Virus record (IMG/VR): IMGVR_UViG_3300005529_000011
Coordinates: 1-49,434 of that record
DNA from: a virus
Direction: 5' to 3' (one strand)
DNA: 49,434 bases
Part shown: one piece after another, positions 1-49,434 of the stretch
How positions within the stretch are numbered: the stretch's first letter is position 1
Layout of the letters: every line of letters begins with the position of its first letter
The notes under the pieces: model-generated
Database searches by the model: none
Told to the model about the DNA's origin: nothing
Seen by the model: the letters and a program-made list of their open reading frames with translations, nothing else
Made by a program: the position numbers and the translations under genes

Positions 1-70
1 GCCCGCTTCAGTTCATCCTTAACCAGCGCCTTCGCCAACCGGCGGGCTTCAGTCATCACAGCGCCAGTTG
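1..70. repeat. Terminal direct repeat (left copy), circular-assembly overlap
   Basis: Bases 1-70 are identical to 49365-49434. One open reading frame continues without a break when the two ends are joined. An overlap of this size is what a circular or circularly permuted genome gives in a short-read assembly. A true short terminal repeat is possible but less likely, because it lies inside a gene. Confidence 0.9.
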
Positions 71-362
71 CGCCGGACTTCTTCTTGCCACCAGTGAACT
101 TGATCTTCGAGGTCATGACAGCCTCAAGTTGGGCGTTCGCAACCTCCAGAGCCTTCGCCTGCATTTCTTCAGGCTTGGGATAGGTCTCCTTTGTAACCTT
201 CGACGTGCCGCGATTGAGCAGAACCTTCAGACCCTGAAGGATAACCTCCGCCCATACATCGGCCGGAATGTCGTCAATCTGAACGGCGAGGGTAGTCTTC
301 GCCTTCGTGATCGGGACATTCACGACCTGTTTCTCGGCAGTCTGAGCTTGTTCAGCAGCCAT
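1..362 (-). CDS. Hypothetical lysine-rich protein, N-terminal part (gene spans the circle junction)
   Basis: This is the first half of a leftward gene that starts with ATG at 362, runs to base 1 and continues from 49364 down to a stop at 49076. The joined product is 216 aa. It begins MAAEQAQTAEKQVVNVPIT and is preceded by an AGGAG-type site (cataaGGAGccagcaATG). The N-terminal half has a mixed helical composition; the C-terminal half is rich in Lys and Ala. I do not recognise a family. A lysine-rich tail and high abundance-type codon use would fit a DNA-binding early protein, but that is speculation. It is the first large gene after the leftward control region. Confidence 0.8.
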   Translation of the reverse strand, partial: MAAEQAQTAEKQVVNVPITKAKTTLAVQIDDIPADVWAEVILQGLKVLLNRGTSKVTKETYPKPEEMQAKALEVANAQLEAVMTSKIKFTGGKKKSGATGAVMTEARRLAKALVKDELKR

Positions 363-519
363 TGCTGGCTCCTTATGTTAGAACCAATCACTACCATCGG
401 ATAACTGTGGTCGTAAGGGCATGGGCTAGACGCTATCTAGGCCAGTCGGCCCCTGTTCACACCAGTGGTCTATGGAATGGTTGATCCTGCGGGATTGCAG
501 GGCGGGCTAGCGCCAGTGG
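363..519. other. Intergenic stretch, no gene
   Basis: 157 bp separate the stop of the 60-aa gene at 520-702 from the next leftward start at 362. It holds a small perfect hairpin at 486-501 (5-bp arms CCTGC/GCAGG) without a T-run on the leftward strand, plus the ribosome site of the next gene. I see no credible open reading frame or strong promoter. Confidence 0.5.
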
Positions 520-702
520 TCACTCAAAGTCGTCTTTTTGATGGTAGATAATACCCTTACCTTTGATATTGCCCTCAAGCTCGGCAGTAGCAACTATGTT
601 AGAGCTTAAGGTATCTCTGTGGTAGACTATGGTAATGAAATTGTGTTCGCTATCGGCTATGCCTATAGACACGCTTTCGTTTGGTCGAAGTAGAATATCC
701 AT
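520..702 (-). CDS. Small hypothetical protein (60 aa)
   Basis: Leftward 60-aa gene beginning MDILLRPNESVSIGIAD. I chose the ATG at 702 because ATGGAGGCTAGC directly before it gives a GGAGG site at about 5 bases; two upstream in-frame starts lack this. The composition suggests a small beta-rich fold ending in an acidic QKDDFE tail. The N-terminus vaguely recalls the CsrA opening (LxRxxxESxxIG), but the rest does not match CsrA, so no function is assigned. A TATAAT element lies about 190 bp upstream. Confidence 0.6.
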   Translation of the reverse strand: MDILLRPNESVSIGIADSEHNFITIVYHRDTLSSNIVATAELEGNIKGKGIIYHQKDDFE

Positions 703-888
703 GCTAGCCTCCATGTTAGGCGCTAGCCTGCTATGCAATCCCTAAGCCAACCCAAGTCTGGATATGGCCCTGTCGCGTGTATCGCCTTCGGTTACTAAGC
801 GGTCCCTAGACCGCAACCTAGGCGAATTGTCAAACAACCGGCCCGCATTGGGCCTTAGCTTACGGCTATCATTCCGAACCGTGCAGAC

Positions 889-894
889 ATTATA
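889..894 (-). promoter_or_regulatory. Candidate leftward -10 element (TATAAT)
   Basis: The minus strand reads a perfect TATAAT at 894-889, preceded by TCCG. No good -35 hexamer is present at 16-18 bp; TCAATT is the best. A dyad and short direct repeats lie immediately upstream (903-955), so an activator-dependent promoter for the 520-702 gene and those after it is plausible. Confidence 0.4.
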
Positions 895-902
895 CGGACG
901 CG

Positions 903-935
903 ATTGTGGCGAATTGATGGCGGAATTGTGGCGGA
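903..935. repeat. Three short tandem near-repeats
   Basis: ATTGTGGCGA (903-912), ATTGATGGCGGA (913-924) and ATTGTGGCGGA (925-935) follow one another without gaps, between the TATAAT hexamer and the dyad at 936-955. Each copy is about one helical turn long. This could be an iteron-like protein-binding array. Confidence 0.55.
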
Positions 936-955
936 GCTATGTTTGTTTGCATAGC
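936..955. promoter_or_regulatory. Dyad operator-like site, copy 1
   Basis: GCTATG and CATAGC form a perfect 6-bp inverted repeat around the 8-bp spacer TTTGTTTG. A 15-bp core (ATGTTTGTTTGCATA, 939-953) recurs exactly at 1882-1896, next to the other leftward promoter candidate. A regulator-binding site is inferred from the dyad plus the recurrence. Confidence 0.5.
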
Positions 956-1480
956 AGGTAGGCGCGCCGCGCATTGCTGCATCGCAATATGTCCCCGTCC
1001 GATCATGCTCCTACCATAGCACACTCTGGCCGTGATTTCAAGCTCCGCGTTATCGCCTCCGCCCGGTCGCGCCTTCGGTCGGACGTGGTTAGGTTGCCTT
1101 ACAACGCCCTGACCTGCCCCTCCCATCCCCCTTACATATCCCTTATAGGCTCATGGAATACTTCCGGCCCGTGGTTGCCTCCTACCCCGTCTCCTGCTGT
1201 CTCTATCCCTCCCTCTCTACTCACACACATATATACAAGCGAAGGTAGGACAGATAGCAGGAATGGGGCCAGAGAGGCAACCACCGGCGACATTCCCGCC
1301 ATGAGCCGTTGAGGGGATTGTGAGGGGAACGGGAGGGAAGCGTGAGGGGCCTGCAAGGCGCTAGCGGGCGCGTGGAGCGCGTGGCCGGGAGCGGGAGCTA
1401 GGGGCGTAGCGGGGCGCTTGCGCGAACGCACCCACGGCCTTCTGGCGAGGAATTGGAACGAAGCGCGAACGCGAGAGACA

Positions 1481-1516
1481 GAAAAAGGCCCGACTAGAGC
1501 GAACCCTAGCCGGGCC
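1481..1516 (-). terminator. Rho-independent terminator of the 86-aa gene
   Basis: GGCCCGACTAG (1487-1497) pairs with CTAGCCGGGCC (1506-1516) with one mismatch. Read leftward, the hairpin is followed at once by TTTTTC. It lies just after the stop of the leftward gene at 1545-1805. Confidence 0.8.
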
Positions 1517-1544
1517 AGTTGGGAGGCTACGCAGAAGGGGAGGC

Positions 1545-1805
1545 TTAGGCCTTGGGCTGCTTCACGCTCAACAGCGCCTTATTCGTCTCGATGAAGGCCT
1601 TGATCTCGTCCGCGTGAGACAGCAGCCGCGTCCATTGCTCGCCGTAGAGCGTGACCGGGAAGCGGCCCATGCCGTACAGCGACACTGCGCCTTTCTCGCT
1701 CACCTTCAGCGTGATAGCGCGGGGCTGCGCCTGCTTGGCCTGCAAGGCCGCGATGTAAGCCTGCACATCAGCGGGCAGGGAGGCGAGATTGATAGGTGCG
1801 TTCAT
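1545..1805 (-). CDS. Small conserved hypothetical protein (86 aa)
   Basis: Leftward 86-aa protein beginning MNAPINLASLPADVQ. The start at ATG 1805 is favoured by AGGAG eight bases upstream; the frame is open further upstream, but those 57 residues cross the promoter candidate and look non-coding. The core (ITLKVSEKGAVSLYGMGR and the FPVTLYGEQWTRLL segment) is a compact pattern of the type seen in small phage and alphaproteobacterial proteins of unknown function. The gene has its own promoter candidate and terminator, so it looks like a monocistronic early unit at the head of the leftward genes. Confidence 0.7.
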   Translation of the reverse strand: MNAPINLASLPADVQAYIAALQAKQAQPRAITLKVSEKGAVSLYGMGRFPVTLYGEQWTRLLSHADEIKAFIETNKALLSVKQPKA

Positions 1806-1851
1806 GGTAGTCACTCCTGTTAGGGACGACGCATTGCCGTCCGACGCCTCA

Positions 1852-1880
1852 CACCTACGCCCTGCCTCTCGCGCCGTCAA
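1852..1880 (-). promoter_or_regulatory. Candidate leftward promoter
   Basis: The minus strand reads TTGACG (1880-1875), a 17-bp spacer, then TAGGTG (1857-1852). The spacing is ideal and the -35 is near-consensus, but the -10 is weak, as is common in alphaproteobacteria. The recurrent 15-bp core at 1882-1896 abuts the -35. It would drive the gene at 1545-1805. Confidence 0.45.
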
Positions 1881-1881
1881 C

Positions 1882-1896
1882 ATGTTTGTTTGCATA
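1882..1896. promoter_or_regulatory. Operator-like site, copy 2
   Basis: Exact second copy of ATGTTTGTTTGCATA, first seen at 939-953. Here the flanking dyad is shorter. It sits one base upstream of the leftward -35 candidate, the usual place for an activator or repressor contact. Confidence 0.45.
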
Positions 1897-2169
1897 CCTG
1901 CCATGCGCTCGGCGCATAGCGCGCCATGTCCCTGAACGCATAGCAGCCATGCGCCGCTTGCATCGCTCGTTGGCACGCTTGTTGCCTAGACTGTGGCGCA
2001 GCCACCCCCTAGGCCCAAAATCGGGGCGCGCTGGGTCCGGCAGTACCCCTCGACAAATTGAAATTAATTCTACGATCAGGCGCCTAACGCCCTGTATATT
2101 GTGGGTTGGATGGAGCGTTGCCCGCCTAACCTCCGCCCCGCCTGTCGCTTGAGGGAGGATCAGGGCGGA

Positions 2170-2198
2170 TTGACTTCTTCCCGAAGTAGGCGTAGGCT
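2170..2198 (+). promoter_or_regulatory. Candidate rightward (late) promoter
   Basis: TTGACT (2170-2175), 17 bp, TAGGCT (2193-2198). It is laid out like the leftward candidate at 1852-1880, and both -10 hexamers follow GGCG. It sits 28 bp before the first rightward gene and would start the whole packaging, structural and lysis unit. Confidence 0.4.
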
Positions 2199-2225
2199 CT
2201 TGGGGAAAGGTGGATCAGAACCTCG

Positions 2226-2621
2226 ATGGAACTTCAAGGCTTCACCGATGTATCGCTGCTCCTGCGCGCCGGGGTCTACGCCCTCTGCAAGCGCGGGGTG
2301 GTGATCTACGTCGGGAAGTCGAAGTCGCTCTATTCACGCATCTACACCCACCGGAACCTCTCGTCCCGAGGAAAGGGCAAGTCCATCCCCGCGTGGATGC
2401 CGCAGTCCCTCAAGGGCATCGTCTTCGACGAAGTCCATATACGGCCCTGCCGTCTGGAAGACCTCGACTCCCTCGAAGAGCAGATGATCAATCTCTACAA
2501 GCCGCATTACAACATCAATCTGAAGAACGCGCGGAAGGTGACCCTCGGCACGATCAACATCGCGGGGGTTCAACTCAACCTGTCACAGCCGCCCCGGCCC
2601 CAAAATGGACTTCGTCGGTAA
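2226..2621 (+). CDS. GIY-YIG endonuclease
   Basis: 131-aa protein with a near-complete GIY-YIG nuclease domain: GVY at residues 16-18, YVG at 28-30, the helix with Arg38 (LYSRIYTHR), and the C-terminal LEEQMINLYKPHYN block (residues 83-96) with the metal-binding Glu. GIY-YIG enzymes cut DNA in one strand or both. There is no extra DNA-binding module, so it is a bare nuclease rather than an intron-type homing enzyme. It is the first gene of the late unit, and its TAA overlaps the ATG of the small terminase (TAATG). That pairing suggests a role in DNA packaging or genome-end processing, as HNH proteins have next to terminases in other phages; this is inference. Confidence 0.85.
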   Translation: MELQGFTDVSLLLRAGVYALCKRGVVIYVGKSKSLYSRIYTHRNLSSRGKGKSIPAWMPQSLKGIVFDEVHIRPCRLEDLDSLEEQMINLYKPHYNINLKNARKVTLGTINIAGVQLNLSQPPRPQNGLRR

Positions 2622-3337
2622 TGCATAACGGCCCTCTCGCGAAGCCCATCCCCATCGGCCAGCCGATTCCGCTCGTGGCGAGCGACCTCGAGCGCCTAAA
2701 GAAGCCCCGCTTCGTCCCGCAGTCCCCACAGACCATCCGCGATTCGCACCACATGATTGCTCGGCTCGCCGCCGCAGGTCTGCGCCATGACGACATCGCC
2801 CAGCGCACTGGCTACTCGCGCATCCGCGTTCAGTCCCTCCTCGCATCCCCGGCGATGGACGAACTCGTCGCGCAGTATCGGAAGAAGATCGACGAGGCCT
2901 TCGTCGAGAACATTGACGCCTTCTTCTCCCTAGCGACGCAGAACATGATCGCCGCCGAGCGGCATATCGCCGACCAAATCGCCGAACTCGACGAGAAGGG
3001 CGAACTTCTCCCGGTCCGTACCGCCCTCGCCATCTCACGCGACGCGGCGGACCGCTTTGGCTACGGCAAGAAGACCCAGAACCTCAATATCAATGTTGAC
3101 TTCGCTGCCCAACTCGAGCGCGCCATCGCGCGGAGTGGGAAGACCCTTGAGGGGAACGCAACGGAAGTCGCCTCAACAACCCAACATGAAGCGCGATCCA
3201 TTCCTTCGCGTTCCCCTCGCCCAACTTCGACTGAGCCTGCTATTCACCGGCAACTAGAGGCTGCCTCCTCCCGGACGATGCCGTCTAACACTCGGTCTCT
3301 AGGGACTCAGTCGCCTTTACTTCGTAGGAGAGCGTAA
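2621..3337 (+). CDS. terS: Terminase small subunit
   Basis: 238-aa protein beginning MHNGPLAKPIPIG. Residues about 47-75 form a helix-turn-helix (GLRHDDIAQRTGYSRIRVQS), followed by a helical oligomerisation-like region to about residue 150 and a Ser/Thr/Arg-rich disordered tail. This is the usual make-up of small terminases, which recognise the packaging site and load the large subunit. The start is set by TAATG overlap with the nuclease gene; the open frame upstream is out of register with that gene and is ignored. The large terminase follows after 55 bp. Confidence 0.8.
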   Translation: MHNGPLAKPIPIGQPIPLVASDLERLKKPRFVPQSPQTIRDSHHMIARLAAAGLRHDDIAQRTGYSRIRVQSLLASPAMDELVAQYRKKIDEAFVENIDAFFSLATQNMIAAERHIADQIAELDEKGELLPVRTALAISRDAADRFGYGKKTQNLNINVDFAAQLERAIARSGKTLEGNATEVASTTQHEARSIPSRSPRPTSTEPAIHRQLEAASSRTMPSNTRSLGTQSPLLRRRA

Positions 3338-3392
3338 GAATGGGCCGTGTTCGTTTCGCCTTCGCACGCGGCCCTAGAGGAGCCCATCGCGC

Positions 3393-4889
3393 TTGAACCC
3401 CGAACTGCTCGCATGGCTTGCGGCTTGTAACAAGGACCCTTTGGCGTTCGTGCTTGGCGCCTTTCCTTGGGGCGAGCCCGGCCCGCTAGAAGCGTTCAGT
3501 GGGCCCGAAGACTGGCAGCGCGAAATCCTGACAGCCATCCGTGATGGGCTCCTCACTCCCTCAGAGGCGATTCAGTTGGCGAGGGCATCGGGTCATGGTA
3601 TCGGTAAGTCAGCCTGTGTTGCTTGGATCATTATCTGGGCTTTTAGCACTGCACCTGACACTAGAGGTGTGGTCACAGCAAACACCGAAGCCCAGCTTAA
3701 GACTAAGACGTGGGCTGAATTGGGCAAATGGTATAATCTATTCATTGCTCGCGAGCACTTCACTCTTACTGCTACTGCGCTTCTAAGCAAAGACCCCTCC
3801 CGCGAACGCACTTGGCGCATCGACCAAGTAACATGGTCCGAAAAGAACACCGAAGCCTTCGCAGGCCTTCACAACAAAGGCAAGCGCATCCTCCTTATCA
3901 TGGATGAGGCCTCGGCCATCCCAGACATGATCTGGGAAGTTGCCGAGGGCGCTCTGACCGACTCGAACACCGAAATCATCTGGCTCGCGTTTGGCAACCC
4001 CACCCGCTCGACTGGCCGGTTCCGTGAGTGCTTCCCCGGCGGTCGGTTCGCGAACTCATGGAAGTCCGCGGCTATCGACTCGCGCGAAGTTTCAATCACC
4101 AACAAGCGCCAGATCGCGAAATGGATTGAGGCTTATGGCGACGATTCCGACTTCGTCCGCATCCGCGTCAAAGGCCAGTTCCCTCGCACCGGCCTTATGG
4201 AGTTCTTCTCTGCGGCGGAGATCGAAGCCGCGATGGCTCGCGAGGTGACTACGTCGCTTAGCGACCCCCTCGCCCTCGGCGTGGACGTGGCGCGCTTCGG
4301 CGCGAATAACTCCGTCATCTGGCCACGTAAGGGCCGTGACGCTCGCACCATTGCCCGCAAAGTCTACAATGGCATCAACACCGTCGAACTCGCCACGCGG
4401 GTCCAAGAGACCCACTTCGATCTTCACTCTGACGGTATCTTCATCGACGGTGGTGGTGTAGGTGGTGGTGTGGTCGATACTGCCCGCAACAACCACCTCT
4501 TCGTCTACGAGGTCCAGTTCGGTAGCAAGGACGATGTAGGCGGCGCCCCTTGGGGCATCCAAGGCGAGAAATACGCGAACAAGCGCGCGGCCATGTACGG
4601 CGCGCTCCGTGCTTGGCTCAAGGGCGGCGCGATCCCAAACGATCCATCCCTTCGCAACGCAATGCTCGCGATCAAATACTCCTTCAACAACAAGGACGAA
4701 ATCGTCCTGATGTCTAAGGAAGACATCATGGAGGAGAACCCCGACATCATGCTTGACGATGTGGACGCGCTCGCGCTCACCTTTGCCTACCCGCTCGCGC
4801 CCCATGCCGAGGCCGGTGGCCTCCACCCACACAAGCCCCCCGTCGAAACCGAATATGATCCCTTCTCCCCTCAACGGATGGTAGCCTAG
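3393..4889 (+). CDS. terL: Terminase large subunit
   Basis: 498-aa packaging motor. The N-terminal ATPase has Walker A GHGIGKSA (residues 67-74) and Walker B ILLIMDEA (166-173) with the catalytic Glu172. The C-terminal RNase H-like nuclease shows its acidic residues in GVDVARFG (Asp298), FIDGGGVGGG (Asp352) and LDDVDALALTFA (Asp456/458). It packages DNA into the prohead using ATP and cuts concatemers. The start is a TTG at 3393 with a GAGGAG site 11 bases upstream; no ATG fits. The gene is followed without a gap by the 108-aa protein. Confidence 0.95.
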   Translation: MNPELLAWLAACNKDPLAFVLGAFPWGEPGPLEAFSGPEDWQREILTAIRDGLLTPSEAIQLARASGHGIGKSACVAWIIIWAFSTAPDTRGVVTANTEAQLKTKTWAELGKWYNLFIAREHFTLTATALLSKDPSRERTWRIDQVTWSEKNTEAFAGLHNKGKRILLIMDEASAIPDMIWEVAEGALTDSNTEIIWLAFGNPTRSTGRFRECFPGGRFANSWKSAAIDSREVSITNKRQIAKWIEAYGDDSDFVRIRVKGQFPRTGLMEFFSAAEIEAAMAREVTTSLSDPLALGVDVARFGANNSVIWPRKGRDARTIARKVYNGINTVELATRVQETHFDLHSDGIFIDGGGVGGGVVDTARNNHLFVYEVQFGSKDDVGGAPWGIQGEKYANKRAAMYGALRAWLKGGAIPNDPSLRNAMLAIKYSFNNKDEIVLMSKEDIMEENPDIMLDDVDALALTFAYPLAPHAEAGGLHPHKPPVETEYDPFSPQRMVA

Positions 4890-5216
4890 ATGGTCGATCC
4901 AATCTCAGCAGGCGTAGGCATCGGCACCCTCGCAGGAGGCGGCGCCTCCGCTGGTGGCCTTGGCGCTTCATGGCTCCCCTTCGCCCTTGGCTCGGCCGGA
5001 GCAGGTGCAGCCTCCCTTGCTTCTGGCGCCCTAAGCAAGCCCGGTGGGTCCGCCACAAACCTCACCATCCCGCCGCCGCCCGGCACCACTCCAGCCCAGA
5101 CTCCCTCTGCGGCCCCGAAGCGGAAATCTCAACAGCAATCCTTCCTCTCAGCTGCGGCCGCGGCTCAGCAGAGTGGCTCCATTGGCACGACCGGCAAGAC
5201 GTTGATTGGACAATAG
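4890..5216 (+). CDS. Small Ala/Gly-rich virion-region protein
   Basis: 108-aa protein starting at the ATG directly after the terL stop (TAGATG). The first 50 residues are glycine/alanine-rich and hydrophobic, with the character of a membrane-active or scaffold-type segment; then comes a Pro-rich linker and an SAAAAAQQSGS stretch. No family is recognised. Small proteins of this type often lie between terminase and portal in podoviruses. Confidence 0.65.
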   Translation: MVDPISAGVGIGTLAGGGASAGGLGASWLPFALGSAGAGAASLASGALSKPGGSATNLTIPPPPGTTPAQTPSAAPKRKSQQQSFLSAAAAAQQSGSIGTTGKTLIGQ

Positions 5217-5217
5217 A

Positions 5218-5523
5218 ATGGCCCGCGTTCCTATCACAGAGTCAGGTGCCCCAGCAATGGATGGGAACCTACCGTCGCCGACCGACTTCGCTATGGCCGC
5301 GGCGATGATGCATCAGGAGGGGCGGCTTCAACTCGCGGGCGACGTAGTCCCCTTCCCAATGTCGGGCACTGGCCTCCCAATCGACAACGCGGCTCGGCAC
5401 CTCGGCCCCACCAACAAGTCCGCGCCCTACGCGGTGGGCAAAGAGACCGACGAGAAAGTTAAGCCCATCCCCCTCGACGTGCTCAAGGGCTGGATGGAAC
5501 GCACTTCGGCGAGGCCCCGCTAA
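5218..5523 (+). CDS. Hypothetical protein (101 aa) before portal
   Basis: The ATG at 5218 is preferred over the TTG at 5206, which overlaps the previous gene. The product begins MARVPITESGAPAMDG and is of mixed composition with a Lys-rich C-terminal helix (VLKGWMERT). It ends in a TAATG overlap with the portal gene, so it is co-translated with it. Function unknown; location suggests a minor head protein. Confidence 0.65.
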   Translation: MARVPITESGAPAMDGNLPSPTDFAMAAAMMHQEGRLQLAGDVVPFPMSGTGLPIDNAARHLGPTNKSAPYAVGKETDEKVKPIPLDVLKGWMERTSARPR

Positions 5524-7262
5524 TGGCCGAAATGAACGGCGACGTTTCCAAAGCCGATCTCGACTACTACGCCTTTGTAATTGGCCGCTTGATGGGCATG
5601 CGGGTCAACCGCTACTCATGGTGGACCCATTGGCGCGAACTCGCTGACTACTTCCTCCCGCGCCGGTACAAGTGGATCATCACACCGAACCAAATGGCTC
5701 GCGGTTCGCCGATCAACCAACACATCATCGACGACACCGGCACCTTCGCTGCCCGCAATCTCGCGGCGGGCCTGATGTCCGGTAAGTCCTCACCCACCGC
5801 CCGTTGGCTCAAGCTCCGTTTCGGCCATATGGACTCGACCCAGACCTCGCCGGTCTCGCTCTGGCTCGCCGAGTGTGAGCGGTTGATGTACCTCGTCTTC
5901 CAAGAGTCGAACTTCTACAACTCCATGGCGCAGTTCTACTACGACCTCGTCATCTTCGGCACCGCCGTCATGGTGATCTATGAAGACTACCACAACGTCA
6001 TCAACTGCTACAACCCCTGCGCGGGCGAGTATTACGTTGACATCGACGGCCGGTATTGGCCCTGCATCCTCTATCGCGAATTCACAATGACCGTCGCGGC
6101 GGTCGTAGACGAGTTCGGTTATGATAACTGCTCGGCGACGGTCCGCAATCTCTACGACGAGAAGACCCAGAAGTCCGGCGCGAACCTCACCCGCGAGATA
6201 ATCGTCGCCCACGCAATCGAGCCCAACACCGACGACCGCAACTTCGGCATCCCGAAGAAGTTCAAGTTCCGCGAAGTCTACTGGGAGTGGGGCGGCTCCA
6301 CGAGCCCACAGGGCGGCACCCAGATGCCCCCGGCCTTCCTTCGAAAGAAAGGCTACTATGAGCAACCGCACGTCACTGGTCGTTGGGATTTGGTTTCTAA
6401 TGATCCTTACGGCCGCAGCCCTGCGATGGATGCGCTCGGCGATCAGAAGCAACTCCAGCTTGAAACCAAGCGCAAAGCCCAAGCCATCGACAAGATGGTC
6501 AACCCGCCGCTCGTCGCCGACGTTCAACTCAAAAACCAACCGGCGTCGCTACTTCCGGGTGGAATGACTTACGTCTCCGGCTTCGCTCAGACAGGCAAGG
6601 CCGCTATCGCCTCGATCTACGACACCAAGTTCCCGATCAACGAGATCGTCGAAGACCTCAACGAGGTCAAGGACCGAATCAAGAAAGTCTTCTTCAACGA
6701 TCTCTTCCAAACCGCGTCCCAATTCGAGACCCGCTCTAACGTGACCGCGGTCGAATGGGACATGCGGAAATCCGAGTCGATGATCATGCTCGGCCCGGTC
6801 CTAGAGCGTATCGACTATGAAGTCCTCAAGCCCGCTGTCGAGCGCGTGTGGGCCATCATGCTCCGTGCCGGAATCATCCCACCGGCCCCGCCCGAGATTC
6901 AAGGCAAGGAACTCACGATCGACTTCGTCTCGATGCTGGCAAAGGCTCAAGACGCGACCCAAGCCTCGTCAATCGAACGCATCCTCAGCCTCGCCGGTAA
7001 CCTCGCTGGCGTCGATCCTTCGGTTATGGACAACATCGACATCGACTACACTATTGACAAAATGTCGAGTCTGTTGAACAATGATCCTAGAATGATTCGT
7101 TCGCCTGAGGCGTTGGCCCAGATTCGACAGATGCGCGCGCAACAGCAACAGCAGGCGCAGCAGGCCGAGATGGCCGAGAAGCTGGCCGCTGGCGCAAAGA
7201 CGCTCTCTGAGACGCAAGTCGGCGGTGGGCAGAACGCCCTACAGCAGATGGTGGGCCAGTGA
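5523..7262 (+). CDS. Portal (head-tail connector) protein
   Basis: 579-aa protein of the podovirus head-tail connector family (Pfam Head-tail_con type). Recognisable parts are the N-terminal helix with the WWTHWRELADYFLPRR motif, the IDDTGTFAARNLAAGLMSG block, the RWDLVSNDPYGRSPAMDALGD-like block around residue 290, and a Gln-rich coiled coil at the C-terminus (about 535-560). A dodecamer forms the DNA channel at the unique capsid vertex. Its end overlaps the next gene by 4 bp. Confidence 0.93.
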   Translation: MAEMNGDVSKADLDYYAFVIGRLMGMRVNRYSWWTHWRELADYFLPRRYKWIITPNQMARGSPINQHIIDDTGTFAARNLAAGLMSGKSSPTARWLKLRFGHMDSTQTSPVSLWLAECERLMYLVFQESNFYNSMAQFYYDLVIFGTAVMVIYEDYHNVINCYNPCAGEYYVDIDGRYWPCILYREFTMTVAAVVDEFGYDNCSATVRNLYDEKTQKSGANLTREIIVAHAIEPNTDDRNFGIPKKFKFREVYWEWGGSTSPQGGTQMPPAFLRKKGYYEQPHVTGRWDLVSNDPYGRSPAMDALGDQKQLQLETKRKAQAIDKMVNPPLVADVQLKNQPASLLPGGMTYVSGFAQTGKAAIASIYDTKFPINEIVEDLNEVKDRIKKVFFNDLFQTASQFETRSNVTAVEWDMRKSESMIMLGPVLERIDYEVLKPAVERVWAIMLRAGIIPPAPPEIQGKELTIDFVSMLAKAQDATQASSIERILSLAGNLAGVDPSVMDNIDIDYTIDKMSSLLNNDPRMIRSPEALAQIRQMRAQQQQQAQQAEMAEKLAAGAKTLSETQVGGGQNALQQMVGQ

Positions 7263-7711
7263 CCCTTAACGCCGCCGATCGTAAGTCAATCCGCGCCGCC
7301 GAGAAGGCCGCTGCGATTGCCGAGACTCAGCGGGCCGAGGTCGTTGTCGAGATGATGGCGACCGTTGCGCGCCGCCGCTATGTCTGGGAGAAGCTCTCTG
7401 CCGCGAACATCTTCTCCACCACATTCTCCACCGACCCGGTCCAGATGGCTTTCAATGAAGGCCAACGGAATCAAGGCTTGGTCCTACTCAACGACATCAT
7501 CCAATACTGCCCTGAGCAGTTCATTGAAGCAATGAGGGAAGCAAATGGCCGACGAACCGAATCCGACACCCACGCCCGCTCCGGTACAGGGCAACGACCC
7601 AGCAGCGAGGACACCGACGGGGGAGATCAAGGACCATCTCTCGGCGACGCCTTCGACTACGGAGCCGAAACTCGATCCATCAACGGCCACGCAAGCGGCG
7701 AAGCCAGCTGA
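7259..7711 (+). CDS. Bbp19-like phage protein
   Basis: 150-aa protein starting at GTG (GTGACC overlapping the portal stop). Residues 40-95 match the Bbp19 pattern known from Bordetella phage BPP-1: a Trp-containing helix, FSTTFSTDP, then FNEGQRNQGLVLLNDI and a helical end. The last 55 residues (after MREAN) are hydrophilic and low in complexity, and they are encoded in the same DNA as the start of the scaffold gene in another frame (7545-7711). The domain is conserved between portal and scaffold in related phages; its function is not established. Confidence 0.8.
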   Translation: MTLNAADRKSIRAAEKAAAIAETQRAEVVVEMMATVARRRYVWEKLSAANIFSTTFSTDPVQMAFNEGQRNQGLVLLNDIIQYCPEQFIEAMREANGRRTESDTHARSGTGQRPSSEDTDGGDQGPSLGDAFDYGAETRSINGHASGEAS

Positions 7712-8252
7712 TCCGAAGGCCGCAGAGAAGAGCGAAGCGTCGGTCCCCGACAAGTACGAATTCAAAGCCCCTGAAGGCTACGAACTCAACGCGAAGCTTG
7801 TCGAAGAAGCGACGCCAATCTTCAAGGAACTTGGCCTCACGCAGGAAGCCGCCCAGAAGCTCGTTGACTTCTACGCTAAGGCCGCTGCCGAACCTGAGCG
7901 TCTCATGACCGAAATGCGTAGCGGTTGGCGTGACGAAGTAATCAAGAACCCCGCTCTCGGCGATGGCAAAGACAACCTGAAGCCTGAAGTCCGCGCGAAC
8001 ATCTCTCGTGCCATCGAAAACGTTGGCGACGCAAAGGCCATCTCCGCCTTCAAGGAAGCAATGGACCTGACCGGAGTTGGCGATCACCCGGCAATCATCG
8101 CGGGCCTCAACGCACTTGGCAAGCAACTCGCTGAAGGCACACTCGTTCGCGGTGGCGCTCCGTCTTCGGCAGGGCAGACCGCCCCCAACGCGCCGAAGCC
8201 CACCGCTGCTCAAGCTCTCTACCCTAACCTCCCGTCCTCGGCCCGGTCCTAG
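7545..8252 (+). CDS. Capsid scaffolding protein
   Basis: 235-aa acidic helical protein beginning MADEPNPTPTPAPVQG, with a Pro/Thr-rich N-terminus. Around residue 65 is the YEFKAPEGYELN motif typical of phage scaffold-like proteins upstream of the capsid gene, followed by predicted helices and a Pro-rich C-terminus. GAGGGAAGCAA before ATG 7545 is a strong ribosome site, so the 167-bp overlap with the Bbp19-like gene seems genuine. It would guide capsid assembly and then leave. Confidence 0.82.
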   Translation: MADEPNPTPTPAPVQGNDPAARTPTGEIKDHLSATPSTTEPKLDPSTATQAAKPADPKAAEKSEASVPDKYEFKAPEGYELNAKLVEEATPIFKELGLTQEAAQKLVDFYAKAAAEPERLMTEMRSGWRDEVIKNPALGDGKDNLKPEVRANISRAIENVGDAKAISAFKEAMDLTGVGDHPAIIAGLNALGKQLAEGTLVRGGAPSSAGQTAPNAPKPTAAQALYPNLPSSARS

Positions 8253-8254
8253 CC

Positions 8255-8329
8255 CCAGAGGGGTTGAACTGCTAACGCACAGATAGGAACCGGTATGCTA
8301 CGCAACCAACTGAAACTTAACCCCTCTGG
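8255..8329 (+). promoter_or_regulatory. Long-range inverted repeat upstream of the capsid gene
   Basis: CCAGAGGGGTT (8255-8265) and AACCCCTCTGG (8319-8329) are perfect 11-bp complements that enclose a 53-nt loop, filling the only sizeable gap in the head genes. In mRNA this would form a strong stem just before the capsid ribosome site. An RNase III-type processing or mRNA-stabilising site is the likeliest role. There is no U-run, so it is not a classical terminator. Confidence 0.55.
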
Positions 8330-8341
8330 AGTGACCAACTA

Positions 8342-9394
8342 ATGGCCACTATCGGCTCAACAGCGCTAACCTACGCTGACTGGGCAAAGCGTATGGATGA
8401 TACCGACGGGCGCCTGTCCGTCGCTGTAATCATCGAACTGCTTTCCCAGACCAACGAAATCCTCGACGACATGATGGTCGTTGAAGGTAATCTCCCGACC
8501 GGTCATAAGACGACCGTTCGTACCGGCCTGCCTCAGGCAACGTGGCGCCTCCTCAACCAAGGCGTCCCGAACGCGAAGTCCACCACCGCTCAGATCGTGG
8601 ACACCTGTGGCAACCTCGAAACCTACTCCGTGATCGACAAGGACATTGCCGACCTCAACGGTAACACCGCTGAGTTCCGGCTCTCCGAAGTCCGCGCCTT
8701 CCTCGAAGGCATGTCACAGCAGGTCGCCTCGACTCTGATCTACGGCAACCAAGGCATCAACCCGGAACGCTTTACCGGCTTTGCGCCTCGGTACTCGACC
8801 GTCACCACCACCGCTTCGCAAACCGCGAACAACGTCCTCGATGCTGGCGGCACCGCCTCCACGAACACCTCGCTTTGGATCGTGGTGTGGGGCTCCGACA
8901 CTTGGCATGCAACCTTCCCGAAAGGTAAGATCACCGGCCTCCAGCACCGCGACATGGGTGAGTGGCCTGTGACCGACTCGGCGGGCAATACCTACCAAGC
9001 CTACCGTGATCACTTCAAATGGGAGATCGGTCTTGTTGGCCGCGATTGGCGCTATTGCGTCCGCGTCGCCAACATCGACATCACCCAACTGACCGGCGTC
9101 TCAGCGGCGAACCTGATCAACCTGATCGTACGCGGGCTCTATAAGCTCCCGACCGCTCCGGCATCAGCCACCGCCATCCAGACCTCCGACACCCCCGAAA
9201 TCCGGGCCGACATGGGCCGGACTGTCATCTACTGCAACCGCGTGATCCGTACTTACCTCGACCTTCAGGCCATGAACAAGACCAACGTCTTGCTTCGCCT
9301 CGAGGAGTTCGATGGCAAGGTGGTCACGACGTTCCGCGGTATCCCGGTTCGCACGTGCGACGCAATCCTGAACAATGAAGCACAGGTGACCTGA
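8342..9394 (+). CDS. Major capsid protein
   Basis: 350-aa protein with the look of the BPP-1 (Bbp17-like) HK97-fold capsid family. It opens MATIGSTALTYADWAKRMD, followed by an E-loop-like region (GNLPTGHKTTVRTGLP) and the long ALNINE spine helix region (FLEGMSQQVASTLIYGN). Its place between scaffold and cement protein agrees. The last bases overlap the cement gene (TGATG). Confidence 0.9.
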   Translation: MATIGSTALTYADWAKRMDDTDGRLSVAVIIELLSQTNEILDDMMVVEGNLPTGHKTTVRTGLPQATWRLLNQGVPNAKSTTAQIVDTCGNLETYSVIDKDIADLNGNTAEFRLSEVRAFLEGMSQQVASTLIYGNQGINPERFTGFAPRYSTVTTTASQTANNVLDAGGTASTNTSLWIVVWGSDTWHATFPKGKITGLQHRDMGEWPVTDSAGNTYQAYRDHFKWEIGLVGRDWRYCVRVANIDITQLTGVSAANLINLIVRGLYKLPTAPASATAIQTSDTPEIRADMGRTVIYCNRVIRTYLDLQAMNKTNVLLRLEEFDGKVVTTFRGIPVRTCDAILNNEAQVT

Positions 9395-9954
9395 TGATCC
9401 TCGACAACTATCTGTTGTTCACTGGCACCTCCAACGGTGCCTCTGGCGGCATTACGGCGGGGGCCAACACTGACCTCCCCACCACCGGTACACAGAACGC
9501 GTCCAACATCGTTGACCTTGGCGTCTCGTCGGGCATCCCGTCGTCTGCTTCGGGCGGTGGTGCGCGCGACATTGGTATTGGTGACGATCCCTCGATGAAG
9601 CTGTTGGTTCAGGTCGTTACCACCTTTGGTGGCGGCACGGACCTCTACTGCCTCCTCGCGGGCGCCCCCGACAATGGCTCTGGCTCGCCGGGTTCCTACA
9701 CGACCATGTGGCAGCAGGCAGCAGCTGTTGCCGAAGCCAACCTGATCGCCGGAACCCAACTTGCCAACGTCGATGTCCCTCGTGTCGTAGCGGGCCAAGC
9801 GATTCCGCGATTCCTCCGCTTGACCTTTGTCTCTACCGGTACCCACACCTCGGGCGCCGTGGAAGGCTGCATCGTCCTCGACCGTTCTGATCAGATTGCT
9901 GGCACCACTGGCGCCCTCTCCGGGTACCCGGCTGGCGTCAACATCGCCAACTAA
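9394..9954 (+). CDS. Capsid cement (decoration) protein, Bbp16-like
   Basis: 186-aa beta-rich protein beginning MILDNYLLFTGTSNGAS. Gly/Thr-rich strands and the LRLTFVSTGTHTSGAVEGCIVLD segment match the Bbp16 cement family, whose members in BPP-1 dimerise on the capsid surface and reinforce it. Position directly after the capsid gene with TGATG overlap supports this call. Confidence 0.82.
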   Translation: MILDNYLLFTGTSNGASGGITAGANTDLPTTGTQNASNIVDLGVSSGIPSSASGGGARDIGIGDDPSMKLLVQVVTTFGGGTDLYCLLAGAPDNGSGSPGSYTTMWQQAAAVAEANLIAGTQLANVDVPRVVAGQAIPRFLRLTFVSTGTHTSGAVEGCIVLDRSDQIAGTTGALSGYPAGVNIAN

Positions 9955-9964
9955 GGAGAGAAAG

Positions 9965-10597
9965 ATGAAATTCCGAACTCTCCTCGCCCCGACTCTTGCG
10001 TCTATCTTGACGGCGGTTGTCGTCGCTCAGGCGCAGGTGCCGGGCGTGAACTCTACCCTGCAAGCGGTCTTCAATCTCGTCTATGACGCATCGACGATGA
10101 AGCCGACGTATTCAGCGGCGGGCGCAGTTACCCCGGCCGCTGGCGCGACCGACATCTGCTCCCTCTCAGGCTCGGCAACGAAGAACGTCCGCGTTCGCCG
10201 AATTATCCTGACGGGACAGATTTCGACCGCCGCGAACGAGCCGGTTTCGATCCTCAAGCGAAGCACGGCCAACTCCGGCGCCGGTACGGCGTTGACCAAA
10301 GTCGCCTACGACTCGACCAACTCTCTGACCAACTCCACCACCAACACTTCGACTGTGAACAAGGCCGAGGTCTGGACCGGTGTGGTGACACAGGGCACGT
10401 TGGTCGGCGAACTAGCCGACATTCATGCCTTCTTCTCCACTTCGACAACTCAGGCCCAGCAGACCATCTTCGAGTTCGGTCAGCGCGGATCACCTGTAGT
10501 CCTCCGCGGCATTGCTCAGCAAATCTCGGTTTCGCTGGACGGCCAAGGTGGCGGTACGGGGACGCTTCTCTGCACCTTCGAATGGACTGAAGAATGA
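9965..10597 (+). CDS. Virion-region protein with Sec signal peptide
   Basis: 210-aa protein; ATG 9965 follows AAGGAGAGAAAG. Residues 1-24 are a textbook signal peptide: basic start (MKFR), hydrophobic core, AQA cleavage motif before QVPG. The mature part is a Thr/Ser-rich beta protein resembling the sandwich proteins encoded nearby (compare 12533-13021: a one-Cys segment, then RVRRIILTG). A signal peptide on a phage structural-type protein is unusual, because virions assemble in the cytoplasm. It may be exported, or the leader may be a membrane anchor. The next gene is the O-antigen-ligase-like membrane protein (ATGA overlap), so the two may act together at the envelope. Confidence 0.75.
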   Translation: MKFRTLLAPTLASILTAVVVAQAQVPGVNSTLQAVFNLVYDASTMKPTYSAAGAVTPAAGATDICSLSGSATKNVRVRRIILTGQISTAANEPVSILKRSTANSGAGTALTKVAYDSTNSLTNSTTNTSTVNKAEVWTGVVTQGTLVGELADIHAFFSTSTTQAQQTIFEFGQRGSPVVLRGIAQQISVSLDGQGGGTGTLLCTFEWTEE

Positions 10598-11493
10598 CCT
10601 ATTGGGGCCTCAGCATCAACACTACTGGCGCTGAGGCCCCGATTGTCTTCATGGCTGCGTTTGCCGCCTGCGCGGTAACCTCGATGGCTTGGACAGTTGG
10701 AGACAAGGCCTACGCAATGATCTGGCTGGCGACGCTTGCGGCCGCGTTCGTGCTTGGGCTAGGGCTTCGCCCCCGCCGAGTTCTTCTCGCTTACGCCGCC
10801 CTCTGTGCTCCAAGCTACGCTCTATGGCTTTGGTGGCCCGCGCTTCTGAACCCAAACTACGTTGGCTGTGCGTTAGTGATAGCCCTTGCGGTGTCACTAG
10901 CCTACCGCCTATGGTGGGCCGCGCCTCTCTACGCCCTTGGCATCCTCACTACCTCCTCTCGCGGCGCGATTATCGCTGGAGGCCTTACCCTCGGCGCCTA
11001 TGGAGCCCGACGTTATCCCTTCGTCGCGCTTGGGCTCTTCGCTCTAGCTGTGTTCCTCGCGCTCTTCGTCAAGACATGGGGCCAACTCGACATCTCAATC
11101 TACCAGCGCCTCGGCGTGTGGCAAGACACCCTGAACCACCTCTCGGTCTTCGGCTCCGGATTTGGCTCCTTCCAATACGCCTATACAGCCTTTCCAGTCA
11201 AGACCAACATGACCGCGATCATCGCTCCACACGCTTACAACGACGCCCTCGAGCTAGTCTTCGAACTCGGTATCGGCGCGATCCCATTTTGGTACTTGAT
11301 CGCCCTTTGCTTCGAGGCGGATCGGCCCGAACGTCTCGTTCTCTTCTCCGGTCTAGTCGCCGGACTCACCTACTTCCCGCTTTACATCCCCATTGTGGCC
11401 CACATTATCTTCTTCGTGATTGGCCACCTAGCCTCTGAAAGGAAATCAAATGGCTCGCTGGCGTTTAGCTGCCCCTCACTATCTCAAGGTTGA
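10594..11493 (+). CDS. O-antigen ligase/polymerase-like membrane protein (Wzy/WaaL type)
   Basis: 299-aa polytopic membrane protein with about eight hydrophobic segments. Signature features of the WaaL/Wzy_C family are present: SSRGA (residues 121-125) after a transmembrane helix, an Arg-led periplasmic loop (RLGVWQDTL, 172-180), GSGFGSFQ (187-194) and PHAYNDALELVFELG (212-226), which matches the H-x-x-N-x-x-L-E-x-x-x-E-x-G motif. These enzymes join or polymerise O-antigen in the inner membrane. At 299 aa it is shorter than typical ligases (about 400 aa). It is embedded in the virion operon and overlaps both neighbours, so it is expressed late. Changing host LPS to block re-adsorption is the obvious hypothesis. 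Confidence 0.75.
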   Translation: MTYWGLSINTTGAEAPIVFMAAFAACAVTSMAWTVGDKAYAMIWLATLAAAFVLGLGLRPRRVLLAYAALCAPSYALWLWWPALLNPNYVGCALVIALAVSLAYRLWWAAPLYALGILTTSSRGAIIAGGLTLGAYGARRYPFVALGLFALAVFLALFVKTWGQLDISIYQRLGVWQDTLNHLSVFGSGFGSFQYAYTAFPVKTNMTAIIAPHAYNDALELVFELGIGAIPFWYLIALCFEADRPERLVLFSGLVAGLTYFPLYIPIVAHIIFFVIGHLASERKSNGSLAFSCPSLSQG

Positions 11494-11989
11494 GGGGACT
11501 ACTTGGGAATACAAAGAAGTTGATCGGCAGACCGGAAAGAACAAACGGACCTTGTTTCCGGTCCCACTCCTCCTCGATCCCGATCAGCCGAGCGATTGGA
11601 ACTACGTCTACGGTAAGGACTCCGGCGAGATCATCGTCGCGAATAAGGAGTCTGTGGACCACCCGAAGGACATCATCTTCCAAGGCGAGCCCACCCCAGA
11701 TATGGTCCCGCTTGATGACGAGGCCAAGGCCATCTCTGCCAAGCTCGCGGCGAAGTGGAAGCACCCCATCGAGACCCTCTCCGGCTCCTACGCCGACGAG
11801 ATGATGAAGGACCTCTCAGCACAGATGCAGGAAGTCCGTGAGAAGACAGTGGCCGCTCCTATGGAAGGCATGTCTGAACTCCTCACCGCGATGACAGCAA
11901 TGATGAAGCAGAATCAAGAACTACTCAACGCCGTGGTCGCATCAAAGGCCCCGGCCGCTGCTGGAGCCGCCGCGAATCGAAGGAACTAA
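11450..11989 (+). CDS. Hypothetical virion-region protein (179 aa)
   Basis: 179-aa protein beginning MARWRLAAPHYLKVEG. The start overlaps the previous gene by 44 bp and is set by a GAAAGGAAATCAA ribosome site. The N-terminal half is beta-rich (tyrosine/tryptophan-rich); residues 90-165 are Met/Gln-rich helix, probably a coiled coil; the tail is Ala-rich. Family not recognised, but similar two-part proteins occur in the capsid-to-tail part of related phage genomes. Confidence 0.7.
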   Translation: MARWRLAAPHYLKVEGTTWEYKEVDRQTGKNKRTLFPVPLLLDPDQPSDWNYVYGKDSGEIIVANKESVDHPKDIIFQGEPTPDMVPLDDEAKAISAKLAAKWKHPIETLSGSYADEMMKDLSAQMQEVREKTVAAPMEGMSELLTAMTAMMKQNQELLNAVVASKAPAAAGAAANRRN

Positions 11990-11992
11990 CCC

Positions 11993-12484
11993 TTGGTAGC
12001 CACCCCACTCGATCCACAGACCGATCTAGACAAGAGCGGCGGGCTTCCGCAGAATATCCGCACGGCGCTCGGGCCCTCGGTCGGATCGAAGATCACCAAC
12101 TCTCCTGTGGACATTGAGTGGGCTTTCGAGGGAGGCGGCGGCGCGATCCTCACCGGTCAACGCCCGCCGATCATTATCCCCGATTGGCTCACAATCAACT
12201 CGTGGTACATCCTTGCCCCTATCGTGGGCTCGGTTGTTATCGACGTGTGGAAGATTTCCGGCTCGCTTTACCTGAATGGAACGGTGCCGACATCCGCGAA
12301 CTCAATTGTCGGCACAGACAAGCCTACCCTTACCACCGGAACCTCTGCTTACTCCACCGCCCTCACAGGCTGGACGAAACAGATTAATCAAAACGATGTT
12401 CTTGTTCCGAACATCCAGTCTCTCACTGGCCTAACAGCCGTCTCGCTGATTCTACGTTGCATCCGCAACATCGGCCCGTCATGA
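11993..12484 (+). CDS. Small beta-structured virion protein
   Basis: 163-aa protein starting with TTG at 11993, two bases after the previous stop. A glycine-rich turn (FEGGGGAILTGQ) leads into the IVGSVVIDVWKIS segment, a pattern common in short phage tail/fibre-associated proteins. The rest is Thr/Ser-rich beta sequence. Probably a minor virion or fibre-associated protein; exact role unknown. Confidence 0.65.
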   Translation: MVATPLDPQTDLDKSGGLPQNIRTALGPSVGSKITNSPVDIEWAFEGGGGAILTGQRPPIIIPDWLTINSWYILAPIVGSVVIDVWKISGSLYLNGTVPTSANSIVGTDKPTLTTGTSAYSTALTGWTKQINQNDVLVPNIQSLTGLTAVSLILRCIRNIGPS

Positions 12485-12532
12485 CCAGCGCGCCCTTGAC
12501 GGTATCTGCCCGCGCACTCAAAGGATGATGAA

Positions 12533-13021
12533 ATGGCACAATACGCCTTCAACAACCAAATCGGCGGGACGCCTCAGAACCTCTCGTCGAGCTTCAAGAG
12601 CATCTGGATCGTAACTGCGGCCACCGGCGCGACCACTCTCCGCCGCGGCTGGATTTACGAATTCGAGATCGGCGCCTCGGACGTTCCGAACGCCACCGAC
12701 TGCCCAATTAACTGGGATATTTCTTCGCAGACAGCCGTCGGCACCGCAACCTCGATCACTCCACTCGCTATTGACCAAGGTGGTGGCGATGCTGCTGCGC
12801 TCCTGACCTATACTGCCAACGCCACCGCCGAGGGTACAATCACGGCAAACTCTTCGGTGTTCTATCTTGGCCTTAACCAACGCGCCTCACAGCGTTGGAT
12901 CGCCCGCGATCAGCAATCTTGCCTCATCGTCGCGGCGGTCAATGCCAAGGGTTGGGCCGCCCGCGCCAAGTCCCCCAACTATGCCTCCACTGTGACGTGG
13001 CAGGCATACATTCAGGAGTGA
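12533..13021 (+). CDS. Beta-sandwich virion protein (162 aa)
   Basis: 162-aa protein beginning MAQYAFNNQIGGTPQNLSS, with GGATGATGAA before the ATG. Alternating hydrophobic/polar strands and Thr/Ala-rich loops indicate a beta-sandwich like that of the signal-peptide protein at 9965-10597, so the two may be distant paralogues. Likely decoration or fibre-related. Confidence 0.65.
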   Translation: MAQYAFNNQIGGTPQNLSSSFKSIWIVTAATGATTLRRGWIYEFEIGASDVPNATDCPINWDISSQTAVGTATSITPLAIDQGGGDAAALLTYTANATAEGTITANSSVFYLGLNQRASQRWIARDQQSCLIVAAVNAKGWAARAKSPNYASTVTWQAYIQE

Positions 13022-13024
13022 TCT

Positions 13025-13210
13025 ATGAAGCAGACTCGACAGGAACACTACGACGACTGCAAGGCCAAGGGCCTGCCGTTGCCGGAGCTTATCAAGGCAG
13101 GCCCGGGCATCGCCTCGACGGACGTCAACACCACCGACTACCGCGAGGTAGACGACAAGGGCAACCCGGTGGACGGTGAAGCAGGACAATGGAAACGTGC
13201 TGAAAGCTGA
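13025..13210 (+). CDS. Small hypothetical protein (61 aa)
   Basis: 61-aa hydrophilic protein beginning MKQTRQEHYDDCKAKG, starting four bases after the previous stop with a CAGGAGTGATCT ribosome site. It overlaps the next gene by 35 bp. No family recognised. Confidence 0.55.
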   Translation: MKQTRQEHYDDCKAKGLPLPELIKAGPGIASTDVNTTDYREVDDKGNPVDGEAGQWKRAES

Positions 13211-13502
13211 AGGCTATTCGATCATCACTGACCCGGATGTGGGAAGGCCAGTCGAACACGACACCTTCACTTGTGGGCATTGTATGTCGATTACCTTCAC
13301 GCAACCGGGGAGGGCAGGTGGTCCTCCCCGCCTTGCGGTTATTCAGTTCGATCAGTCGGTGACGATGCGCGAAGTCCATCGGTGCCGGTCCTGTTGGCGG
13401 TTCATCTGTCCGAAGTGTGAGAAGACCGCGTTCAACTGTACTCCCTACGAGCGGAAGATTGAGGAAGAAGAGGCCACGACCCGGAGACTCATCCTGCCGT
13501 GA
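13176..13502 (+). CDS. Small zinc-ribbon protein
   Basis: Up to 108 aa. CGHC (middle) and CRSC...CPKC (C-terminal half) supply two or three Cys pairs that would bind zinc, in a fold like a treble clef or rubredoxin-type ribbon. The start is uncertain: GTG 13176 or GTG 13197. Its stop overlaps the GTG start of the glycine-rich protein. Function unknown. Confidence 0.6.
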   Translation: MKQDNGNVLKAEGYSIITDPDVGRPVEHDTFTCGHCMSITFTQPGRAGGPPRLAVIQFDQSVTMREVHRCRSCWRFICPKCEKTAFNCTPYERKIEEEEATTRRLILP

Positions 13503-14770
13503 TCATTCTCCCCTCACGTACAGACCCCCGAGGAAAAATCCTAATGCCGATGGTTCGGCATGAGTGGATGCTTCCCTCTGAGCGGCCGTGTACGTTTGGG
13601 ATTGCAGATCAACGCCGTTGGCGCGCGCGGGCTCGGCTCCCCCACGATGGGCATATCATCTGGGAGGGTTGGTTCGACGACAGAGAAGACTTCGATCAAT
13701 TCATCTGGGGCTTGCGTACCCGCGCGATTCTTCAGGAGCCTTACCTCTGGGGGCTGTGTACCCCGAACTGGGACCCCTTCATTGGCGAGGTCCTGATCTA
13801 CTACTTCGACTCGGTAGACTTCCTAACTTCATCGCCGGGCACCGATCAGAACTACACTGTGCCCGTAGATTGGGACAACAACAACAACTCAATTGAAGGC
13901 ATTGGCGGTGGCGGCTCTGGTGGCAATGGCGGCGCTTCTGGCTCTGGCGAAGGCGGCTCGGGCGGCGAGTATCGCAAGGCCGCCCCGCAGGCCCTAACCC
14001 CCGGCTCCACTGTTACTAGAAACGTCGGCGCCGGTGGGGCCACTCCCAGCGCTTCGATCTTCAAGAACAATTCCTCCACAATCGTTATGCAAGCGAATGG
14101 AGGAACCAAAGGCGCAAATAATGCGCTCACCGCAACCGGCCCCGCTGGTGGCACAGGTGGCACAGGTTCCGCCGCCCATTTCGACGGTGGCCGAGGCGGT
14201 GGCCCCGGTACAGGCGGCAATGCTGGTGGTGGTGGAGGTGGTGCCGGTGGCCCTAATGGTGCCGGTGCTGCTGGCGGTGACACACCATCTTCCGGCCAAG
14301 CTGGTGGTGCTGGTGGTGGCGGTAACGGCGGCGGTTCAGCAGGTAGCGCAGGCACAAGTGTTTCTACTGGCGGCGCGGGTGGCAACAACTATCTCGGTTC
14401 TGGCTCAGGCGCAGGAGGCACCACTACCAACAACGGCACCGCGGGTACTAATGGTGGCGCTGGCGGCGGCGGAGGCACAGTCGCGAGTGGTGGTGCTGGC
14501 TCCACAGGTCAAGAGTGGGATGCTACGCATGGCTCAGGCTCAGGTGGAGGCGCGGCCGGACAGTCCACTGGCGCGGTCGATGTCTTCGGCGGCGATGGAG
14601 GCCTCTACGGTGGCGCGGGTGGCGGCGCGGCCTACAACCGCACAACTAGCACCGGCGGCGTAGGCAAGCAAGGTATTATCGTCGTCACCAACCGCGTCGC
14701 CCCGCCAATGGCGTTCAAGAACAAAACCTCTGACGCACCCGACTTTGAGCGCAAGCAGTTGATGTACTAA
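13499..14770 (+). CDS. Glycine-rich tail-fibre/receptor-tip protein
   Basis: 423-aa protein with a GTG start overlapping the previous stop. Residues 1-125 form an N-terminal domain rich in Trp/Arg/Asp, likely the virion anchor. From YTVPVDW to about residue 385 it is the phage glycine-rich domain: a GIGGGGSGG start, then ALTPGSTVTRNVGAGG, then many GG/GGG repeats of the polyglycine-II type that form receptor-contacting fibre tips. It ends with a conserved closing strand (GKQGIIVVTNR). Such regions vary fast and decide host range. Probably an adhesion protein. Confidence 0.78.
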   Translation: MIILPSRTDPRGKILMPMVRHEWMLPSERPCTFGIADQRRWRARARLPHDGHIIWEGWFDDREDFDQFIWGLRTRAILQEPYLWGLCTPNWDPFIGEVLIYYFDSVDFLTSSPGTDQNYTVPVDWDNNNNSIEGIGGGGSGGNGGASGSGEGGSGGEYRKAAPQALTPGSTVTRNVGAGGATPSASIFKNNSSTIVMQANGGTKGANNALTATGPAGGTGGTGSAAHFDGGRGGGPGTGGNAGGGGGGAGGPNGAGAAGGDTPSSGQAGGAGGGGNGGGSAGSAGTSVSTGGAGGNNYLGSGSGAGGTTTNNGTAGTNGGAGGGGGTVASGGAGSTGQEWDATHGSGSGGGAAGQSTGAVDVFGGDGGLYGGAGGGAAYNRTTSTGGVGKQGIIVVTNRVAPPMAFKNKTSDAPDFERKQLMY

Positions 14771-15450
14771 TGGCACAAGCACCGCTCCAACATCAACAAG
14801 CGCCGACCTTCCCTTGGCAGACGTTCGCCCCTGCGAACACCAACGCAGGCATCCCTTATGCACTCTCTTGGCAGCCTCCCTTCTTCCCCAAGAAGATGCC
14901 TGTCAACCAAATGCAGACGGAAGCGTTTGTCTGGAATCCAACACTCGCCAATCCACCCGTCTCCGGCATTGCTTGGTGGTATCCCTTTGACCAACCCGCA
15001 CAAGTGCGCGTCCCTTCGTTTCTTCAGCAGACCGAGATGCGGCTCTTTGAGGCACCGCAGGCAATCGATCCCGGCCTTATCAATGCTTGGTATAAGGGGT
15101 GGGAGCCGCCCTATTTCCCGAAGGTGGTCAAGGCAGAGCTTCAGCAGACTAGCCCTGCTTATGGCACCACATTCGCTCTTCCAGTCAAAATCAGCGGCAT
15201 GGCGTGGTATCGAGATTGGGTACCGCCACATAAGCCGAAGATGTTTAATTATCTCCAGCAGCAGACCGAGGCGTGGACCGCGGCCCCGCAGATATTCAAG
15301 GCGCCAGTCTCTGGCATCGCATGGTGGTATCCGTTCGATCAGCCGAAGCAGGTAAAGGTACCAGTTCAGCTTCAGCAAACCACAATGCAGACCAATCGGT
15401 TCTTTTGGCAAGGGTCGGTCCGCGTGTTCATTCTTGGAGGAGGACGCTAG
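14770..15450 (+). CDS. Protein of five 40-residue Trp/Pro repeats
   Basis: 226-aa protein built of about five imperfect tandem repeats of roughly 40 residues. Each has the layout GIAWWYPFDQP, then 4-5 residues, VPxxLQQT, then a variable linker rich in Phe/Ala/Pro. The copies starting GIAWWYPFDQPA and GIAWWYPFDQPK are nearly identical and alternate with a second type (GMAWYRDWVPPHKP). Such alternation suggests duplication of an 80-residue pair. A repeated aromatic motif could bind a glycan or a repeated virion surface. Family not recognised. Confidence 0.65.
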   Translation: MAQAPLQHQQAPTFPWQTFAPANTNAGIPYALSWQPPFFPKKMPVNQMQTEAFVWNPTLANPPVSGIAWWYPFDQPAQVRVPSFLQQTEMRLFEAPQAIDPGLINAWYKGWEPPYFPKVVKAELQQTSPAYGTTFALPVKISGMAWYRDWVPPHKPKMFNYLQQQTEAWTAAPQIFKAPVSGIAWWYPFDQPKQVKVPVQLQQTTMQTNRFFWQGSVRVFILGGGR

Positions 15451-15590
15451 TGCCGTCTAAGACCCCCAAGCAACGCCGAACAATGGCAGCCGCGGCACAT
15501 AACCCAGCCTTCGCCAAGAAGGTCGGCATCCCAGTGAAGGTCGCGAAGGAATTCAATCGCGCGGATCAAGCGAAGGCGAAGAAGAAATGA
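15450..15590 (+). CDS. Small basic phage protein (46 aa)
   Basis: 46-aa product starting with GTG at 15450 (TAGTG overlap; GGAGGAGGA site upstream). The sequence MPSKTPKQRRTMAAAAHN, then FAKKVGIPVKVAKEF and a Lys-rich end, belongs to a very common family of short phage proteins found beside tail genes, of unknown function. Confidence 0.7.
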   Translation: MPSKTPKQRRTMAAAAHNPAFAKKVGIPVKVAKEFNRADQAKAKKK

Positions 15591-16015
15591 CTGACCGAAC
15601 CGAACTTACTGAACTGATAGAAATTCGACGCGAGCTTGAGACTATCCGCAAGCTCCTCTCCGAGGGCATCCGCTATCTCCGCGACGCTGAGAGTGAAATC
15701 CCCGAGCGCATCCGGCGCTTCAGCCATCACATGCATTCGATCCACGACATCAAGTATATGTATGAGGAACTCGGTGTCCACCCGCCCGAACACCTCATGC
15801 GCGAACTTGAACGGGTCGATGATCGCTTTCGGCAACTCATCGCTGAAGAGAACGCCGAGGGCGGGACGTTTAGCAAAGTCCGTCGTGAGATGGCGACGGA
15901 TACCAAGAACCGCTACGACCACACGCGGCAACTCGCCGCTCCTACTCACACGAAGGAGAACAAAGATGAAACAAGGAAGAGCCTCCCACTCGGGAATGGG
16001 CTCGACAAAGACTGA
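15587..16015 (+). CDS. Coiled-coil hypothetical protein (142 aa)
   Basis: 142-aa strongly helical, charged protein beginning MTDRTELTELIEIRREL (ATGA overlap with the previous stop). Heptad-like Leu/Ile spacing through residues 5-45 and 60-95 predicts coiled coils. Its last 50 bp overlap the next gene in another frame. No family recognised. Confidence 0.6.
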   Translation: MTDRTELTELIEIRRELETIRKLLSEGIRYLRDAESEIPERIRRFSHHMHSIHDIKYMYEELGVHPPEHLMRELERVDDRFRQLIAEENAEGGTFSKVRREMATDTKNRYDHTRQLAAPTHTKENKDETRKSLPLGNGLDKD

Positions 16016-16196
16016 GCCCGTCTCTCGGGCCGTCCCGCCTGCTGCCCCGGCTCATATGGGCATCATGCGCGGGAACCACGCTGACACCGGCACGATTCGG
16101 CTTCAGTCCATCCCCATGTATGAAGGCCGTGGGCTTAAGGCTCCTATGGCCGGATCGACGACTCACAAAGCCGGATCACAAGGAACGCACAAATGA
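15966..16196 (+). CDS. Hypothetical protein (76 aa)
   Basis: 76-aa hydrophilic, Gly/Ala/Thr-rich protein; GAAGGAGAACAAAG before ATG 15966 is a strong ribosome site despite the 50-bp overlap with the previous gene. It contains MGIMRGNHADTG and ends in an ATGA overlap with the next gene. Probably an unstructured minor virion or assembly protein. Confidence 0.55.
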   Translation: MKQGRASHSGMGSTKTEPVSRAVPPAAPAHMGIMRGNHADTGTIRLQSIPMYEGRGLKAPMAGSTTHKAGSQGTHK

Positions 16197-16378
16197 GTAT
16201 TGACTTCAACCGCGCGGCGATGCTTCTTCACGTCTGCGACAAATCGAAGAACTGGCCGAACCTGCGAAAGCTGCATGATGCGGCGATGGCAGAGTTGGTT
16301 GATATGCAAGAACCGGAAGAGAAGCCTCAGCCTGCTCCCGCTTCGATCCGTCGTCCTATCCCGACCGGAGGCAAGTAA
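16193..16378 (+). CDS. Hypothetical protein (61 aa)
   Basis: 61-aa protein beginning MSIDFNRAAMLLHVCDKS: a helical N-terminal half and a Pro-rich tail. ATGA overlap upstream and TAATG overlap downstream link it to its neighbours. No family recognised. Confidence 0.55.
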   Translation: MSIDFNRAAMLLHVCDKSKNWPNLRKLHDAAMAELVDMQEPEEKPQPAPASIRRPIPTGGK

Positions 16379-16569
16379 TGGCCCGCGACATCCTTTCCGA
16401 ATACGGCCGCGACTCATCTCAGCCACAAGTCGCCCGCTCCACTTGTGGCGGCGTCGAGAAAGCCAAACCGCTCCCCTACTCCCCGCCGAAAGGCCCTTCC
16501 AACCAAATGCAACAGGGCCCCGGCCTCCACGGCACCAACCACGGCAATAGCGGAAGCCAAGGCAAGTAG
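16378..16569 (+). CDS. Hypothetical protein (63 aa)
   Basis: 63-aa low-complexity protein beginning MARDILSEYGRDSSQ, rich in Gly/Pro/Gln/Asn and probably disordered. Its stop lies inside the AGGAGG ribosome site of the tail-adaptor gene. No family recognised. Confidence 0.55.
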   Translation: MARDILSEYGRDSSQPQVARSTCGGVEKAKPLPYSPPKGPSNQMQQGPGLHGTNHGNSGSQGK

Positions 16570-16578
16570 GAGGCGATC

Positions 16579-17670
16579 ATTACAACGAATACCGATATAG
16601 TAAATCGAGCCCTTCAGGCAATCGGTACTCGTACTACGGTCACCGATGCTGAGCTAACCGCTCAATCCACCAACGAAGCCATCCAAGCAAACTTGATCCT
16701 CACCGCTTATCGGGATCAGTTGCTTCGGATGGCGCCGTGGAACTGTGCGTTGATCTACCGGAACCTTGCCTACATCACCTCCGTGCCCGGTACGCCGGAG
16801 AACACATCCCCGGCGACGACCCTCTGGACGCCCGGCCAGCCAGCCCCGCCATGGGCGTATGAGTACCTCTACCCGGATGATTGCCTCCGCGCCTGCTTCA
16901 TCATCCCGGCGAACCAAACCGGCTTCTCCGGCAACATCCCAATCACCACCGCGGTGACTGGCGGCGCCCCTGCGTTCTGGGCAGGGCAGCCGGTGAGGTT
17001 TAAGGAGGCGCTTGATCCTTACTTCCGTGAAGCCTCGGGCTCGGTGACGGTCGTCACCGCTGGCTCTGGCTATCGCGTGAACGACCTCGTGATCTTTGGC
17101 GGCGCACCTTCCACAAGTGGCGCAATCCCGGCGGGGCTCATCCAAGTCAAAGTCCTCTCTGTTGATGGTTCCGGAGGCATCCTCACCGCTTCGCTTCAGG
17201 CTTTTACCAACCTCAACAAGACCAGCCTTCTCTACGCGGTCCCGACCTATAACCTCGCTATGGTCTCGACCTCGGGCCTTGGTACTGGCGCGGTGGTCTC
17301 TGTCGCCGCGGTGGGCGCTAACGCCTTCAGCGCGCGGACTATCTTGACCAATCAAGAATACGCGACGATGGCCTACTGCCAGCAGGTGACCGATCCCAAC
17401 ATTATGGACGCGATGTTTATCGAGGCATGGTCTTATGTCCTCGGTGCTGGAATGGTCAATGCCCTAACCGGGGATAAGGGCCTCGCGAACATGCTAATCG
17501 GCATGGCGAATAAGCGGATCGAAGAGGCGCGGAAAGTGGACGGCAACGAGGGCCTTACCATCAACGACGTGACGCCGGACTTCATTCGAATCCGCGGCAT
17601 TGCTTGGACTGAAGCCTATTCGGGGCCGTGGTCGGGCTTCGATTGGGGCAACCTCTGGCCGACCTTCTAG
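16579..17670 (+). CDS. Tail adaptor protein (tail tubular A-like), ATT start
   Basis: 363-aa connector linking portal and tail. The reading frame opens after a TAG at 16567 and has no ATG, GTG or TTG until 16693. AGGAGG at 16568-16573 lies five bases before ATT 16579, and translation from there gives the expected conserved N-terminus, (M)TTNTDIVNRALQAIG, like that of podoviral adaptor proteins. ATT is therefore the inferred start. An extra beta domain (residues about 150-255, around VTVVTAGSGYRVNDLV) is inserted between the two conserved helical parts (LYPDDCLRACF and MFIEAWSYVLGAGM). Confidence 0.75.
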   Translation: MTTNTDIVNRALQAIGTRTTVTDAELTAQSTNEAIQANLILTAYRDQLLRMAPWNCALIYRNLAYITSVPGTPENTSPATTLWTPGQPAPPWAYEYLYPDDCLRACFIIPANQTGFSGNIPITTAVTGGAPAFWAGQPVRFKEALDPYFREASGSVTVVTAGSGYRVNDLVIFGGAPSTSGAIPAGLIQVKVLSVDGSGGILTASLQAFTNLNKTSLLYAVPTYNLAMVSTSGLGTGAVVSVAAVGANAFSARTILTNQEYATMAYCQQVTDPNIMDAMFIEAWSYVLGAGMVNALTGDKGLANMLIGMANKRIEEARKVDGNEGLTINDVTPDFIRIRGIAWTEAYSGPWSGFDWGNLWPTF

Positions 17671-17673
17671 GAC

Positions 17674-20493
17674 ATGGCACAGCCCTTCCTCCAATCTTCC
17701 TTTAACTCCGGCGAGTGGGCGCCAAACCTCTGGGCCCGCACCGACCTCGAGAAGTATCACTCCGGCGCCGCGTTGCTGGAGAACTTCTTCGTTGACTACC
17801 GCGGGGGCGCCAGCACCCGGTCAGGGACGAAGTACGTTCTCCGCGCCTACAAAGACACCTTCCCTGTCCGGTTGATTCCTTTCCAAGCCTCTATCTCAAC
17901 CGGCTTCGTGCTTGAGTTCGGTGAACGTTATATCCGCTTCCATCGCAATGGCGCGCCGGTTTTGGAGACCGCCCTGAACATCACAGGGGCGACTCAGGCG
18001 AACCCTTGCGTCGTCTCAGTTGTCAACTCCTACGCGGTAGGGGATTGGGTTTACATCTCTGGCGTCAACGGCATGACGCAGCTAAATGGAAAGTATTACA
18101 TTGTTGCCGCGGCGGCCGCTGGGTCAATTACTCTCAATGACCTCTTTGGGAACCCCGTCAACTCCTCCACCTACGGCGCTTGGACCTCTGGCGGCACAGT
18201 GCAGAGAGTCTATACTCTCCCGTCGCCCTATGCTGCGTCTGACCTCGCTACTCTGAAGTGGGTCGAGAACATCAGTAGCATGATCTTGACCCACCCAAGC
18301 TATGCACCATACGAACTCTCTTTCATTTCCGCCGCAAGCTGGATACTAACAATCATTACCTTCGGCGCTACAGTGGCGGCTCCGACCAATGTATCAGTGG
18401 CGACTACACTTGCAGGTGGTACAGTCAATTACTCTTATCTCGTCACCGCTCTGGATATTAATAACCAAGAAAGCGGACCGTCTTCTCCGGGGGCGCTTGC
18501 TAATAAGACCGATCTTCGAACCGTAGCAGGTACTAATCGCATTACATGGACCGCTGTATCCAATGCGCGGTCCTATAATGTTTATAAGGCAGTCCTTTCT
18601 TACAGTAATGCCGTAGTCGCTAACGCTGCCTATGGCTACATTGGCAATACCCAAGCTACCACCTTTGACGACTCCAATATCACGCCTGATTTCTCTCGCA
18701 CTCCCCCGATCGTCCAGAATCCATTCTTGGGTGCTGGAGTAGCCTCGATTGCCGTAACGGCAGGTGGCAACTATACTGGTGCGACTGTTCCTGCTGTCAC
18801 AGTTGGTGCCGCACCGGCAGGCGGCGTAACAGCGGCAGCGCAAGCCTCCTGCCAAGTCTTTGGAACACCGACAGTTAACTCAGCAACAAATGTCTATGCT
18901 GTCGGTGATGCAGTTCAGTTCTCTAATGGTGTAGTGCTTATTATCGCCGCGGTGAATCTTGGAGGAATTCCTACTGCATTTCAACCCATTACATACTCTG
19001 GATCAAGCCCCGGTTCAATTACTTTAGGAACGACACCTGCAACAATAACGGCAGTTGCTGATTCATTCTTTGTGGCGAATGTCACTTGGCAGGTTGGGGC
19101 AGTTAATGTTACTTCGCCGGGGGCCGGGTATACCACTGCACCGGCAATTACCTTCTCTGCTGGTGCTGCTGCTGCCACTTCGACTCTAGCCGCGGCGTCG
19201 GCAGGCAATCCGGCAGTCCCAACATTCTATCAACAACGCCTTGTCTTGGCGGGGCCGACTTCCGCTCCTGACCAACTCAACTTCTCCCAGCCGGGGAGTT
19301 ACTTCAACTACAACGTCTCCAATCCGGTTCAAGACGACGACGCGATTCAGGCTTCGATTGTCTCGGGGCAGTTATCGAACATCAAGGCAATGATCCCACA
19401 ACCGGGCGGGTTGATTGTCTATACCGACGACGTGACCTTCCTCATCAACGGCGGCAGCCAAGGCGCACCGATCTCACCATCGGCCATCGTGGCGAACGCG
19501 CAGTCCCATATCGGCTGCAACGACATGCCGCCGATTGTGGTGAATTTCGACATCCTGACCGTGCAATCGAAGGGCTCCTCGGTCCGTGACTCGACCTACA
19601 ACTTCTACGCTAACGTCTATACCGGTTCGGACATCTCGATCACTTCATCGCATTTGTTCTTCGGTTATCAACTCCTTGAGTGGGCTTGGGCCGAGGAGCC
19701 CTACAAGATCGTGTGGGCGGTCCGCGATGATGGGATGGCGTTGAGCCTGACCTTCATTAAGGAGCAGGAATTCATCGCGTGGGCGCACCACGCGACTGAA
19801 AGCGGCGACGCGAGCTTCAAGTCGGTTGCGTCGATTGTCGAAGCGGCAAGTGTGGGGTATCAGAACTTCACCTATTGGGTCGTTGAGCGGACTATCGGCG
19901 CGACCACGGTGCAGTATATCGAATACTTCCCTGAGCGAGGGCTCTCGACCAGTGCCCAAGACTATTGGACCGTCGATTGCGCAATCAGCTACTCTGGCCC
20001 ACCGGTCACGAACTTCCAAGGCGCGGAGTTCCTCGCTGGCAAGACAGTTACCGGCCTCGCTGATGGCGCGGTGATTACGCCCTTCGTTATGCCCGCCAGC
20101 GGAAACTTCACTCTCCCGACCGCAGCCTCAAACGTGAAGATCGGCCTTGCGTTCACCTGCGATCTACAGACGCTCTACATCGACCTTGGTAACCCGACGG
20201 TTCAGTCGAAGGACAAGAAGATCAACGCGGTCACAGTCCGGGTGACCGATACCCTTGGTCTCAAGATTGGTACCGACACAAGCAACCTCGTCCCAATGAA
20301 AGACCTCGTGATCGGCAACGTCGGGAGCATGACCAACCAACGGGTGACGGGCCTCGTGACCGGCGACGCTCAGACCTACCTCGACCCGCGTTGGCAAGAG
20401 CCGGGCCAGTTCTACATCCGCCAAGACCAACCATTCCCCGCCTCAGTTCTCGGCGTGATGCCGCAAGTCGCAGTTGGAGACACCCCAAAGTGA
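17674..20493 (+). CDS. Tail nozzle / tail tubular B-like protein
   Basis: 939-aa protein whose N-terminus (SSFNSGEWAPNLWARTDLEKY, then the FFVDYRGGASTRSGTKYV block) is typical of podoviral tail-tube/nozzle proteins (T7 gp12-like role). It forms the distal tail tube. Residues about 235-315 look like a fibronectin-III-type insert (SYLVTALDINNQESGPSSPG and ITWTAVSNARSYNVYK), followed by a Gly/Ala/Thr-rich beta region. The DNA at about 18361-19200 is visibly poorer in GC than the rest of the gene. The conserved nozzle fold resumes after QQRLVLAGPTS (about residue 525). Confidence 0.85.
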   Translation: MAQPFLQSSFNSGEWAPNLWARTDLEKYHSGAALLENFFVDYRGGASTRSGTKYVLRAYKDTFPVRLIPFQASISTGFVLEFGERYIRFHRNGAPVLETALNITGATQANPCVVSVVNSYAVGDWVYISGVNGMTQLNGKYYIVAAAAAGSITLNDLFGNPVNSSTYGAWTSGGTVQRVYTLPSPYAASDLATLKWVENISSMILTHPSYAPYELSFISAASWILTIITFGATVAAPTNVSVATTLAGGTVNYSYLVTALDINNQESGPSSPGALANKTDLRTVAGTNRITWTAVSNARSYNVYKAVLSYSNAVVANAAYGYIGNTQATTFDDSNITPDFSRTPPIVQNPFLGAGVASIAVTAGGNYTGATVPAVTVGAAPAGGVTAAAQASCQVFGTPTVNSATNVYAVGDAVQFSNGVVLIIAAVNLGGIPTAFQPITYSGSSPGSITLGTTPATITAVADSFFVANVTWQVGAVNVTSPGAGYTTAPAITFSAGAAAATSTLAAASAGNPAVPTFYQQRLVLAGPTSAPDQLNFSQPGSYFNYNVSNPVQDDDAIQASIVSGQLSNIKAMIPQPGGLIVYTDDVTFLINGGSQGAPISPSAIVANAQSHIGCNDMPPIVVNFDILTVQSKGSSVRDSTYNFYANVYTGSDISITSSHLFFGYQLLEWAWAEEPYKIVWAVRDDGMALSLTFIKEQEFIAWAHHATESGDASFKSVASIVEAASVGYQNFTYWVVERTIGATTVQYIEYFPERGLSTSAQDYWTVDCAISYSGPPVTNFQGAEFLAGKTVTGLADGAVITPFVMPASGNFTLPTAASNVKIGLAFTCDLQTLYIDLGNPTVQSKDKKINAVTVRVTDTLGLKIGTDTSNLVPMKDLVIGNVGSMTNQRVTGLVTGDAQTYLDPRWQEPGQFYIRQDQPFPASVLGVMPQVAVGDTPK

Positions 20494-20918
20494 CGACATC
20501 CATTCTTCCAGTGTCAAAGGAACAAGTGGCCGACTTGATTTTACAGGCGACTGGTGATAAGCTAACCGAGTTACAATGGGCAAAGTTCAACCAGTTCGCG
20601 CAGGCGAGTCTCTTGCTTTGGTCCGGCGAGTTCAAAGGGCAGCTGCTTTGCCTTTGGGGATTGATCCCGCCGACTATCCTCTCCGACCAAGCCTATCTCT
20701 GGCTCTATACCACTGAGGCCGCGAAGGATCATGAATTTGTGTTGGTTCGGCGCAGCCAGATCGAACTTAGGAAGATGCTAGAAGCGTTCCCGCGGATTGT
20801 CGGGCATTGTGAAGTCGGCGCGGAACGCAGCATCCGCTGGCTTCGTTGGCTCGGCGCTAGGTTTGGCGAACCTGATGGAAAACTTATCCCGTTTGTAATC
20901 AGAGGTAGTAATGACTAG
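20490..20918 (+). CDS. Internal virion protein A-like (T7 gp13-like)
   Basis: 142-aa protein with GTG start overlapping the nozzle stop. The central CLWGLIPPTILSDQAYLWLY and the C-terminal block (CEVGAERSIRWLRWLG, ending in PFVIRG) resemble the T7 gp13-like, acetyltransferase-fold ejection or maturation protein found at this place in many podoviruses. Any enzymatic activity is unproven. Confidence 0.7.
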   Translation: MTTSILPVSKEQVADLILQATGDKLTELQWAKFNQFAQASLLLWSGEFKGQLLCLWGLIPPTILSDQAYLWLYTTEAAKDHEFVLVRRSQIELRKMLEAFPRIVGHCEVGAERSIRWLRWLGARFGEPDGKLIPFVIRGSND

Positions 20919-21462
20919 CCCGACCTCGCTCGGCGGATTCTCTACCGGCCTCACCGCAGGGGGCACCTTGCTGAGTGCGTTCGGCGCGCTTCAATCGGGG
21001 CGCAGTCAGAGCGAGATGTTCCAGTACCAGTCCGGTATCGCGACGCTTAATCAAAAGATCGCGCTACAGAACCGGGACTACGCACTTGCGACGGGGGAGA
21101 CTGAGGCCCAGCGGTATGGCATGGGCGCGGCTCAGCGGTTAGGGAAGATTCGTGCCGCGCAGGGCGCTAGTGGGGTGGACGTGAACTCAGGGTCTCCTTC
21201 TCAAGTTCAAGACTCCCAGCAGAAGGTGACCGACATAGACCTTGCTCAGATCAGGAACAACGCCGCTAGGCGGGCCTATGGCTTCGAGATTGAAGCCTCT
21301 CAAGACGCGGCGCAGTCGGGGCTCTATGCGCGGGCCGGTGCTGATGCAGAGAAGGCGGGTAAGATCAAAGCACTCACTTCACTCGTGACCGGGACGGCGT
21401 CGGTTGCCGACAAATGGCTGCAAGGTAGATCGGTCGGGCTTAACAGTTGGGCGTATAGCTAA
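20911..21462 (+). CDS. Internal virion protein B-like (T7 gp14-like)
   Basis: 183-aa Ala/Gln-rich helical protein beginning MTSPTSLGGFSTGL. A hydrophobic N-terminal segment (GLTAGGTLLSAFGALQSG) is followed by long amphipathic helices with the RYGMGAAQRLGKIRAAQGASG motif typical of gp14-type ejection proteins, which form a pore in the outer membrane during infection. TAATG overlap links it to the next gene. Confidence 0.8.
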   Translation: MTSPTSLGGFSTGLTAGGTLLSAFGALQSGRSQSEMFQYQSGIATLNQKIALQNRDYALATGETEAQRYGMGAAQRLGKIRAAQGASGVDVNSGSPSQVQDSQQKVTDIDLAQIRNNAARRAYGFEIEASQDAAQSGLYARAGADAEKAGKIKALTSLVTGTASVADKWLQGRSVGLNSWAYS

Positions 21463-23171
21463 TGCCGCAGGTCCCTTATCAACCCGTTCCGCAAGTCGCC
21501 CCTAGCGAAGCCGCGACGCCGGGGGTTCGTGTCAATGCGCCGACGGAGGCCTTTGGCGGAGCCAGCGCCGCGGCTACAGAGGGCCTTGGTAAGGGCTTTG
21601 AGCAGGCCGGGAATGAACTCTTCGGCCGCGCGGTTGCGCTTCAACAACTGGCAAATGAAACCGAGGCCCGCGAAGCTGATGCCCAGTATATGCTTCAGGC
21701 TGGTGATCTCCATGCGAAGTTCAATGCGCTAGAAGGCAAAGAGCGCGTCAACGCATTCCCGAAGTATTCGGCGGACCTAGAGGAGCTTAGGGTCAAGCTG
21801 AGGAATGGGCTCTCAAACCAGATGTCGATGAAGATGTATGACGCGTCTTCGCTCTCGGTCATGAGCCGAAGCATCTTCAACGGCGCTGGTGCAGCGGCGA
21901 CGGCGAATAAGGAATGGGCGCACGGCGCGGTCACAGCGCAACATGATCTCTTAGTGAAGGGGGTCTATGATGACCCTAATGACGAGTCGGCGTTCCGTGC
22001 AGCTATCGAGAACAACCACCAAACCGCGACCTCGCGCGCGGCGCTGACGGCTGGAGGTGCGAGCCCGGAGCGGGTGGAGTTGTTCACTCGACAGGGCGAT
22101 TCGACTATCGCGTCCAATCGCATCCTTGGCATGGCGCGGAATGAGCCGTACAAGGCCTCCCAGCTGTTGAAGCAGTATAAGGAAGAAGGCCTCCTCTTTG
22201 GCAAGGACTACGAAGTCGTCTCAAACAAAGTCCAGTCCCTCACCCAAACCGTCGGCACGAATGTGATTGCGAATCAAGTTCTTGGGAAGTATCTTCAGCC
22301 AGATGGGACGTACTCGAAGACGGCGAGCGAGATGCAGGCGGAAGCTGTTGCCGAGGCGACGAAGGCGTATCCCGACGATCCCAAGATGCCTACCGCCGCC
22401 GCTGCGGTGTTCGATCATAACTACAACCAACATCAATGGGCTAAGACGCAGGACGACCGGGCGGTTGCGCAGGAATTGAATAACTACATCGTGAAGGGCG
22501 TGAACAAAGTCGATCTACTCCCGCCCGACCTTGTCAAGCGAATGACCCCGGCGCAGATCAAAGGCTTCCCGGCCGCGGCGAATACCTACCAGCGGTCCGT
22601 AGACCAGCAAACGAATCAAGACGCTTACACACGCCTGCTTGGGCTTTACAACAACGACAATGCGCGGTTCATGGAAACCAACATCATGACCGAGCCGGGG
22701 TTGTCGAAGTCGGATCGTGACCGATTCCTGCATCTCCAGCGGACTGTTGCCGCGAATGGCGACCCGCGCGTATCGAAGGCGATGGCGACGCTCCGTGGCG
22801 CGGTCCCCGGGACCCTTGAGTCGCTGTCGATCTATCGCCGCGATCCGAAGAACCCCGAAGACTTCGACAAGTTCACTGGGGCGCTCCACGAGGCGATTCA
22901 GTCTTGGCAAGAGTCTACTGGCAAGCCGCCGAATGAGCAGCAACTCACCAAGGAAATCTTCCCTAACCTCATCATGCAAGTGACCGACCCAGATCGTTGG
23001 TTTGGTGGGAAGTCAGAGTTGTTCAAGGCGGGGGTCCCCGACGAAGTGCGGGCCCTTGCAGAGAAGGATGCAGGGAAGCCGCTCACCGATGAAGAGGTTC
23101 GCAAGGCCTACCTCCGGACTCAGTTCAACAAACTCTTCGGACAGAAGAAAGATCAGAGTAAGGTTCCGTGA
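21462..23171 (+). CDS. Internal virion protein C-like (T7 gp15-like)
   Basis: 569-aa, mostly helical protein beginning MPQVPYQPVPQVAPSEA, with a Pro-rich start then repeated Ala/Gln/Asn-rich helices. Length, composition and position between gp14-like and the giant ejection protein identify it as the gp15-type component of the periplasmic ejection channel. It overlaps the next start (GTGA). Confidence 0.78.
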   Translation: MPQVPYQPVPQVAPSEAATPGVRVNAPTEAFGGASAAATEGLGKGFEQAGNELFGRAVALQQLANETEAREADAQYMLQAGDLHAKFNALEGKERVNAFPKYSADLEELRVKLRNGLSNQMSMKMYDASSLSVMSRSIFNGAGAAATANKEWAHGAVTAQHDLLVKGVYDDPNDESAFRAAIENNHQTATSRAALTAGGASPERVELFTRQGDSTIASNRILGMARNEPYKASQLLKQYKEEGLLFGKDYEVVSNKVQSLTQTVGTNVIANQVLGKYLQPDGTYSKTASEMQAEAVAEATKAYPDDPKMPTAAAAVFDHNYNQHQWAKTQDDRAVAQELNNYIVKGVNKVDLLPPDLVKRMTPAQIKGFPAAANTYQRSVDQQTNQDAYTRLLGLYNNDNARFMETNIMTEPGLSKSDRDRFLHLQRTVAANGDPRVSKAMATLRGAVPGTLESLSIYRRDPKNPEDFDKFTGALHEAIQSWQESTGKPPNEQQLTKEIFPNLIMQVTDPDRWFGGKSELFKAGVPDEVRALAEKDAGKPLTDEEVRKAYLRTQFNKLFGQKKDQSKVP

Positions 23172-26100
23172 GCAACACTGACTTCGATCCCGACGATGTA
23201 GGCCCGCCAATTGACTTCACCTCGCGGCGCGCTCAGGCCCTCGTGGCATCGAGCGTAGAGGCTGAGCCGGATAAAGCCGTCCGAGCGATTCAGATCGCTG
23301 ACGCTCTTGGCACTAGCCCGGCCGCGGTTCACGAAAACCTCGAGCAGTTCGAAGACCAATACAAGAACGCGCTTTCGTCGCAGATCGTTGCGAGTAACAC
23401 CCACCTACAAGACTACGTCAACTCGCACCCGCTCGCGGCGAAGGTGTCGAATGATGACTATGGGCAGCTAGATGCGGTTTCGCAGAGCCTGTCAAAATAC
23501 GCCGGAGTGCCGGGGGTTGGGTACGTTCCTGAAGAACCCAACTCAATCCTCAAGGCTGGCGTTCGTGGGTTTAGAGAAAACTTCGCTTACGAAGAAACAA
23601 ATGAGGAATACAATAAGCTCGCTCTGACTTTAGCAAGCAATCCAGTCTTTTCAAACATCTTCGTGCGCCAAGCCACTCTTGCTGGGGCAGTAGCTCTTAG
23701 AGGGTCGATGCAACTTGCCGCGGGCATTATTGGCGGCGCGGCAGAGATGATTGGAGAAAGCTATCGGCAGGCCGGTGGCAATGAGGCCCAAGCGGCGCGG
23801 CTTACGCGAGACTTGATCCAGATCGCGCAGGTCGGGCTCTCAGGTCAGGCAGGGCTTCACGGAGTGGTTCATCCTGAAGTTCACGCGATGGTGAATGAGG
23901 CGGCGCGGGTAGCGAAGGTAGTTGAGCCTTATGTCATCGCCGGGAAGGAACCGCCGATAGGGCTCCATCCGGTCATTGACGAGTTCAAGTCACAGCAGGC
24001 GAAGCTAGATGCGGAGAACCTGAGCGAAGCGCTGAGGGAGTCGGTTAAGTCCGCGACCCGCGAGCGAAGCCCCGACCTATTCGCGAACTATATCCGCGGC
24101 ATCACCGACGGGGAGATTGGGATTTCGGCGGATGCGGTGCGGGCGCTATACGGCGACAAGCTTCCAACCCCCGACGATGGCATCCTAGGATTCGTGCCTG
24201 ACCTCGCGGCGCAGCTTGCCCGGGCTGAGGCGACAGGTGGGGATGTTAAGGTCCCCCTCGCTGATTGGCTCGCGCGGGTAGAGCCCGAGGTGGCGAAGGA
24301 ACTTAAGGATCACATTCGCGCCCGGCCGGAGGGAATGACGGTTGAGGAAGCGAAAGAGCCGCCGGGGATCGAGGCTTATCACGGCTCGCCGTATGAATTT
24401 GAGGCGTTTGATACGGGGAAGATTGGGACCGGTGAAGGCGCGCAGAGTTATGGGTATGGGCACTATCTGGCGGAGCATCCGGAGGTAGCGGAGAGTTATC
24501 GAGGCAATCTAACCCATCCAACTAGAGGCATTGGGTTTAGCGATGCAGCAGACGAGGCTCTTGGTTGGATAAATGATGCTAAAGGAGATAAGGGCAAGGC
24601 CAAAGAACTCTACCTTGAGAACGCAGCTCGAAATAAAGAAGAGCCTGATCCTAATATCTTAGAACATTTCAAAGAAGGTAGCTTCTACAAAGCCCGCATC
24701 CTCCGCGCACCGGAAGAGTTCTTGGATTGGGATAAGCGACTCGACGAGCAAGGCGAGCTAGGCCAGAAGATACTTAAGGCCATTGATAAGGATGAAGAAC
24801 TCAAGAACTTCTTCAGTGATGCCACAAAGGCAGAGGATTTTAGGCATTTAACAGGTGCCGGAGTCCACCAAGGTCTTGAGGAGTATGCGGGGTTCGCTCG
24901 CTTGCTGGATGAGAATACTCCAGCTGAGTTTCCTGTTAAGGATGTGGCCGAGTTCCTTCGCCGTGAAGGCATCGCCGGGATTCGGTATTTGGATCAGTTT
25001 TCGCGCCAAAAGCGGCCAGTCGAGGAAATTAAACAGCGCCTTGCAGAAGCTATTGAACGTAAAGACCAAAAGATGGTTGAGTTCCTCCAACGCGAATTAG
25101 AGGATACATCAGGCCCCAACACCTACAACTACGTCGTCTTCTCCGACAAAGACATCCAAGTCATCGAACGGAACGGCGAAGCGGTGCGGAGTCTGCGACA
25201 AGCCGCGGGCCTGCAAGGGATTCAGGAACGGAAGCTTTCGCTCCGCGAACAGGATGAGGTAGCTTATCCACAAGGGAAAGACGGAGATAAGACTTACGCT
25301 TTTGACTTTATTGACGAGCAAGGAACCAATCATGGCTTCATTGCTGTCACAGAAGAGAAAGGTGGCAAGCGCCTTTATGTAGATGATATGGGGGCAGATA
25401 AAGGGCCTAGGGCACTTGGTCCTAGAGCTATGCGTGATGTCCTTGAACAGCTTAAAGAGCGCTTCCCTAATGCGGAAACTTTGGAAGGCTATCGCGTTAG
25501 TGGGGCGAGGTTGAAAGCTGGAGAAGATGCAGTAGGCAAGTCCTCACTCGACCTCACCAAAATCAAACCCCGCGCTAAAGCTCCTGAAGAGCCCAAGCCG
25601 GGATTGATCCAACGCGCGAAGGAAGCAATCGTCGGCAAGAGCGAGGACCAAGTCGCGGCCGAGGCTAAGGCCCAAGATGAGCGCACGGCGTTCGATAAGG
25701 CCTCTGCTATTGGCATGACGGTGGAGCAGTATAAGCGATATCAGGCCCTGATTGAGAAGCGGGCCCGCGAAGATGCCGAAGCCGCGCAAGCCCGCGCTAT
25801 GGCCGACCAGCGCAAGCGGCAGACCGCGGAGTGGAAAGCCAACCGAGCCGAACTCCGGCCGCAGGTGAAGGAGGAGGTCCTATCCCGGCCCGAGGTCGAA
25901 CTCGACGAAATGCTTCGTGAAGGGAAGGTGAAGCTGGCGCCCGAGGGGCTCACGCCGGATCAAGCTCTCCTTCTTAAGGACTACGTCTCCGCCGACGGCA
26001 TCCACGCGCAGGACCTCGCTGGGCTCTTTGGTGATACCGACTCGAAGGCGCTGGTGGACCGTGTCCTTGCCCTCCAGCAGGGCCGCGACCAAGCCGGGAT

Positions 26101-29038
26101 GAAGCCCGAAGCCCACCTCCAGCGCCTGATCGACATCGAAACCGACCGGCAGATGGAGGCGAAGTATGGGTCGTTGGACAAGAACATTCTCGAAGAAGCA
26201 AAGGACCAAGTCCTATCCGAGACACAAGAGGACCTTCTTCACGAAGAAACCCTCGCCCGCGCGACAGAGGCTGGGCTCGAGTTCTCGATTGGGAAGGAAG
26301 AATACAAAGCCGCGCTGAAGGGGTTCTTTGATCGGCAGCTGGTCCGAGATGTGTCGAGTGACCAAGGCTTAGCCGAAGCCGGGCGCGCGGGACGGGCCGC
26401 GGAGATGGCGCTCCTCAAGGGCGACTACGCCGAAGCGTTCCGCCAAAAGCAGCGGCAGTATAACGCGGTGGTGATGGCGAACTACGCGCGGAAGTTTGAG
26501 AAAGAACAAGCGCGGTTTGAGAAGCTCGCGAAGCGGTTCTCATCGCGCGAGGTGCCGGGGGTCGAGCAGGAATATACGAACTGGGTTCATGACATCCTAG
26601 GGCGGACCGGGAACCCGGTGAAGCGCTCCGTCGAGGACCTTGCTGGGGCCATCGACCGGAGCGAACAGAAGACCCTTGCAGACTTCGTTGAGTTCAAAGA
26701 ACTTCATGATATGCGCGAGGTGCCTGTCGCGGAGTTCCTCCAAGACCCCGAGTTCCGCAAGCGGGCCGAGGACCTGACCACCGCGGAGTTTCAAGCCCTT
26801 CATGATTCGATTCGTGCCTTGGCCAAGAACGGCCGCGACGAACTGAAGCTAATCAAGGCCGGTGAGGAGTTCGATCTCAATGAGAAGAAGCGCGAGATGA
26901 TCGCGCAACTTGCTCAGTTCAAGGAGAAACACTATGATGCATCTGGCGGTCGATGGATGGGACCACTTCCTCCTGCTGTGGCACGACCACTCCGGACATA
27001 TTTGGTTTCACACCTCCAACTTGAGTCGATCTTCAACCGTTGGGACCGGGGTGACCCTAGAGGAGTATTCACTCAATTCATTGCTAGAGAACTGGCAACC
27101 GCTGCCAACTCTGAAGCCGCACTAGAGCGCGAGTTCGCGACGAAGCTGCGGGCGGTTGCAGATAAGGCGGACTTGAAAGAGCGGGTGCCGAATGAGTTAT
27201 TCAAGGACCCGCTAGGCGGCGCCTCGATCCAGATGACGAGGAAGAATCTACGGGCGATCCTTCTGAACGTCGGCAACGACTCGAACCTGACCAAGCTCGC
27301 GCGGGGGTATCTCGGCACGGTGGAGAAGGGCGACGTTGGTCGGGCACAGGTAGAAGGCTTCAAGGCTCAGGTGATGCAATGGCTCCATACCCACGCAACG
27401 AAGGAAGACTGGGATTGGGCACAAGGCATCTGGAACACCTTCGCAGATATTAAGAAGCGATCAGATACAATGTATCGGTCTCTGACCGGCGGCGTTGAGC
27501 CCGAGTCGATCCCGGTCCGGGCGATTGAGACTCCGCACGGAACGTATCCCGGCGGGTACTATCCGGTGATCTACCACCCCGTCTGGGAAGGGGCGAGCAA
27601 GAAGTTGATGGGCGGGGACATTCTCGAGCAAGAGAACTACGTCCGCGCGACCACCCCCGCTGGCTACACGAAACAACGCACTGGCTACGCGGCCCCGCTC
27701 TCGCTCGACCTCGACATGATGCCGGTCCGTATGCGGCAGATGCTTCATGACATCGCGTTCCGGCCGAGCGTGATTCAGGCAGGAAAGATTTTCTACGATA
27801 AGGATGTTCGAGCCGCGATCACGAAGCACTATGGGACGGAATACACAAAGATGCTCGTGCCCTATCTTCGGGATGTGGCGAACGCCGCGAATTACCGGAA
27901 CGATGCGCAGCAGGTCTTTACGCGGTTCTCGGAACTCGTCCGCCAGAACATTATTGCGACGCTGATCGGCTTGAACCCCGGCACGGTGCTGAAGCACGGC
28001 CCGACCGCGGCGGTGAACTCGGTGACAGAGGTGGGGTTGGGGAACTTCCTCCGTGCAATGAAGGGGCTTTTCTCGATCAACGAGGGGACCGGCGAGACCA
28101 ACTGGAGCTTCGCGTTGAAGACCTCCGAGGAACTCCAGCGCCGTCATCGGTTCTATCGTGAGACAATGGGCGGCGCGATGGAAGAGATTCAGGGTGAGCG
28201 CTCGCTCCGAGACAATATCATTCGCCTTGGCTCATATCCCGTCGCAATGTCGGACCTGCTCTCCGCGGTGCCGACTTGGATGGCGAAGTATCAGAGCGAA
28301 ATGGGCGAGCATGGGATTCACGGCGATGCGGTCTTTGCTGCGGATCGAGCGGTTCGACGCGCTCATGGGTCGAGCGTTATTACTAACCGGCCACTAGTTA
28401 TGCGGACTGGACCTTTAGGCTCTTGGTTCGCGTCGCTGTATGGCTTCTTCAACCACATTATGAACCGCCAATACGAACTCGCTTGGAAAGCGGGCGACAC
28501 GCTTGACTTAGTCAAGAAAGGGGAGTATAAGAAAGCTATGGCTGAGGTGCCCGGGATCGCGGGGATGTTGTTCTCGTATGTAATCGCACCAGCCATTATC
28601 GAGGAACTTGTGACTCCTTTAGCAAGCGACAAAAAGGAATCATGGGGAATGAAGGCCGCAAAGAGCCTTACCTATACTGTCTCAGCAAGCTGGATTGTGG
28701 TGCGCGAAATCGCTTCTGCGGTTTTGAATGGTCGCGACCCAAGTATGGGCCTCTTGACTACAGCAGCTAAGACCGTGACCGATACAGTCCGCGATCTCGA
28801 GAAAGACAAGCCCTTCTCGAAGCGGAACGCGGGGCGCCTCATCCAGCACTCAGCCACGACCCTTGGCGCGGCGACCGGGCTGGTGAATGCTCAGGTCGGC
28901 AAGTCCGGCCGGTTCATCTACGACTACGCCAACGGCCTCGTCAAGCCCAAGGGTCCGTGGGGGTGGATGGTTGGGCTCCGGTATGGAACCCTCGACAAGC
29001 ACTCGCAGACATTTGATCAATGGATGAAAGGACACTAA
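23168..29038 (+). CDS. Giant internal virion protein with ADP-ribosyltransferase-like domain
   Basis: 1956-aa ejection protein, GTG start overlapping the previous stop. Residues about 400-670 contain the ART-type signature of phage polyvalent proteins: AYHGSPYEFEAFD, GTGEGAQSYGYGHYLAE, and a closing block NTYNYVVFSDKDIQVIER. A second small domain follows (about 700-780; LYVDDMGADKG to GYRVSGARL), then long charged helical regions and a C-terminal conserved part with hydrophobic segments near 1795-1850 (GMLFSYVIAPAIIEELV). It probably forms the inner channel and delivers the ART domain with the DNA to modify host proteins. No lytic transglycosylase motif is seen. Several AT-richer patches (about 24500-25120) suggest inserted modules. 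Confidence 0.82.
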   Translation: MSNTDFDPDDVGPPIDFTSRRAQALVASSVEAEPDKAVRAIQIADALGTSPAAVHENLEQFEDQYKNALSSQIVASNTHLQDYVNSHPLAAKVSNDDYGQLDAVSQSLSKYAGVPGVGYVPEEPNSILKAGVRGFRENFAYEETNEEYNKLALTLASNPVFSNIFVRQATLAGAVALRGSMQLAAGIIGGAAEMIGESYRQAGGNEAQAARLTRDLIQIAQVGLSGQAGLHGVVHPEVHAMVNEAARVAKVVEPYVIAGKEPPIGLHPVIDEFKSQQAKLDAENLSEALRESVKSATRERSPDLFANYIRGITDGEIGISADAVRALYGDKLPTPDDGILGFVPDLAAQLARAEATGGDVKVPLADWLARVEPEVAKELKDHIRARPEGMTVEEAKEPPGIEAYHGSPYEFEAFDTGKIGTGEGAQSYGYGHYLAEHPEVAESYRGNLTHPTRGIGFSDAADEALGWINDAKGDKGKAKELYLENAARNKEEPDPNILEHFKEGSFYKARILRAPEEFLDWDKRLDEQGELGQKILKAIDKDEELKNFFSDATKAEDFRHLTGAGVHQGLEEYAGFARLLDENTPAEFPVKDVAEFLRREGIAGIRYLDQFSRQKRPVEEIKQRLAEAIERKDQKMVEFLQRELEDTSGPNTYNYVVFSDKDIQVIERNGEAVRSLRQAAGLQGIQERKLSLREQDEVAYPQGKDGDKTYAFDFIDEQGTNHGFIAVTEEKGGKRLYVDDMGADKGPRALGPRAMRDVLEQLKERFPNAETLEGYRVSGARLKAGEDAVGKSSLDLTKIKPRAKAPEEPKPGLIQRAKEAIVGKSEDQVAAEAKAQDERTAFDKASAIGMTVEQYKRYQALIEKRAREDAEAAQARAMADQRKRQTAEWKANRAELRPQVKEEVLSRPEVELDEMLREGKVKLAPEGLTPDQALLLKDYVSADGIHAQDLAGLFGDTDSKALVDRVLALQQGRDQAGMKPEAHLQRLIDIETDRQMEAKYGSLDKNILEEAKDQVLSETQEDLLHEETLARATEAGLEFSIGKEEYKAALKGFFDRQLVRDVSSDQGLAEAGRAGRAAEMALLKGDYAEAFRQKQRQYNAVVMANYARKFEKEQARFEKLAKRFSSREVPGVEQEYTNWVHDILGRTGNPVKRSVEDLAGAIDRSEQKTLADFVEFKELHDMREVPVAEFLQDPEFRKRAEDLTTAEFQALHDSIRALAKNGRDELKLIKAGEEFDLNEKKREMIAQLAQFKEKHYDASGGRWMGPLPPAVARPLRTYLVSHLQLESIFNRWDRGDPRGVFTQFIARELATAANSEAALEREFATKLRAVADKADLKERVPNELFKDPLGGASIQMTRKNLRAILLNVGNDSNLTKLARGYLGTVEKGDVGRAQVEGFKAQVMQWLHTHATKEDWDWAQGIWNTFADIKKRSDTMYRSLTGGVEPESIPVRAIETPHGTYPGGYYPVIYHPVWEGASKKLMGGDILEQENYVRATTPAGYTKQRTGYAAPLSLDLDMMPVRMRQMLHDIAFRPSVIQAGKIFYDKDVRAAITKHYGTEYTKMLVPYLRDVANAANYRNDAQQVFTRFSELVRQNIIATLIGLNPGTVLKHGPTAAVNSVTEVGLGNFLRAMKGLFSINEGTGETNWSFALKTSEELQRRHRFYRETMGGAMEEIQGERSLRDNIIRLGSYPVAMSDLLSAVPTWMAKYQSEMGEHGIHGDAVFAADRAVRRAHGSSVITNRPLVMRTGPLGSWFASLYGFFNHIMNRQYELAWKAGDTLDLVKKGEYKKAMAEVPGIAGMLFSYVIAPAIIEELVTPLASDKKESWGMKAAKSLTYTVSASWIVVREIASAVLNGRDPSMGLLTTAAKTVTDTVRDLEKDKPFSKRNAGRLIQHSATTLGAATGLVNAQVGKSGRFIYDYANGLVKPKGPWGWMVGLRYGTLDKHSQTFDQWMKGH

Positions 29039-29040
29039 CC

Positions 29041-29517
29041 ATGTCTCAATGGCCCCACGACGATACTCCGTCCAAGAACGCCTTCTATGGGAATTTCCAT
29101 TCGCCCGGCTGGCAGGACTTGAACCTGACTCACTTCCAGCCGCCGTTCATCATGTACTACTCCAAGCGGGTTATGCGGCATGGGCTGCTGGTGCACCACA
29201 AGATCGTCCCGGCGCTCACGTTGATCTTCCAAGAGATTTGGGAGAAGTGCAACTTCACTCAGGCCGAGGTGGACAAGATCGGTGCGAGCGACTTCGGTGG
29301 CTGCTTCAACATCCGGCCCATCGCCGGGAGTAACAACTGGTCGAACCATAGCTGGGCCTGTGCACTCGACCTGAGCCCCGGCACGAACGGATTCAATACC
29401 GGCCACGGCACACAGAGCAACATCGTCGTGGACGCCTTCAAGCGCCAAGGCTTTCTTTGGGGCGGTGACTATCACGGCCGAACCGACCCGATGCATTTCG
29501 AGGCCGTATCAAGGTAA
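29041..29517 (+). CDS. Endolysin, M15 family D-Ala-D-Ala carboxypeptidase-like
   Basis: 158-aa zinc peptidase beginning MSQWPHDDTPSKNAF (ATG 29041 after AAAGGACACTAACC). The M15/VanY motif is present: SNHSWACALD (residues 101-110, His103 and Asp110 as zinc ligands) and MHFE (His152). It cuts peptide cross-links in peptidoglycan at lysis. It has no signal peptide, so it needs a holin; the next gene is a holin candidate. Confidence 0.88.
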   Translation: MSQWPHDDTPSKNAFYGNFHSPGWQDLNLTHFQPPFIMYYSKRVMRHGLLVHHKIVPALTLIFQEIWEKCNFTQAEVDKIGASDFGGCFNIRPIAGSNNWSNHSWACALDLSPGTNGFNTGHGTQSNIVVDAFKRQGFLWGGDYHGRTDPMHFEAVSR

Positions 29518-29526
29518 GGAGCTTCT

Positions 29527-29700
29527 ATGTACACCACCCTCGACAAAGCCCTCGTCGCCGCAGTTATGGGCGTTCTTGGAATCATTGGCATCGTTTGGAA
29601 GCCGATCAATATCCCACCTGAGACCATCGCGACGATCATTGGTATCCTCACGCCGTTGCTCGTCTACGTATGGCCGAACGCGCCAAAGGATTCAGCGTAA
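29527..29700 (+). CDS. Holin candidate (57 aa, two membrane helices)
   Basis: 57-aa protein beginning MYTTLDKALVAAVMG, with AAGGAGCTTCT before the ATG. Two hydrophobic segments (about residues 9-24 and 34-49, the second holding IIGILTPLLVYVWPN) are separated by a short Pro/Asn turn, the layout of a small class II holin. It lies directly after the endolysin and ends in TAATG overlap with the next gene. Confidence 0.72.
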   Translation: MYTTLDKALVAAVMGVLGIIGIVWKPINIPPETIATIIGILTPLLVYVWPNAPKDSA

Positions 29701-29924
29701 TGTTCACTTGGGCTAAGATCGCGTTGTTAGCGCTTCAAGTCGCCGACATGCTTGTCACCTTGGCCCGCAGTAAGCAACAAATGGATGCGGGGGCGGATCG
29801 AGAGATCGCTAAGGCCTCCGCATCCATCTTGGCTAAAACTCAGGCGGCGAAGGAAGTCATGGTAGAGGTGATGGGGATGAAGGACGATGAAGTGGACAAA
29901 GCGCTGAAAGGACTTGAGCCGTGA
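29700..29924 (+). CDS. Small membrane-anchored coiled-coil protein (74 aa)
   Basis: 74 aa with one N-terminal hydrophobic segment (FTWAKIALLALQVADMLVTLA), then a charged helix ending KALKGLEP. This is the type found in phage lysis cassettes; it may help the holin or act in a spanin complex. TAATG and ATGA overlaps on both sides. Confidence 0.6.
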   Translation: MFTWAKIALLALQVADMLVTLARSKQQMDAGADREIAKASASILAKTQAAKEVMVEVMGMKDDEVDKALKGLEP

Positions 29925-30106
29925 TTTGCATAGGCCTCGTGTTCGTATATTGCTTTGCTACCGCCCCTCAACAGATCGACTCCTTCTGCCAAGTCTACCA
30001 GCCGGTGGTTCAGGCGAAGGGCGATGGATCGATTCAAGGCACTCAAGGCGCCAAGCGAAGGATACTCGCTAATGAACTTACCTATCGTCGAGTTTGTCAA
30101 AAGTAG
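29921..30106 (+). CDS. Small Cys-containing protein, possible outer spanin-like (61 aa)
   Basis: 61 aa with GTG start: hydrophobic start MICIGLVFVYCF, then QIDSFCQVYQPVV and a C-terminal Cys. The SFCQVYQP pattern recurs in short phage proteins nested with Rz-type genes. It overlaps the 116-aa protein by 35 bp in another frame, as Rz1 overlaps Rz. No clear lipobox, so the assignment is tentative. Confidence 0.5.
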   Translation: MICIGLVFVYCFATAPQQIDSFCQVYQPVVQAKGDGSIQGTQGAKRRILANELTYRRVCQK

Positions 30107-30422
30107 TTGGGCGAAGATCGCGGCGGTACTAGGGGCCGCTACGGCTATCGCCGCCGCTTGGCCGATGGTGAAGCCCTACACACCGGTGGTCTACTACTGG
30201 CTCCAAAAGGAGCTAACGCCGATTAGCGAGACGTGTATTGAAACGGCGCTGATCGTGAATGATTACCAACAGCAGCGCTTGCAGCAGAGTATTGGAAGGC
30301 TTAACGCGGTCCTCAAGGACAACGACGACCCTAACCTGCGCGCCGCGCGAGAGCAAGTCGAGCGTGATCTTATGGCCCTACAGGTGAAGAGTAAGAAGCT
30401 TCACGGAGTGGCTCCACAGTGA
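30072..30422 (+). CDS. Inner-membrane spanin-like protein (116 aa)
   Basis: 116 aa beginning MNLPIVEFVKSSWAKI, with an N-terminal membrane helix (IAAVLGAATAIAAAWPMV) and a long charged helix (residues 60-110), the layout of an i-spanin. ATG 30072 has AAGGAT about 10 bases upstream; ATG 30024 is an alternative. It overlaps the previous small gene. Confidence 0.55.
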   Translation: MNLPIVEFVKSSWAKIAAVLGAATAIAAAWPMVKPYTPVVYYWLQKELTPISETCIETALIVNDYQQQRLQQSIGRLNAVLKDNDDPNLRAAREQVERDLMALQVKSKKLHGVAPQ

Positions 30423-30622
30423 CCAAGCACGAAGAGGATCAAGACCCATGGACTCAGCACGAGTTAGACCTACTTCACGAAATGGTCCGCGACTACGACC
30501 GCGCAAAGTGGTTGAAGGGACAAGCGAAATGGTGGGCGATCTGGATACTTGGGCTCCCAGCCGCTGTCCTTACAATCTGGGAACCACTTGTCCGCTTATG
30601 GAAGTTGTTGAAGGGGGTATGA
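30419..30622 (+). CDS. Small membrane protein (67 aa), lysis region
   Basis: 67 aa with GTG start: acidic helix MTKHEEDQDPWTQHELDLL, then WLKGQAKWWAIWILGLPAAV and a basic tail (LVRLWKLLKGV). One C-terminal membrane helix. This arrangement is frequent in phage holin/antiholin-type proteins. ATGA overlaps on both sides. Confidence 0.55.
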   Translation: MTKHEEDQDPWTQHELDLLHEMVRDYDRAKWLKGQAKWWAIWILGLPAAVLTIWEPLVRLWKLLKGV

Positions 30623-30714
30623 AGGCGAAGGTGTTTTATCAGGTCGTATCACACGGAACGGCCATAGCAATAGGATTGTCCCTTGCTATGGCCGTTAGGT
30701 GGTGGTTAGCGTGA
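30619..30714 (+). CDS. Tiny membrane protein (31 aa), last late gene
   Basis: 31 aa (MKAKVFYQVVSHGTAIAIG, ending MAVRWWLA) starting at an ATGA overlap with AAGGGGGT upstream. One membrane helix. It is the last rightward gene, and its end overlaps the end of the opposing CHAP-like gene by 9 bp. Confidence 0.45.
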   Translation: MKAKVFYQVVSHGTAIAIGLSLAMAVRWWLA

Positions 30715-31209
30715 GGCGTAGCGAGGGCGGTGGGGGTCTACGACCGGAAGGCCGCGAATTGACCGGGTGTGGCGCCAAGTAAGGCCACGTCCCCCATTCG
30801 GATCATAGAGTACCGCGTTGCCGTTTGAGTCAACCGACTCGATGTAAGCAACGTGGTGATTCCAAACAACAACCATGCCGGGACCCGCGGTGGTTCGCGC
30901 GAAGCGAAGCCACGCAGAGGCGGGCCATAGATCCCGACGAGGTTCGCCAAATACCTTAACCGCTACTCCGCAACCGCAGAATAGACGACGTGGGCATCCA
31001 GCTGGGTGAGGGAGGACTGTACCGTCGTAGGCATAGGTCCTGCCTGTGCGAGTTACGACTTGCGTCTCGCCACCATAGGGCGAGCAGTTAGGGTTGGCGT
31101 AGCAGTTGGTTGTTTCCTGATTCGAGCGATGGCTATGGCGAGGTGTGGCGTTAGCAATCGTGGACGTTGCTAACATCACCGCGAACGTCATGGTCAGGGC
31201 TTTGATCAC
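30706..31209 (-). CDS. Secreted CHAP-like (NlpC/P60-type) protein
   Basis: 167-aa protein with GTG start (GGAG 8 bases upstream) and a Sec signal peptide (MIKALTMTFAVMLATSTIANA). The mature part has CGCG (Cys78/Cys80), a helix ending WLRFARTTAGPG, VVVWNHHVAYIE (His118/119) and a late Asp/Asn pair, the Cys-His arrangement of CHAP/NlpC-type amidases. Proteins of this design are common as secreted proteins in Hyphomicrobiales. It lies leftward at the end of the replication genes, convergent with the lysis genes, behind its own sigma70-like promoter, so it can be made independently, like a moron. Confidence 0.68.
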   Translation of the reverse strand: MIKALTMTFAVMLATSTIANATPRHSHRSNQETTNCYANPNCSPYGGETQVVTRTGRTYAYDGTVLPHPAGCPRRLFCGCGVAVKVFGEPRRDLWPASAWLRFARTTAGPGMVVVWNHHVAYIESVDSNGNAVLYDPNGGRGLTWRHTRSIRGLPVVDPHRPRYASR

Positions 31210-31241
31210 GCAGAGTCTCCAAGGTTGTTGACGATGGGGGT

Positions 31242-31270
31242 AGTATGACAGAAAGCGAAGCGGATGTCAA
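31242..31270 (-). promoter_or_regulatory. Sigma70-like promoter for the CHAP-like gene
   Basis: On the minus strand TTGACA (31270-31265) is followed after 17 bp by CATACT (31247-31242). The -35 is perfect and the -10 matches 4 of 6. The -35 overlaps the stop of the helicase gene. Start codon of the CHAP-like gene is 33 bp beyond the -10. Confidence 0.65.
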
Positions 31271-32499
31271 TCCCGCGCTTCTACCACAGCCTGCCAAAGC
31301 TTCTGGCCGGTTGCGTTGTCGATGCCGATTGTGCGAAGTTGGCCGCTGCGCTCCATCACTTCAATGACTCGCATCACGCTATGAGCCGGGACCCGCTCTT
31401 GTGCGAAGCGGACGATCTTATGCTCAAGTACCCCGGCTCGCTTGAGGTCGGAGGAAAGGACGTAGTGGAAGATTTCATCCATGGCCTTCGCATCCGCGCC
31501 AGTCCCGCCAGCTTTGAAGATTTCGGGCATTACCTCCTCCGCCTCTAGAAGCCAGCCCATCGCACGATTGAAGACTTCCTTGGTGAGTAGGAGTTGGTTT
31601 CCCACATCCACCGCTGCGACCATAGAGAGCTTGAGTAGATGCGCGAGTCGGCGGGTGTTGTAGTGGAGGAGCTTGGGGTGATTCGGGACTGGTCCTTGAC
31701 CGACCTTGCGCCAGTTGTTGATCGCGGCTCGGTAGTCCTCAGTCGCGGAGAATTGTCCGATAAGAGAGTTGATAATAGCAAGATCGTGCACCATGTCGCT
31801 AGGAGCGTCTCGAGACGTGTGGGCGAAGAAGTCATCGGAGATTATCCTTTGGTCCGAGAAGACCATGATGACACGGGAGGTGAAGCCTTGGTCCCATGCG
31901 TTCTCGGGCATGAACTTGATTAAGTTCGATGGCGTAGTTCCTGAAAGAATTGATAGTTGAGGGTGTTTGATAAGGATGCGTAGATCGTTCCCGCGCCGTC
32001 TCTGTGAATATGGTGCCGTAACGTCATAGAAAGTAGTGAGTCCGCCAATAATCTCGTCGTCAAATTTGTGCATGAAGGCGCTGAGTTCGTCGGCGCAGAT
32101 GAGCATGCTGTTGTACTCAAGAGGCGGGTTCGGCAGGTTGATAATGGTCCGCTTCGCATCGACAAGGGCATCTACCATGCTCGCCATAGACATTGAAGTG
32201 GGGGCAAGATGTGGTTCAGGCAAACCACGATAGAACTTAGCCGCCGACATAATCGTTCTAGTCTTACCAACGCCCGGATGGCCCACCAAAAAGATATACA
32301 AGTTTGGGTATAGTGGAGCGGAGGTTTGTAGCCAGACCTTCTGCTCAAGCGTAGCGCCGATAATGCCAATGGCAGCCCACTTGCGAAAGATAGCGGCGCT
32401 TTCCAGATTGCTTGCATATTCAACGAAGCTTTCGATCCAAGATTGACACTTTCGGCGACCGGCGCCGTTCATCGTGCCCGGTGTAGTCTTTGAGGCCAT
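31267..32499 (-). CDS. Replicative helicase-like ATPase (DUF3987-like)
   Basis: 410-aa P-loop ATPase with Walker A GHPGVGKT (residues 73-80), Walker B SMLICADELS (131-140), and a sensor-type region (LSILSGTTPSNL). The sequence resembles DUF3987/primase-associated helicase ATPases of phages and plasmids. A C-terminal winged-helix-like part (EIFHYVLSS onwards) could bind DNA. It would unwind the template for the polymerase encoded just before it (80-bp overlap). ATG 32499 has AAAGGA 9 bases upstream. No primase domain is present in this protein. Confidence 0.75.
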   Translation of the reverse strand: MASKTTPGTMNGAGRRKCQSWIESFVEYASNLESAAIFRKWAAIGIIGATLEQKVWLQTSAPLYPNLYIFLVGHPGVGKTRTIMSAAKFYRGLPEPHLAPTSMSMASMVDALVDAKRTIINLPNPPLEYNSMLICADELSAFMHKFDDEIIGGLTTFYDVTAPYSQRRRGNDLRILIKHPQLSILSGTTPSNLIKFMPENAWDQGFTSRVIMVFSDQRIISDDFFAHTSRDAPSDMVHDLAIINSLIGQFSATEDYRAAINNWRKVGQGPVPNHPKLLHYNTRRLAHLLKLSMVAAVDVGNQLLLTKEVFNRAMGWLLEAEEVMPEIFKAGGTGADAKAMDEIFHYVLSSDLKRAGVLEHKIVRFAQERVPAHSVMRVIEVMERSGQLRTIGIDNATGQKLWQAVVEARD

Positions 32500-33910
32500 C
32501 CACGTTTTCCTTTGAATAATCGCCGCGGTTCCAGCCGACTTTGCAATCGTAGGGGATTAGAAGGGTTCGGTCGTGTTTGAGTTGGATGGGGACTTTGAGT
32601 TGGGAAAGGATGCGGGGGATGATGGTGTCTTCTTGGGCTTCGGGGTATTGGATGGTGATGGCGTCGTGATCTTGCATGAGGAGGACGGCGTCGCGGGCGC
32701 GCCACACGTTGAGCATTGCGGTGTTTACGATGTCGGCCAAGCTACATTGCGGATCATATGCAATAGCTTCTCGTAGGGTTGCGTCGTCGTTGCGCCTTCC
32801 CCAGAACTGTCTCTTGCGGCCAGTAAGGGAGATTAAGGTTCCGGTCTTGCGAAGCTGAGAGTCTACATACTCCTGCCAACGTAGGTGCGCCGGGAACGCT
32901 TTGAAGTATTTCGGCTGGAAGTCTTCGACGACCGTGATCGGGAGTTTGGCTTGTTGAGAAAGAGTTGCAGCCTTACCACCATAGTTGCTTCCATGACCAA
33001 GTTTCTTGCACATAAAGCGGTAAGTGTAGTGTCGATAATAGGGTTGCTCTGCAACATTCTTATCGAACTTGAGGTCTCCAGTAGGCGACCAATCAAGTCC
33101 CGGCCAACATATTCTTGCAGTTGCTGTATGAGGGTCCCCAGATTCACAGGCTTCGAGGTATCGTCCGTCATGAAACAAGTTCCATTCTATTGCTCCTACG
33201 ATAAAGCTCTCCCCCGACTTCGCATCAAACTTCGCCATCTTCATTCCGGGGTCGGCGATGAAGATGCTACGCAGCGACTCCTCGACGTTCTGAAGATTTC
33301 CGCCGGTGCCGAACTCGCTGAAGCTGGAGGAGAACCGGCCCGTCGATGTGCCCGCGATGTTGTACGAGGTGCGGATGCGCCCGTCGGGATCGATCTCGGT
33401 CTTTAGCATCGCGATTTTCTTTCCGAGGTCGCGCATAGTGGTGATATGTCGCACGATCTGCCTCGCGATGATATATTGCTCCATCTTCTCCAGCGCGTCG
33501 CGGTTGGTGGTGGGCTTGCCGCCACGGCGGATTGGTGGGATCATCAATCGATCGTAGAAGAGGGTCCGGAGGTCGGGCGGGCTGCGCCAGTTGAAGTGCG
33601 GCATGCCAACGCCTTCGAGTACAATTCTCTCCAGCTGCGCCTCAAGACGCTCGATCTTGTTGAAGTAGTCGTCGATGACCTCAGCCTTTCGTTGCTGATC
33701 AACCAAGATGCCCCGCAAGCGCATCTCCAGTGCAGGCCCTTGTAGATCGCGGCTGAAGCGATATGTGGCGGCGGTATGATCGTCGAGTTGAGGAAGTAGA
33801 GCATCGAGAACCTCCGCGGTGACGCAGCAATCGAGGCCGTTGTAGACCTGCTCGCGCTCGAAAGGGGAGAGCGATTCCGGGGCGGTGGAGTCGGTGGGGA
33901 TGATTTTCAT
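32420..33910 (-). CDS. DNA polymerase family A, polymerase part with ExoIII motif
   Basis: 496-aa protein. It begins with the last exonuclease motif (YNGLD, residues 23-27), then thumb-like helices, TSTGR (188-192), motif A (KFDAKSGESF, Asp229), motif B (RFMCKKLGHGSNYG, 298-311) and motif C (QDHDAIT, Asp416). The usual HDE of motif C is HDA. The polymerase is complete, but the upstream half of its 3'-5' exonuclease domain is in the separate UDG-exonuclease gene, with a 66-aa gene in between. All three are joined by ATGA overlaps. Confidence 0.9.
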   Translation of the reverse strand: MKIIPTDSTAPESLSPFEREQVYNGLDCCVTAEVLDALLPQLDDHTAATYRFSRDLQGPALEMRLRGILVDQQRKAEVIDDYFNKIERLEAQLERIVLEGVGMPHFNWRSPPDLRTLFYDRLMIPPIRRGGKPTTNRDALEKMEQYIIARQIVRHITTMRDLGKKIAMLKTEIDPDGRIRTSYNIAGTSTGRFSSSFSEFGTGGNLQNVEESLRSIFIADPGMKMAKFDAKSGESFIVGAIEWNLFHDGRYLEACESGDPHTATARICWPGLDWSPTGDLKFDKNVAEQPYYRHYTYRFMCKKLGHGSNYGGKAATLSQQAKLPITVVEDFQPKYFKAFPAHLRWQEYVDSQLRKTGTLISLTGRKRQFWGRRNDDATLREAIAYDPQCSLADIVNTAMLNVWRARDAVLLMQDHDAITIQYPEAQEDTIIPRILSQLKVPIQLKHDRTLLIPYDCKVGWNRGDYSKENVDGLKDYTGHDERRRSPKVSILDRKLR

Positions 33911-34107
33911 TCGTCGTCTTCGACGACCTTTGGGATGAATAGAGAGGCGTAGTATTCAACGCCATCATAGATCACAAGGCCCAAGTCTTGGAACTTGCCT
34001 TCGATGAGACCGTAGGGTGGAACGCCCTGTTGCTGCTCACTCTCAATGCGAAACTCAACACCTTTGAGATCGACTAGAACTTTTTCAGTAAGTGCGAGTG
34101 TGGTCAT
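33907..34107 (-). CDS. Hypothetical protein (66 aa) lying between the two polymerase parts
   Basis: 66-aa protein beginning MTTLALTEKVLVDLKGVEF, linked by ATGA overlaps to the UDG-exonuclease gene before it and the polymerase gene after it. The composition is that of a small folded beta-rich protein (VEFRIESEQQQGV, GLVIYDGVEYYASLF) with an acidic end (VVEDDE). It is not an intron-type endonuclease. It may bridge the two polymerase parts; no family recognised. Confidence 0.65.
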   Translation of the reverse strand: MTTLALTEKVLVDLKGVEFRIESEQQQGVPPYGLIEGKFQDLGLVIYDGVEYYASLFIPKVVEDDE

Positions 34108-35201
34108 TCATCCCTCTTAATGGTTGTAACCTTTCGCTCCGTCTTCCACGGCCCCTCGTCGGTGAAGACACTCCCGAGGAAACCAAGGCCCTTCAACGAC
34201 TCCGGTTGTAGGGCGTGGGAGAGGAGCATAGTGTCTTCTTCTGCGCCGTAGACAGGGATGCCTACGCTTCGCCAGAGGAAGGCGATGTCGTATAATCCAT
34301 TCTGAAAGACTTTTCTAATTTCTGCATTTCCGAGAATATGTCTACATACCTCCCATGCAGCATGCTCGCTTCGGTCAGTAGGCCAAAAGCTTTTAGTCTT
34401 CTTTCGTCCGTCGAAGAATGGGATGACAATGGCTGTTGCTTTGTTAGGGGCGAAGCCAATGCATGTAACTTGGTTTCCACTTGTTTCAATGTCAACAGAA
34501 ACGAATCCAGCTGGTCGGATGTGTTCATTGTAGTACCTTTCTATGTCTTCAACGGTTGGCTCAATCCATATCTCCCGCTTCGGCCTCCGGATCTCGGGGA
34601 ACCCAGCCTCCCGCTTCGCCTTCATCAGGTCCATAACCGTAGTCGGCCGAAGCTCCCATTGCCTCAAGACCGCGGCGGGGTGATAGGTAGGCAATACCTT
34701 AAATCCAGTAGCGGTGTGAGTAGACAATCGCGTGGTGCCGCGTATCTTTGATATGCCAGTAGTCCCACAGAGAGCCCAAAGAGGAGTGTTGCCAAGAGCG
34801 ATAATAAGGTTTGGATCGATGGTCGTGATTTCATCGGCGAGGGCCTCTAGGTGGGGGATGAATTCGCGGCGGAGGAACTTGGATTGGACGAGGGCCGGGT
34901 ATCCGCGGATGCCTTCAGCCTTCGGCCCACAGAGGGATTTGATGTCGTTGCCGAATGGGTGGAAGGGGAAGACATTCGCGCGGCGGACTTCGGGGTGTAG
35001 GCGCCACACAGCGTCGATGCAGGCTGGGTCGCCAAGGTTCCAGAAGCGCGAGATGAAGGATTGGTCCTCGGCGGAGAGGTCGATGACGGAAGCATCGTGG
35101 AGCATACGGAGGAGTTCGACGCCGGAGGCGCCGACGAAGCCAGCTTTGAGCTTGACCTCATTACTCCCCCACGCTTCCCCGAGTAAGAGAATTGGCTTCA
35201 T
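34104..35201 (-). CDS. UDG-like domain fused to the N-terminal part of a 3'-5' exonuclease
   Basis: 365-aa protein. Residues 1-205 are a uracil-DNA-glycosylase-superfamily domain: GEAWGSNE (8-15), FVGASGVELL, ALGNTPLWALCG (135-146), and LPTYHPAAVLR (170-180). Residues 230-350 are the first part of a Pol I-type exonuclease: ExoI DIET (237-240) and ExoII NGLYD (301-305). The frame stops at KGLGFLGSVFTDEGPWK before ExoIII. In SPO1-like phages a UDG-like domain, exonuclease and polymerase form one chain; here it is cut in two. It starts with ATG overlapping the DUF6378 stop. Confidence 0.85.
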   Translation of the reverse strand: MKPILLLGEAWGSNEVKLKAGFVGASGVELLRMLHDASVIDLSAEDQSFISRFWNLGDPACIDAVWRLHPEVRRANVFPFHPFGNDIKSLCGPKAEGIRGYPALVQSKFLRREFIPHLEALADEITTIDPNLIIALGNTPLWALCGTTGISKIRGTTRLSTHTATGFKVLPTYHPAAVLRQWELRPTTVMDLMKAKREAGFPEIRRPKREIWIEPTVEDIERYYNEHIRPAGFVSVDIETSGNQVTCIGFAPNKATAIVIPFFDGRKKTKSFWPTDRSEHAAWEVCRHILGNAEIRKVFQNGLYDIAFLWRSVGIPVYGAEEDTMLLSHALQPESLKGLGFLGSVFTDEGPWKTERKVTTIKRDE

Positions 35202-35524
35202 TCGCAGGCTTCGGAACCTAGCTTGGCGTAGCCCGCGATGTCGTCCCAGTGGTCTTTCTCGTTTGGTGTACTAGCAATGCGGGCGAGCTTAACGAAAATC
35301 ATACCGATGGCGAGTTGCTGTTGTGGATTCATAGGCCATACAGTCTGCACCTTATAGCCGTTCCAAAGTGCAAACCATGTCTTGGCATTATCTTCGAATG
35401 ATCCATGCGTCTTCTCTCGTTCGACGAGTAGTGGGTCGCGGTCGGTCATTCGAGCCATTTGACATCCTTTATCATGCTCAGTAGGGTCATTAGTAAAACA
35501 GTATTGGCATAGATACCCTGCCAT
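35198..35524 (-). CDS. DUF6378-like protein with N-terminal Cys motif
   Basis: 108-aa protein. Residues about 30-104 match the DUF6378 layout (LVEREKTHGSFEDNA, then LAIGMIFVKLARIAS, DHWDDIAGYAKLG), a helical domain common in phages. The first 22 residues add CQYC and one more Cys. The ATG at 35524 is fixed by ATGGAGGAATAG upstream. Function unknown; it lies among replication genes. Confidence 0.75.
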   Translation of the reverse strand: MAGYLCQYCFTNDPTEHDKGCQMARMTDRDPLLVEREKTHGSFEDNAKTWFALWNGYKVQTVWPMNPQQQLAIGMIFVKLARIASTPNEKDHWDDIAGYAKLGSEACE

Positions 35525-35544
35525 CTATTCCTCCATTAAGGCTG

Positions 35545-35583
35545 TGGGCCCTTCGCCACGCTTAACCTTCGACGAAGGGCCCA
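35545..35583 (-). promoter_or_regulatory. Strong RNA hairpin between two replication genes
   Basis: TGGGCCCTTCG (35545-35555) and CGAAGGGCCCA (35573-35583) form an 11-bp perfect stem with a 17-nt loop. It lies between the SSB-like stop and the DUF6378 ribosome site. There is no T-run after it leftward, so it may be a processing/stability element or a partial terminator rather than a full terminator. Confidence 0.6.
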
Positions 35584-35595
35584 TTGCGTTACGCC

Positions 35596-36063
35596 TTACT
35601 CAACAACGAAAGTCTTGCCAATCCGGGCGAACACGCTCGTCCCGTCTTGGCTCGCTTCGTGATTGATGAAAATCCCGACCTGCTTGCCGGGGGTCTGCTC
35701 AATTGCTTCAGCAAGCGTATCAACGTCGTCGAGGTCGATCCCACAGTGTTCGAGGAATTCCTTCAAGCGCCACACGGCGCCCTCAGTGATGTAGTAGGTG
35801 TTCTTGATGGTAACGTCGGTCAGTTTCTTGTTGTCGCCGAGATAGGTCGCGAGGTCGTCGGCGTCCACATCGTCCCCAGCGGCGTGGATTTTGTGGGTGA
35901 ACTCGCGGAATTCCGTCTGCTTCTTGGCCGACTTGTCGATCCGCGGCTGGCCTACGAGAACGGTGGTGTAGGAGCCTTGGGGGAGCGGTTTCGGCTTCTC
36001 GATCTCGGACGGGGCGCGGTCGAGGATGGAAGAGAAAGATTGTGCTTGTGCAGCTTTTGCCAT
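35596..36063 (-). CDS. Putative single-stranded DNA-binding protein (tail-less)
   Basis: 155-aa protein beginning MAKAAQAQSFSSILDRA. The PLPQGSYTTVLVGQPRID start, the FREFTHKIHAAG strand and repeated beta segments suggest an OB-fold SSB-like protein of the type encoded with Sak4 recombinases. It ends KTFVVE, not in an acidic SSB tip. The upstream 59-aa gene carries such a tip. Family assignment is by layout and context, not certain. Confidence 0.55.
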   Translation of the reverse strand: MAKAAQAQSFSSILDRAPSEIEKPKPLPQGSYTTVLVGQPRIDKSAKKQTEFREFTHKIHAAGDDVDADDLATYLGDNKKLTDVTIKNTYYITEGAVWRLKEFLEHCGIDLDDVDTLAEAIEQTPGKQVGIFINHEASQDGTSVFARIGKTFVVE

Positions 36064-36084
36064 GTGGCGTTGGTTCCTAGTTGG

Positions 36085-36264
36085 TTAGAAGGGAATTTCG
36101 TCGTTAGCGTCAGTGCTTGGCTTAGGTTGTGCTTGCTCCTCTTTGATTAGAAGATCGTCGAGAAGGTCTCTAACGCGGCTAGATAACTTCTCGAATTCAT
36201 ACCCATTGATACGTGATAGTGCCTCTAGCGCAATGCTGAGGTCTTTGATCTTCCGTTCGTTCAT
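36085..36264 (-). CDS. 59-aa protein ending in an SSB-type C-terminal tip
   Basis: Begins MNERKIKDLSIALEALSR, a single amphipathic helix or two (residues 1-42), then a Pro/Gln linker and the end TDANDEIPF. The last residues copy the conserved tip of bacterial SSB (DDDIPF in E. coli), which docks many replication and repair proteins. No OB-fold is present in the chain. ATGA overlap ties it to the Sak4-like gene; the SSB-like gene follows 21 bp later. Confidence 0.75.
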   Translation of the reverse strand: MNERKIKDLSIALEALSRINGYEFEKLSSRVRDLLDDLLIKEEQAQPKPSTDANDEIPF

Positions 36265-37109
36265 TTGCGGACCAGCTTGGGTTTCGGAACTTGCTTGGGT
36301 GGCTCGCGTAGAACGGCGAAGAAGTCAGCAAGGCCCGTCTCGATGGGAAGGGTCTTGCCCGGCATGGCGTTCGGGTTAGTGTTTGCGAGGTCGATCATGC
36401 CGTCGGATTCTAGCTGGATAGTGCGCTTGCCTCCTTTGTTGGTGTAGCGGATGTAGTTCGGGAAGTATTGAGGGATTTTCGGCGAGAGCTTCTGGCCCAC
36501 GCCTTGTGGGAAGATTTTCTGGGTGCCGTCAGGGAGGTCCATGTATTGGCCGTGCGCAATGACGATCAGGTTGCAGGCGAAGGACTTGGACGTGAGCATC
36601 CCCAGCATTGACTCGATAGCGTCCTGTGCGTTGCCGTAAATCGCGCGGCCATCGGCCTCACCGGAGCGGCCCTTGGGGATCACCGCGGCGCACCAATCGT
36701 AGGCCGCGTCGCAGAGGCGCGAGAGTGAGTCGATCACGAGGACGCAATCCGGGCCCCAGTCTGAAGGGACGCCGAGGTCGACGACTTCGCCGGAGTCGTC
36801 TTTGTATTTCCACCGGTCGAGCATCTTCGTGGCCTCGATGAAGGCCTCGGTCTTGGAGATCAACGGACCCGCGGCGGTCATCTTGCGTTCGTCGCGGAGA
36901 GTGCGGAATTCGACGTTGTCGATCAAGTCCGGGCATTGCTCAGCGATCAGCTTCGCGAGGATGTCGAGGAGGTTGTCGAGGTCGAGGATGCGAAGCTTGT
37001 ACCCGGCCTTGACAAGTGAGATAAGGGACCCCGTCTTGCCTGACTTCGCATCGCCGATCAGAAGCAACTTCACGAAGTCATTGGATTGGTGGCTTGCTAG
37101 GCTGGGCAT
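36261..37109 (-). CDS. Sak4-like RecA-type ATPase (recombinase)
   Basis: 282-aa P-loop ATPase with Walker A GDAKSGKTG (19-27) and Walker B CVLVIDSLS (122-130), the layout of Sak4 single-strand annealing/recombination proteins. ATG 37109 (CACCGAGGTGCTTT before it) is preferred to the start 11 codons upstream. Sak4 works with a phage SSB; an SSB-like gene and an SSB-tail gene follow directly. Confidence 0.8.
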   Translation of the reverse strand: MPSLASHQSNDFVKLLLIGDAKSGKTGSLISLVKAGYKLRILDLDNLLDILAKLIAEQCPDLIDNVEFRTLRDERKMTAAGPLISKTEAFIEATKMLDRWKYKDDSGEVVDLGVPSDWGPDCVLVIDSLSRLCDAAYDWCAAVIPKGRSGEADGRAIYGNAQDAIESMLGMLTSKSFACNLIVIAHGQYMDLPDGTQKIFPQGVGQKLSPKIPQYFPNYIRYTNKGGKRTIQLESDGMIDLANTNPNAMPGKTLPIETGLADFFAVLREPPKQVPKPKLVRK

Positions 37110-37317
37110 AAAGCACCTCGGTGTAAAGAGTGAGTAGGTCACCCGCCTTAACGTCGGCTTGATCGGGAAGGGTCACGGTCATTGTCGTAGACCCGCCGAG
37201 TTCGAGCTTCATCGCGTTCGCGGTTCGGTCGGAGACGCGAAACTTGCCAAGGACGAGGACAAGGCGGAGTTGCTTTCGGGTCGCGGCGGACATCTCAGCG
37301 TCGGTTGGGTCAGGCAT
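37078..37317 (-). CDS. Small hypothetical protein (79 aa)
   Basis: 79-aa protein beginning MPDPTDAEMSAATRKQLRL, beta-rich (MKLELGGSTTMTVTLPDQ), ending in VLYAQPSKPPIQ. It overlaps the Sak4 start by 32 bp and its own start overlaps the previous stop. No family recognised. Confidence 0.65.
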   Translation of the reverse strand: MPDPTDAEMSAATRKQLRLVLVLGKFRVSDRTANAMKLELGGSTTMTVTLPDQADVKAGDLLTLYTEVLYAQPSKPPIQ

Positions 37318-37573
37318 CGAACTTCTGCCTCTTGAGCATACAGACGACGAAGCAACGCGGGGGCGCGGTAGGGTTCGCCTGTGCGAGATTCATGTTCAGA
37401 TGCCACGGCTCCCAGCCTTCCTCGCCGAGGCGGTTGATCTCGTCGAAGATTTCTTTCTGGAAGTCGGCTTGAGCCTTCTCGGTGCCGAGCGGGCCGGATT
37501 GCATAGCGAACTCGCGACTCTCCCAGCGGGGGCGGAAGACCGGAGATTTTATCGGGGCTTGAGTGGATTCCAT
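37310..37573 (-). CDS. DUF4177-like small protein (87 aa)
   Basis: ATG 37573 follows CAGAGGATCAAAG. The chain has IFDEINRLGEEGWEPWHL and ends FVVCMLKRQKFDA, the helix-EGWE-strand-KR pattern of DUF4177-type proteins. Function unknown. It overlaps the end of the nuclease gene. Confidence 0.65.
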   Translation of the reverse strand: MESTQAPIKSPVFRPRWESREFAMQSGPLGTEKAQADFQKEIFDEINRLGEEGWEPWHLNMNLAQANPTAPPRCFVVCMLKRQKFDA

Positions 37574-38553
37574 CTTTGATCCTCTGTGAGTTTGTCGAAA
37601 TCTGACTTGAGAAACTGCTCTCGCACCTGTGGGCTCTTTGAGCAGATCGATCTGAACCTGCATCCACCAAACTTATCGCACGACAAATCATTCATCGGCC
37701 AATAGTCGGCTTCAGCGAAGGCCTCAGCTTGGGCGAGGAGCGAGTGAAGGTCGGTCAGCCACTCATCGAGTTGGTCGGGGGTGCGATAGGTGAAGCCGCG
37801 CACGAAGCGGGCGCCGTAGTCGCCGGATTTGTCGTAGTCGAGCATGAGTTGTGCGGCGTTGATTATCACGCCTTTGATCGGCGAGGAGAGGATGACCTTC
37901 CCCGCGTAGGAGTAGAGGGACATTTGGTTGTGTGGGGAGTATTGGTCGAAGTAGTAGGACCCGAGGGTGGTGAGGGAGGTCTTGTGGTCCATCACGAAGA
38001 GCGAGCCGTTGAAGTCTACAACGCGGTCGAGGTGGCCACAGAGGAGGTAGGGTTGGCCGGGGATCAATGTACTATCAAACACAGTACCAACTTCCTGCTG
38101 ATCTGCTCGCGGCCCCCAATCCAACTCAAACCTAAAGCTCAACTCCACCGCGGGCTTGCCGTCGGCTTTGATGTAGGTCTTCGCTGGGTCCTCGGCATGT
38201 TCGTCGAGGTACCAAATCACGCAGCGGATGAGCATGTTCCGCGACTTATACTTCCCCGCCCGCGTGTCGGGATCGGGCTTGAAGTCGGCGGTGCGCTCAA
38301 GGAGGGCTTTGACTACGTCGAAGATCGCGTCGTCATGCGGGATGCCCGCGGCGCGCGAGAGGTCATAGTCTTGGAGGGCTTGATGGTACTCTTGCCCGAA
38401 GCGGAGATGGACCGACTCCTCGGTTGAGCCCCATCCGTCGATCATGACGTATTGGTAGAGGCGTGGGCAGGTCTTGAGGAGGCCAAGGCTTGTGCTATCC
38501 CAAGCGAACTGCACCTTAGTACCCGGAAGGAAAGGGGATTGGGCTTCGGTCAC
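37549..38553 (-). CDS. RecB/Cas4-like PD-(D/E)XK nuclease with Fe-S cysteines
   Basis: 334-aa nuclease. His57 (FGQEYHQAL), Glu138, Asp176 (CGHLDRVVD), the catalytic D-x-K in MDHKTS (Asp189, Lys191) and Gln210 (NQMSLYSYAG) follow the RecB-family order. Cys29 together with Cys292, Cys298 and Cys304 gives the four ligands of the AddB/Cas4-type iron-sulphur cluster. It would resect DNA ends for Sak4-mediated annealing. ATGA overlap with the preceding 76-aa gene. Confidence 0.85.
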   Translation of the reverse strand: MTEAQSPFLPGTKVQFAWDSTSLGLLKTCPRLYQYVMIDGWGSTEESVHLRFGQEYHQALQDYDLSRAAGIPHDDAIFDVVKALLERTADFKPDPDTRAGKYKSRNMLIRCVIWYLDEHAEDPAKTYIKADGKPAVELSFRFELDWGPRADQQEVGTVFDSTLIPGQPYLLCGHLDRVVDFNGSLFVMDHKTSLTTLGSYYFDQYSPHNQMSLYSYAGKVILSSPIKGVIINAAQLMLDYDKSGDYGARFVRGFTYRTPDQLDEWLTDLHSLLAQAEAFAEADYWPMNDLSCDKFGGCRFRSICSKSPQVREQFLKSDFDKLTEDQRWNPLKPR

Positions 38554-38780
38554 CGGCGCCTCACAATCGGCTTCACCTCAGTCGCGCCGGTAAGGCCCGC
38601 CATCACCGAAGAGATGTCCACCTTCGGGCCGGTGTCCTTCTTGGCCTTTGTGCCAGAGGCGGCGTTGGCGCGAGCTTTGCGGTGGTAGGCGATGATGGAT
38701 TCGATGTTCTCGGAGGTCAAGCTGAGTGGGTCCAAATCCATGAGGGCGTCGATTGTGTTCACTTCGGGTTCAGAGGCCAT
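38550..38780 (-). CDS. Small conserved hypothetical protein (76 aa)
   Basis: 76 aa beginning MASEPEVNTIDALMDLD: an acidic N-terminus and LTSENIESIIAYHRKARAN helix, then a Lys-rich disordered tail. ATGA overlap with the nuclease gene suggests co-production. No family recognised. Confidence 0.65.
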   Translation of the reverse strand: MASEPEVNTIDALMDLDPLSLTSENIESIIAYHRKARANAASGTKAKKDTGPKVDISSVMAGLTGATEVKPIVRRR

Positions 38781-38938
38781 TTGATCTCTTTCGGGGTTGT
38801 CTCTCGTAGATGATCACGGACGAGCTTACGCACCACCTCGCTCCAGCCGTGGCCGTAGCGGCGGTACATCTCGGCCTTGTCGACGCGATAGAGGTTGATG
38901 AAGGCGCGGTCAAGGGGCTCGTCAGCGGGGGCGGGCAT
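38759..38938 (-). CDS. Small basic protein (59 aa)
   Basis: 59 aa beginning MPAPADEPLDRAFINLYRV; WSEVVRKLVRDHLRE is an amphipathic helix. It could be a small DNA-binding protein of the ribbon-helix-helix sort, but the strand is missing. TAAATG spacing from the previous gene; 22-bp overlap with the next. Confidence 0.6.
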   Translation of the reverse strand: MPAPADEPLDRAFINLYRVDKAEMYRRYGHGWSEVVRKLVRDHLRETTPKEIKWPLNPK

Positions 38939-39172
38939 TTAGATGATGACTTCCACGGTTTTCTTTACGAACCACAATTCGCCCTCCTCTGGGAACGAAC
39001 ACACCATCACCTTCTCGCGGAGCGGTGAGTTCTTCATCGTCGCCGACACCATCTGCCGGGCCTTGTCTTGATACGCGGCCTCGATAGGGAGGCGGATGCC
39101 GAATTCGAGGGAGAGGGTTTCGTCGAAGATGGAGCGGATTAGGTCGGGGGTGAGGCGGGCGGCGATGGTCAT
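38939..39172 (-). CDS. Hypothetical protein (77 aa)
   Basis: 77 aa beginning MTIAARLTPDLIRSIFDE, with KVMVCSFPEEGELWFVKK and an aliphatic end. ATGA overlap with the zinc-finger gene before it. No family recognised. Confidence 0.6.
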   Translation of the reverse strand: MTIAARLTPDLIRSIFDETLSLEFGIRLPIEAAYQDKARQMVSATMKNSPLREKVMVCSFPEEGELWFVKKTVEVII

Positions 39173-39333
39173 GCAAAGCCCATTTTCTTATAACAGTCAT
39201 CACAGACTACATCACACTCTTCTGTCGTGAAACCCTCAAAGTTCTCTTCAAGCTCGGCCTTAGCCTCTTCATCTGACCAACCGAACTCGAACACACCCTT
39301 GCACAAGGCACAGGTGTAAGTGGGCTTTGCCAT
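39169..39333 (-). CDS. Small zinc-finger protein (54 aa)
   Basis: 54 aa beginning MAKPTYTCALCKGVFEFG. CALC and CDVVCDDC give two Cys pairs 30 residues apart around an acidic helix (SDEEAKAELEENF), which fits a zinc ribbon. TAATG and ATGA overlaps on both sides make it a clear member of the operon. Confidence 0.7.
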   Translation of the reverse strand: MAKPTYTCALCKGVFEFGWSDEEAKAELEENFEGFTTEECDVVCDDCYKKMGFA

Positions 39334-39770
39334 TAGCGCCTCCTCAAGTAAGGAATCTGCTTCTGAGTCTCTATCTCAACAGGGTTCTCGATCACGATCT
39401 CGTCGGTGGTTGAGACCAGCTGTGGGATCGACCTTGGCGCCTCGATCTGATGCCCCTCAGGGATCGATTCGACCTTGCCAAGTTCCACCTTCTGCTTGTC
39501 GAGGTAAACCCAAGCGTGGTCCCCTGCGTCCTCGATGCGGACCACGAAGATGTCGTAGACGCTTCGGCCGTGGAGGGGGTCGGCGGGATCAGGGAAGGTT
39601 TTCTCGTTCTCGGCGCGGTTGATCGCGCGGGCATGTTGGATGCGCATGCGGAGGTAGGTCGCGGCGTTCAGGTCGGGGACCTCAACACGAATACCGCGTG
39701 GCTCGTCAAGGGCCTTGTCGAGGAGTTCGTAGCAGTCGGTGTAGGCGAGGCGGGAGTTAGAGAGGGACAT
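39333..39770 (-). CDS. Hypothetical protein (145 aa)
   Basis: 145 aa beginning MSLSNSRLAYTDCYELLDK. The central part (ATYLRMRIQHARAINRAEN, then SVYDIFVVRIED) has alternating helices and strands; the tail is acidic then basic (IPYLRRR). No family recognised. Its ATG overlaps the stop of the winged-helix gene. Confidence 0.6.
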   Translation of the reverse strand: MSLSNSRLAYTDCYELLDKALDEPRGIRVEVPDLNAATYLRMRIQHARAINRAENEKTFPDPADPLHGRSVYDIFVVRIEDAGDHAWVYLDKQKVELGKVESIPEGHQIEAPRSIPQLVSTTDEIVIENPVEIETQKQIPYLRRR

Positions 39771-40135
39771 TACAAAGGCTTCTCCCTAAGCGCCCAACCC
39801 CTGCCCCAGACTGTCTCTATCTCAAAGGGGAGGTTCATACGTTTGATGTCCTGACGGAGCTTGCAAATGTAAACATCGAATATCTTCGCTTCACAACCGC
39901 CGTTAGGATCAGCTCCGTACATCACGAGCCAGAGAGCTTCACGAGAGACGACGTTGTTGAGGCGGTGAGCGAGTTGTGAAAAAATAGCAGCTTTAGCCCT
40001 TGATAGGCGAATGACGCTATTGTCCTTAGTGATGTGGTCTCTATAGAAAATGAAGTTTCCAATAGCCACCGGCTTGAAGTCTAGCGTGTGACCACATGAG
40101 GGACAGGTAGCTACTGCGATGTGGGTCATGCCCAT
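39770..40135 (-). CDS. OmpR-type winged-helix protein with CxxC motif
   Basis: 121 aa. Residues 11-16 hold CPSCGH, a partial zinc finger. Residues about 40-118 match the DNA-binding domain of OmpR/PhoB regulators: RLSRAKAAIFSQLAHRLNN, VVSREALWLVMYG, the recognition-helix region IFDVYICKLRQDI, and the wing hairpin VWGRGWALRE. There is no receiver domain. It is likely a phage transcription regulator. Confidence 0.75.
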   Translation of the reverse strand: MGMTHIAVATCPSCGHTLDFKPVAIGNFIFYRDHITKDNSVIRLSRAKAAIFSQLAHRLNNVVSREALWLVMYGADPNGGCEAKIFDVYICKLRQDIKRMNLPFEIETVWGRGWALREKPL

Positions 40136-41541
40136 TTGATGTCTCGAGAGTTGATGTAGTAGAGTTCATTCTTCGAGCGGGTGTCGATGACGTAGCGGAG
40201 GTTCAGGTCCTGCTCATCTTCTCGGCAAAGCCAAGGGTCGAGGTGATAGACGGTATCCCACTCAAGGCCCTTCGCCTTATGCCCCGTCATCAATCGGATG
40301 GTCCCTCGCTGCGCGAAAAGATGTTCCGCATACGCCGTCGCCTGCGCGAGCGTCTCACCGTGTTGGGCGAAGACCCGCATGCAGTCGGCGAGGTCTTGGG
40401 CGGTGGTGGATTCTCGGGCGAGGCGTTCGAGGAGCCAGTCGTCAATGGCGGAGAGGAGACTGGCGCGGGACATGCTTGCATCCCCAAGCTTTCGCATAAT
40501 GCCGAGTAGCTTCGGGCCAATCTCCGATCCAGCGACCGACACAGAGCGTCCAGCCCCGAGGAGTCGCAAGGCAACGGCAAAGAGCGGAGCATTATTACGC
40601 GAGAGGATGGCGGAGCTATCACTGAAATCTGAAGGGTGTATTGTGTTTTTGCTTTCGACATGACCGCCCGGTTTGATCCATTTGAAATGTGGGACACGCC
40701 AACGGGCGTTTTCTACGATTGCTTGTGGGCAGCGGAAGGAGACGGAGAGGTCGCATCCTGTTGTGCTGAAGCGGGTGGCAAGGGTTGCCATTCCACTTTG
40801 CACAGCCCCTCTAAAACCGTATATAGACTGCCAAGGATCGCCGACGAGTATGGTGCGACCCTTAACAAGTTTATCAAGTAAAGCATGGTTGACGGGGTTA
40901 AGGTCTTGAACTTCATCCACCTTGACGAGCGGAAATCTGGGAAAGGTACCTCCGAATAGTGCAGGCATGTATACTTGATCGTTATAGTCAATGTTGCCTT
41001 GGTAGGCTGCTTGGATTGACCGTGTGAGAACCGCGTCAATGAGATCGGCGGTGAGGTCGTCGGGGGTTTCGTCGAGACTCGCGTGGAAAGCACTTGCCCC
41101 GATAAGACGTTTGGCGTTGGGGAACTTTCCCTCTGGGACATACCCAAGCGCCTTCGCTTTCGCGACCCCCGCGACGACTTCCCAGAACGAGTCCCAGAGC
41201 GGCCCTTGGTCTTTGCGCGGTGTTTCATCGATGATTCCTCGGAGGATGTCTTGGGATTTCTTGGGATTCAGCGCCAAGTTCTTAGAACAAGACTTAGCCC
41301 AAATGCGATGGCCAAGAGAATTAAAAGTGCGGACTGTGGTTGTAGACAACATTCGGTCGGATGCATCTTCGGCAATCTTTTTGTTGAAACAGAGATAGAG
41401 GATGGGCTTCGCCTTCACGGCGCGTTCGATCATCTCAAGGGTCGTTGTCTTCCCGGTCCCCGCGAGGGCCGAGATAAGAAGGTTCGAGTCGGTCCCTGTA
41501 GAGAGGGAGAGGATGTGTTCCTGCTCGGAGGTTGGGTTCAC
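40126..41541 (-). CDS. UvrD/Rep-like superfamily 1 DNA helicase
   Basis: 471 aa, GTG start. Motif I ALAGTGKTTT (25-34), motif II VDEVQD (208-213), motif III GDPWQSIYGFRGA (234-246), motif IV-like VSFRCPQAIVENAR and motif V/VI MTGHKAKGLEWDTV (about 427-440) are all visible. It is shorter than UvrD (about 720 aa) and lacks the large 2B insert. A 3'-5' DNA helicase in phage replication or recombination, next to the RecB-like nuclease genes. Confidence 0.9.
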   Translation of the reverse strand: MNPTSEQEHILSLSTGTDSNLLISALAGTGKTTTLEMIERAVKAKPILYLCFNKKIAEDASDRMLSTTTVRTFNSLGHRIWAKSCSKNLALNPKKSQDILRGIIDETPRKDQGPLWDSFWEVVAGVAKAKALGYVPEGKFPNAKRLIGASAFHASLDETPDDLTADLIDAVLTRSIQAAYQGNIDYNDQVYMPALFGGTFPRFPLVKVDEVQDLNPVNHALLDKLVKGRTILVGDPWQSIYGFRGAVQSGMATLATRFSTTGCDLSVSFRCPQAIVENARWRVPHFKWIKPGGHVESKNTIHPSDFSDSSAILSRNNAPLFAVALRLLGAGRSVSVAGSEIGPKLLGIMRKLGDASMSRASLLSAIDDWLLERLARESTTAQDLADCMRVFAQHGETLAQATAYAEHLFAQRGTIRLMTGHKAKGLEWDTVYHLDPWLCREDEQDLNLRYVIDTRSKNELYYINSRDIKWA

Positions 41542-41729
41542 TTAGCGATCTCAAGCTTCGGACGATACTCACCGCACCAGCCTTTGTCAGCGAGCATGAT
41601 GGGGAAGCGGTTAATGATCTGAGCGGTGCCGACGTTGTAGATGAGTTGAGCCGGGAAGCGGCGACAGACGACTTCGTGCTTCTCGTCGGAGGGGAATGCG
41701 AACTTACAGGTCTTGCAGGCTTCGGGCAT
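41538..41729 (-). CDS. Small zinc-binding protein (63 aa)
   Basis: ATG 41729 has AAGGACG upstream and is preferred to a TTG 17 codons earlier. The chain starts MPEACKTCKFAFPS and has further Cys in VVCRRFP and GWCGEYRP: four Cys arranged as a zinc site, as in short phage and oxidoreductase-associated proteins. Function unknown. Confidence 0.65.
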   Translation of the reverse strand: MPEACKTCKFAFPSDEKHEVVCRRFPAQLIYNVGTAQIINRFPIMLADKGWCGEYRPKLEIAK

Positions 41730-41788
41730 AAAGTCGTCCTTATTATCCCTTATTGTAAGGCATTTACGTGAAGAAGTCAACCTGCGCG

Positions 41789-42019
41789 TTAATTCAGCTT
41801 CTTCGTGGCGAGTTTGGTCACCTGATGAATCATTCGCTTAAGGAGTTCGCTCACCGCGATCCAGCCGTCGGCGAGGGCAATGTCCTTCGGCCCTGCGGAC
41901 TGTGCGCGGGTAAGGTGGGCCAGCATGGCGGCGCCCTCTTGGGAGTGGGTGAGGTCTTCAAGGAGCTTGACGTAGACCTCGCCGTGAGAGACGGAGCCAC
42001 CTTTGGTTTCGAATTTCAT
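41789..42019 (-). CDS. Hypothetical helical protein (76 aa)
   Basis: 76 aa beginning MKFETKGGSVSHGEVYVKL, then two amphipathic helices ending in ATKKLN. Its start overlaps the stop of the next upstream gene (ATGA). No family recognised. Confidence 0.6.
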   Translation of the reverse strand: MKFETKGGSVSHGEVYVKLLEDLTHSQEGAAMLAHLTRAQSAGPKDIALADGWIAVSELLKRMIHQVTKLATKKLN

Positions 42020-42249
42020 ATCTCACCTAGAGTGTGACGGCGGGCTTTGTCTTCAGCTTCAAGGCGCTTCAGTGCGCGTTGGCCGAGGCGGTCGGACATC
42101 TCTTTGCGCTTTGGGTCGAGTTCGTCTTTGAAGGTAGAGACGAGGTCGCTACGCATGCCGATCATTTCGTCGTGGAGGTCGGCAAGGTTCTTGTGGATGG
42201 CAAGGGCGTCGGACTCGAGCCCGAGCCAACGTCGGAGAAGGTTCTTCAT
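42016..42249 (-). CDS. Coiled-coil hypothetical protein (77 aa)
   Basis: 77 aa, highly charged and helical, beginning MKNLLRRWLGLESDALAIH. The DLHDEMIGMRSDLVSTF stretch is probably a coiled coil. ATG overlaps the stop of the 109-aa gene. No family recognised. Confidence 0.6.
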   Translation of the reverse strand: MKNLLRRWLGLESDALAIHKNLADLHDEMIGMRSDLVSTFKDELDPKRKEMSDRLGQRALKRLEAEDKARRHTLGEI

Positions 42250-42578
42250 TATCGCCTCGTTATGGTAGGTCGCTTCACGAGCCCCAGCCGCTCAGCGAGG
42301 TTGGAGATAAGGCCTTGACCGCGTGGGGCGGGGGTGGCGGAGTAGTGGTCGGGCCAGTCGGGAGGGACGATAGAGGAGCTTGGGCACTCAACGGTTGTAT
42401 AACCTTCTTCCTCACTGTAGTAGCGCAGTTCGGACAATGGCTCAGTCCAATAAGGGTAGGCCCTATGCCCACTCGTCGGAATGATCCATCCCTCCTCATC
42501 GCCGATCTGAAGCTTCTGTGCGATGTCGAAGGCGGGCTCGTTTCTTACCTTGTGTGCTATCAAATAGAGTTCACTCAT
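42249..42578 (-). CDS. Hypothetical protein (109 aa)
   Basis: 109 aa beginning MSELYLIAHKVRNEPAFDI, with WIIPTSGHRAYPYW in the middle and a Pro/Arg-rich end. The N-terminus is typical of small phage proteins, but I cannot name a family. Starts inside the end of the 43-aa gene. Confidence 0.6.
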   Translation of the reverse strand: MSELYLIAHKVRNEPAFDIAQKLQIGDEEGWIIPTSGHRAYPYWTEPLSELRYYSEEEGYTTVECPSSSIVPPDWPDHYSATPAPRGQGLISNLAERLGLVKRPTITRR

Positions 42579-42702
42579 GTCGGAATATCCATTCGTGTAG
42601 GTCGCGCTTTTGCGCGTCGGTGGTGGAGAGGTCGAAGACGGCGTAGCAGGTGGTGAGGGCGAGGAGGGTTAAGAGGAATGGGGCGAAGGAGGATGGGGGC
42701 AT
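42571..42702 (-). CDS. Tiny membrane or exported protein (43 aa)
   Basis: 43 aa: MPPSSFAPFLLTLLALTTCYA is a hydrophobic leader or anchor, followed by a short charged tail. It overlaps the next gene by 8 bp, consistent with operon membership, but its length makes it uncertain. Confidence 0.4.
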   Translation of the reverse strand: MPPSSFAPFLLTLLALTTCYAVFDLSTTDAQKRDLHEWIFRHE

Positions 42703-42734
42703 TGCCGTTGTTGCTGGCGCGCGGTTACTAATGA

Positions 42735-42893
42735 TTAACGCGCCATCTCTCTACGCATGAGGAACGAAAGCGTTTCAAGAATTACTTTGGTGGTGTCTGT
42801 GTCGTCCCTGTCCACATAACGCCGCAATGCAAAGTCAATGCGGTTCAGGAGGTCGTCGGGATCGGACTTTGCGGTATCAAGTGCTGCGGTCAT
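42735..42893 (-). CDS. Small hypothetical protein (52 aa)
   Basis: 52-aa helical protein beginning MTAALDTAKSDPDDLLNRI and ending FLMRREMAR. Compact, charged, with AAAGAAAATG before the start. No family recognised. Confidence 0.5.
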   Translation of the reverse strand: MTAALDTAKSDPDDLLNRIDFALRRYVDRDDTDTTKVILETLSFLMRREMAR

Positions 42894-42914
42894 TTTCTTT
42901 GCCTTTATGTGATG

Positions 42915-43109
42915 TCAGCGATAACCGGTCAGGTAGAATTTGCCGCGCCATACATGCCCAACGATGGTGTGGCCCATGTCCTCGCCAGTAAAGCGCCGAC
43001 CGAATAAACGAGCCATCAGAACGGTCCATCGCGAAGCGTGGAGAGTGCGGATAGCGGCGACGGCCCAACACGTCGGCAGTTCATTCCATTTCGGCATGTC
43101 ACTCTCCAT
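42915..43109 (-). CDS. Hypothetical protein (60-64 aa)
   Basis: Begins MESDMPKWNELPTCWAV; the second Met (43097) may be the start. Aromatic-rich, ending HVWRGKFYLTGYR. A rival frame at 42877-43071 is less protein-like. No family recognised. Confidence 0.5.
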   Translation of the reverse strand: MESDMPKWNELPTCWAVAAIRTLHASRWTVLMARLFGRRFTGEDMGHTIVGHVWRGKFYLTGYR

Positions 43110-43115
43110 CGGTCA

Positions 43116-43301
43116 CTAGCCATTAGCGCGAATTGCTGCGGCGATTCTCGGGGCAAGGTGCGAATTGACCCCGCTGAATCCCTCCGCGATCTTCGCACAC
43201 CGCTCGCGCTCGATACTAAGCGCAGCGCGGTAACGTTCCTTTTCTGCGACGAGTTGGTCGTAGGCTGCGAGTACTTCATCGTATGTTGGCTTCGTGCTCA
43301 T
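43116..43301 (-). CDS. Coiled-coil hypothetical protein (61 aa)
   Basis: ATG 43301 (MSTKPTYDEVLAAYDQL) is preceded by AAGAGGAAAG. A helix rich in Glu/Arg follows (VAEKERYRAALSIERE), then a Gly/Ala end. The frame is open further upstream, into the HTH gene, but that part looks non-coding. Confidence 0.6.
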   Translation of the reverse strand: MSTKPTYDEVLAAYDQLVAEKERYRAALSIERERCAKIAEGFSGVNSHLAPRIAAAIRANG

Positions 43302-43309
43302 CTTTCCTC

Positions 43310-43510
43310 TTAATCGTCGTCCTTGCGTCGGCGCTTTTCGCCTTCCGCAAAAGCCCACGTCAATATCTTGGTAAGCGTGTCACTGTCGCACGTCTCGCCG
43401 CGCTCGAACCTGTTAAGCGTTGGGTGAGACACATCGATCTCTTTCGCTAGTTCGCGGACGCCCACCCGATTGGCCCACCGATAGTCCGCTATGATCTGTC
43501 CAAGTCTCAT
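43310..43510 (-). CDS. XRE-family helix-turn-helix regulator (66 aa)
   Basis: 66 aa. VGVRELAKEIDVSHPTLNRF is a clear Cro/CI-type helix-turn-helix, with the usual ERG turn and DSDTLTKILTWAF helix after it, then a basic/acidic tail. It has only the DNA-binding domain. A Cro-like early regulator, or a toxin-antitoxin type orphan, is possible. Confidence 0.8.
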   Translation of the reverse strand: MRLGQIIADYRWANRVGVRELAKEIDVSHPTLNRFERGETCDSDTLTKILTWAFAEGEKRRRKDDD

Positions 43511-43522
43511 CTGGTTCTGCTT

Positions 43523-43759
43523 TCAATCGACTCGTTCGGTGATGAACTTTTTAAGGAGCGTGCAGGTATCCTCAATGCTTTTGATTGCATCTTTCTGTTC
43601 GTCGGCGCGGTACGTCTCTACAAGTAATTTATAGTGCGCCATCGTCATGGCCGAGGCCGCATCTCGCGGACTGTCGAAAGTCAGGCGGATGGAATCAAAA
43701 ATCTCAGTAGCGACCGCATCAATCTCTGCATCGCTTACAAGTCTGACGATTTGGGCCAT
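43523..43759 (-). CDS. Hypothetical protein (78 aa)
   Basis: 78 aa, helical, beginning MAQIVRLVSDAEIDAVATE. Separate from neighbours by short gaps. No family recognised. Confidence 0.55.
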   Translation of the reverse strand: MAQIVRLVSDAEIDAVATEIFDSIRLTFDSPRDAASAMTMAHYKLLVETYRADEQKDAIKSIEDTCTLLKKFITERVD

Positions 43760-43765
43760 CGCGGT

Positions 43766-44050
43766 TTATCCTTTTGCGGCGGTAAGCGGCCTACGCTGCC
43801 TTGTCGCCTTCCCATCCAATCGGTTTCTAAAAGCCTGCTGCGTTCTTGTGACCGCCGCCCGCTTGCGCAGTTTGGTGATGATTTCAGCGGCACGAATGAT
43901 CGCGTCCTGAAGTCTCTCCTGATATTTGTGATCGCTGGTCCCCAGCAAAGCTGCAAGGGTGCCTCGGCTCTCGCAAATGATTTCAGCGAGGGCGTCATGC
44001 TCATGTCTGTGCAGATTGCCCCATGAGCCTTCGTATGCCGTGATCTTCAT
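43766..44050 (-). CDS. Hypothetical protein (94 aa)
   Basis: 94 aa beginning MKITAYEGSWGNLHRHEHD. The helical middle (LQDAIIRAAEIITKLRK) and Arg/Lys-rich tail suggest nucleic-acid contact, but no family is recognised. Confidence 0.55.
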   Translation of the reverse strand: MKITAYEGSWGNLHRHEHDALAEIICESRGTLAALLGTSDHKYQERLQDAIIRAAEIITKLRKRAAVTRTQQAFRNRLDGKATRQRRPLTAAKG

Positions 44051-44065
44051 GTGCCTTTACCTCTT

Positions 44066-44359
44066 CTAAACAATCTTCAACGCCTTAAGCACATCCCTCA
44101 CCCCTTGCCGCTCAACTTCGTCAAAGACCGGCTTCACTCGCTTGATCGCGGGGTGGGTCGGAGAGACGGTGCGTGGCGCGGTTTCGGGAGTTTCGATTAG
44201 CGCGTTGAGGGCGGATTGGAGGCCCTCACGGGTGAGGGGATAGCGGGTTATGTAGGGAGGCCCGCCCTTGCAAGGGATTTCGCAATAGATGCCGTCGCGA
44301 GTGGCCCAAGCGATGGTGGCGTTGAGAGGACGCGCGGTTGTAGCGGCGGTGGCGCTCAT
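44066..44359 (-). CDS. Hypothetical protein (97 aa)
   Basis: 97 aa beginning MSATAATTARPLNATIAWA: small beta part (GIYCEIPCKGGPPYITRY) then LTREGLQSALNALIE and a C-terminal helix. ATG overlaps the stop of the 36-aa membrane gene (ATGA). No family recognised. Confidence 0.6.
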   Translation of the reverse strand: MSATAATTARPLNATIAWATRDGIYCEIPCKGGPPYITRYPLTREGLQSALNALIETPETAPRTVSPTHPAIKRVKPVFDEVERQGVRDVLKALKIV

Positions 44360-44466
44360 GGAAGTTCTCCGTAGATCAAGAGCCCGGCGACAGCCACAAT
44401 GATGACAATAGCGGCAATCACCATCGCGGTTTCGTGGAGTTCCTCAGGGTCATATTGGTGCATCAT
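44356..44466 (-). CDS. Membrane microprotein (36 aa)
   Basis: 36 aa: an acidic N-terminus (MMHQYDPEELHETA) then a clean membrane helix (MVIAAIVIIVAVAGLLIYG). It overlaps the stop of the SWIM-finger gene and the start of the 97-aa gene, which supports real translation. Confidence 0.55.
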   Translation of the reverse strand: MMHQYDPEELHETAMVIAAIVIIVAVAGLLIYGELP

Positions 44467-44933
44467 CGGCGCCGAAGGATAGGCGAGGGAGCAGGCACGA
44501 CTGGGGACGCAAGCACCTGCTCCCTCTGGGCCTGCGGAGCGGAAGCGGGGACGGCTGGCGCTTCAGCAGGCTGTGTGGTCGGCAGAGGTGGCTGCGGTTG
44601 TCCAACCACCTCTGCCTGAGCCTGTTGAATGGAGACTCCCGGAGCGTCAACAGGCTGTTTGGGTTCTTCTTGTGGAAGCACGATTGGCTCACACCATGTC
44701 CCTGTCTCAGGGCAGTAGAAGCGTTGGGTGTTCACCGCTCCTAGCATCATCGGCAGCATCCGCTTGTGCTTGCAAGGGCGGAGGACGACGGAGCGGGAGT
44801 TCGCGGGGCAGTCGCAGAGGAAGCCCGCGCCTTTGCGGGTGAGGTTGTAGGCGATCTCGAAGTTGAGGTCCGCGTCGAACTTGGCGATGACGTAGTTGGA
44901 GCCCGCGGAGCGGAGGTTGTAGAGGGTGGTCAT
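44463..44933 (-). CDS. SWIM-type zinc-finger protein with Pro/Ala/Gln tail
   Basis: 156 aa. FLCDCPANSRSV and PCKHKRM give the CxCx(n)CxH signature of a SWIM finger (about residues 39-57), a DNA- or protein-binding module. A further Cys pair follows (YCPETGTWC). The last 60 residues are low-complexity Pro/Gln/Ala, ending in PSPILRRR. ATGA overlap with the 36-aa gene. Confidence 0.7.
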   Translation of the reverse strand: MTTLYNLRSAGSNYVIAKFDADLNFEIAYNLTRKGAGFLCDCPANSRSVVLRPCKHKRMLPMMLGAVNTQRFYCPETGTWCEPIVLPQEEPKQPVDAPGVSIQQAQAEVVGQPQPPLPTTQPAEAPAVPASAPQAQREQVLASPVVPAPSPILRRR

Positions 44934-45115
44934 GACAGTTCCTTCTCTAAGTCCTTAGCGAGCATGGTAAGGTTCCAATCGCCTTCGCCTTGATCCACCA
45001 CGCCAAACAGCATTAGATCGCCGGTTTCACTATCGCGGTCAAGGTCATGGCCGTAGGTACGAGCCACGCGTTCCAGCGCCGCTTCGAGCTTACGCCAAGA
45101 GGGAGGCTTAGACAT
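44930..45115 (-). CDS. Small hypothetical protein (61 aa)
   Basis: 61 aa beginning MSKPPSWRKLEAALERVAR; LMLFGVVDQGEGDWNLT looks like a small strand-turn. ATGA overlap with the SWIM gene. No family recognised. Confidence 0.6.
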   Translation of the reverse strand: MSKPPSWRKLEAALERVARTYGHDLDRDSETGDLMLFGVVDQGEGDWNLTMLAKDLEKELS

Positions 45116-45126
45116 ATCGGAGGTTC

Positions 45127-45312
45127 CTAAATCGGCGGTTCGATGTAACGAGGTTGGGTGTCGATCTGAAAGGAAGAGATAGGCCAGCCGTTGTTGTCGA
45201 GAGTGGCTTCGAGAGCCATTGCTAGACCATTCGCAAGCTGATCGTCAGGAAGCTTCTGTCGGTATTGCTCGGCGGTGTCAGGCTCGATGGTGATGGTAAT
45301 GCAGATGGACAT
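45127..45312 (-). CDS. Small hypothetical protein (61 aa)
   Basis: 61 aa beginning MSICITITIEPDTAEQYRQ, mixed alpha/beta. It starts three bases after the reconstructed stop of the gene broken by the insertion element, so it belonged to the same operon; transcription from upstream is now interrupted by 2 kb. No family recognised. Confidence 0.6.
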   Translation of the reverse strand: MSICITITIEPDTAEQYRQKLPDDQLANGLAMALEATLDNNGWPISSFQIDTQPRYIEPPI

Positions 45313-45315
45313 GGC

Positions 45316-45409
45316 TCAAGCCTCCACGCAGGGATAGACGCCTACGAGGTGATCCCCATCATCGGCTTGGCCTTCAAGGTAATGTTGGCCTTCATCACAC
45401 TCAATGAAT
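45316..45409 (-). pseudogene. 3' part of a gene split by the insertion element
   Basis: Joining this stretch to 47426-47581, with one copy of the 7-bp duplication removed, gives an uninterrupted frame: ...HGLFI + ECDEGQHYLEG..., ending VYPCVEA and TGA at 45316-45318. No start codon of its own supports translation of this part alone. Confidence 0.82.
45403..45409. repeat. Target-site duplication, left
   Basis: AATGAAT directly abuts the left inverted repeat and recurs at 47426-47432. The family usually makes 8-bp duplications, and here seven bases match exactly. Confidence 0.75.
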
Positions 45410-45434
45410 CATGCTTATCCGGTTGACTCCCAAG
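45410..45434 (+). repeat. Left terminal inverted repeat of the IS
   Basis: Starts CATGCTTATCCGG and is perfectly complementary to 47401-47425. A weaker match continues a few bases inwards. Confidence 0.9.
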
Positions 45435-45458
45435 CCTACTTGGGCTAGTATTCTCGGC

Positions 45459-46508
45459 ATGAACAGCACCTCCAAGGTTCACGACATTCACCAACGCGAC
45501 GACCTCGCGTTCCCTACCTCTTTGCGGGGATTTCAGAAGCTTTTCCCCGATGACGCGGCTTGCGCGACCTATTTGGAGCGCGTTCGCTGGCATGGAACTT
45601 TCGAGTGTCAGCATTGCTCCGAAAAGGGCGAGCCCTACCGCTTCGCCGGCCGGCCGGGCGTGCTGCGCTGCCGCAAGTGCCAGCGGGATACGAGCCTGAT
45701 GCGGGGAACCGTAATGCAGGACACGAAAACCCCGCTCACGGTCTGGTTCTGGGGCGCCTACCTTGTGTCGAGCATGACGCCCGGCATGTCGGCGGTGCAA
45801 TTCCAGCGCCAGCTTGGCCTTAGCCGGTACGAAACCGCCTTCAATATCCTGCACAAGCTGCGCGCGGGGATGGTCCGCCAAGGGCGCGACCGTATCGGCG
45901 GCAATCTCGCGCGCGGCGATCATGTTGAGATTGACGAAACCTATATCGGCGGGGCGGTGCGCGGCCAAGGGCGCGGCCCGCAAGATCAGACCCTTGTCAT
46001 GGCTGCCGTCGAGGTTCGCACGCGGCCGGCCAAGAAAGGCGACAAGCCCATGCGGCGCGGCGGGCGCTATGCTGGCCGGTTGCGGCTGGAAATCGTGCCC
46101 AATCGCGGCGCGCGCGCCATGACCGGCTTTGTGGAAGCGGCGGTCGAGCCGGGCGCAATGGTCATCACGGACGGCGCGCCGGGCTACAGCACACTTGCCA
46201 AGCTCGGCTACCAGCACCTTCCCGTGGTCGAGGGGAATGACCCCAAGGTGGCCGAAGAGTTCCTGCCCATCGTCCACCTTGTTTTCTCGAATTTGAAGGC
46301 TTGGCTTGGCGGCACTCACCACGGGCGCGTCGAGCCGAAACACCTTCAAACCTACCTGAATGAGTTCGTTTTTCGCTTCAATCGCCGCTTTTACCCCTTC
46401 AATGCCTTCCGCTCGCTCTTGGGCATCGGCACGAACGGCGAAGGCCCGACCTACGCCGGCCTGTATTCGGGCGAGTGGAAGCACCCCACGATGGCTAGCC
46501 ATGGGTGA
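45459..46508 (+). CDS. IS1595-family (ISXO2-like) transposase
   Basis: 349 aa from ATG 45459 (MNSTSKVHDIHQRDD); an ATG at 45411 lies inside the inverted repeat and is unlikely. N-terminal zinc ribbon CQHC...CRKC, then FPTSLRGFQKLFPDD, helix-turn-helix (LGLSRYETAFNILHKLR), and an ISXO2-type DDE core: VEIDETYIGG (first Asp), VITDGAPGYSTL (second Asp), and the C-terminal HHGRVEPKHLQTYLNEF with the Glu or Asn/His third ligand. The full length agrees with an active enzyme. Confidence 0.92.
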   Translation: MNSTSKVHDIHQRDDLAFPTSLRGFQKLFPDDAACATYLERVRWHGTFECQHCSEKGEPYRFAGRPGVLRCRKCQRDTSLMRGTVMQDTKTPLTVWFWGAYLVSSMTPGMSAVQFQRQLGLSRYETAFNILHKLRAGMVRQGRDRIGGNLARGDHVEIDETYIGGAVRGQGRGPQDQTLVMAAVEVRTRPAKKGDKPMRRGGRYAGRLRLEIVPNRGARAMTGFVEAAVEPGAMVITDGAPGYSTLAKLGYQHLPVVEGNDPKVAEEFLPIVHLVFSNLKAWLGGTHHGRVEPKHLQTYLNEFVFRFNRRFYPFNAFRSLLGIGTNGEGPTYAGLYSGEWKHPTMASHG

Positions 46509-46908
46509 CCTCCCCGCCGATAACCGTCCCCGGAGCGCGGTAGGCTTGCTCCTGCCGCTGCCAGCCATCGCCGCGCAACACGACCGGCGCGCGCTTGCGG
46601 AATCTTATCCAGAGCGAATAGGAGACGCGGCCGTTCCGCAGGCTGGCGACCCGATGCGAATAGGTTGGCCCGACGATGCCGGCCATGCCGGGACGCCACG
46701 TCTTGCGCGCGCCGCCTTCAAGTTCCTCGACATAGCCGCCGCGAAGGATGACGCGGATGGCATAGGCCGGGTGAGTGTGGAAGCAGTCCGGGTCATCGGC
46801 CGCGACCATCTTGTGCAAATCGACATGCCGCCCGCGCGCGCAAAAAACGTGGCGTACCCAAAGGGTTGGGCGACCGTCCATCGATCCGCGCCATTCATCC
46901 CAACGCAT
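46495..46908 (-). CDS. Cupin-like protein (IS cargo)
   Basis: 137 aa on the opposite strand to the transposase, with 14 bp of overlap at the ends. HTHPAYAIRVILRGGYVEE, then GARKTWRPG and YSHRVASLRNGRVSY follow the two-motif layout of a cupin barrel, with His residues placed to bind a metal. Similar small proteins occur in phages and prophages of alphaproteobacteria. It may be host-derived cargo; the substrate is unknown. Confidence 0.65.
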   Translation of the reverse strand: MRWDEWRGSMDGRPTLWVRHVFCARGRHVDLHKMVAADDPDCFHTHPAYAIRVILRGGYVEELEGGARKTWRPGMAGIVGPTYSHRVASLRNGRVSYSLWIRFRKRAPVVLRGDGWQRQEQAYRAPGTVIGGEVTHG

Positions 46909-46911
46909 CGC

Positions 46912-47184
46912 TCAGGCGCTCCACTTATGTTCGGCGATCCGTGGCTGCGGAACGGGCGTAGGGCCATTGAACAATTGGGGAATCAGCGGCCAGAGCGCGC
47001 GCACAAAGGCATCGGCATCCTGTTTTCGCGCGAACCGGAGCGCTTGTTGATGGTCCGTGGTGTAATTCCACTCTGGCGTCCAAGCGAAATGGGTGCCGCG
47101 CTCATCAGTGCGGACGAAAAGATAGGCCGGGCTTCCCGGTTGGGACCAAGAGGCTTCAATGACCCACGCGAGTTCGTCAGCCAT
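46912..47184 (-). CDS. Hypothetical protein (90 aa, IS cargo)
   Basis: Begins MADELAWVIEASWSQPG; the central HFAWTPEWNYTTDHQQALRF segment and ARKQDADAFVRAL helix are typical of small phage/prophage proteins of unknown function. Tightly packed between the cupin-like and zinc-ribbon genes, which look like one small operon. Confidence 0.6.
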   Translation of the reverse strand: MADELAWVIEASWSQPGSPAYLFVRTDERGTHFAWTPEWNYTTDHQQALRFARKQDADAFVRALWPLIPQLFNGPTPVPQPRIAEHKWSA

Positions 47185-47380
47185 TGTGAACCTCCACGAC
47201 GCCAAGGCTGTTCGCGCGCACCGGACACGTCAGGACGGACGGCGCATGTGCCTTGCCGCATTTCGGGCAGAGCCAACCGTGCGGCAAATCCAGCGGCGCG
47301 GCGCGCCGATGTATGCGGTCGCATTGACAGCCGGCCGTCGATTGGCATTCCGGTCGCGAGCAAATCACCATTTTCGTCAT
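47177..47380 (-). CDS. Zinc-ribbon protein (67 aa, IS cargo)
   Basis: 67 aa beginning MTKMVICSRPECQSTAGCQ. CSRPEC/CQC at the start and CPKCGKAHAPSVLTCPV in the C-terminal half provide two zinc sites. Starts just inside the right inverted repeat and is the first of the three cargo genes. Confidence 0.6.
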   Translation of the reverse strand: MTKMVICSRPECQSTAGCQCDRIHRRAAPLDLPHGWLCPKCGKAHAPSVLTCPVRANSLGVVEVHNG

Positions 47381-47400
47381 CTCCGACTATCGCTAGTGGT

Positions 47401-47425
47401 CTTGGGAGTCAACCGGATAAGCATG
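47401..47425 (-). repeat. Right terminal inverted repeat of the IS
   Basis: Perfect complement of 45410-45434, ending AAGCATG at 47425, directly followed by the 7-bp duplication. Confidence 0.9.
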
Positions 47426-47432
47426 AATGAAT
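47426..47432. repeat. Target-site duplication, right
   Basis: AATGAAT, identical to 45403-45409 on the other side of the element. Confidence 0.75.
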
Positions 47433-47581
47433 AGCCCATGCGCGTTAACATGAACTTCATGGATCGTTCCTTCACGCAGGCAGGTGAAGCCACCATCTAC
47501 CTTAACCTTGTCTCCGCTTTGAAGGGTGGTTAACTTAGCCCACTCAACGCCAGTCGAGTCGTGCGACATCGTTTCGGTCAT
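47426..47581 (-). pseudogene. 5' part of a gene split by the insertion element
   Basis: ATG 47581 with a GGAGAACGTCT site. The preserved part begins MTETMSHDSTGVEWAKLTT and includes SGDKVKVDGGFTCLREG, the look of a small SH3-like barrel. The frame now runs on into the inverted repeat, adding about nine foreign residues (AYPVDSQDH). Without the element the product would be about 80 aa and end VYPCVEA. A truncated protein of 62 aa may still be made. Family not recognised. Confidence 0.82.
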
Positions 47582-47677
47582 AGACGTTCTCCGTGATTAT
47601 GGGACGTAGTATAGCAGACTTTGCCCGCGAAGTCAAGGCGCTTGTAATCCCTTATGGGCTGAAGCGGGCATAGCAAA

Positions 47678-47707
47678 GCCCCCATACCGGGTGAAGGGTA
47701 TGGGGGC
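47678..47707 (-). terminator. Rho-independent-type terminator
   Basis: GCCCCCATACC (47678-47688) pairs perfectly with GGTATGGGGGC (47697-47707) around an 8-nt loop. Read leftward it is followed by TTTGCTA. It lies 6 bp after the stop of the leftward 67-aa gene. Confidence 0.75.
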
Positions 47708-47713
47708 GGAGGG

Positions 47714-47917
47714 TTAGTCCTCGACGATCTGTAGCCAACCTTCGACACCTTGAGCTTCAATAGCCGCGTTCATGATGTCATTGTTTGGGTTGGCCTCAAT
47801 TTGGGCCTTGAGGGCTTCGGCTTCATCTTTGGTTTCAAAGATGTCGCCAGTGTCTCCTGACTCAAGCTCACTCTCTTGCCATAGAGAGCGGGACATATAA
47901 ACTAGACGATAGGGCAT
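47714..47917 (-). CDS. Small hypothetical protein (67 aa)
   Basis: ATG 47917 sits five bases after AGGAGG. MPYRLVYMSRSLWQESELE, then DIFETKDEAEALKAQIEAN: a strand followed by a long helix, as in small phage proteins of unknown function. Flanked by a terminator on each side, so it forms its own unit or a read-through one. Confidence 0.65.
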   Translation of the reverse strand: MPYRLVYMSRSLWQESELESGDTGDIFETKDEAEALKAQIEANPNNDIMNAAIEAQGVEGWLQIVED

Positions 47918-47938
47918 ACTCACCTCCTGCTAGAGCAA

Positions 47939-47968
47939 AGCCCCTGCCAGTGTTACCCGGCAGGGGCT
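47939..47968 (-). terminator. Rho-independent-type terminator
   Basis: AGCCCCTGCC (47939-47948) pairs perfectly with GGCAGGGGCT (47959-47968) around a 10-nt loop; TTTGCTC follows leftward. It lies just after the coiled-coil gene. Confidence 0.75.
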
Positions 47969-47973
47969 TGGAG

Positions 47974-48567
47974 TTAGAACGGAATGTAGTCGGGGTTAAC
48001 GCTGCCATCAGGCAGATAGCGGTCGGTGTAGTTCTTCGGCTTGGGCGGATCGTTGAAGGAAGCCTGAGTGAAAGGTTCTTCAGGGACCGGCTTGGGCGAA
48101 GTGGGTTGCATAGCCGGGGTCTGCCCGAAAGCCTTAACGAACGTGTCGCGGATTGCTTCCAACTTGAGGTGGGCCTCTTTGAGGCTTTCTTCAAGTTCGA
48201 GAGTACGCATACCGTGATCGTCGCGTTCACGCTTGGCTTGGTCAAGCTGAGAGCGAAGGTCGGCGTTCTCGGCTTCAAGCCGGGTAGCTCGATCGGCCTT
48301 GGCTTGCGCCTCAACCAACTCAGCCTGTGCCGCGTCCCGCTCATTCCGCACCTTAGTCAAGGCTTGGTCAAGAGCTTCGTTAGCGTTGCGAAGCCTATCG
48401 GCATCCGCCTGAAGGCCGCGCACTGTCTCGCGGAGCATATCAACGTCTGCCTTAAGCTGGCTCATGCCAACCACGCCGTCAATAGCTCGCTTGAGGATGG
48501 ACTGGACTTGGTTCATTTCATCCTCCGTGATGGGGGCAACCTGGATGCCCGTGGTTCCATCGGTCAT
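47974..48567 (-). CDS. Long coiled-coil protein (197 aa)
   Basis: 197 aa beginning MTDGTTGIQVAPITEDEMN. Residues about 40-135 are an uninterrupted heptad-type coiled coil (LREtVrgLqaDadRLRN..., QLDQAKRERDD), followed by a Pro-rich linker and a conserved-looking tail (YLPDGSVNPDYIPF). It probably oligomerises. No enzymatic domain; role unknown. Confidence 0.75.
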   Translation of the reverse strand: MTDGTTGIQVAPITEDEMNQVQSILKRAIDGVVGMSQLKADVDMLRETVRGLQADADRLRNANEALDQALTKVRNERDAAQAELVEAQAKADRATRLEAENADLRSQLDQAKRERDDHGMRTLELEESLKEAHLKLEAIRDTFVKAFGQTPAMQPTSPKPVPEEPFTQASFNDPPKPKNYTDRYLPDGSVNPDYIPF

Positions 48568-48597
48568 TGGGTGAACTCCTTGTTAGGCTAAGCTGGA

Positions 48598-48762
48598 TTA
48601 CCTAGCCTTTGATTTGCGATAGTGCTTCACTAGATACTTGCTCGCCTTATCAAGCGCGTCACGGTTAATTGCTCTTAGCGGTAAGCCTTGAGAGATTAAT
48701 CGTTGCTTGATTATCCAGCGAGCGAAGGCTAGTTCCACCTTTAGCTTAGAGACTTTCGCCAT
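48598..48762 (-). CDS. Small basic protein (54 aa)
   Basis: 54 aa, strongly basic and helical: MAKVSKLKVELAFARWIIK, then ASKYLVKHYRKSKAR. CAGGAGACTACA precedes the ATG. Likely binds nucleic acid; no family recognised. Confidence 0.65.
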   Translation of the reverse strand: MAKVSKLKVELAFARWIIKQRLISQGLPLRAINRDALDKASKYLVKHYRKSKAR

Positions 48763-48786
48763 TGTAGTCTCCTGTGCTTGTGAAAG

Positions 48787-48812
48787 AGCTAGGGGCGCGA
48801 ACGTCCCTAGCT
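48787..48812 (-). terminator. Hairpin with short T-run (terminator-like)
   Basis: AGCTAGGGGCG and CGTCCCTAGCT form an 11-bp stem (one G-T pair) with the tetraloop CGAA. Leftward it is followed by CTTTCA. It marks the end of the transcript that crosses 48813-49075, just before the next gene. Confidence 0.6.
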
Positions 48813-49075
48813 TAACTCTTGTGCTTGCACTCGCGCCTTAACCCTCAGGTATGGCTCGGCCTACGGTGGGCCTTGGCCCGGTGTAGGGGTTGCACGTAGC
48901 CTTTGAGTAGCGGGTGGAGTGGGGAAGTGTAGGCCGAAGGCATCCTGAGGCTACGCTGACTGTCCATTCACGTCTAGTATGAGTTATCTCTAGCTCAATT
49001 CGACGAGTGGACCGATAGGTACATGCCCTACCTTACAGTGTCCTCATTGCTGCCTTCGGCTGTCCCTGCTGGGGA
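48813..49075. other. Non-coding stretch with a long imperfect inverted repeat
   Basis: No gene. CCTCAGG...CGGCCTA (48843-48863) and TAGGCCGA...CCTGAGG (48930-48950) are imperfect complements enclosing about 66 nt; GTAGCCT/AGGCTAC (48896-48902 and 48948-48954 approximately) offer an alternative stem. A short hairpin (GTCCC/GGGAC) lies near 49062-49076 by the previous gene's end. A structured leader or a small RNA is possible. Confidence 0.4.
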
Positions 49076-49434
49076 CTAGTGGGCAGTAGCTTGGGCTTCA
49101 CCCTTCGCCTTGGACTTCACCTTGCCCGCTTGCTTTGCAGACAACGTGCCGTCCTTCTTGCGCTTGGCTTCAGCCTTCGCCACGAGTTCAGGCGAAATCT
49201 GGACAACCTTGGAAACGTCGATGGTGTCTCCAATGCTGACCTTCTCACGCTCGGCGAGATTGGCCTTAGCCTTCTCGATGAGCGCTGCGCCGTGTGCGCT
49301 TTCAAGGTACAAGTTCGCGGCTTTGGTGATCTCAGACGCTTCAACGTGCGAGATTTTGATACCCGCCCGCTTCAGTTCATCCTTAACCAGCGCCTTCGCC
49401 AACCGGCGGGCTTCAGTCATCACAGCGCCAGTTG
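49076..49434 (-). CDS. Hypothetical lysine-rich protein, C-terminal part (gene spans the circle junction)
   Basis: C-terminal half of the 216-aa gene that begins at 362 and crosses the circle junction. This part contains RRLAKALVKDELKRAG, VEASEITKAANLYLESAHG and a Lys/Ala-rich end (KQAGKVKSKAKGEAQATAH). A start inside this half (GTG 49423) should not be used, because the frame is continuous with the first part. Confidence 0.8.
   Translation of the reverse strand, partial: TGAVMTEARRLAKALVKDELKRAGIKISHVEASEITKAANLYLESAHGAALIEKAKANLAEREKVSIGDTIDVSKVVQISPELVAKAEAKRKKDGTLSAKQAGKVKSKAKGEAQATAH
49365..49434. repeat. Terminal direct repeat (right copy)
   Basis: Identical to bases 1-70; see the left copy. 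The real circle is therefore 49,364 bp. Confidence 0.9.

Follow-up and report, generated by a model that had tools for sequence, protein, structure and literature searches.

The window (by which we mean the whole stretch of 49,434 nucleotides of viral DNA analyzed here, IMG/VR record IMGVR_UViG_3300005529_000011) carries on its minus strand three open reading frames that follow one another head to tail in the order UDG-exonuclease, a 66-aa ORF and DNA polymerase, and both joints are 4-nt ATGA overlaps (table 1). In the first chain Pfam recognizes an N-terminal UDG domain (PF03167, 3e-12) and a DNA_pol_A_exo1 domain, and in the last one DNA_pol_A (PF00476, 2e-31), with the catalytic residues of polymerase motifs A, B, and C (D229, K302, and H415-D416) conserved. 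The profile phrog_17, which describes a single DNA polymerase in 1445 columns, is matched by the two chains in turn, the UDG-exonuclease covering columns 553-788 and the polymerase columns 809-1231; the two chains thus correspond to one collinear polymerase. A sequence-only reading of this DNA had proposed that the polymerase is cut between its second and third exonuclease motifs and that a small gene fills the gap with an ATGA overlap at either end, and both proposals were borne out: DIET and NGLYD lie on the first protein and YNGLD on the polymerase. The residues of ExoI, ExoII, and ExoIII are therefore all present but are distributed over two chains, which is not the single-chain form of a proofreading polymerase.

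Table 1. Features of the split polymerase locus (positions are those of the window; residue numbers are those of the chain concerned)
Feature	Positions	Strand	Basis or remark
UDG-exonuclease chain, 365 aa: UDG domain and N-terminal 3'-5' exonuclease part (ExoI, ExoII)	34104-35201	-	PF03167, PF01612, phrog_17
ExoI motif DIET, residues 237-240 of the UDG-exonuclease chain	34482-34493	-	D237 and E239 invariant in 158/158 readable distinct sequences
ExoII motif NGLYD, residues 301-305 of the UDG-exonuclease chain	34287-34301	-	N301 and D305 invariant in 161/161 readable
ATGA overlap, UDG-exonuclease stop / 66-aa ORF start	34104-34107	-	
66-aa ORF in the gap, passenger	33907-34107	-	No known family, no relatives found
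ATGA overlap, 66-aa ORF stop / polymerase start	33907-33910	-	
Family A DNA polymerase chain, 496 aa, with the ExoIII segment at its start	32420-33910	-	PF00476; Klenow/Taq structures
ExoIII motif YNGLD, residues 23-27 of the polymerase chain	33830-33844	-	D27 invariant in 162/162, Y23 in 159/162

At its 3' end (32420-32499) the polymerase ORF overlaps by 80 nt the longest reading of a downstream DUF3987 primase-like ORF (31267-32499), a gene that may start at a later ATG. Other genes of replication and recombination on the same strand encode a Sak4-like annealing protein, an exonuclease, and a helicase (36261-37142, 37549-38553, and 40126-41541), and the virion-gene region includes a single ORF of 1956 aa (23168-29038).

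The cut is shared by a large group of relatives. In a first round of searches all 82 loci that held both pieces, the isolated Caulobacter phage Kuura included, carried them as separate ORFs, and a search with the polymerase of Kuura brought in just one further contig. After further searches the count, which leaves out the window and a separate case (L110, below), stood at 181 split loci, all cut at the same point, versus no fused locus inside the clade; a few contigs entered the set twice with different locus ids, and the 162 distinct protein pairs (with the window's) are the safer number. Fused homologues, which the sequence-only reading had assumed, do exist: about 20 loci, all among more distant relatives outside the split clade, encode single chains of about 780-860 aa. 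What is one gene in these relatives is thus found as two ORFs, broken at a fixed place, in 181 loci. Since so many related loci share the cut, neither chance nor sequencing error can be the source of the stop. In a tree built from 107 polymerases, split and fused forms are placed apart and the character requires two changes, one of them L110, although this is a quick tree in which some outgroup branches are long and the outgroup order is unsure. The split is an old and fixed trait of the clade, not a local oddity. The polymerases of the group also share a feature of the O-helix: the position equivalent to Phe762 of Escherichia coli (R-x3-K-x3-762), occupied in the window by His306 (near 32993), is a histidine in 157 of the 158 polymerases of the split clade that could be read there, as well as in most of the fused kin. 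A survey of viral PolA recognized only the types Phe, Tyr, and Leu762 (PMC6302109), so that the histidine marks a further one.

The space between the two halves is far less constant than the cut itself. Its length runs from -4 to 1702 nt, and on the tree the state with or without a gap gene changes at least 22 times. No gene is present in 35 of the 181 loci, where the junctions are mostly ATGA or TAATG; the others hold 220 ORFs, or 221 if that of the window is counted, which fall into 99 similarity clusters, some small ORFs among them perhaps not being genes. Matches to HNH_3, LAGLIDADG_3, and Endonuclease_7 occur among these ORFs, some just below the Pfam cut-off, and counted by cluster the nuclease loci comprise 20 of an HNH cluster, three with LAGLIDADG, three with EndoVII, and L069, or about 27 of 181. 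The gap of the window has no homing endonuclease match; homing-type nuclease ORFs are found in these ~27 relatives and in L110. Two loci that are close on the tree, L020 and L031, hold a LAGLIDADG and an EndoVII nuclease, respectively, at the same site, which shows the replacement of one nuclease by another. To judge from these sequences, the gap is a landing slot for homing-type nucleases and passenger genes. Two non-nuclease families also recur in the gaps of deep-branching relatives (L089, L194, L214, and many others): DUF7768, in 30 loci, and, in 24 loci, a family that looks to be of the nucleoside deoxyribosyltransferase type (DUF4406/DUF1937).

L110 bears most directly on how the cut arose. 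It is nested among the fused phages; its exonuclease half ends in ...VQWKPDKTTWKVGG-stop, an HNH ORF follows at 7052-7480 (phrog_3377, 8e-28), and the polymerase half resumes with its own start at ...EEDLWKYNCLD. An HNH gene has thus entered the same site independently, and we read L110 as a second hit on the loop that is cut in the split clade. Such an event is the probable route for the clade as a whole, in which a free-standing homing endonuclease would have inserted into a fused UDG-exonuclease-polymerase gene in the loop before ExoIII. A different beginning is nevertheless quite possible, though we hold it with some reserve: an ordinary stop or frameshift mutation could have divided the gene, with endonucleases and passengers colonizing the gap later. 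Gapless junctions are indeed common in the window's subclade, and gene 43 of the T4-like phage 44RR is split without an endonuclease (PMC2988022), so that an endonuclease in the gap is not obligatory for a phage enzyme in pieces. Against a mutational beginning stand L110 itself, where the HNH ORF makes the same split within the fused clade, and the occurrence of gap genes in nearly all of the deep split lineages. In the deepest of these, other genes (DUF7768 and others) occupy the gap at least as often as nucleases do, and for this reason we put the endonuclease origin no higher than probable.

Whatever its beginning, the cut has left the exonuclease residues intact. The catalytic carboxylates are laid out as D, E, and D on chain 1 and D on chain 2, and none of the four varies among the 162 distinct pairs: the aspartate and the glutamate of ExoI are constant in 158/158 readable cases, the aspartate of ExoII in 161/161, and that of ExoIII in 162/162, whereas the ExoIII tyrosine differs in three pairs. 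Since the four carboxylates are invariant wherever they can be read, selection still acts on one proofreading site spread over two chains. In the Klenow enzyme, as is established, one metal ion is bound jointly by the ExoIII aspartate and the residues of ExoI, so that neither chain alone possesses a complete site. Both chains have acquired conserved ends at the junction, chain 1 an invariant WK usually 12-14 residues before its terminus and then a common TIKRD-like tail, and chain 2 the start M-[KR]-I-I-x-T. The suggestion that the two proteins must reassemble to proofread is therefore argued for by the catalytic residues kept on both of them, and we infer that they assemble into an active proofreading enzyme.

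Structure models are consistent with such an assembly. In L052 the two genes are in the same frame with a single TAG and then an ATG between them, and natural DNA can thus be read as one chain. The AlphaFold model of this chain, read through the TAG, has a pLDDT of 88.4 and a pTM of 0.83; the only stretch below 50 pLDDT is the junction (residues 354-366), and the ExoIII segment forms a helix (384-409). Aligned with Klenow 1kfs (VIA-align), the model gives Z 30.0 and rmsd 4.5 over 554 residues (model 206-841). The joined chain is thus predicted to have a Klenow-like exonuclease and polymerase fold that matches Klenow-type structures over both halves, although its artificial link of one residue means that it cannot show the binding of separate chains. 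When the window polymerase was modeled alone (from an alignment with relatives), YNGLDC (residues 23-28) fell below 50 pLDDT and was not helical. The contrast suggests that ExoIII folds on its partner chain, and it is indicative only, the two models differing in sequence and alignment.

That the two proteins act apart, the polymerase working without proofreading, the UDG-exonuclease serving as a repair protein, and ExoIII surviving as a structural leftover, seems to us improbable. A UDG domain alone could serve uracil repair, the joining of the chains is itself deduced, and jumbo phages have been described in which a polymerase lacking an exonuclease is accompanied by a separate, stand-alone one (PMC7824862). 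But a useless ExoIII aspartate should drift, whereas the four carboxylates are constant over both chains in 162 distinct pairs, and an exonuclease with ExoI and ExoII alone would be one metal ligand short, as is established for Klenow.

The role of the small ORF can be judged from the same comparison. The sequence-only reading saw the 66-aa protein as a possible bridge, a subunit joining the two halves, and since its gene fills the gap precisely and overlaps each neighbor by ATGA, it is probably co-expressed with them. The bridge did not survive the comparison with relatives and we now think it very improbable. The protein has no Pfam or PHROG match, and no relative was found by pattern search in the IMG/VR viral contigs or in any fetched locus. 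The same split occurs with an empty gap in the 35 loci mentioned above and with unrelated genes elsewhere; even L010 and L011, which of the relatives whose gap can be read are the nearest to the window and have polymerases nearly identical to each other, carry unrelated gap ORFs. Since no cargo is universal, no bridge protein is required, and the window's ORF is a passenger that assembly would not need.

That the halves are rejoined into one chain by splicing, an intein, or programmed frameshifting is scarcely credible, for although the polymerase frame lies in the same -1 phase at 33 of the 35 gapless junctions, stop-start junctions such as ATGA and TAATG yield this very phase, an XXXYYYZ heptamer occurs in the last 90 nt of only nine of the 35 and always 69-90 nt upstream, frameshifting cannot operate at loci where whole genes fill a gap of as much as 1.7 kb, and no Rfam family was matched in the window or in 23 relatives, many junctions moreover having no gap at all. 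Frameshifting was accordingly rejected for want of a consistent slippery heptamer and a group I or group II intron for want of an Rfam match, in agreement with the earlier remark that no intron is visible.

To our knowledge, natural split enzymes made by homing endonucleases come from a few T4-like phages. Close in kind is the split ribonucleotide reductase NrdA of Aeh1 with its mobE (Friedrich et al. 2007, via PMC2988022), an essential phage enzyme divided at a critical site by a free-standing homing endonuclease, whose halves reassemble without splicing; it is another enzyme, however, and the endonuclease is still in place, whereas here the split is fixed throughout a clade and the insert has been turned over or lost. 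Gene 43A/43B of the T4-like Aeromonas phages 25 and 44RR likewise produces a replicative DNA polymerase from two cistrons, and the halves co-purify with polymerase activity (PMC2988022), but it is of family B, is limited to few phages, and lacks the family A UDG-exonuclease-polymerase architecture cut between ExoII and ExoIII. Both Aeh1 NrdA and phage 25 gp43A/43B function as split proteins (PMC2988022). In the OM43 phages MEP401 and MEP402, and in most of their group, two ORFs encode a family A polymerase and a small ORF of unknown function separates them, but there the cut lies inside the polymerase domain, the exonuclease is in the first ORF, and the authors suspected an intron (PMC10580990). 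Genes 029 and 026 of Kuura (OQ067476) are divided in the same way, and each half carries the motifs that it has in the window; they differ in having two other gap ORFs and in that the UDG-exonuclease half is annotated only as a hypothetical protein, and the Kuura paper reports the DNA polymerase and not the other half. The fused polymerase of MW202489 and its relatives (phrog_17) has the same domains in the same order and differs in being one chain. In the open-access literature we came across no account of a UDG-exonuclease-polymerase divided between ExoII and ExoIII; phage enzymes in pieces were already known, and this cut is new with respect to that literature.

We therefore consider it likely that the locus encodes a family A replicative polymerase in pieces, the chains of which assemble and were probably separated by a homing endonuclease. 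After the insertion the halves would have stayed functional as an assembly of two chains, and the arrangement would then have become fixed. Chain 1 would bring the UDG domain and the metal-binding exonuclease core (the ExoI D/E and the ExoII D) and chain 2 the ExoIII helix (Y/D) with the polymerase, both made from neighboring cistrons whose frequent stop-start overlaps suggest translational coupling. Their assembly after translation would give a Klenow-like enzyme, the exonuclease site of which is completed in trans by the ExoIII aspartate. Since then nucleases and small passenger ORFs have been lost, exchanged, or regained in the gap. The cut might even be used and not just tolerated, the UDG-exonuclease chain binding the polymerase reversibly so that chain stoichiometry switches proofreading and uracil scanning. 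This is a speculation that we regard as rather doubtful; if true, it would make the enzyme a natural two-component polymerase with an exonuclease site existing only in the complex.

A practical consequence concerns annotation, where the UDG-exonuclease half easily passes for a hypothetical protein and a polymerase of this type would be recorded as having no proofreading. More generally, a whole clade of environmental phages, represented by more than 160 distinct sequence pairs, carries a fixed split through an active site of its replicative polymerase, and forms with and without a gap occur in one system, together with an independent case from the sister group (L110). Such a system may allow the study of how an enzyme survives fission, whether proofreading is shared between two chains, and how an insertion slot in an essential gene is maintained and refilled.
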